Assembly (NCBI GenBank): GCA_036768485.1
Contig: JAVLUZ010000157.1
Location: forward strand, 8,457,474-8,521,473
Source of the DNA: Mermis nigrescens
Taxonomy: Eukaryota; Nematoda; Enoplea; Mermithida; Mermithidae
DNA: 64,000 nt
Reading direction: 5' to 3'
The number at the start of each line of letters is the position of its first letter. Position 1 is the first letter of the stretch. Made by a program: the position numbers and the translations under genes. Below are positions 1 to 64,000 of the stretch, piece after piece. The notes beneath the pieces were generated by a model that was not told where the DNA came from, ran no database searches, and saw only the letters and a program-made list of their open reading frames with translations.

Positions 1-1094
1 TGTCCTTTCGGTCATATATAAAAGGCGCATAATCGCAATAAAAATACTCGTTTTTCACGCGTTTTTATCGCACTTATGAAATTTATAGTCGATGCAGTCG
101 CTTTTGTACCTTTAACGATTATTTATAATTATTACCATATTTAGTGTTAAGTGGCTTTACGCCTTATCTGCTTTTGACAGCGTGCTACGTGTGAGAAGGG
201 GTGGGAGAATCCTTCACTCGAAGTAGACCGTCCCTTATTCCCTAAAAGTTCAAATTCTCCTCATCCAGCGATTTTTTGTCAAAAACTCGCTATTTGTAGC
301 TTTTTTTAGACTTTTAGCTGTATCCGATTAGAAACGTACACGATCTTGGGAGTTCCTTATCACGCATGAGAATTGGGGGTCCGGGGTCTGCCCCTCCCGA
401 AAATGTTGCGGATCTGCCCAAAACAAATAGACCCCCAGAATTGAATTTTTGGGGATTTCGCCCCATCGGACCCCAGAATTTGGCTGTTGCCTATCTATGG
501 TCCTTAAGCACTTGAATTTTCGATTTTCCGAAAAATCTTAGATAATGTCCTGTTTCAAGCATTATATTTGCGATTTTTTAGTTCAGAAGTACCAATTTTT
601 GGATAGCCTGTTTTGACTATTTTTTGTTTCGTTGATTTTTTCTCGCAAAATTTTCAGGTTTTTATCATCCAGAAAGAAAGGGTTTCGTCAGAAACGCATA
701 AAAATGGTATTTTTTACACGTAAGCATCGTTTTGTGAGTTCAGAAAAGGCATTTCAGAAAACAAATTTGTGCTCACCCCTAAAATTCCCATTCTGTTCAT
801 ACATTTCTGGAAAGAAATAAGTCATTTAGCCCGTAGAAATGTGAGGCTATCTGCCAGTAAAATTTTTTGCCCTTTAAATTTGCGTACGTTTGACAGCATC
901 CCAATTTTTCGAAATTTTAAATGAACTTTAATCTCTAACTCTATATTTAAATCAAATCTAAATTAATTTGAATGTACGGAAAACGCTGTTTTATATGTTC
1001 CTGATTTAGTTATAAAATATGGAAATTTGCAAATTTAGTCGGGTGAAAGCATCAATAGATCGATTGCCCTTTATTTTCTGTTTTTTTCTCGAAG
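1..1094. other. Intron of the M1 gene; no exon seen
   Basis: AT-rich sequence, taken as intron upstream of the first visible aminopeptidase exon. About 345-810 has pieces resembling the family 3 repeat (CATGAGAATTGGGGG at one end, CATTCTGTTCATACATTTC at the other). No exon ending in the expected Tyr-x-Lys was found. Confidence 0.45.
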
Positions 1095-24719
<23,625 letters not shown>

Positions 24720-25103
24720 ACGTAGTTTTTCCAAATTTACTCGTCGTTCTCGTGTTTCTCACGTTTTTTATCATTCGTCTATTTTTTATTTATTTTTATC
24801 TGTACATAGTGCACAATTTTCTATTCCATTTATATCGCGTTAATTTCAAGTCAAAAAGGTGCTGAGACGTAGTTTAAATGGCATTGAGAGGCGCTTAAAC
24901 TTTGAAATTTGCCTAAAACTAAAGTCACGAGGTTTTTGTTAGAAAATTCAAGCTATCCATAAATGTAACCGTTATTTAGCTTATGCCGAAAAATCTTCTT
25001 TCGCTTCAGGGGCGCTATTCCAAATCTATCCGTGTGCTTGTTTACATACTCGCACATGTCTCATAGCAAGCGCGTTAGCGCGTACCTATAATATACTTGG
25101 ACC

Positions 25104-25355
25104 CATACCTGGGCGTGGGGGTATGCACCCCCACCGAGAAACCAAAATACCCCCGAAATCAGAATACCCCCAGAATTCAATTTTTGAAATTTTTTTGTTT
25201 TTTTCTCGCAATTTTTTGATGCCAATGGATAGTGCTCGATGAGAAACGTTGAAAAATGATGTGTTTTTCGCCCAACCACCATTTTTAGGGTCATTTTTTG
25301 ACCTTTGAAAAAATCTTGCACCCCCAGAACTTTGGAGCCGCCCAGCCCACCTATG
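25104..25355. mobile_element. Family 1 MITE, first of a back-to-back pair
   Basis: Starts CATACCTGGGCGTGGGGG and ends CCAGCCCACCTATG. It is flanked by CTTGGACC at 25096-25103 and 25356-25363. The core GATAGTGCTCGATGAGAAAC is intact. Confidence 0.85.
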
Positions 25356-25363
25356 CTTGGACC

Positions 25364-25752
25364 CATACCTGGGCAATGGCTGACGGTTCGCCCCGTCCAA
25401 CTTCCAGCCAAAAGGGTGGGTGGGTCCCTAGACACTGAAAAAGGTGGGTCTGTCCCTGAAAAAAGGTGGTTCCGTGCCTGAAAAAGGTAGGTCGTTCGGC
25501 ATAATCCGTGGGTCAGTCACTGAAAAAAGGTGGGTCCATCCATGAAAAAGGTGCCGAACAGTATAATAAGATGGTTCCTGTGCATGTTTTGCAAACTGAT
25601 CATGATATACTGTATCTGGCATTTCCTTAAATTATCTCCAAAAATTTTCTCCCTGTACAAAAAAACCCCATCCAAGTCACCCCTTCGCCCCGTCCAACTT
25701 TTGATTCGGCCCGTCCTGGTGATGGGCTGATATAGGGCATCGCCAAGGTAGG
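25364..25752. mobile_element. MITE of another family, second of the pair
   Basis: Starts CATACCTGGGCAATGG and ends CATCGCCAAGGTAGG, which are inverted relatives. It is flanked by CTTGGACC at 25356-25363 and 25753-25760. Inside, CTGAAAAAGGTGGGTC-like units repeat five times between 25432 and 25555. Confidence 0.75.
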
Positions 25753-26929
25753 CTTGGACCCCCCTAAAAAGTGACTCCACCTATAGCTATGACGGGACTC
25801 TTCTATATTGTGCGGTTTTTTTAACGATAGATAATAAAAAATTCGATGTAGCTATTTTTTCGCATTTCTACCCTGCGTGTAAAGTAAAGGCTTTACTGGA
25901 ACGGTATAACGTATACTTATTTCAAATTTTGGTCAGCGACACGACTTATCAAATTCAGTTTTGCATTCTGTGTCGTTTGATTTTTTCAATGTAGACAATT
26001 TTATTGAGCTCGATGGCACTTTTTTAATTTTTTGCGAATTGACATATTTCCAGAGTGACAGTGTAAAGAGTGTAAAGAATCTGAGGGTAAAAAACACATT
26101 TTAGTAGAGTTTGCGTTTTGTTTATGGCTGCCAAATTCTTTGTATAAGAGTCCCTTAAAAGCCTATCTATAGGAATGTACTAGGGTTCAAGGTCTACCTT
26201 TGGTTTACCTGCAAACTTTCTTGCACTTAAAGCGGAGTTAGATCTAGGGGTTCAAACATTACACTCTAGTGGATGGTGTTAAAATCGAATTTTGTTTAAA
26301 ATTTTTCTGCCAACTTTTCCGCTTATAAGTTGGCAGTAATCGAGTGGAATAAAAATAAAGCCCGATCTAATGGCTAAACGTCGCAGCAAATCGCGTTAAA
26401 AAAACTAAATATTGAGTTATTTATGGCTGTGTAAAGTTCAAAATCAGGGGTGTAAATGGGCGAAAAAACACGTTTTTCTCTCTATTTTGATTGTTAAATA
26501 TCTCAAATATTTTGCGGAACAGAAGTTTTGCACATAAAAAGTACTACGATTCAACAAATTGGCCAAAACCGAATTTTTTTATGCGAAGTTAGGTTCATAT
26601 TTTTAAAATTTACAATGTGGTGAATGTGTTGGATGATGGAAAAATACGTTGTTGCCACTTTTTTGTCCGCCCTTTTCTCCGTTTATAAGTCGGAACAAGT
26701 CGAATAGAATAAAAATAAAGTACATAAAGTACTTTTTAAAGAATACACTTCACAGCAAATTGCGTTCATTTACGTCAATATTGTGCTTTTTCGGTAGGTG
26801 CAAAGTCAAAAATTGGGTGTTAAACGTGTTTCTGTGTTGTTTTTTCTGCCAACTTCTCCGCTCATGAGTGGTCATGACCTCAAGTCTAAATATGTACCAA
26901 GAATCGAACGTAATATGCTAGTTGTGCGC

Positions 26930-27500
26930 GTTTGTTTACACCTAACGCTGGTGTAAAGTAATTAACATCTGATATTTATTTATCATCAGGCCATTGCGGA
27001 AACTAAATTTTTTCATAAACCTTGATCAAAATATTAGAGTAATACCAGAATTATGAAAACGACAAAAATCTTTACACTTTGTGGTTGTGTAAAGTTTACA
27101 TTTCGAATTAACTTTAGTTCTAGAGCCTTGCGAAAGCTGATTTTTTCAAAATGTTCTACGTACATAACGTCAAAATTACGAATCTGGCTATTACATTACT
27201 CAACATTCTGTAGTTTGTGAAGTTTGCTTTATTCATGTATTGTTGATGTGTAGTTTACACTACAAATTTATTTTACTTCCAAAGCGTTGCGAAACGTGAA
27301 TTTATTCCTAATATATTCCGTAAGGTCGGGATTACGAATTTAAATGTATATTTTCTCAACACTTAGTAGTTATGTAAAGTTTACACTGAAAATAAAATTT
27401 AGTTTGAGAGCTTTGCAGAAGCCGTTTTTTTCAAAATCTTCCATGTAATGTCAGGATTACGAATCTGAGCGTAAGTGTTCTTTATACCCAATGATTGCGA
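26930..27500. repeat. Degenerate tandem units with GTGTAAAG
   Basis: Units of roughly 125-165 bp share TGTGTAAAGTTTACA, a CTTTGCAGAAGC-like block, TTTTTCAAAAT and ATTACGAATCTGA. The same units occur at 48290-49050. Confidence 0.65.
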
Positions 27501-28622
27501 AAATTTATGCTGAACTCCTTTGATCCGTTAACCAGAAACGTAGTAATAACGTAGTTTTAACGCTATTTTAGCGCTTATACCAGTTTTTCAGGTCATTTTG
27601 GCCCAGAAAAGTTCAATTTTTGACCCCCCTCCCCGTCCCACCCCTCCACACCGGCTGCCCTCCCACCCGGATCGGTTATGCTGTGCATTTATGGTCTTGA
27701 ATCGAGAGTTGCTAGAGAAGTAATATAAAATTGAATGAATGAGTTGCCACGGTTTTCGATTTAATTCTGTGGCGAGTGCAATGCTCAGTGGAAGCATGTT
27801 TTGTTTGTCTTATGTCGAATTGTTATGTAATTATTTGGCCTTCATAATTCGTCCGTTTCCTACTTTTTATTCTACCTTTGTGTTATTTATCGCTGATCGA
27901 TGGCTATCTATTTTATTTTTGTCATTTGTGATCTGTCATGAAACTCGTTATCGAATTGTTAACATGGGTAACGCCGAAATTCTGGCGGGTCCGAAAAACG
28001 GGAGACAAATTGACTGGGAACGACGTCCTCCCCATTCGGACTGCTCGTGGGGATGGGTTTAAGGTCTACTAATCATCCCGATAATATGGTAGAGTAGACT
28101 CTCCAGAATTAAATTTTTGGTATCTTTTTGGGATTTTTGCCAGTTTTACACCACCCAGCCTCACATCATTTGAGTGCTGTTCTTGTATGATCCAGACACG
28201 CACGCATGAGAATTCTGGGGTGTGCGAAAATTCAATTCTGAGGTTCTGTTGAATTCTGGAGGTTTGGACCATACTTATCCATGCCACGCAATAAAAATGC
28301 TGACGAAGCTTTATTTTTTAGATTTTTTTACTGTAACCCACTTTTTTGCGTGTTTTTAAGTCAGTTGGACGTTGCTTTTCAGTTGATTTTGTCCTTGCGG
28401 AAAGAATAAGTTTTATGTTCAAAAAGGAAAAGGTACTCTTCGTCGATTGGAGAATACTTTGTTCTTCCATTCGAGATCTAAAACCCTATTCATTTCTCTT
28501 GCTTGATGAGTCTTTCGTCTGATACTCGTGGGCGGGGCGGACCTTAAATTCTGGGGTTCAAAAGCTTCGTCAATTGGTATCAAAAATTGTCAGAAAAAAA
28601 ATTTTCAAAAATGTCAGACTAA

Positions 28623-30990
28623 AGGCCCTGCTATACTTCCCGCCACGCGGCGCCGCGTTGACAAAATGTGCTGCTATACTTCCACGCGGCACCGCGCGGC
28701 ACCGCGCGGCACCGCGCGGCGCCGCGTGGAAGTATAGCAGCACTCGCCCTGTGGCGCCACGCGGCGCCGCGCGGCGCCGCGTGGCAGATAAATTCAAGTT
28801 TGAACACTGTTCAAACTTTTGCCACGCGGTGGGACGCGGCGGCCTATATTTATCATGTATTTATGAGGGAAAGCTTGATTTTAGCATTTTTTATGATGTA
28901 CTGATGTTTATGCATACGTGAAAGCGTGAAAATTGAATATATAATCGATTTTTAAGATGTCTGTGTTAGTGTTATTTTGGTAGCTCAAAAATAATTAAAA
29001 TATGATATTGGTATAATTAGCTTAATTTTAGTATGATACAAATATGATATTTCGCAATTGTTTATTTGAAATATGATATATTTTTGATATTTGGTATAAA
29101 TTTAATATATTTTTGGTAGGTAGTGGGTTGGGTGGGTAGGTAGTGCATATGTATACCTATTATCTATTTTCTGCAACCATTTCAAAGTAGGTATCTATGT
29201 AAGCAAAATAGTTGGGGAATTAAATGCATGCATATCAATGCACTGTAATAAATTATGCATATTTTAAGACTCGTTTATTTTATTTCAAAGTCAAAAGACT
29301 AATTATGTAAGTGATCAATATTTTTTTGAATGATGATCTCACATTTCCAACGATTTTTCACTTAATCGGAAGCAACAATTACAATGTTATGCATAGCAAT
29401 GAATAAACATAGCTAGTTTGTGTTACAGTAAGCTACCTAGAAACAAATTTTGTACCTGCTCACTAATTGTATAAAATTGATTTTAGTGCACAAGGTTTTC
29501 TGAAAAAACTATAGAAAAACACGAGCATTAAATTTTTAGACTTAATTTCGAAAAATTTTCATTTATTCAAAAACTTTCAAAATTTACAAGATTAAGTTTC
29601 AAAATTGCTTGAATTGCTTTCACTTTTCAACAAATAACAAAATTTTGGAATATTTGGATCACTATCAGGGAAGCTCAACTCTCAAGAATACAGGTGGCAA
29701 ACAAGGATTGAGAAAACAAATAATTTAATGATCATTATTCCTACCTACATACCTACCTAATGTTTTGTAATCTCCCAGTCTGTTTCACACAAGTTTGGGC
29801 ATAAATTTTAAAAACAATGTCAAACAACAAATTGACAGATTGCGAGTATAGCAATGATTTGATATATAATTATCGTAATCCGTCGGCTTATTTATGAATA
29901 ACTTTTTAAAAAATTATGCTCAAACTCATGTGAAACAGACTATAAGCCAACTTTAATGATGAGCTCAGCTCACCATTTATTACTTATTTATCAACACAGA
30001 TAGGTGTTACTTCACTCATACTACACAACGCTAATTGTACGTAAGTACATCTTAGGTGGGCGGCTCCAAAGTTCTGGGGGGTGCAAGTTTTTTTCAAAGG
30101 TAAAAAATGGCCTTAAAATGGTGGTACGGCAAAAAAACACGATTTTCCAACGTTTCACATCGAGCAATATCCATTGGCATCAAAAAATTGCGAAAAACAC
30201 AAAAACGTTTCAAAAATTGAAATTCTCTTGGGGGTATTTCGGTTTCTGGGGGTGCATTTCCCCAAAACCCTCTCCCCAACGCCCAATGAAGGACACACAA
30301 ATAACGTAGGAGTATACAAACCTCAACGGACTATATGTATGAGAGGGCTTGGCTCGGTATGCATATGTACATCCATACTTACTTATTTGTCTCCATATGA
30401 TAATACAACCTGTGGAAAATACCTACTGCATCATACGTACAAAAGAAGTAAGTAAGATAAAGAGCAAAGAAAAAGGAAAAGTGCTCCCACTTTATACTAA
30501 AATTATACCAAAATTATATCGGAAATATTTTCACATTTCCCAGAGTTTTAATATGATAAGAATATGATATTCCGAAATTCACAGAATTAAAATATGATAT
30601 TGATAGTCCAGCAAGTGCCTACCAAAATCGTACCAAAATTTATTTTTGGTGTATCAAAATAACACTGTGTGCGAAAATATGTGTCTATGCCTTTCAAAAC
30701 TTGTTTGCATGATGCTGAAACCGGAAATGAGTACAGTTTTCAATGTGCACAATCGTTGACCTATACCCTTTTCACTTGTTTTCTTGACACAGAATACAGT
30801 ATACAGTTTACACATGTTTTACTTTTTGCTGTTTTACTGCAATTACAAGATCAATAAATTTTTTCTGCCGCGCGGCGCCGCGTGGAAGTATAGCAGCACA
30901 ACCCATGTCACGCGGCGCCGCGTTGAAAGTATAGCAGCTATTTGCCACGCGGCACCACGCGGCGCCGCGCGGCGAAGTATAGCAGGGCCT
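28623..30990. mobile_element. PIF/Harbinger-like element, TSD TAA
   Basis: Perfect 17-bp ends AGGCCCTGCTATACTTC and GAAGTATAGCAGGGCCT, flanked by TAA on both sides (28620-28622 and 30991-30993). Near each end, GCGCGGCGCCGCG blocks alternate with GAAGTATAGCAGC. The AT-rich middle has its own AGTGTTATTTTG...CAAAATAACACT ends (about 28971-30672), perhaps a nested element, and contains a family 1 copy. No transposase seen. Confidence 0.75.
30050..30287. mobile_element. Family 1 MITE nested in the PIF-like element
   Basis: GGTGGGCGGCTCCAAAGTTC at one end and CAACGCCCAATG at the other, core CATCGAGCAATATCCATTGG. No duplication was seen. Confidence 0.65.
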
Positions 30991-32127
30991 TAAGGGTAGG
31001 GGATTTGTTTTTGGGGTACGATCAGAACCTCAACTCTCACTCTTATATATGATAAAACTAAATAGATAGGTATCGTATGAAAATTTATCTTTGTATATGC
31101 CTGTATGTAATGTATTCGTACATTCGTCTAGATGTTTAGTCGAACCTACGCAAACGCTAAATGCTAATTCGTATTAAGAAGGTAGATACTTGCCTATATG
31201 TGTCATTCTCGCTGTAATGTGCTGTCATTCTCGTCCCTACGCATAACGTGAATAAATATCCGTTTTATTCCTTTTACAAGAATACTACATAAATAACTAT
31301 AGTTTGCTCCGCGCAAGTTTGGGCATAAAGTTCAAAAACCGTCTCTGATAGCTCACAGCATTGATCTTATAATAATTATCGGAATAAGTCGGCTTACTGT
31401 CGATAAAAAGTCTTAAAATTATGCCAAAAGATGCGAAACAGACTTCTATGCGCTGTTCCATTCTAAATGGCCCATTTTTGCAGAAGTCGTATTACTGTAT
31501 TAGTTTTTCACTGCATAAATGGCTTCTTCAATTATGTTCTCTTAGTGACTGGTTGCTCTAAACTTTTCTTATTGATGTTTAACGTGTTTTGCTTAACATG
31601 TGGCGCGCGCCGAATGTTGGACACATTTAACAGACAGGTAGCTAAAAATGCTGTATGCGGTTTTTTGAAATTATCCGCAAGAATTGGCTACAAAAGGGGT
31701 TTAAAATTTTAATGCAGGAATGCGGATTGACCATGGCATACGTCTATATAACTCAGTCACTGTAAACTATCTAAGTTAACGGACTTGTTTAAAGCACTTA
31801 AGCACTTGCAGTCACTTTAAATTTTTTTGCTAAATGAATCGGACTATATTAAACTACTGCAAAAACTTACCCGTAATACAATTTCTTCAGTAATTGGAAA
31901 GGAACGGACTTTAGTACGTACGGTTTCTTTAAACGTGCGGTACATTTTATTGATGAAATTCTTGTAAATACAAAAACTATCGGTTTGCGGTTACATGTAT
32001 GAATTTGAGGTAGTTGAAGATCGGCGCTTCAAGGCGTATTATTCATCCTAAAAGGGAGAATCCGAAAGTAGCGGGAAACGCAGGAAAATCGCCGAAAGTG
32101 GAAATTTCCCCCTACAAACGTCAGGAT

Positions 32128-32371
32128 AATACATGAGCACACCTGGGCGTGGGGGGGGGGTTCGGGGTACCCCCAGAAACCAAAATACCCCCCCAGAATT
32201 CAATTTTTAAAAATTTTTGTCGTTTTTCGCAATTTTTTGATGCCAATAGATAGTGCTTGATGAGAAACGTCGAAAAAATAGTGTTTTTATCGCCATACCA
32301 CCATTCTTAAGGCCATTTTTTGACCTTCAAAAATCTTGCACCCCCCAGAATTTTCTTGCTGCCCACGTATG
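32128..32371. mobile_element. Family 1 MITE, duplication (T/G)ACATGAG
   Basis: Starts CACACCTGGGCGTGGGGG and ends GCTGCCCACGTATG. Flanks TACATGAG (32120-32127) and GACATGAG (32372-32379) match at 7 of 8. Confidence 0.75.
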
Positions 32372-32459
32372 GACATGAGTCGCGAGCAGATGGGTGTAAT
32401 AAGGGGTTGGTTTGTGGACCCTACCTGAAGTCAATAAACCCCAGAAAGTTCTAGCAATT

Positions 32460-32642
32460 TCGACCTTCGGACCCCTCCTAGCAATTTCTTGATGCCAATG
32501 GATAGTGCTCGATGAGAAACGTTGAAAAATGGTGGTTTTTCGCCAGACCGCCATTTTTAAGACCGTTTTTGACCTTTGAAAATTTTGCACGCACACACAC
32601 ACACAAACTTACCAGAATTTCGGTGCTGCCCAGCCCACCTAT
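32460..32642. repeat. Family 1 fragment
   Basis: Only the right two thirds, from CAATTTCTTGATGCCAATGG to CCCAGCCCACCTATG, with a CACACACACAC tract replacing part of the usual cytosine run. Confidence 0.6.
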
Positions 32643-33524
32643 GCCATTGTCGGGAATAAAGGCGTACAGATTAGCTGGTAAGGTGCCGGTGACGGGATTT
32701 CTAGCCTTTAGTTGTACATAGTGTGTAGTGTACCTGCCTCTCGGACCAATTCAAAAAGAAATGGTCCAAATCCAGCTGCCCTCCCATCCACGTGGTCTAC
32801 GCAGGATTGCAGTCAAGACATCAAACTTCCAATTTATTTTTCAAGTGATTTATTCATCTTTATGCTTTATCTCTTTGAATCCATTACCTTGCAAACAATC
32901 TTTATCAATTAAATTTTAGAATTTCGACTTTTATCCTGTAAAACACCCTATCTTTTAATGTGCATGACGTCCGAACTTTTGAGCTACTCCTCAGGAATTC
33001 TTTAGAAAACTTTGGAATAGAACAAATAAACTACATATATAGGTTAAGTATGTAGGAACGCTACGAAAATGTTATGTGATATTTATTTAATTTTTTAACT
33101 AAATTTAAGCCGCTTAAATGAGCTAAAAGACGGCTTTATAGAAGTCTGATGCCATTTTGCCCTGCAATAATGGAAAGGATCATCCTCTATACAGAATATC
33201 ATTCTTGTTGCGTTAGTTTACAAGTTTTCGGAGTCACTTAAACATTTTTGAAAACTCCAATTATTGAAACAGACTGTGAGCAGGTATTTTCAAAGTCTTC
33301 ACTCTATTTATCCTACGCGCGCTTTAATTTCAGCAAAAGTGAAAAAAGAACGGTTTAAAATCGGATAGGTACATAGGTATAATCAAAAAATCAACAGTAG
33401 CGCGAATTCGATTACGGCGATAATTGGTATAGCGCGAGAATATATAGAACAAGCACAGTTAATTCAAATTCAAACCAGATGCATTATTAACATGCCTAAA
33501 ACACTTATTGACATAACATATATG

Positions 33525-33738
33525 TACACACATGTAACCGCTCAAAATTGTGGGCAGGGGTCTCCGGCCATTTTTACGGGGGAAGGATAAACGACCTCCA
33601 ATTTTAGGGCGAAAATGGCCAAAAAACGCAGGTTTTCTCCATAATCGAGGTGGGAGGTCAAAAATTTTCTGACTTGAGGGTTGTGAAGACGACCAACTTT
33701 GAGTAGAAGGATCCCCCATCCCACTGTTACATGTATGC
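33525..33738. mobile_element. Family 2 MITE
   Basis: Ends CACATGTAACCG and CTGTTACATGTATG are inverted. Blocks TCTCCGGCCATTTTTACGG and GGCCAAAAAACGCAGG are typical. Confidence 0.6.
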
Positions 33739-33916
33739 TCTACGTAATGCGAATAAGCGATCTGCATACTGTAGAGCAAACTTACAGAACATCCTGTAGT
33801 CCTACGAAATTTTAAAGCAATCTAATCACGCTTTAATACGACCACGAAATTGAGTAGAAAAGTCTAAAGAAGAAGCGATCATAAATAGACAAGGTCGCGA
33901 TTCAGAGGGTCAAATG

Positions 33917-34088
33917 CATACCTGGGCGTAGGGTTGGGGAGGGGGTATGCACCCCCCAGAAACCAAAATACCCCCAGATCTCAATTTTTGAATTTTTTTC
34001 GCGATTCCACCATTTTTAAGGCCATTTTTGACCTTTGAAAAAATCTTGCAACCCCCCCTCCCGGGAGCTTTGGTGCCGCCCACCTTTG
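33917..34088. mobile_element. Family 1 MITE with internal deletion
   Basis: Keeps both ends (CATACCTGGGCG, GCCGCCCACCTTTG) and the flanks GTCAAATG (33909-33916) and GTCAAATT (34089-34096). The middle block with GATAGTGCTCGATGAG is missing. Confidence 0.75.
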
Positions 34089-34615
34089 GTCAAATTTTTT
34101 TTGAAGGTAAATTGAGGCTTAAAAATGGATGGTAGGATGAAAAATTCTAATTTGTTTACCTTTCTCCTCAAGCCTAATTTATTGGCTTCAAAATATAGCA
34201 AAAAAACAAATTTAGCAAATCTTTGATTCTAGAGTCCTGGGTGATTTCTCAAATTTTCTCCGACAAGACGGAGATTTTTTGGCTACACTATCACTGACGA
34301 TAATCAGAACGGGTAATTTTCGAGACGATTTGTCAACGCCTTACGAAATATATGCATCTTTTCATAAGGAAATTTTTCATAAAAGAAGGAAAATAATATT
34401 TTCATAAAAAAGTCTTTGAAAAACGAAAAAGAAAATCCTCGAAAAATACTCTATAAAAGAGCGGTTGTACAACGCAATCGATCAACGTTTAGAGAAATAG
34501 CAAAAAACTTTTTGTGAAAATTCAATTTTGACACTCACTTTATGCTACTTCAGGCAGCAAACCTCGACAATGGCCAAAAATACTACTAAAAATAGAATTC
34601 TGCGAGTCTACACTT

Positions 34616-35091
34616 ACATATGTCAAAGGTAAGCAGCACCGAAATTCTGGGGGTGCAAGATTCTTCAAAGGTCAAAAATGGCCTTAAAAATGATGGTATG
34701 GCGAAAAAACACCATTTTTCAACGTTTCTCATCGAGCACTATCCATTGGCATCAAAAAATTGCGAAAAAACAAAAAAAAATCGAAAATTGAATCCTGGGG
34801 GGTTTGGTTTCTGAGGGTTGCATACATACGTGGGCAGCAAAAAAATTCTGGGGGGAGTCCAAGATTTCTTGAAGGTCAAAAAATGGCCTTAAAAATGGTG
34901 ATATGGCGATAAAAACACAATTTTTCGACGTTTCTCATCAAGCACTATCCATTGGCATCAAAAAATTGCGAAAAAAAACGAGAAAAATTTTCAAAAATTG
35001 ATTTCTGGGGGGTCTTTTGGTTTCTGGGGAGGTCCAGACCCCCCCCACGCCCATGTGTGGTTGCAACCCCAAACCCAGGTATAGTTATGTG
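34616..35091. mobile_element. Family 1 MITE containing a second family 1 MITE
   Basis: The outer copy runs from ACATATGTCAAAGGTAAGC to AACCCAGGTATAG. The inner copy (34824-35058, ACATACGTGGGCAGC to GCCCATGTGTG) interrupts it with GGTTGCAT (34816-34823) and GGTTGCAA (35059-35066) on either side. Confidence 0.65.
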
Positions 35092-35267
35092 CGGCTGGTT
35101 CAACTTCTGCGGAGGGTGTATACGCCCCGCACGCCAACGTGTGAATAGCACTCGACAAGAAACGTCATATAATGACGTCTTTTCGCCCTATCACATCGTT
35201 TTCTGCCTTTTTGATGCTTTAGAAGTTTTAGAAAAGGTTCAAACACCTCAGCATCGCATGCATACGA

Positions 35268-35438
35268 TTAGCTCAATTCAAATCCTGACGCCGATTCGAT
35301 TGCATACTGTAGTTTTTGCTTCATTAATTCGAAGTCGGTGAATTTGGGCATTTTCAGCAAATTCATGCAAGTAGCAGCTGTTGGTAATCGATCTTGATCA
35401 GCAGGCACGAATTGGATGCAAAATGGCGGCAGTAGGTC
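35268..35438 (-). CDS. UBE3C: UBE3C-like terminal exon with catalytic cysteine
   Basis: Acceptor TTTTACAAAAAAG; 56 codons then TAA. It starts DLLPPFCIQFVPADQDRLPT, continues AATCMNLLK, and ends YAIESASGFELS. The Cys codon at 35367-35369 sits in LPTxxTCMNLLK, the thioester site of HECT ligases. Ending in GFELS is typical of UBE3B/UBE3C. The 3' flank runs into a nested MITE at 35091. Confidence 0.93.
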   Translation of the reverse strand, partial: DLLPPFCIQFVPADQDRLPTAATCMNLLKMPKFTDFELMKQKLQYAIESASGFELS

Positions 35439-38400
35439 CTTTTTTGTAAAAAACGTGTTCAGCAGTTGGGATAAGGGAAGGGGGTGAAATTTAAAAGTGC
35501 CTTCTTAGGGCTAAAAAATAGTAGGTATGCGTCAAAAACACCCTCCGTTTTTGGCGTTTCTGACCATGCTCTAGCTTTCCTAGGGCATACAAATACAAAA
35601 AACTTCGAACTAAATTAAAGTCGAACAAATTTAACAAGATATAGTCAAACATGCAGCATATGGTGCGAAGCGCCGAAAATTTGACGCTTTTGAGCAAATG
35701 TTTAGCTTAAACGGTTAAAAAAGCGCGTTTTTTTGCGAATTTTCAGGAAATTTTTTGGAAACTTGTGAAAAATCGAGAATTCTGGGAAGGGTGAAAAAAT
35801 TTCCGTGAGAGGAGGCTTAAAATTTTTCTGGGGTGGCGAAACCGCTCCCCAGCAAGGTCATGTATGATAAGCACCATACATGCATGCATAGAATGGGAAT
35901 TTTCAGAGGGGAGAAGAAACCGAAATTTTTTAAAGTGTCTTTTTGGGCTCAAAAGCGGTGTATATGCGTCAAAAACATCATTTTTGACGTTTATGACGAT
36001 GCTCTAACTTTCTAGAATAAACAGAACAAAATATAGTCAAGATTTTGAGTAATTTTCGTTAAGTATCGTCAAAATAGCAAGTTTTTACAATCTGGCGAAA
36101 TTTTATCTCACATCTGTTTCAACGAAACTTAATGATTTCTTTTTTCTTAGCCTTAAATCTGAAAATTTTCAAAATCGTCAATTTTAAGCTCATATTCGAT
36201 AAGACTCGCCCTTTCTGTTACCAAATGTGACGTCAAAAATTAACGAGTTTCAAGTTTAAAGTGCAATTTTTAATATTCTGACGTCTAAGAAAACGTTAAA
36301 ATTGACTATTTTTCAAGAATCAATTCAAAGCCGATTTAAAACACTAAGAATTTAAAAATTGTAAATATGTAAGTTCGATTCTAAAAAACAAATTACGTTT
36401 GGAAGCTATTTTAATTAAGCTCAGCTCGAAAAATGGCCTCTACATCGAAAATCCATCTTAGAGGGCCAATATTTTAGAGGAAAAATATCCCATTAAACTA
36501 TTTTTGCAAATCTAAGAGCCTGCATAATGGAAGTACGTAAAGCGTCAAAATAAAAAACTGACATCTATAAAAAATTTAGGTAATCAACATCGAGCGGCGC
36601 ACCGTCGTACAACATATTTTCATACTTTTTTACGTTTTTACATATGTATTTTGCATATTTATCAGGCATATTTTATTATTTATTTTATTTTATATATTAT
36701 TATACAATATCACTATTATAGTCACATTATTATTTATAATAATAATAATAATAATAATTATTATTATTATATTATTCTATATATCTGTATAGATCTATTT
36801 TATAAATATATAGTTAAATAATAGATTTTATCGCCAAATTGTACTTTGAAGCCCAACAAGGGCGGCCGGGAGCATCCAGTGACAAATTTAAGTAATTTGC
36901 GCTTCGACTCATCCGAAAATTCGCTAATCACCCTCCAAAACATGCCTACAACGTCGTCGCTCGATTCACCTGAAAATTCGACCAGCTATCATCGCAAAGG
37001 CTTGGGACATAAATTAATTTTATGAAGACTTTAAATTCGTCAAATTTTGATTTTAATGGGAAATTTTAAAAAATCTGCTCAAAATTAAAATTAGGTGAAA
37101 ACCCATTCGAACGGATCATTCATTCACTGCAAATACCAGGATGTCTTTATAACTTTGCCTGAAATATGAGAGTATTTATAGTATATTGGCTATAGGCCTA
37201 TTCATAACAGAAAGAATGATACGGGGCGGACGTCAGATTCTTATTGAAGAATAGACAAGAAGGCTAATTTTTTATACCGAAAAGTGAAAGTATTGGAAAA
37301 ATTGAAAATTTGATAAATTCGAAACATATTTAAATATCGAAAAATATTAAAAAAGGAAAAAAGCTCACTGACTTTACATACGTTTATTATTTTATAGCCG
37401 AAAATAAAGAATTGTGAATATGTAACGTTAGTTGCTTTACATTTATAGCTTTTACAATTCATCGTCATTCGTCTACCCTTTAAACGTAGATTGTTGTTTG
37501 AAATAAATTATCTGTACCCATATATGAACAAGTACCTCAAATTTACCTATTCATTTTTTAAAATTCTTTATTTTCATAACGTTTTCTTTATTTTTTCCGA
37601 CCATGCCTGATTAATTAAGTGACTCATTCATTTCTATTTACATTATACTTGTATACAATGCGAAATATACCTACCTGCGTATTTTGTATGGTTCCTTAAG
37701 TCATTTATGTCAAGCATTCTATCGTCGCCCGAAATAATCATCTGTAATTCTCTAGGATCGAACATCTGCAACCAGTCCAGATCGATAAGTTCGGAAAGAC
37801 CATTGCAAAATGCTATTATCTGGTCTCTGATTTGAACAAAGTTTATATCAAATTAAATTATTCTATTGTACTATTATCAGATAAACAGAACCATACCTGG
37901 GCGTGGGGGCTTGAGGGGTATGCACCACCAGAAACCGAAATACCACCCCCTAGAATTCAATTAATTTTTTTGTTTTTTTTGGTTGCCGCCACACCTGGGC
38001 GTAGGGGGGGTTTCGGGGGTATGCACCACCAGAAACCAAAATACCACCCCCTAGAAACCAAAATACTCCCCCAGAATTCAATTTTTGAAAAAATTTTTTC
38101 GTTTTTTTTGCAATTTTTTGATGCCAATGGATAGTGCTCGATGAGAAACGTCGAAAAATGGTGTTTTTATTGTCCAACCCACCATTTTTAAGGCCATTTT
38201 TGACCTTTCGAAAAATCTTGCACCCCCAGAATTTTTGCTGCCCACGAATTTGGTTGCCGCCCACCTATAAAGAGAACACGTTATTTATGTTTTATGAATA
38301 AAATGCAGGAGGAAGACAGCGAATATTGAAGACAAAAATTAAGGCCTAACAATTTAGGCAGCTGAATTAACTACATAATTATTTATTAGATTCTGACTAA

Positions 38401-41400
38401 CAAATCATTATTTATACTTTTACATATATGTGACCTTATTTTGTTTGACATACTTACTTCATTTATGAAACTAGCCAGCTTTGTGGATATTGTAAATCAT
38501 AAAAAGGCGCGGCAATTTAAAATATTACAGCATACAACGAACTAGAATGAGATTTAAAAGAAGAACATATGTAAATACAAATGCGAAAAACAAAAAGGGA
38601 ACATAAATTCATACAAATGCAATAAATGTGATGAAATGTCGATTAAACGAACAGGAAGATGATAACCTGCTTTACTGTATTCACTTAAGAAATAAAGTAA
38701 TCAAAGTGAATGATTAATTATTAGAAATTACCATTTTAAAATTAGTTTAAATTTTCATTTCCCTTCGTCTTTCCCAAGTTATTCCATAAGCCTACTCATC
38801 GTTATCAGCCTAATTAATCGATTCAGAAACCAGTGAATCGAAAGGTAAACCGAAAGAAATATACCAATAACAGACGATCACACCTAGGCGTCCGTCGGGA
38901 AGGGGTTTTGGAGGGTATGCACCCCCACCCCCGAGAAAACAAACCACCCCCGAGAAACCCAAATACCCTCAAAAATTCAATTTTCGAAATATTTTGTGTT
39001 TTTTTCGCAATTTTTTGATGCCAATTGATAGTGCTCGATGAGAAACGTCGAAAAATAGTGTTTTTCGCCATACCACCATTTTTAAGGCTATTTTTTGACC
39101 TTTAAAAAATGTTGCATCCCCACCCCCAGAATTTTGGAGCCGCCCACCTATGTATGCAGACGATACGATATGCACATGACAAAAACGGCAATAATTATCA
39201 CAGAAAAATATATTATACACGTATATTGATAATTGAGTTGAAAAGCTAGTCACGCAACCTTATTACTAAACATGAAATTTACTTGAGTATCGAGGTAAAA
39301 ATTGGTCACTAGCTGCACATATTCCAATTTATTTTCATTAGTCACCCGAATTTCTCGACCGTTAGGCTTTAGATCGACGGTCTACAATGTGAACAACAAA
39401 AAATGAATCGCCATATAAATCGGCGTTAAAAATTAAAAATCTACAAAAAAACGTCTCGTGCAATTTACTTGTATAATGTACATGTAAGAAACAGATCGAA
39501 TGAGGCTTAGGTAAATTTTTGGGAATCTTTTTTGAGATTATTAAAAGCCTTGCTAATCGAAAAAAATTAAAAAGGATCAAGCCAGTAGAGAAGTTTTAAA
39601 TGTTTCCCGAAAAGGATCAAGCCAGTTGGGAAATTCAACATTTTTCCCCGAATATGTGAAGAGCATAAGTGCAATGAGCAGATTGGTGAAGACGAGTGAA
39701 ATCTATATTTTGCGGTAAAGGAGGAGCAAAATCCGATATTTTAGCCATGTAAGTCGCGTTTCTAATCTATGTACCATTAAAACATAACTAAATAAAAATT
39801 CCTTTTTGGTCCACATCTATCAATGCATTGGACCTTCTAGATGAGGACGAAAAATTCCTATATTTCCTTCTCACCGGCGCTATAAATTGTCAGCCGTGAA
39901 TGTAGCGTTTTCGGAGATTACTCGTTAAAGCTGACTTCCAAAAATTGTAATTTTTCTTCAAGAAATCTGTGAAAATTATAAGTAAAAAGCTCGAAGGCTC
40001 AAAACTGCATTTCGAAAGGGTTCCAACGAGATTTCAATAAAAACGGATGAAATTGTTATGCAATGTACATACCTTAGTCCAAATAAATCTTCGAAATGCG
40101 CACTCGGGATCATTGGATACTAATAATGATTCTATCATTCATAAAACTTTAGGTCAGTGTACTGCAGTATTTGTAAAAATTTGAGCGTAAGTTCAGGCAA
40201 TTCTCTTCAATTGCGTACCAGTTAGATCATATAAATAAATTTTTTGAATGTCTCCCTGAAAATTTTAGCATTTTTAATTTGATTTCAAATTTTAAATTCT
40301 ATCACGTGCTCAAGCTCGCTTTAGTTATTTACTATCGTATGTAGCTTATATACCTTTATCTCACCAAACTCGTCCACAGTAAGTGAAAAATCAAGTTGCA
40401 AATCCGACACATCGGCAGAGCGCGATTTTATCCAAAGTAAGTTTCTAAAAAAATAACTTTTCGACAAGAACGCCAAAGCACTCGATGACAAAGACTTACA
40501 GAAAACGATTCGTTTTATGCTACGAACAAAACGTAATGTTTATGGCAAAGTTGAAAAAGGTTAAAAATATTAAGAAACGGAAAAGTAAGAAAAACTTAAA
40601 TAGTTCTAAAGCCTCAAGTCTAAAACGGCTAAAAATAATTTCTTACGAGAAACAAAATTCTTTTATAAGAGCTATGTACATAAGTTACGATTAGATTGAT
40701 GTGCGCAACAAATTACAACTGCCCCAGCACTCTAAATATCTAATATTTAATAATTAATGATAAATATAATAATACATACTTATAATAGTAATATTAATAT
40801 TCATTATCAAAATAGTAAATAAATACATATGTAGATAACTTACGTCGACGAAAAATAGTTAACCCCTGCCACACATGCATACGGGGGGTATGGGTTGGTA
40901 TCCCCCTACCCGGACTTTCGGAAGGCATACCCCCTCAGGCCGTTTTGGGGCCAAGTCTAGTGCTTGAACCATGAAAAAGTGTCAAATGACGTCTAATCGT
41001 ATCGAGCATTAGAATGTTTATTTGTTCATTCAAACATTTTTCTTCCATTATTTTGTATATATTTGACGATATAGGTCATTTAATTGTCTTTACCCTTATT
41101 TGTTTTCATGCAAATTTAGCCAACAATATTAATAAAGAATAAAATACGACGAATTAAGTATAAAAATTTGACATTAAATAAGTAAAAAATTACTCACTTA
41201 CCCCCTCCCCAAGATAACTTGGTTTAACCCCTCCCGGAACTTTTGACCCCTGCCGCATAATAGCTTTCAGTGCTAAACATGAAAATTTTTCCGCCACAAA
41301 TTTTATTGACAGAAAAATTTCCGTTGACGCTTTATGTATGCTTTTTCTCCAATTCGTAATCAAGGATGCAATTTTTTCGTAATTTTTTCAAGCTCAACTA

Positions 41401-44400
41401 TAGAAAAACCGTCCTTTTTAGTTAATGGTCTTAAAAAATAGTTGAATTGATTAAAAAAGGCTAAAATGGAGGGATACCTATTCACAACAGTGTTTTTGTA
41501 CAAGGTCCCTTTGTGCATGAACAAATACGGTCTCCAAAAGTCTTTGTGCACTTTGTACATGCAAATTTTTGTGCACTATATGGTACAGTAGCGATTTTAG
41601 TGGGATGAAACAGGGTTTTTCGACCTTTGATAGTGTATTTTAGCTGAACTCTGGGTTTCTGACGCCAAAAATCACTAAAAATTGTCTTAAAACGGCGCAA
41701 CGCGCCGAAAAATTTGACAATTTCATATTCTAAATGCAAATTCTGCCGTTATAAAGATATATAAGACGGACGATTACTCATTTCAGCGCGAAGCGCCGAA
41801 AAGTTCTGGGAATTCTACACCTTCTTACAGTTTTTATTTCTCCAAAAATCTTTGCACAAGTACAAAGACGGTCCGAAAAGTCTTTGTACATCGGGAAAAA
41901 ATCTTTGCCGAAAACAAAAGAAACCGTGATTCACAATAAGATTTTCGAATGTTAGCATAATTGCTCGATCACTAATAGAGCAAAGCACAGTCATTAGAAG
42001 AGTAATCGATTTTCATTCATGTAATATCGACTTAAGGAGACACATAAATTTATGAAAATTTTATAATTTAATTGCCTAAAATAAGATTTTGTCAAATAAG
42101 ACCTAGTTATAAGCAAGTTTTAGCCGAATTCAGTCATGGTGGTCATGGTGCGATTCGAAAAAAATTAATGCGGATTTAATGGATAAAATAATCCGAAAGT
42201 CCCAGACACACAAAACCTTGCTAGCTATATTCTTAAAATTGCAGTAACGGATAAGAAAAGAAGTCAGCTACACATAAACCGAATATAAACGATAAAGAAA
42301 TTTGCTATGCAGCGATAAAATTTCGGCAAGAAGTACACATTTCCAAATAAAATTTAGGCATAATCTCATCGGTCGTCATCAGACGGACATTGAATGAGAA
42401 ATCTGGGGTTAAACCAAAAAAGTTTTTAAATTGCTTGTTGGGCTCAAAACGGATGGGTGTGCGGCTCAAAACAGCACCTTTTCTAAGATTTTTTTTGGTT
42501 TTTTTTGAAAATCGAAATTTCTGGAGATTCAAAAATTTTAGAGGAGGGGATGAAATCCATTTTTGGAGGGATGAAAACCATACGACCCCCTCCCGGGTCA
42601 GGTATGGCTGTCATCACTCATCGTGACAATGCCTAAAATGTTTTAGACTACGTAAACTGAATCGTATTACTCACTTGTATAACACAGGGTCAAATGATTC
42701 CAAATGACGTATTTCTACGTTATGCGATTCGTAAGTTAACAATCGACTAAGGAAAAATTGCGCTAACGGCAATTCAGCTAGCTGATTTTCGAATATTAAC
42801 TAGAAAAACGAGCTCAAATTAGTTTTGCATCACTTAACAATTACAAATTATTAAAACTACAGGCATTTCTGTTGAATGTCAAGTATAAATGTGCAATTGA
42901 CAAAGTGAGCGTCCTCCAGTTAAAAAGTATTTAGAAACCTGACATCAGAATTAGGCAAAAAAAGGTAGAACCTGTATTTAGAACCCGATCTTCAAATCGC
43001 ATTACACATATCTACTCAGGGCCGTATTTAAGGAAGGCGGGAACGGCCGGGCCGCTCTCACCTTTGGCCGAAAAAAAATTTTGAAAGGAAAGATGGAAAC
43101 ATCGCATGTTCATCGAATTTTTGGCGCTTCGCGCCAGATGTGCAGTATTTTCCATAATTCTGGCTCAAGCGCAGCCTAAGAACGACAATTTTCATAGCGT
43201 TTCGATTTGGAAATTTTTTTCTAAAAGTTCGAATTCTATGAGCTCAATGGATAGGAGCATGTCGGAAAACGTAGAAAAAAGCGGTTTTTACGAACTATCC
43301 CGACGAATTTGCCGAGATATAGACCAATTTATGTTGGGTCCGCCCCCCTACCCCCTTAGCCGGATCCTAGATACGGACCTACATCTACTCATACATGATA
43401 TATACACTCTCATTCTCATATTATACACGATGAGGCAACAAATGAAAAGTTTTCTGAGGGAATTTATAATTTTTAACATTGTCCAAGCTCGTACAATAAC
43501 TTAAATAAATACTGAGACTCAGGAAAACTCGACCAACTATAGCTTTACGATGGTCGAAAGCCAAAAAGAGCATTTAACTGGTCATATTTCACTTTAGTGA
43601 TCCGTGCTTAAAACTCAATTCCGCAATAACGTGAGGATTAATCATTCAACAATGCCCATAATCCCCTTACAGAAAATCTCTATATCCTCATCACATCCTT
43701 TACCTTGTAAAGAAAGAATTACATACATAGCACTTATTGACTTCCCGATTTCGCTCAAGATCATAATTTTTTCCTGCGAAAGTGAGATAACATTTACCTA
43801 CTTTACATTATGTATTAGTTATTTAAATTAGTATTTATTTAAGAATAATTATTTATACACAAATGATTATTTTAATAAATTTAATAGAAGAAACTTTCAC
43901 ATGTAATGCACCTAATGGGCACAGTTAATCGTAAATTTGCGTACTTTTCCAAGCACACGACCCAAAAAATGAAAATGACGTCGAAAATCCGGATAAATTA
44001 AGCGACTCAATGGGTTAGGATAGAGCTGATTGTCGTGTGTACTTGTAAAAAGGCCTCTTTCGGGACTGAAGCCAGCTTTAAGCAATTCGCTAATGAATTC
44101 CCTTGAACAAGAGGACAATAATCGAGGAATTGCATTGTAGAGTATAATTGTGCAGTTATATTGTAACAACATTTATATAATTACATCACAACACAATCAA
44201 TTATATTATAACTATTAACTAACAATTATATACTTGATTACAATTATATTGTAAAAGAGTGTACGGATGTAGAATTGCTTTGTGTTTTCGTGCCATCATT
44301 AATCATACACGCGGTTTTAAGCAGAAACAAAATTTTCGTAACTACTTTTATTTGTTTACCTGAAAGATATTATTGAAAGACTAAATTCTGGAAAAAATTG

Positions 44401-47400
44401 AACATCTTTGTGTAAAGTATGTAATTGTAGTAAATAATGCGCATAACGCGACCGTCTTTCAAGTCAATTTTTACCCTCAAATGTCAAGACAAGAACATAT
44501 TTTCCGATATTTTTAGTTATTTTACTTGCAATCTTTAATGGATGACTCAACGTGGGCGTGCGGCGGGAAGGGGTGGGGGTATGCACCCTTAGAAGGCCGA
44601 TACCCCCTAGAATTCAATTTTTAAATTTCTCGCGATTTTTTTATGCCAATGAATAGTGTTCGATGAGAAAGGTTGAAAAATGGTGTTTTTCGCCATATTA
44701 CCATTTTTAAGACCATTTTTGACCTTTTTGGTGCAGCCCTACTATGATGTCAACGAGTTATTCGACATGAACCGAAAAATCCTTAAAAACGCCCTGATAT
44801 GAGCGTACATAGCGAACTATCATTCGAAAAGCGCCAGTTTTTCGGCCAATCAGTTTTGAAAATATTAGTATTTTGTTTAATTTTATTGAATTTCTCTTGA
44901 TATTCTTCTATGTCTTTATCACGTAGAAAGAAAGAGCATCGTCAAAAACGTCAAAGAAATCAATATTTCTGAGTTTTGACGCGTATCATTCGTTGTTGAG
45001 TACAAAAAAGACATCTCAGAAAATTCTCCAGTTTCACACCCATAATTTCCACGCTGTGCATTGAAAAACCTATATATCGAGATACCAATGTCTTCTATAC
45101 TGAGCAAAGGTTTTAAATAAGCAATGCATATGTTTGTAAATAATTAAACAAGTAAAAAGAGGAGAATCAAAGATAGCGCGTTGGCGCGTGCCTATAATAT
45201 ATTTGGGTACCCCAAACATATATCCACCCCCTCTACAGCTCTAACGGGACATATCTAGTACATGCGGTTTTTTAATCAATAGATAACCAGAAAAGATCAT
45301 GCAACTTTTTGCTTTTGTTTACACTCAATACCGAGTGTGAAATGAGCGTGTAAAGTTTTGGCATAACGTAATAACATATAAAAACTTTTGACGGTTGTCG
45401 AGAATAGACAACTCAGCATAAACGCCTCATATACTCGTAAATTAATTATAGAATTGTAGATAATAAAATTCTCTAAAAACGGTATTTTTTGTTTTTTTGA
45501 CTTTTGCATTAGTTCTTGAGGGGGCGTAAAAAGTGTAAAAATCTGCGCGTGTAAAGACAGATTTCGGACGTGTTTTTGTCTTCTTTCTATCAGCCAACAA
45601 ATCCGGTTGAGTCCCAAAAAAATTTTTCTGATTAAAATTAGAGCTGTGCCGGGGCCAATGTTAGAGTCGATTATAATGTAGAAACTTGATAATGTTTTGG
45701 GCAGATTTACCTTCAAACTCAATTTCAAGCAAACCACAGATCTTGCTAATTCAAATCTTTATTTCACTATGTCAGATTGGTGCGAACTTCTAGTTAATAA
45801 TCAAAATTGACATATTTTAAATTGCAATTCATATAGACGAGCATTTCCAGCTTGCTTGGTAGCAGACAGCTACGTCTATCAGAACAAATAGAATAATAAG
45901 CCTAAAAAAAGTGCAAAGTAAAGCACATTGAGAAACGCATCCAAGTCAGAGGAGTTAAATCCATACATGGGCAGCTCAAAAATTCTAGGGGGTCCAATTT
46001 TTCAAAGTCAAAAAGTGCCTGATAATATATGGTAGAGCGAAAAAAACACAGTTTTCTCGCGTTTCTCAATGAGAGCTATCCATTAGCATCAAAAAACCGC
46101 AGAAAAACAGAAAAAATTTTGAAAATCAAATTCTGGGGGGTCTAGCGGATTTTTTTTTGGGGGGAGAATAAGAATTCTGGGGGTCTAGATCCCCCGATGC
46201 CCATGTTCTGTTATATCTTGTAATCCCAACAAATATTAACGCTTGACGTGCATATCTACAAGCAAGAATATATGCATAGGTACATATAAGGGGTAGGGCA
46301 GGGTCGTACTATAAGCATGGTAAAGCACGCTATTATTGGCCCCGGCCAGGCCCCGGCCCCGGCCCCGGCACCGGGGCCTAGGCCCCGGCCCCGGCAAAAA
46401 AGGTGGCCCCGGCACAGCTCTAATTAAAATGTACTAGGACTCAATGGCTACTTTCCGCTTACCAGCGAACTTTTTTACACACCATACCGAGTTAGATATA
46501 GGGGATTAAAATTCACGCTCTAGTGGATATTGTAAAAAAACTAGTTTTGTATCAGTGCAACCAGGTGCAACCCGGTACCAGCTAGAGAAGGTCCGGTACC
46601 AGCTAGAAGGTCTGCCAGTTGCACCTGATGATATGAGTAAATAACAAGTAATCACACACGCACACGCACACAAACACATGCAATCCGATAGAACCATCAC
46701 TCAAAATCTAGTGTACAATTCTAAATAAGCTTTATGACCAACCACTTTTACAACTAAGCAACCAACCAAAAAATTCGGTCTTGGGTACCAGCTGGGGCAA
46801 TTGATATTGCCCAGCTCTCAATACCGCGTTTGTAATGAGCGTGTAAAGTTGTGGCGTAACGTATAGCAAACTTTGGTTGTTTTTTACACGACTTGTGAAC
46901 AACTCAGTATTAACGCCACAAACAATTTAATGGTTTTAAATTGTAGAGAAGGAATGCTACAGATAACACTTTTTTGTATTTTGAATTTCGCATCAGTTCT
47001 CAAATTTGAGTGTAAAGAGTGTGAGAATCTGGGGGTGAAAAAACATTTTGGTCGAGTTTTCGACTTGTTTATGTCTGACAACAACTCTGGTTATGAGCAT
47101 AAAGGATCTCAAGGGTTGGAGAGGTTGTTTCAACCCCCCCCCCACAAAAATTTTCACTCCCCCAGAATTGGCGATTTTTTTAAAGTTCCCAAAAATTTTC
47201 TAAAATTTTCTTAGCTATCTGTTTGCTCACAAGCGCCAAATTTTCGGCATTTCGCGCCATTATATTCATGTTTTGACTATATTTTTTTCAATTTGTTCAG
47301 AATTTTTTGATTTTTTTCGATGTTTTTGACGCGTACCTACAATTTTTGGACCCAAAAAAGGCACTTTATAATTTCACCCCACCCTCCAGAATTCCGAAGC

Positions 47401-50400
47401 TATGCATGCATGGTTATGAGCAAACGTGTAACAGGGGGATGGGGATCCCACCGCCTAAAGTCGGTTTCTAGGCGTTTTTTGGACGTTTTCGATCAAAAGT
47501 TGTAGGTCATTTATCCCCTCTGAACATGGCCGGAACCCCCACCCCTAATTTCAAGCCGTTACATGCATGGTTATGAGTCCCAAGAAATTGTTTTTGATAG
47601 AAATGTACTACGGCTTAAGGGCTACTTTGTGCATACCAATAAACTCAATACGGAGTTAGATAAAGGGGTTTAAACTTTACACGCTAGTGGATGGTGCAAA
47701 AAACAAGTTTTGTTTTAGATATATCCGCCAACTTCTCCGGTAATATATTGAATAAAATATAAATAAAGCACCTTCTAAGGGCTACAAGTCGCAGCAAACC
47801 GCGGGGTGAAAAGTTCGAAATCAGGAGTGTATAATGAGCGAAAAAACACGTTTTTCCCCATTTTAATTAGTAAATATCTCAAATATTTTGCGGAACAGAA
47901 GTTTTCCACATTCGAACGTACTACGATTCAAAGGCTACAAACTGGCCCAAACCAAATTCCTTTACACTCAATGTGGAGTTAGGTTCAGCTTTTGAAAGAT
48001 TTTCAGTGTGGTGGATGGTAGAAAATACGTTTTTGTCCGTTTTTTGTTCACCACTTTCTCTGTTTAGAAATAAGAAAAAATAAAAAACTTTCTAAGGGGT
48101 ACACGTCACAGCAAATTGTGTTTATTTAAACCAATATTTAGCTTTTTCGGGAGATGTAAAGTCCAAAATTGGGTGTGTTAAACGTGTTTCTGACTTGTTT
48201 TTTTCTGCCAACTTCTCCGGTTATGAGTCTGAACATGCTCTCACGTCTGAAAATGTACCATGAATCAAACGTGTTACGCCAGTTGGGCGCATTTGTTTAC
48301 ACTCAACAGTGGTGTAAAATTGTTTACATCTAATATTTATACTTTACACTGCAAATTAACTTTCGTTCTAGAGTCTTACGAAAGCTCAATTCATTTTCAA
48401 AATGTTCTACGTGACATCAGAATTTCGAATCTGACTGTTAGTTTTCTTTACACCCACTTGTTGTGCTAGGTTTACACTATTCATTTATTGTTAATGAGTA
48501 GTTTACACTACAAATTTATTTTACTTTCAGAACGTTGCAAAATGTGAATTTTTTCAAAATATGTTCCCTAAGGTCAGGATTACGAATCTGACTGCACGTT
48601 TTCTTTACACCCAGTGGTTATGCAAAATTACACTGCAAATTAACTTTAGTTCTAGAACCCTACGGAAGCTTAATTTTTTTGAAAATGTTCTACGCAACGT
48701 CAGAATTAAGAATCTGGTAGTTAGTATTTCTCTGCACCCGATATTTGTGCAAAGTTTGTACTATTCATATATTGTTAATGTGTTAAGTTTACACTACAAA
48801 TTTATTTTACTTCCAGAGCGTTGCAAAACGTGAATTTAATAAAATATGTTCCGTAAGGTCAGGATTAGGAATCTGACTGCATGTTTTCTTTACACCCAGT
48901 AGCTGTGTAAAGTTTAAACTTAAAATTAAGTTTTGTTTCTGAACATTGCAGAAGCTTGATTTTTTCAAAATAATCCATGTAACGTCAGAATTACGAATCT
49001 GAGTGTAAGTCTTCTTTACACCCAGTAGTTGTGTAAAGTTTATGCGAATTATTTGATGTTTTAATACAGTTAGGTTGTCTTGTTTAGGAAAGATAATGCT
49101 GATGTTCAAAAACTGTTTTCCGCGTTCTTGGACAGCTGTCATAATTATGGCATATAACCATGTGTGTTTACTGACTGATTTACTCAAATCATGCTAATTA
49201 GAAGTAGGGTACTAGAAAAAAATGCTCCGATGGAACAAAAAGGACGAATATACTTGGGATTACGGATTATTAAGGATGTGAAAGGGGAGACTAGGAAAAT
49301 GCTCCCATGTGAGTGCCTAAAGTCGCAAAACCTGTTAAAAATCAGACTGCCTCTAAGCAACGCAAAAAATTGAAGTATATCCTGCGGCCTCTAAAAAAAT
49401 GTAACCTTCTTTAAATAATTTTCAATGCTTCACATAAGAGCGTATAAACATAATCTAAAATGTATACTTTTGTAAATTGCTTGCAAGTTGCAACGCTGAC
49501 TTGCTTCGTATAGCGACTGATAGAAAACTAAGTGCAATAGACTACATATTTAAAGGTTTTGAAAAATGAGCTTGCTGAGCGAGAGTTGTAAACTAAGAGG
49601 AGCTTAAAGTTTAAACCGACCATTAAATTATAAAGATAATAATAAAAGATTTAAAGCTTTAGGAAAAAGGTAAATTAAAACAAATTTAGAGGATATGATG
49701 AAACATTATTGTTAAGAATGGGACGATCACGTGCTATGTATAATGACTCCTTGATTAAAAGATCAAAAGAGTTGGATGCTCGACTGATAACCTTGAAGCA
49801 ATCTGACGTAATTGCATGATTGCTATTGCTATTCACACACATATCTCAAATAGCAATCATCCAATTACATCAGATTGCTTCAATGTTATCAGTCGAGCAT
49901 CCAACTCTTTTGATCTTTTAATCAAGGAGTCATTATACATAGCATGTGATCGTCCCATTCTCAACAATAATGTTTCATCATATCCTCTAAATTTGTTTTA
50001 ATTTACCACATTTTTCTTTTTCTTAAAGCTTTAAATCTTTTATTATTATTATCTTTATAATTTAATGGTAGGTTTAAACTTTAAGCTCCTCTTAGTTTAC
50101 AACTCTCGCTTAGCTAGCTCATTTTTTCAAAACTATTCTTTCATGATCAGTCGCTTTTATATTTAGAGGTGTTTTATTTTGTTACCATGAGCATTATAGC
50201 AAGCAAATCTGGCGTCAATTGATTAGTGCACACAATCGTTGCAGGCATGCAAATGTACCTAAATGTAGTCTGTTTCACGTTAGCTTACGTGTTTCCTACT
50301 GCTTTGAACCAACAATTTCTCTGATTGTCTAGAATGCATAGATGTTTGATATTTCATTCAATTGACTTACAAAGTTACTCCTGCTCTACTCCATCTACTT

Positions 50401-51129
50401 TCCCATGGCTACTGCGTAGCTAACTTGCTACTTTTTCAATTGTTTTTCGGTTCAATAGTTTATTTCAATCTGCAGGCAGCAGAATATACTTCGATATTTT
50501 GCGTTGCTTAGAGAAAGTGTGATTTTTAGCAGATTTTGCGACTTTAGGTAGCTTTTTCCTAGTCCCCACCTTTTACATCCTTAGCAATCCACAACCCAAG
50601 TGTATTCGTCTTTTTTGTTCCATCGGAGCATTTTTCTTTGTTATCGCTTAATAGTTCAGGGCCCGGTTTCACCATAAGTTTACGAGTCCTAAGAGTCCTA
50701 CGAGTTCCGTTTTACGGGATAATCGGGTTTCACAATCTTTTTACGAGTTACGAATTACGACTACGAGTTACGAGTAACGAGCAACGGGTTAAGAGTTCGT
50801 ATTATGAGGGTTTCAACAGGGTTTCCGTAGGACTCATAAAAACTCATTTTTTACGCAGTACTTTTCGGACCTTTTTAACGAGTACTCGTAATAAAATGTA
50901 TATCTTTTCTGTTGCGTATGACATTCTTCATTAGTCATTGTCTCTGTTTTAAACAGCATAATTATGTAATTAATTGCAGATTTTATGCCGCACGATAGAA
51001 AAGCATAGAAAGTGTTAAGAAATGTTCGGGATTTAGTCAATAAGAATTAATAGGCTTCTCAGAAAATTTATAACTTTAAATAAAAACGAAAATAATAATA
51101 TTAGTAATAATAATAATAACGATAATAAC

Positions 51130-51170
<41 letters not shown>

Positions 51171-54100
51171 AAAAACTAATAATAATAATTATTATTATTA
51201 CTATTATTATAATACTATACCAATAATAATAATAATAATAATAATTATTATTATTATTATTATTTTTATTATCATCATTATAATTATAATAATAATTTAT
51301 AAACGAAATCAATTAAATCAGATTCAACGACGTTACGAAGCTAAAAGTATATCACAGCGTATTATTTCAATTTTCAAATTTAACAAATCATTCTTAGTTG
51401 TCATTAATAAGTACATAAAATATGCAGTCGGCTCTTTTCCGAAGGGAGGACGATAAAATTCTAATTTTCAGAAATCTAATCAAAAATGTCTGATTTCCGC
51501 AATTCATGAAAATATGTCTAAGTGATTGTAATATTTTTCATAAAAAAGCTGCGAACATTACTAACAAGGGCAAGAGAAATAAAATTTTGAATTACTACTC
51601 AACAATGCAGCTTAAGAATCGAATTTTATGGGATTTCTCTGAAACAATTTTTGAGAAAATATATTATTTTTTCAATGCTAATCTTCTTACCCTTTACATG
51701 TGCTGCCAGTATATGTATTATATAGGTGTGTGCACGAAAGTGAAACAAATTGAGAAAACACAAATCAGAAAACTATTAAACGCACTAGTCTGCCACTTCT
51801 TTACGAGTCCTAAGGACCTCTTTTTGATCCGTGATAATATTACGAAATTTACGAATCTTTTCACTCGTAACATTCGATCGTAATATCTGGTGAAACCGCC
51901 CAGTCGTTATTCGTTAGAAAAACACTCGTAAAAAAGTACTCGTAGAACTCGTAACTCGTAGCCCGTGGCTCGTAAATCTCAGTTTTTGGTGAAACGGAAA
52001 TTTGTAGCACTCGTAGCCCGTACTCGTGAAACCGTCACCCGTAACTCGTAACTCGTAGCTTTGTGGTGAAACCGAGCCCTAGAAGCTTTTTGAATAAAAA
52101 GCACATGAAATATGAATCCTACGCGAAGCGCCGAAAAATGCGCCAACTCAAAATCTCCTCACGGACAGTATCTGTCCGGCTGACCCTTGAGCGCAGGTAA
52201 TATCCGTAACATAATACAATATAATATCACATAACAGCTGTGAGCATAACTACATAAGAAATATTATCAATTAAACAAAGAGTGTCAGAAAAATGGATGT
52301 ATAAAAAAATGAACAAAAACAAATTACTTATGAATGATGCATTACAGAAAAGACATTCAATTGCACAAGAAAATATCTTTAAAAATAAGCATCAATTCAA
52401 ACGACACTCGATGATTATGTTAAAGTATAAATTATAATAGTACAATTGCTTAAATAATATTAATATATACAACAGACTTGTGCCTCAAACCCTGGCTTTT
52501 GGACTAGAACTTGTATTAAGCCTTTCAAGCTTTTTCTCACCAAGTATAATTAAAAACAGAAGGTTTTTTGTCACTTCTTTCCTGACAATCGGCTAACCCC
52601 TAAAGAAAATCATTTGAAGCCTCTAATGCTCGTATAAACATTAAATTAGACCTTTAGTGTAAACATTTTCTGAAAAATCAATCGAAAACATGCCGACTTA
52701 ATTGGTAATTGTTGCCGTGTTACCTGAAGATCCCGCCACCATCAACACCGGCTTCAGTGGCTCCTGCCCAGTTTCTCATAGAAATTCGCAACACTTGCTT
52801 CAGGTTAGTAACTAAAAAAGCAGAGATTCGAATTTTCAGATAATTTTCGTTCGGATAAGTAAAAAGAAGGTTATATTGATAAAAATAAATAAATAAAGGG
52901 AAGAATTAATATTAATGAAAAATAAGTAACTTATTAGGACGAATGGAGTGGAAGAATCAATTAATAAGAAATAAATTGATAAGGGGAGTGAAGTCTATAA
53001 ATTTCGTATGATTCGTCCGTCTCAAAAATAATGCATTAAACGTTCCGTCAGCTCGAAATCGCCGGACAATACCTGTTTGCTGACCTTTTAGAAGGGGAGT
53101 AATCATACCTGGGCGTGGGGGTTGGGGGTATGCACTCTCCCCAGAAACTAAAATACCCCCCAGAAACCAAAATACCCCTTCCCAGAATTTTTTTGTTTTT
53201 TTCGCATTTTTTTGAAGCCAATGGATAGTGCTCGATAAGAAACGTTGAAAATGATGTTTTTTTCCGCCATACCACCATTTTTAAGGTCATTTTTTGACTT
53301 TTGAAAAATCTTGCACCCCCAGAATCTTGATGCCGCCCACCTATGGGAGTAATACCCCCTCATCCCCTCTGTATATGAATGTCTATCAGCAATCGCAACC
53401 TAGAAACTGAGAACGTAAATGTTTTTTACTATTTTGAGGAGATAATTCATCAAGTGAATCTTCGTAAATGCGATTTCGGCTGACCGTTATTGGAATTCCT
53501 GGCGACCAAACCATTGATCGACCGTTGCTAATTTTATCTTGCAAAGTCAGCTGATAGAGGAACTGAAGGAAATTGATTAATTAGTAAAAAAAATTGAAAA
53601 ATGAGCAAAAAGATCAGAATTATACATATTAGAATGACAAAAAAGAAAAATGACAAAAGAAGCGACAATGTAAAACGCAGAAATAGAGCCGGAAGGACGG
53701 GACAAAATTTACTGATGGGAGCCGAAAATTTTGAGGTCAGACATCTCGAGAACCATTAGGAGATAAGCAAAGATAAAGGCATTTTTGAGCGTATTTTAAT
53801 GAGCCCTATCAATGGTAAAGAAAAATTTCAAGAACAAATTTCAATAATCTTCACTCTATTTAATACTCATATTACACAAATATATCGTTCAAACAATCTA
53901 CACAACTGATTTCTCATCATACAGTCGACGAATAATTTTTTAACTTCTGTCTTTGTGGTTGGTCTTTGCGATTTACAAAGAAAAACAATATGGAAATTAA
54001 ATAATTTGGCGCGAAGCGCTGAAAAAATTTGACGTGATCTACATGTGTAACTCAAATTTGAGCGGTTTTGGGCGGGCTAGAAAACAAAAACGATAGATGA

Positions 54101-57100
54101 ACGATAAATTCGGCGCGAAGCACCGGAAAATTCTAAGTTTACTAGCTCAAACGTACGTTAAAAACCTGTTTTGGTGGTGTTTTGAGTCTACTTCAAGAAT
54201 TTTTCTTTTTTTCTTACTTTGGGAACCCTTATGTATTTCAAAAATTATTTTTCATTTCCGGGGTAAGGGAACCGCCTCGACCCCCCTGAATACGGACCTG
54301 ATCGTGCCACATACCTATAAATAAGCATTAGTACAGTAAGAAAATACTGGAAAAAAGGAAACAATGTAACAACAAATTCGCAGTTTTAAAGTCACCCATA
54401 TAGCAGTAATTCTAGGAGTGAGCAAGACTCTAGGCTGTTAACCAACTTGTTGTTCGAAACTATTTGAAAGCTCAAAAGCTAAGTTTTTTGAAGATGGAAA
54501 TAATATCTGGACGACAAATAAAGCTTCGACCCGTCCAAGTTTTGGCTCTAAAACACGATCCCCTAAAACTCAAGTGGTCTAAAACTGGGTGAGGTAATTT
54601 GATCCGATTCTCAGTGATAGCCTGTCCTACGACTGGACTGGCATGGGATATTGCAGAGCTTTGATGGAACCATACATGATCTGGGGTTTCATTCCCCCCG
54701 GAAAATTTTCAGCCTCCTCCAGACGTCTTATTGGGGGGTTTGACCCCCTCACAGAATGGTAACTGATTCCCCGCAAAATGACTGCGACCCCCCTAAATTG
54801 TCGATTTTTTTTGTAAAAGTTGGTAAAAGTTGCAAAAAGTGTGCCGTTTTAAGCATGCACATATATTTTGACTATATTTTGTTCAATTTACTCCTCAATT
54901 TTTTAAAATTTTTCTGGAATTTTTTTACGTTTTTATGTTTTAAAAAGAACAAGCTTTATCTGAAACGTCAAAAAACAGTGTTTTGACGTGTACCCTTCGT
55001 TTTTTAGCCCAAAAAAGACACTTTTCAAAAATTTCTTGGGCCTGACCCCCCCAGAATTCCCATGCTGTACATATATGGCCCCCTCCCCGGAAATTTTTTA
55101 TCCCTCACCTCCCAAATTTTTTCACCTCCACACAGAATTAAGGATTTTCCGAAAAATTCCAAAAAGTTTGTGAAAGAAGCTGTTTTAAGCGTTTTTAGCT
55201 ATCTTTTTGCTCAAAAGCGTATACTCATTTTGACTATTTTTTTAAAAAAATTTTTAAAATATTTTTATGCTTTAGAAAGATACAGCGCACGGCAAGTAAC
55301 GAACGTTTGAGACTATTGCGAGGGAAGGTTTTTTCTATTATTTTTTCTAAAAGCGATGCATGTTCACACGTAAATTAGAGAAATTTCGATTAAGATAAAA
55401 GAGAAGCACAGATGAACCTTAATTTTTCACAAAAAAATGCCACAAATAACAACTTAAAAAATATACCCAAAATTTAGACTTAGCAGGAAAAATTGATTTT
55501 AAAATTATATGTTATACGCTTAACCGAACAAAAATTAGACGGCCGTTTTTCCCAAAATCGAAAATTCCGAAAACGTATAATGTCTGAATAGTGAACGAAT
55601 AATAATCTTAATTGTTGACACTAAATTCAGGGTAAAACGTTATTTTTGACTGCAAATCGGAATTTGTGAAAAGTCTATAGAACTGTAAAGGTAACTCTTT
55701 CGAAAATAATGACAAAGAAGAGTCCTAAATTGTCGTATATGGGGAAACATGTATAATCTCGAAATTAGTCGTTATCCCCAAAATTGAAACAGTGGTAGGA
55801 ATCACATATGTACAGAGTTGGTTTGAAGAACAGTCAAAGAAGTCTTTTTATGCAAAAAACTGGTATAAAGTGCTAAATTAGCGTTAAAACCAGGTTAATT
55901 TAAATTGTTTGGTTAATTTCGATCACTTTCTGAGAATTTTTGATTTTTATTTATTTTGGCCATCATTTTGTCTCATTTTTCCAAGAAAATTTTCTCTAAC
56001 CCTCACGCGCATATCTGGTGAAAATCCAAGATTTTCAGATTGGAACAGATGTATGGGTGAATGCATACATGTAAGAGTAACGGGGTTGGAGATCACCCCA
56101 CCCAAAGTTAGTCGTCCCCAAAGCCAAAAAATTTTGACCGCCCCCTTTTTGGAAAGAAATGAATTTTCGGCCTTTTTTAGGCGATTTTAGCCGAAAATTA
56201 AAGGTCATTTACCCACCTCTAGTGATCGACCGGGGCGACTTTTTTGGCCGGGGCCGGGCGGTACCGGGGCTGGAAACAAATCCCCGGCCCCGGCCCGCGG
56301 CCGGGGCCGGGGCCGGGGCTGGCCGGGGTCAGACAAGGAAAATATTATTGCATGACACATACTTGGGGTGGGAGGCATAGGAAAGAAATAATGAGCGATT
56401 GCTCCATTCAGTAGTAAATGGCTTTTCATATCAAGTTTTATTACTATTTATGTCACAAAAAAACAAATTTAGTCTAGTGTTTCATTGTCTGAATCATCAA
56501 TAAGGTCTATGTCGCTGCTATTAGCACACTCTGTATCATTCGAATCTTAGCTACGGCTACTGCTGCTGTAGCAATTGGATGCAATAGGTATTGGATGTAA
56601 TAAATGAGACATCACACATTCCCATATGGGGGAGGGGTATTACCCCTCAGGGTCCAAGACACAAGTCACTGTCAGACGATTTTTGGTGAAAACCTCTTGA
56701 ATTTTTTGAACTTAATTTTTTAGTATGGCTAAAGTGTACCTAACTATTAGAATTTCACGAAGTGATACATTATTTTATTATGTGAGCTAGAGTAAATAGA
56801 TAAACTATCACTATAAAACATGCATGTAATCGCTTAAAATTTTATGAGGTTCCCTCAGTATACCTACATGTAACGGCTGGAAATCTAGGGTAGGGGTCCC
56901 GCGCCATTTTTAGAAGGAGGGAGTTAGCGACTAGATCAAAAATGGTAAAAACACATAAAAATAGCCAAAAAAGCACAGGCTTTCGCCAAAAAATGGGGGA
57001 GGGTGGTTAAATATTTTCTGACTTTCAAGGAAGTTCGGGGCTTCAAAGCGGAGATGGGGGATGGCCCAAATCCTCTGTCACATGTATATTCCTCGGCTAT

Positions 57101-60033
57101 TTTCAGGGGAAGGGGGGTAAGCGGCTCCATTTTTGCAGCCGCTTACCCCCCCTTTGAAAATCTTTAAAATGGTAGAATTTCCAATAAGGAATTCTACACC
57201 TTTTTACAGTTTTTGTTCTTCAAAAATCTTTGTACATGTACAAAGACGGTCCTGAAACGTCTATGTACATCAGCAAAAATCTTCCCCGAATACAAAAAGA
57301 CCGTGCTTCTAAATGTGATAATTCGTTCGGCCTGAATTTAGTTGATAGTTCGGCGCGAAGTGCCGAAATTTTTATGAGCTTCTGATGGAATTCACACATA
57401 AAACTCGACTGAGAAAGCTAAAACAACTTGTACTACAAAAATGAGAAATATTACAAAAATTGTAATATGCGAATTAAATCTTGTAATAAGCAACACTGCG
57501 CTTAGAATGGAAAAATGGAAAAATGTCAAATATTCAGGAACCCAAAAATTAGCCAAATACACTACTAAAGGTCGAAAAACTATGTTCTACTACCACACTG
57601 AAATCGTTAATGTACCATATTAAAGTATACAAAAATTTGCATATACAAAAGAGTGTTTTTTGTATTCGCCAAAGATTTTTCCCGATGTACAAAGACCAGG
57701 ACTATCTTTGTACATGAACAAAGATTTTTGGGAAGATAAAAACTGTAAAAAGGTATAAAATTCCAAAAATTTTTCGGCATTCCCCTCCGATATGATAAAT
57801 TGTCTGTCCTATACATCTTTTAAATGGCAAAATTTAAATTTAGAATGCAGAAATGTCAAATTTTTAGGCGCTTCGCGCCGTTTTGATACAATTTTAGTAA
57901 TTCTTGGCGTTAGAAACTCAGAAATTAGCTAAAATATACAATTAAAAGTCAAAAGACCCTGTTTTGCCACTAATTTTCTGGTCCTCCAATTTGGGATTTC
58001 ACCCCTCCCTCAACTCTGGACCCTAGGAAACTATTTGAGACATATTTAGTTTATCGGATCGGACGCGATTCTGCAGCATAGTTTATATTCGCCTATAATT
58101 AACCTCGGTCCTAATAACTATTACACAGGAAACGCGTTTTAAAGCACACGGTTCCCATTCAAATGAATGTAAAAGTGTTTTTTGTAGAAATAGTTTGTTA
58201 AAAACGTACAATTTCTAACTAGAAATAGAACGTATTTGTCAACTCTAAATCTTTTAGCCATAGCTATGAATGAATGAGTTAAAAGTAGCATTTAGTTTAA
58301 ATAAGTTAAGTGGAGGAATCGAAAATATGCAGATTTTCCTGAACATTCATTCATTAAAAGCTCATTTATACACAGTAGAAAACTTATGACAAGGACTAAG
58401 TAAGTATACATATGGTCTAATCAGTACAGTTCTCAAAATTAACACTTGCTCATTGATAAATAAGTGCCAGTATCACAGCCTGTACAAAATACGAATTACA
58501 CTAAATTTTTCCCCGGCCCCGGCCATTTTTTGACCTTGCCCCGGCCGGGGCCGGGGATGCTGAAAAATGGCCGGGGATTGCCGGGGCCGGGGCCGGGGCC
58601 CCGGTCGATCACTACCCACCTCCCCTCCTTAAAATAGCCGGGGACCTCAACCCGAAAATTTCGAGCCGTTCCATGTATGGCTGAATGTGTACGTAAACAT
58701 ATAAGATAGAAATGAGTCAGTCGGAGATTACAATTCTCCTGCGATTAGCGCTGTTGGCACAGGATCGAATCGGACAGAAAATAAAAATAAAAGTTCAATT
58801 AGGATGTTAAATAGAGCAAGAGTCCTTCTCATTGTGGAAAAAAGTCAAGGCGCAATAAAAAGGCAAGAAAGCAAAAATATTACATTACCGTAACGCGTTC
58901 TTCGAATGGGATGAGAAATGGAACTTTTCTCAAAACTGTCATTGTTCTTAGATCTTCCAACGATAAGCCCTGTTTTTCTTGTTCTACAAAAATATTCGAG
59001 AATAAAAGTATTACAAAAAAAGATCTTACACATACATATTCGTGAATGGACGTTGATAAAATATATCAACTGTACACACGTGTAAAAGCGTACATACATG
59101 AGCGCAGCGTTTTTTTGTACAAGGTCCGTTTGTATATGTAAAAATATGGTCCCCAAAAGTCTTTGTACATTTTGTACAAAAAAATTTTGGGTACTATAAT
59201 ATGGTACAGTAGCGATTTTGGTATGGCAAAAACAGAGTTGTTCGACTTTTGGTAGTGTATTTCAGCTAATTTCTGGGTCTCTAAGGGCAAAAATCACTAA
59301 GAATCGTCTTCAATTACTCATTTCGGCGCGAAGCGCCGAAAATTTTTGCGAATTTCAGACCTTTATTGCAATTTTTGTATTCTAAAGAATCTTTATACAT
59401 TTACAAAGACGGTCCCGGAGAGTCTTTGTACATCGGGAAAATCTTTGCCGGGTACAGAAAAACCGTGCATGAGCGAAATTCAAATTCTGGGGTCTAAAAA
59501 CTTTCAAGTCGAAAAGTGACGAAAATTGATGTTAGGACCAATAGAAGCAATAAACCTATTTTTTATTTTCCGACCTTTCACATCAATCTCCATGGGCATA
59601 GAAAAATTGCGAAAAAAATAAGATCAATTTAAAAAGTTTATTTCAGGAAAGTCTAAGCTCAAGAAGGATAAGTTTAATTTTGAATCGAATTAATTGTTAA
59701 TTTTGGCCGACTACTAAAAATCATCAACGAGATTCAAGAATGAAGAATGATTTTCATATAAGTAAGTAAGGAGACTATTGCGAAAAAATAAATAGCTTGC
59801 GGGATTTTCCATATTGCTACGTATTGCTACAAGCTGTACTGTAATAATACCGTATGTTGTAGTATATTCGCAAGACTTGCTGAAATAATATTGTTGAATA
59901 TATAAATAGACTAAAGAGTGCATTAATTAATTAATGAATTATAAATGAATAACGATTGATAATGAATAATAACATAATAATAATTATAATAATTATAATA
60001 ATAATAATAATAATTATTATTATTATGATAATA

Positions 60034-60076
<43 letters not shown>

Positions 60077-62084
60077 TATAATATTAATATTAATAACAAT
60101 AATAATAATAATAATATTAACGAATAATACTGAATAATGAACAGTAATACCAATAATAATGAATAATGAGAAATGATTGATAATGAATTACAGATATTTA
60201 CTATACCCGTTGATTTCTTCGAAAAATATTGAGCTAAATTGAATAAGCGATCGTGCTGTACTCTATTGCTGCGCCTAAACAAGCTCTTATTCTGCAAAGC
60301 GGCGCAGTTCCGGACTGCCCAATGACCAGGCGGACAAAATTTCAATCTTTCGTCGCACTGACGCATCAATTGCAATAAGGAAACAGTCGACTGTAATAAA
60401 AAATGATTTGGACATAATTAAAAATTAATTTTAAAAATTGAAAGTTTCATGGCAAAATTCACGAATCGAATCTGAATTGATCTATGAAAATACCCTCAAT
60501 TTTTTACTGCGGTATGTGAGATTAATGTATCGAACGCGTAAATAATAAAGAAAAATGGTTTTCCAAACAAAAGATCAGTTCTTCAACCAATCACAAAATT
60601 GAGATTATTTCGCATCAGATTTCGCCTAAAAATTTTAAAGTTATCGAATATTTCAATAAGCATTTTCTGCCCCTTTTTCCATTTTAAAAAATCTAAAAAT
60701 TGTTATCCAATAGTTTAGCGAAAACGACATATTTATCTCGTCTACCTTAAAACTCAAAATTTTATCAGCCTAAAACGAGTGGAATCCAAAAAAATTTCAG
60801 CTGATATGTATGTACATTGTATACAATATACAAAGTGGCCCATACAAAAGGCTACATTCCGATTCAACAGGTCATAACTTCAGCTATAGATAGGAACATG
60901 AAACTTTAGAACAGGCTGCTTTAGACAGATAAAAGCATCCTTTTTTAACCGTGTTAAAATTTTTTGCTCAGATAAAAAGGGTTCGGGCGCTCTGACAATT
61001 TGTTTACATCCTACTTTAATATTATTCAAACGCCAATAGCGTCATTGGTCTTGCCATCAATTTACATCCTCTTTTGATGATATCCTGAAATTTTTGAAAT
61101 CAGTAGAACGCGTATGTAGTCTGGGAGTTTGAAACATGTGTTAATTATTTTTTGCGACAGACTCTATTGTCAAAAAAAGAATACCTACATACGCAGTAAT
61201 GTGATACAATGCAGAAACTCTGAGGTTTAAACAATATCAAAAAGAGGTGTAAACAAATTACCGTAGTGCACGAACCGCTGACAGCTGGCCAAAATTTTTA
61301 ACACGGTTCAAACAAAGACATGTTTATCCATCTATTGCAGCTGGTCCTGAAGTTTTATGTTCACATCAGCTAAAGTAATGACCTATTAGACCGGAATGTA
61401 GCCTTTTTATGGGCAACCCTGTACATGTAGTTTCGATTAACATTTCACCTAGAGATTTACTAATTAAGACTAATACTTGACGCCTTATAGCGCCGAAACT
61501 TGCCAAAAAATAGTGTTTGCAAAAAGTGTAAATCGAAAAGGCAATAGCAAGGGAAACTCGATGAAACTCTGCAATTCTTCGCGCTATATTCGCTCTTCAA
61601 AAAAGCGCTTGCTGTTACCCTTGCAAAAATATTTTCATCCTCCTCTGAATTCGGAATCGTATAAAATGTTCGAATTTAAGCGTTTTTAGCGATTATTTAG
61701 TAGGTACAGAAATAACAAACAGCCATTTTTATTTTGATCGTATAGGGCGAAAGAGCATCGTAAGAAACGCCTAAAAACATTTTGACGCGTATCCATGGTT
61801 TTTGAGCCAAAAAAGACAGTTTAGAAAAAATTTTGCTTACGCCCCCGATGCACTGTACACTGCACGTATGATTAAGGACACCTCAAAAAGTCGGTTCCAC
61901 TCGGCGGGGCAAGGCGGTGACAGATCGGCGCCCATTTCAATCAGAGCAGCCTTAAAACGTTCCGACAATAAAGGCCTATTGTCGGGCAATGCCAATTTTA
62001 TTAGCCCAATTGTGACATCGCGCAAGATGGCACTGATGTCGATCATTTGGCCAATATTGAACAGTGTTTTCTCCGAAGTAGTTA
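35268..62084 (-). CDS. UBE3C: HECT-type E3 ubiquitin-protein ligase, UBE3C-like, 12 exons
   Basis: Exons on the - strand, in transcript order: 62084-61882, 60390-60207, 58983-58889, 53562-53430, 52811-52724, 44101-43945, 42799-42675, 40444-40354, 39381-39283, 37819-37675, 36969-36845, 35438-35268 (TAA). HECT ligases accept ubiquitin on a C-terminal cysteine and pass it to a substrate lysine. UBE3C/Hul5 works with the proteasome and extends chains on partly degraded proteins. Seen: DGGGIFREF, LYPNP, HFHFLGRVLGK, ELPLAQFFLSRLL, VTNENKLEYVQLV, LDWLQMFDPRELQ, the RPPLLGFK motif, LPTAATCMNLLK with the catalytic Cys, and the terminal GFELS. These resemble UBE3C more than UBE3B. The 5' exons, including any IQ motif, were not found. 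Intron 5 is 8.6 kb and full of repeats. Confidence 0.92.
35445..36030. repeat. Two adjacent family 3 repeats
   Basis: The first ends CAAGGTCATGTATG at 35868, the second starts CATACATGCATGC at 35877. Only ATAAGCAC separates them. The hairpin GGTGCGAAGCGCCGAAAA lies near 35663. Confidence 0.55.
36719..36772. repeat. (AAT)n/(ATT)n tract
   Basis: AATAATAATAATAATAAT followed by TTATTATTATTAT in the intron of the UBE3C-like gene. Confidence 0.85.
36845..36969 (-). CDS. UBE3C: UBE3C-like exon (GCSRPPLLGFK)
   Basis: Acceptor GAATTTTCAG, donor AAA|GTACAA. After completing Gly it encodes ESSDDVVGMFWRVISEFSDE and SKRKLLKFVTGCSRPPLLGF plus K. The LLKFVTxCSRPPLLGF motif is the strongest UBE3B/UBE3C signature. 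FWRVI favours UBE3C. Confidence 0.93.
37675..37819 (-). CDS. UBE3C: UBE3C-like exon (LDWLQMFDPRELQ), 5' boundary uncertain
   Basis: Donor G|GTAGGT. It encodes IIAFCNGLSELIDLDWLQMF, DPRELQMIISGDDR and NHTKYA. The only AG acceptor that keeps frame with the upstream exon (GACCAG|ATA) drops the four codons ATC AGA GAC CAG just before it. These would read IRDQ and align with the conserved IRxQ. An acceptor at CAAATCAG|A (exon from 37826) would keep most of them but shifts frame by one base. Confidence 0.85.
37892..38269. mobile_element. Family 1 MITE with nested family 1 copy near its end
   Basis: Outer flanks AACAGAAC (37884-37891) and AAGAGAAC (38270-38277). The inner copy 37990-38252 (CACACCTGGGCG to GCTGCCCACGAATTTG) is flanked by GTTGCCGC at 37982-37989 and 38253-38260, sequence of the outer right end. 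Confidence 0.75.
38879..39156. mobile_element. Family 1 MITE, TSD CAGACGAT
   Basis: Starts CACACCTAGGCGTCC and ends GCCGCCCACCTATGTATG. Identical flanks CAGACGAT at 38871-38878 and 39157-39164. This is the clearest single family 1 insertion. Confidence 0.85.
39283..39381 (-). CDS. UBE3C: UBE3C-like exon (VTNENKLEYVQLV)
   Basis: Acceptor ACATTGTAG, donor CAA|GTAAAT; 33 codons in phase 0. It encodes TVDLKPNGREIRVTNENKLE then YVQLVTNFYLDTQ. It matches VELKxGGxxIxVTxxNRIxYIHLVADYRLNxQ. Confidence 0.9.
40354..40444 (-). CDS. UBE3C: UBE3C-like exon (NLLWIKSRSADVSDLQLDFSL)
   Basis: Acceptor TTTTTTTAG, donor AAG|GTATAT. The first base completes Lys, then NLLWIKSRSADVSDLQLDFS and LTVDEFGEIK follow. 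It matches the KNLLxxKxxxxDVxxLxLxFTVxxxxxGE segment. Confidence 0.9.
40870..41260. repeat. Family 5 repeat
   Basis: Second copy of 4727-5158, with TTTCGGAAGGCATACCCCCT, GACGTCTAATCGTATCGAG and GGAACTTTTGACCCC. CCCCTGCC occurs at both edges. Confidence 0.6.
41488..41928. mobile_element. hAT-like MITE (GTTTTTGTAC family), TSD ATTCACAA
   Basis: Ends CAGTGTTTTTGTACAAGG and GAAACCGTG. Identical flanks ATTCACAA at 41480-41487 and 41929-41936. Hairpin variants lie near 41693 and 41787. Same family as 59105-59467. Confidence 0.85.
42390..42605. repeat. Family 3 repeat fragment
   Basis: Blocks GTTTTTAAATTGCTTG, GGGCTCAAAACGG and CCCTCCCGGGTCAGGTATG resemble family 3. It lies about 70 bp from an exon of the UBE3C-like gene. 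Confidence 0.45.
42675..42799 (-). CDS. UBE3C: UBE3C-like exon (ENQLAELPLAQFFLSRLL)
   Basis: Acceptor CGTTTTTCTAG, donor AA|GTGAGT. It encodes LIFENQLAELPLAQFFLSRL and EIRHLESFDPVLY. The chosen acceptor keeps LIFENQ, equivalent to ALYENM of the family; a nearer CAG (exon from 42781) would lose it. Confidence 0.9.
43017..43381. mobile_element. hAT-like MITE (CAGGGCCGTAT family)
   Basis: Starts CAGGGCCGTATTTAAGG and ends CTAGATACGGACCTA. Flanks TATCTACT (43009-43016) and CATCTACT (43382-43389) match at 7 of 8. The hairpin GGCGCTTCGCGCC is near 43122. Confidence 0.82.
43945..44101 (-). CDS. UBE3C: UBE3C-like exon (REFISELLKAGF ... FLGRVLGK)
   Basis: Acceptor TTGTTCAAG, donor AAA|GTACGC. It encodes EFISELLKAGFSPERGLFTS, a LYPNPLSRLIYPDFRRHF segment and HFLGRVLGK. 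It matches GFNPNxGFF...LYPNPxxxxxxxxFxRHYYFLGRMLGK of UBE3C. Confidence 0.92.
44550..44745. repeat. Family 1 MITE copy
   Basis: ACGTGGGCGTGCGGCGGG to GGTGCAGCCCTACTATG with core GTTCGATGAGAAAGG. No clear duplication. Confidence 0.6.
45639..46422. mobile_element. hAT-like element, TSD ATTAAAAT
   Basis: Ends TAGAGCTGTGCCGGGGCC and GGCCCCGGCACAGCTCTA are perfect inverted repeats. Identical flanks ATTAAAAT at 45631-45638 and 46423-46430. TAGAG fits the hAT start rule (C/T)A(A/G)NG. The right side is packed with CCCCGG units. A family 1 MITE is nested at 45962-46209. Confidence 0.9.
45962..46209. mobile_element. Family 1 MITE nested in hAT-like element
   Basis: Starts CATACATGGGCAGCTC and ends GATGCCCATGTTCT. 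Flanks GTTAAATC (45954-45961) and GTTATATC (46210-46217) match at 7 of 8. Confidence 0.72.
47098..47412. mobile_element. Family 3 MITE, first of a back-to-back pair
   Basis: From CATAAAGGATCTCAAGGG to GCTATGCATGCATG. Flanked by GTTATGAG at 47090-47097 and 47413-47420. Hairpin variant GGCATTTCGCGCC near 47240. Confidence 0.8.
47421..47569. mobile_element. Family 2 MITE, second of the pair
   Basis: From CAAACGTGTAACAGGGGG to GCCGTTACATGCATG. Flanked by GTTATGAG at 47413-47420 and 47570-47577. Confidence 0.82.
48290..49050. repeat. Tandem units of about 125-165 bp
   Basis: Five or six units share TTTACACCCAGTAGTTGTG, a GTTTACACT block, TTCTAGA(A/G)CCTTACG-type and CAGAATTACGAATCTG. They correspond to the units at 26930-27500. 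Confidence 0.75.
49215..50640. repeat. Giant imperfect palindrome
   Basis: Left arm from AATGCTCCGATGGAACAAAA (about 49220) to 49828, right arm from about 49848 to GTTCCATCGGAGCATTTTTC at 50636. Near-identity is best around the centre (CTCCTTGATTAAAAGATC with its complement). The right arm is about 180 bp longer. No recognisable coding frame. Confidence 0.88.
50657..52081. mobile_element. TIR element with ACGAGT subterminal repeats
   Basis: Starts CAGGGCCCGGTTTCACCATA and ends TGGTGAAACCGAGCCCTA. Both ends are lined with many ACGAGTTACGA / ACTCGTAACTCGTA units in opposite orientation. CAGGG/TAGGG tips fit hAT, but no 8-bp duplication was found. The middle holds an (AAT)n tract and an AT-rich open frame (51506-51883) of unknown nature. 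Confidence 0.72.
51085..51300. repeat. (AAT)n/(ATT)n tract
   Basis: Interrupted AAT and ATT trinucleotide runs inside the TIR element. Confidence 0.9.
52724..52811 (-). CDS. UBE3C: UBE3C-like exon (EAGVDGGGIFR)
   Basis: Acceptor CTGCTTTTTTAG, donor AG|GTAACA. It encodes TNLKQVLRISMRNWAGATEA then GVDGGGIF and part of Arg. The EAGIDGGG(I/V) motif is a hallmark of HECT domains. An 8.6 kb intron follows. Confidence 0.9.
53104..53345. mobile_element. Family 1 MITE, TSD GGAGTAAT
   Basis: Starts CATACCTGGGCGTGGGGG and ends GCCGCCCACCTATG. Identical flanks GGAGTAAT at 53096-53103 and 53346-53353. It sits inside a family 4 fragment, close to the exon at 53430. Confidence 0.88.
53430..53562 (-). CDS. 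UBE3C: UBE3C-like exon (ITVSRNRIYEDSLDEL)
   Basis: Acceptor ATTTCCTTCAG, donor A|GTAAAA; 44 codons plus one base. It starts FLYQLTLQDKISNGRSMVWS and ends RNRIYEDSLDELSPQN. It matches the HECT start (ITIRRNYIYEDAYDKLSP). Starting at the nearer CAG (exon from 53550) would lose FLYQ, which the family keeps. Confidence 0.87.
53700..54300. mobile_element. hAT-like MITE (CAGGGCCGTAT family), left end decayed
   Basis: The body matches 5193-5795 in order: GGTCAGACATCTCGAG, TTTGAGCGGTTTTGGGCGGG and CTGAATACGGACCTG. Two hairpin variants lie near 54008 and 54111. Confidence 0.65.
54685..55310. repeat. Family 3-like repeats in series
   Basis: CATACATGATCTGGGG, GAATTCCCATGCTGTACATA and GCTTTAGAAAGATACAGCG mark two partial copies head to tail. 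Confidence 0.45.
56064..58679. mobile_element. Family 2 MITE split by a hAT-like element
   Basis: Starts CATACATGTAAGAGTAACGG and ends GAGCCGTTCCATGTATG. Flanks GGTGAATG (56056-56063) and GCTGAATG (58680-58687) match at 7 of 8. Without the insertion it would be about 210 bp, the usual length. Confidence 0.78.
56220..58614. mobile_element. 2.4 kb hAT-like element, TSD CCCACCTC
   Basis: Ends TAGTGATCGACCGGGGC and GCCCCGGTCGATCACTA-type are inverted. Identical 8-bp flanks CCCACCTC at 56212-56219 and 58615-58622. CCGGGG clusters line both ends. The interior includes sequence like the GTTTTTGTAC MITE (57180-57300 and, inverted, 57610-57780) and a family 2 piece near 56870-57110. No transposase frame. 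Confidence 0.88.
58889..58983 (-). CDS. UBE3C: UBE3C-like exon (VPFLIPFEERV)
   Basis: Acceptor ATTTTTGTAG, donor ACG|GTAATG. It encodes QEKQGLSLEDLRTMTVLRKV then PFLIPFEERVT. It matches the (I)PFVIPFxERVxxF motif directly upstream of the HECT domain. Confidence 0.85.
59105..59467. mobile_element. hAT-like MITE (GTTTTTGTAC family), TSD CATGAGCG
   Basis: Ends CAGCGTTTTTTTGTACAAGG and GTACAGAAAAACCGTG. Identical flanks CATGAGCG at 59097-59104 and 59468-59475. It contains the perfect hairpin GGCGCGAAGCGCCGAAAA near 59325. Confidence 0.9.
59960..60125. repeat. (AAT)n-rich tract
   Basis: AAT/ATA runs in the intron directly downstream of the exon at 60207. Confidence 0.88.
60207..60390 (-). CDS. 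UBE3C: UBE3C-like exon (FCPPGHW)
   Basis: Acceptor TTTTATTACAG, donor ACGG|GTATAG; 61 codons plus one base. It encodes STVSLLQLMRQCDERLKFCP and PGHW, ending LFNLAQYFSKKST. The pattern LLxxLxxRDxxxxFCPxxHW is shared by UBE3B and UBE3C. An (AAT)n-rich stretch follows in the intron. Confidence 0.82.
60831..61421. mobile_element. TA-flanked MITE with inverted ends over 100 bp
   Basis: Left CAAAGTGGCCCATACAAAAG and right CTTTTTATGGGCAACCCTG, extended by GGCTACATTCCG and AACAGGTCATAACTTCAGC with their complements. TA at 60829-60830 and 61422-61423. Tc1/mariner-like. Confidence 0.8.
61477..61870. repeat. Family 3-like repeat
   Basis: GAAAGAGCATCGTAAGAAACG, TTTTGACGCGTATCCATGG and GATGCACTGTACACTGC recall family 3 in reverse. 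It ends next to the exon at 61882. Confidence 0.4.
61882..62084 (-). CDS. UBE3C: UBE3C-like exon 1 of window (helical region)
   Basis: Acceptor CTTTTTCAG, donor GTGTCC; two bases then 67 codons. It encodes TTSEKTLFNIGQMIDISAIL, RDVTIGLIKLALPDNRPLLS and ends EWNRLFE. The LRDVxxGxIxLAxP segment corresponds to the region preceding the FCPxxHW motif in UBE3B/UBE3C. On its own the exon is weaker evidence, but its phase fits the next exon. Confidence 0.75.
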
Positions 62085-64000
62085 CTGAAAAAGAGATTTG
62101 TTTGACACGGCTTTAAATTTAATTCAATTATAATTCAAATTTGATAATATAATTTGAATCAATTTAAAATGCACATAGTGGCTTGATTATTGTAGGTAAG
62201 TAGCTGGCCTACTGAATTTGGGGGAACGGAGATTTTGAAGTCTATATTAGATGTTTGATCGCAAGTTAAGAGCGGTATAACATTTTTATTTCCTGAATCG
62301 TTCGACATACTTTGGCGCAAAAAGAAGGAATCTGGAATACATGTGGAGGAAAGGAAGGGTAATTGCTCAACATAAACATGAATCTTGCCCATACACGGGC
62401 GTATGAGTTGGGGTTTGACCGAAAGACGGGTCGCTTAACTAACCAGATCTCCCATAAATGCATTTTTTTTGTTTGCATTTTTTCGGTTCTACTAGACCTG
62501 AACGAGGAGTGCTAAAAATGATTGTCGAATGTCGACATCATTTTTCAGGCTTTTTTTTCAACGTTTGAGAGTTCCTAGATTCACTGGGATTCTAACTTTT
62601 CCTATGCGTGACTTCGCTTGCTGGATAATTGAATAATTAAACTAAACTGCGTAGTCATATTTGTCAATCAGCTTAAATAAACTGTTTTTAAGGCACGCGT
62701 AAACAAACAATATGTAATGTTACACAGACGTAATTCTTGTTCCCAATAAGGATTAACAGACACAGGACACTCAATTTGGCGATCAATCTGGAGTTCATCT
62801 GGGGAAATTGACTAACTTTTCAATAAAATTGACTAAGTCATAAATATTGTCATTACTCTTGTGACATTTTCTACATAGCTTGTTTATTATAAGTTCTGAT
62901 TTAATTTTGCCATGTTAAAATTTATTCTCTGGTGGACAGAGGATACGATTTAAGAGCAACCGGAAACAAAGAACCTAGGAATAAGCACACAAGGCAAGCA
63001 ACCACGAAAAAACCGTCTGAAGTGTCTGTTTTCGAAAAACGAATATTCAAATTACGCTTTAGTGTGTAAAAGGCGGGCTGGCGGGCGGACAAGATTCTTT
63101 GAAAGCGCAACAATCCAGCTAAAAAGCATAGCCCAACTAAACCACGTAATCTTAGGAGTCTACTGCACCTCACATGAGTAAGATGCAATTTCAAAAACTC
63201 ACGACGCAATGACAGAAGTCATAGATCGCAATCGAATTTTACCTTTATAATTCGGGTAAAAACCGAAACGGATGCACATTTTGTTTATATTAAGGCCAGT
63301 TGAAGCATAATCAGACGGGTTCTAACGCGAATGTGCTGCCGTCTTTTCGATGATATCTAACGACATAATACGTGCAAGTATGACGTAGCGCATATGAATC
63401 GATATCGAGCCGCCATTGCTCTTATGTTGGACATATGAGGTACGAAGCACGCATTAGTACATATGTCTGTATATGCGCGCGCGCATTGTATACACACAAC
63501 ACAGTGCAAGTGCATATTATAGTCGTATTATATGTACGTATGTACGATCTGCATGCGCAGATATCTTTTTAAGTATAGCACTAATTCGCGCGAATTAAAA
63601 TCCTACGTTCACCACATGGTTTATACAGTCGAAGGTTAGGTTGCCATGTTGAATCGCCGAAAAATGCTCATTTCTCAATGTTGTATAATTTCTCATAGAA
63701 CTTTGAGCATTAAAAACGATGTAACTGGAGCTAAGGGGGACTACAATCAGAATAAAAATATTGGAAATTTTCTGGGCAAAATGAAGTTTTCTTCAAGAGT
63801 GTCTTGAATTGACCAGAAACAGTGTAACAATGTAGTTTTAACGCTACTTTACCGCCTATACCAGCTTTTGAAGCCATTTTGGCCCAAAAAGCCCATTTTT
63901 TAACTCCCTAGATCGTCTGATCCCTCCTCCAGATCGTCCATGCTGCGCACCTACGGTCAGGAGCATAGGTGCACAGCATGGCCGATCTGATCACCCGGTC
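62085..64000. other. Upstream of the first visible UBE3C-like exon; nothing firm
   Basis: No further UBE3C exon was recognised, so this is probably intron. A small palindrome AATGATTGTCGA...TCGACATCATT lies near 62518-62543 and a GC-alternating run near 63475. 63829-63964 repeats 27547-27690 (CCATTTTGGCCCAAAAAG block). Confidence 0.4.

Follow-up and report, generated by a model that had tools for sequence, protein, structure and literature searches.

Two unlike P-type MITEs probably inserted serially in one octamer of the Mermis nigrescens genome

In Drosophila singed-weak, two defective P elements lie together at one target, an arrangement resembling a locus in the nematode Mermis nigrescens, at which two different MITEs share one octamer (47090..47577 of the window, the whole 64,000-nucleotide stretch of DNA analyzed). 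Transposable elements of flies often form dimers, and a review of the subject names site preference as the main cause (PMC12628747). In the double insertion described there (McGurk and Barbash, 2018, via PMC12628747), the second element uses the target site duplication (TSD) of the first, giving the order element-TSD-element, as found here. That account concerns the same element type in flies, whereas in M. nigrescens different MITE families were also combined, and one locus (L056) held three elements and four octamers. Natural P insertions exactly at laboratory insertion sites numbered 178 of 1,226 in one data set (PMC3276498).

Similar elements have been described in other animals. The P-superfamily MITEs of Anopheles gambiae are non-coding and have P-type ends and 8-bp duplications, as here; however, the ends of the A. 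gambiae P master are 27-31 bp long (PMC1562414), while the present elements have ends that, as judged by eye, measure about 8-14 bp, and a P master was not identified. The zebrafish P element Pdre2/THAP9 (PMC10983969) has the end CATACCTGTCAAC, which starts with CATACCTG, and an 8-bp duplication, AGGTGAAT, like the family designated f1 here, but it carries a transposase-like gene and shares only the first 8 end letters with f1 and fewer with families f2 and f3. In the SaTar arrays of guayule and rice (PMC5907723), different non-autonomous elements also stand end to end; these are Mutator-like and joined by microsatellites, in contrast to the single shared octamer that joins the elements here.

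The best explanation of the locus, which we consider probable, is that f3 and f2, non-autonomous elements of the P superfamily, were inserted serially in one host octamer, mainly through site preference. It is a good instance of an already known kind of event, and a clean natural record of two unlike elements serially inserted in one octamer.

Parts of the triplet and unfilled copies of its host repeat

All five parts of the triplet were located on the forward strand. The first copy of the octamer GTTATGAG (47090..47097) is followed by an f3 MITE of 315 bp (47098..47412; ends CATAAAGG and GCATGCATG), a second copy common to both MITEs (47413..47420), an f2 MITE of 149 bp (47421..47569; ends CAAACGTGTAAC and GTTACATGCATG), and a third copy (47570..47577). 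The sequence-only reading had reported these three copies around elements of 315 and 149 bp, and re-reading confirmed them. Both elements are short, lack coding capacity, and belong to families with many copies, as expected of MITEs; no open reading frame of at least 120 aa overlapping 47090-47577 was found. For f3, at least 73 matches were counted genome-wide (40 scored of 5672 candidates).

Because this copy of f3 has a weak inverted repeat (CATAAAGGATCTCA / CATGCATGCATAGC), the element boundaries were set by family members instead. Relatives of f3 were present in the window at 20020-21044 (which has a duplication of its own, matching at 7 of 8 letters), 35481-35979, and 54690-55219. Family matches at 20020 and 35879 stopped at the last base of f3, and those of f2 at 33737 and 58679 extended to the f2 ends. 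With boundaries so placed, the arithmetic chance of three equal octamers is about 4^-16.

Before insertion, the site very probably already read GTTATGAG, because unfilled paralogues of the host repeat were found at 48220 and near 45606. The element-free copy contains GTTATGAG at 48220..48227 (forward strand) and reads GGTTATGAGTC; the paralogue near 45606 reads GGT--TGAGTCCC. The unfilled copy cited originally, at 26143..26150 (forward strand), does stand directly before TCCC, but it reads TATAAGAG and is diverged, and the copy at 48220 is the better empty site.

Superfamily features and other insertions in the window

The elements end in CATACCTGGGCG, which begins with CATACCTG (f1), or in CATACATG (f2/f3). 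Duplications of 8 bp with at most one mismatch were collected in 53 rows from fetched loci and the window, of which 16 lie at junctions and 37 elsewhere; a few rows are copies of one arrangement. These ends and duplications fit the P-element superfamily, to which the elements would belong on sequence grounds. The pattern nTnnnnAn was present in the 8-bp duplications, but it is common to P and hAT and thus not decisive. The ends of hAT elements are C/TAGNG; hAT membership was set aside on the ends CATACCTG and CATACATG, which differ from these. The consensus of 37 target sites was GTNNNNAC, palindromic like GTCCGGAC, which was itself the target at locus L059. In the fly, the P target motif is GTCCGGAC and that of hobo, in the same table, is GTNCGNAC (PMC3276498); a palindromic target therefore does not separate P from hAT. 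The transposase profile Pfam PF12017 gave 0 matches in the genome, and the control genomes were also without a match.

Sixteen P-type insertions were curated by hand in the window, with 8-bp duplications containing 0-2 mismatches. A second triplet was found on the forward strand, in which CTTGGACC occurs at 25096..25103, 25356..25363, and 25753..25760, around an f1 MITE of 252 bp (25104..25355; ends CATACCTGGGCG / CATAGGTGGGCT) and a 389-bp element (25364..25752; ends CATACCTGGGCAAT / CCTACCTTGGCGAT). Further, an f1 MITE (24120..24371, forward strand; duplication GTTACATR) lies inside the terminal repeat of an f2 MITE (23933-24383) that has its own duplication (6 of 8 letters), and another f1 (37990..38252, forward strand; duplication GTTGCCGC) lies inside the terminal repeat of an f1 (37892-38269). 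On the reverse strand, the spacer GTGCTTAT separates two f3 ends (35867..35874) and is 8 bp long only if a 4-bp TATG extension is counted into the element end; outer octamers around this spacer were not found.

Gap-8 junctions across the assembly and strength of the octamer

An assembly-wide search for triplets, proposed with the original observation, revealed that they recur. The pattern of two f1 ends separated by a gap gave 33 matches, 15 of them at a gap of exactly 8 (14 of 25 when distinct strings were counted), and complete triplets were present at 6 of the 13 loci fetched from these 15. Full triplets with other octamers were found at L042, L051, L052, L056, L057, L063, and L087, and at 25096-25760 of the window. 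L063 combines families f2 and f3 in the reverse order relative to the 47090 locus and around a different octamer. At f2/f3-f2 junctions, 13 of 87 distinct strings had gap 8 among the 100 listed of 155 matches; by arithmetic on the matches listed, this is an approximately 6-fold excess over gaps 9-30 (13 vs. 50 over 22 gaps). The P-type ends and duplications, the equal octamers, and the recurrence with other octamers and element pairs are direct observations. The proposal that the second element entered exactly the duplication made by the first was borne out by the triplets with other octamers, the unlike neighbors, and the reversed pair at L063.

Under serial insertion, each transposition would involve an 8-bp staggered cut in a GTNNNNAC-like site. 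As a strong site of this type, GTTATGAG would be left in two intact copies by the first insertion, and another element, mobilized by the transposase of the first or by a related one, may then have cut one of them exactly. With a matrix from 12 other window insertions, GTTATGAG ranked in the top 0.5% of window sites as an octamer and in the top 0.13% as a 14-mer; with a matrix from 37 f1 insertions (fetched loci and window), it ranked in the top 0.23%, at 36x the mean. By the 37-site matrix, CTTGGACC is a target of no more than moderate strength (3.3x, top 6%). The gap-8 excess of f1 was 38.5x (95% 15-106), against 41x (23-115) predicted by octamer preference and 15-32x by other estimators. The earlier view that a random hit on the same octamer is improbable was not sustained in that form, since this transposon group strongly targets GTTATGAG and the f1 excess equals the prediction from preference.

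Resident junctions and other possible origins

It is possible, although we hold this only tentatively, that insertion was directed by the junction: a resident end together with the adjoining duplication (ATG|N8 or N8|CAT) would make the octamer a target largely irrespective of its letters, as would transposase bound to that end. In line with this, octamers hit twice by f1 were distributed like those hit once, with a score difference of 0.53, within the 95% range of an octamer-blind model (-1.7 to 1.4), whereas additive octamer preference predicts about 3.0 log2 units (95% 1.8-4.1) for twice-hit over once-hit and gave values as low as 0.53 in 0 of 2000 simulations; only 14 double octamers entered this comparison. 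The f2/f3 gap-8 octamers were weaker still (mean 1.79 vs. 3.12 for singles), and several scored low. In addition, the octamer of L056 received three elements, and 4 of the 16 curated window insertions were nested in another element of the same kind (by the author's labels). ATG and CAT, supplied by the element ends, nearly match the outer letters of the P motif of the fly, ATRGTCCGGACWAT (PMC10299278).

Against junction-directed insertion, the f1 gap-8 excess was no greater than octamer preference predicts, and letters do matter, as the f2/f3 gap-8 octamers scored well above random octamers (P = 9e-7). The flanks brought no general benefit: with the 12-insertion matrix, four of six junction sites scored below the empty site (three well below and one slightly) and two higher, so that this matrix did not support an improvement of the target by ATG/CAT flanks from element ends. 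The suggestion that the transposase favors a resident junction may still hold: the f1 rate can be explained without the junction, but twice-hit octamers score like once-hit ones, which simple graded preference does not predict. Its general form, that P-type transposases re-target resident junctions with an element end beside its own duplication as the landing signal and the letters nearly irrelevant, seems rather unlikely. If true, each insertion would invite others into the same octamer, across families alike only in their short ends, and re-targeting would seed tandem arrays and satellites.

A graded octamer preference conflicts with the similar scores of twice-hit and once-hit octamers, a conflict that would disappear if the preference were threshold-like. 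The main cause of serial insertion is probably site preference, perhaps of a threshold-like and not a graded kind. This genome has enough doubles to tell a hot sequence from an attractive resident end, and the equal strength of twice-hit and once-hit octamers makes the question directly testable by a full count; the distinction bears on the conversion of transposons into tandem repeats.

That f3-GTTATGAG-f2 travels as a single composite unit is very improbable. This refutation of serial insertion was looked for and did not hold, and the composite was rejected: inner and outer octamers are identical, which is unexpected for a moved composite; f2 and f3 occur separately with their own duplications (23933-24383 and 20020-21044); and the pair at L063 stands in the opposite order, so f3 and f2 are not one traveling unit. 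GTTATGAG joined the elements at the 47090 locus only, among the 100 listed of 155 f2/f3 junction matches. One recurring block was seen, f1 with the nine-letter GTAACCAGG (7 of 33 matches), but this is one arrangement carried inside a larger repeat family.

Equally improbable is an origin by tandem duplication, unequal exchange, rolling-circle or hybrid-end events, although tandem MITE arrays in coral have been ascribed to slippage (PMC2872659). It was rejected on unlike neighbors and mixed orientation: in five f1-type arrays, neighbors were of unequal length with 76-92% identity in the better-fitting orientation, the elements of L056 were of mixed orientation, and at the 47090 locus f3 and f2 are different families. 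Chance octamers or misdrawn boundaries, which the weak inverted repeat of f3 and a rank of only four by end similarity among 233 octamer triplets in a blind scan might suggest, have a negligible probability and are refuted by the recurring full triplets; the boundaries set by relatives, the genome-wide gap-8 peak, and reversed-pattern controls (0 vs. 33 matches for f1; 5 vs. 155 for f2/f3) also speak against them.

The f1 core was also searched in viral contigs and genome contigs, with no match. At L064, the sole gap-5 locus among six inspected (gaps 1 to 6), no triplet was seen by eye; gap 5 was also prominent in the f2/f3 spectrum, with 9 of 87 distinct strings among the matches listed.

The octamer triplet at 47090 and the element families

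Copies of GTTATGAG begin at 47090, 47413 and 47570 in the window and enclose 315 bp, an f3 MITE, and 149 bp, an f2 MITE, confirming the sequence-only reading that one 8-bp target occurs three times around two MITEs. That reading had also placed an unfilled copy of the host repeat at 26143. The octamer there is the diverged TATAAGAG, whereas an unfilled paralogue at 48220 carries a fourth GTTATGAG, and for this reason GTTATGAG, rather than TATAAGAG, was very probably the pre-insertion octamer.

Element boundaries were set by relatives in the window: matches at 20020 and 35879 stop at the last base of f3, and matches at 33737 and 58679 extend to the ends of f2. Full elements were found for f3 (20020-21044; 7 of 8 duplication letters alike) and f2 (23933-24383; 6 of 8). 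The third family, f1, has the ends CATACCTGGGCG and CGCCCACCTATG. All 16 hand-curated insertions in the window had 8-bp duplications with 0-2 mismatches, in a set from which copies without a duplication readable by eye were excluded beforehand (among others, f1 at 30053, 32475 and 44600; f2 at 14857, 17372, 33531, 56064, 56867 and 58621; f3 at 15883 and the f3 dimers). Certain element ends (38879-39156; 35867-35890) are extended by four further bases, TATG, lying immediately within the duplication, as if the cut could slip by that length.

A blind scan of the window for octamers occurring three times at a spacing of 80-900 bp returned 233 triplets. Ranked by end similarity, the top one was CTTGGACC at 25096/25356/25753, enclosing f1 and a 389-bp element, and the GTTATGAG triplet was fourth. 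At 35867, an f3-f3 junction has an 8-bp spacer, GTGCTTAT, provided that the TATG extension is counted as part of the end. This octamer does not rank as a strong target (1.3-1.5x by the target matrix), and no outer octamers were found at the junction. In addition, an f1 element at 4412-4704 (duplication KGTATTAC) lies about 17 bp inside the apparent end of another element, CATAGGTGGGTG (4412-4737). At another locus (L074), f1 lies within the interior of f2, at the P-like f2 octamer GTCCCCGG.

Recurrence across the assembly

The assembly (524 Mb, 860 contigs; the window being C64:8457474-8521473) was searched for an f1 3' end and an f1 5' end separated by a gap of 0-30 bases. This pattern gave 33 matches versus 0 for the reversed control. 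Gap 8 accounted for 15 of the 33, with 14 distinct octamers. The second commonest was gap 9 (8 matches), of which seven came from one repeat-borne arrangement. In this arrangement f1 is followed by GTAACCAGG and the start CATACCTGGG (L038, L040, L041, L044, L050, L058 and L060); it is part of a larger dispersed repeat, and L038 and L050 are identical across 1367 bp.

Sequence was fetched for 30 of the 33 f1 loci, and 13 of the 15 gap-8 matches were among them. Both outer octamers were present at no more than one mismatch in six of these 13 (L042, L046, which is the window's, L051, L052, L056 and L057), a single one in five (L037, L048, L053, L054 and L059) and none in two (L043 and L049). L053 and L054, alike in octamer and flanks, may be one locus assembled twice. 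L057 contains a nested f1 inside its second element, and L056 has four copies of GTGACGAC with three elements.

For an f2 or f3 end followed by f2, 155 matches were obtained versus 5 in the control. Among the 100 of these that were listed, gap 8 held 13 of 87 distinct strings, versus a mean of 2.5 at other gaps. Three of the 13 gap-8 loci were read (L063, L087 and the window's), and all were triplets with at most one mismatch in an outer octamer. L063 again combines f3 and f2, in reversed order, with the octamers GTCAGATC, GTCAGATC and GTTAGATC. A smaller second peak lay at gap 5 (9 of the 87 distinct strings among the 100 listed matches); at L064, the sole gap-5 locus read, no triplet was seen by eye.

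Tandem duplication is argued against by the neighbours in five f1-type arrays compared, which are unlike in length and reach 76-92% identity when the better-fitting orientation is taken, and by the mixed orientation of the elements in L056; these features point to separate elements inserted serially.

Octamer preference and repeated insertion

By a matrix from 12 window insertions, both triplets excluded, GTTATGAG was within the highest-ranking 0.5% of octamers, or 0.13% when flanks were included. By a 37-site matrix, which counts one repeat-borne arrangement five times, it ranked in the top 0.23% with a weight 36x the mean. With a list of 33 octamers that avoids this repeated counting, exact re-hits were predicted to be in 41-fold excess from preference alone (bootstrap 23-115); alternative estimators on the 37-site matrix gave 15-32. 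The excess observed for f1 at gap 8 over gaps 9-30 was 38.5-fold (15-106). A second hit on the same 8 bp, which the sequence-only reading had considered improbable, is thus not so. A hot octamer would outlast an insertion as two copies and would be available for a second hit. For f2/f3, whose pattern is noisier than that of f1, the excess was only about 6-fold (13 vs 50 over 22 gaps, among the 100 of 155 matches listed).

Under graded preference, doubly hit octamers are expected to lie about 3.0 log2 units above singly hit ones (95% 1.8-4.1). The observed difference was 0.53, or 0.64 using singles with perfect duplications, and none of 2000 simulations of graded preference reached so low a value; the comparison uses only 14 double octamers, a matrix treating positions as independent, and singles and doubles sampled differently. 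An octamer-blind model was consistent with the observed doubles. The result speaks against simple graded preference; the alternatives are a threshold-like preference or attraction by the junction itself. As a sequence basis for junction targeting, ATG/CAT flanks from the element ends were unsupported by the window matrix. The f2/f3 gap-8 octamers, some of which may reflect chance spacing, averaged 1.79, lower than the 3.12 of singles, but scored far higher than random octamers (P 9e-7).

Probable assignment to the P superfamily and other features of the window

In the excerpts of the cited papers, the zebrafish P element Pdre2 is bounded by CATACCTGTCAAC ends, with a duplication of 8 bp (PMC10983969), and P elements of flies target GTCCGGAC (PMC3276498), with the extended form ATRGTCCGGACWAT (PMC10299278). 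Across 37 f1 insertions away from junctions, taken from the window and the fetched loci, the palindromised target consensus was GTNNNNAC, preceded by G and followed by C; at L059 the octamer is GTCCGGAC itself. The octamers do not single out P, since the hAT element hobo shares almost the same motif with fly P in the tabulated part of PMC3276498; the indication of P comes from the ends. A transposase search with PF12017 gave 0 matches, and its control likewise matched nowhere. Judged by their ends, these elements are likely P-type. The part of PMC1562414 on Anopheles describes P-type MITEs with 8-bp duplications, as here, and discusses en-bloc movement of neighbouring P copies. The kind of event is already known, and the present case is a cross-family member; in the excerpts among the open-licence matches listed, no paper was noticed in which MITEs of two families shared a single octamer present in three copies.

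The DNA of the window is animal-like. Of its 13 ORFs with a length of 120 aa or more, 10 were scanned against Pfam. LINE-type reverse transcriptase and endonuclease domains were identified at 7390-9940 on the reverse strand, and ERAP1-type peptidase pieces at 13203 and 16633, the latter under the family cut-off. Two related hAT-like elements (41488-41928 and 59105-59467; ends CAGTGTTTTTGT / CAGCGTTTTTTT) have perfect 8-bp duplications, ATTCACAA and CATGAGCG. A large, near-perfect inverted repeat lies at 49554-50134, with arms of 159 nt (97%) around a 21-nt spacer (49669-50007) and flanking outer arms of 92 nt (93%). Further, G+C-rich CCGGGGCC blocks with TAGTGATCGACCGGG-type borders, which look like another element family, were found within f2-type MITEs (about 56230-56330 and 58480-58580).
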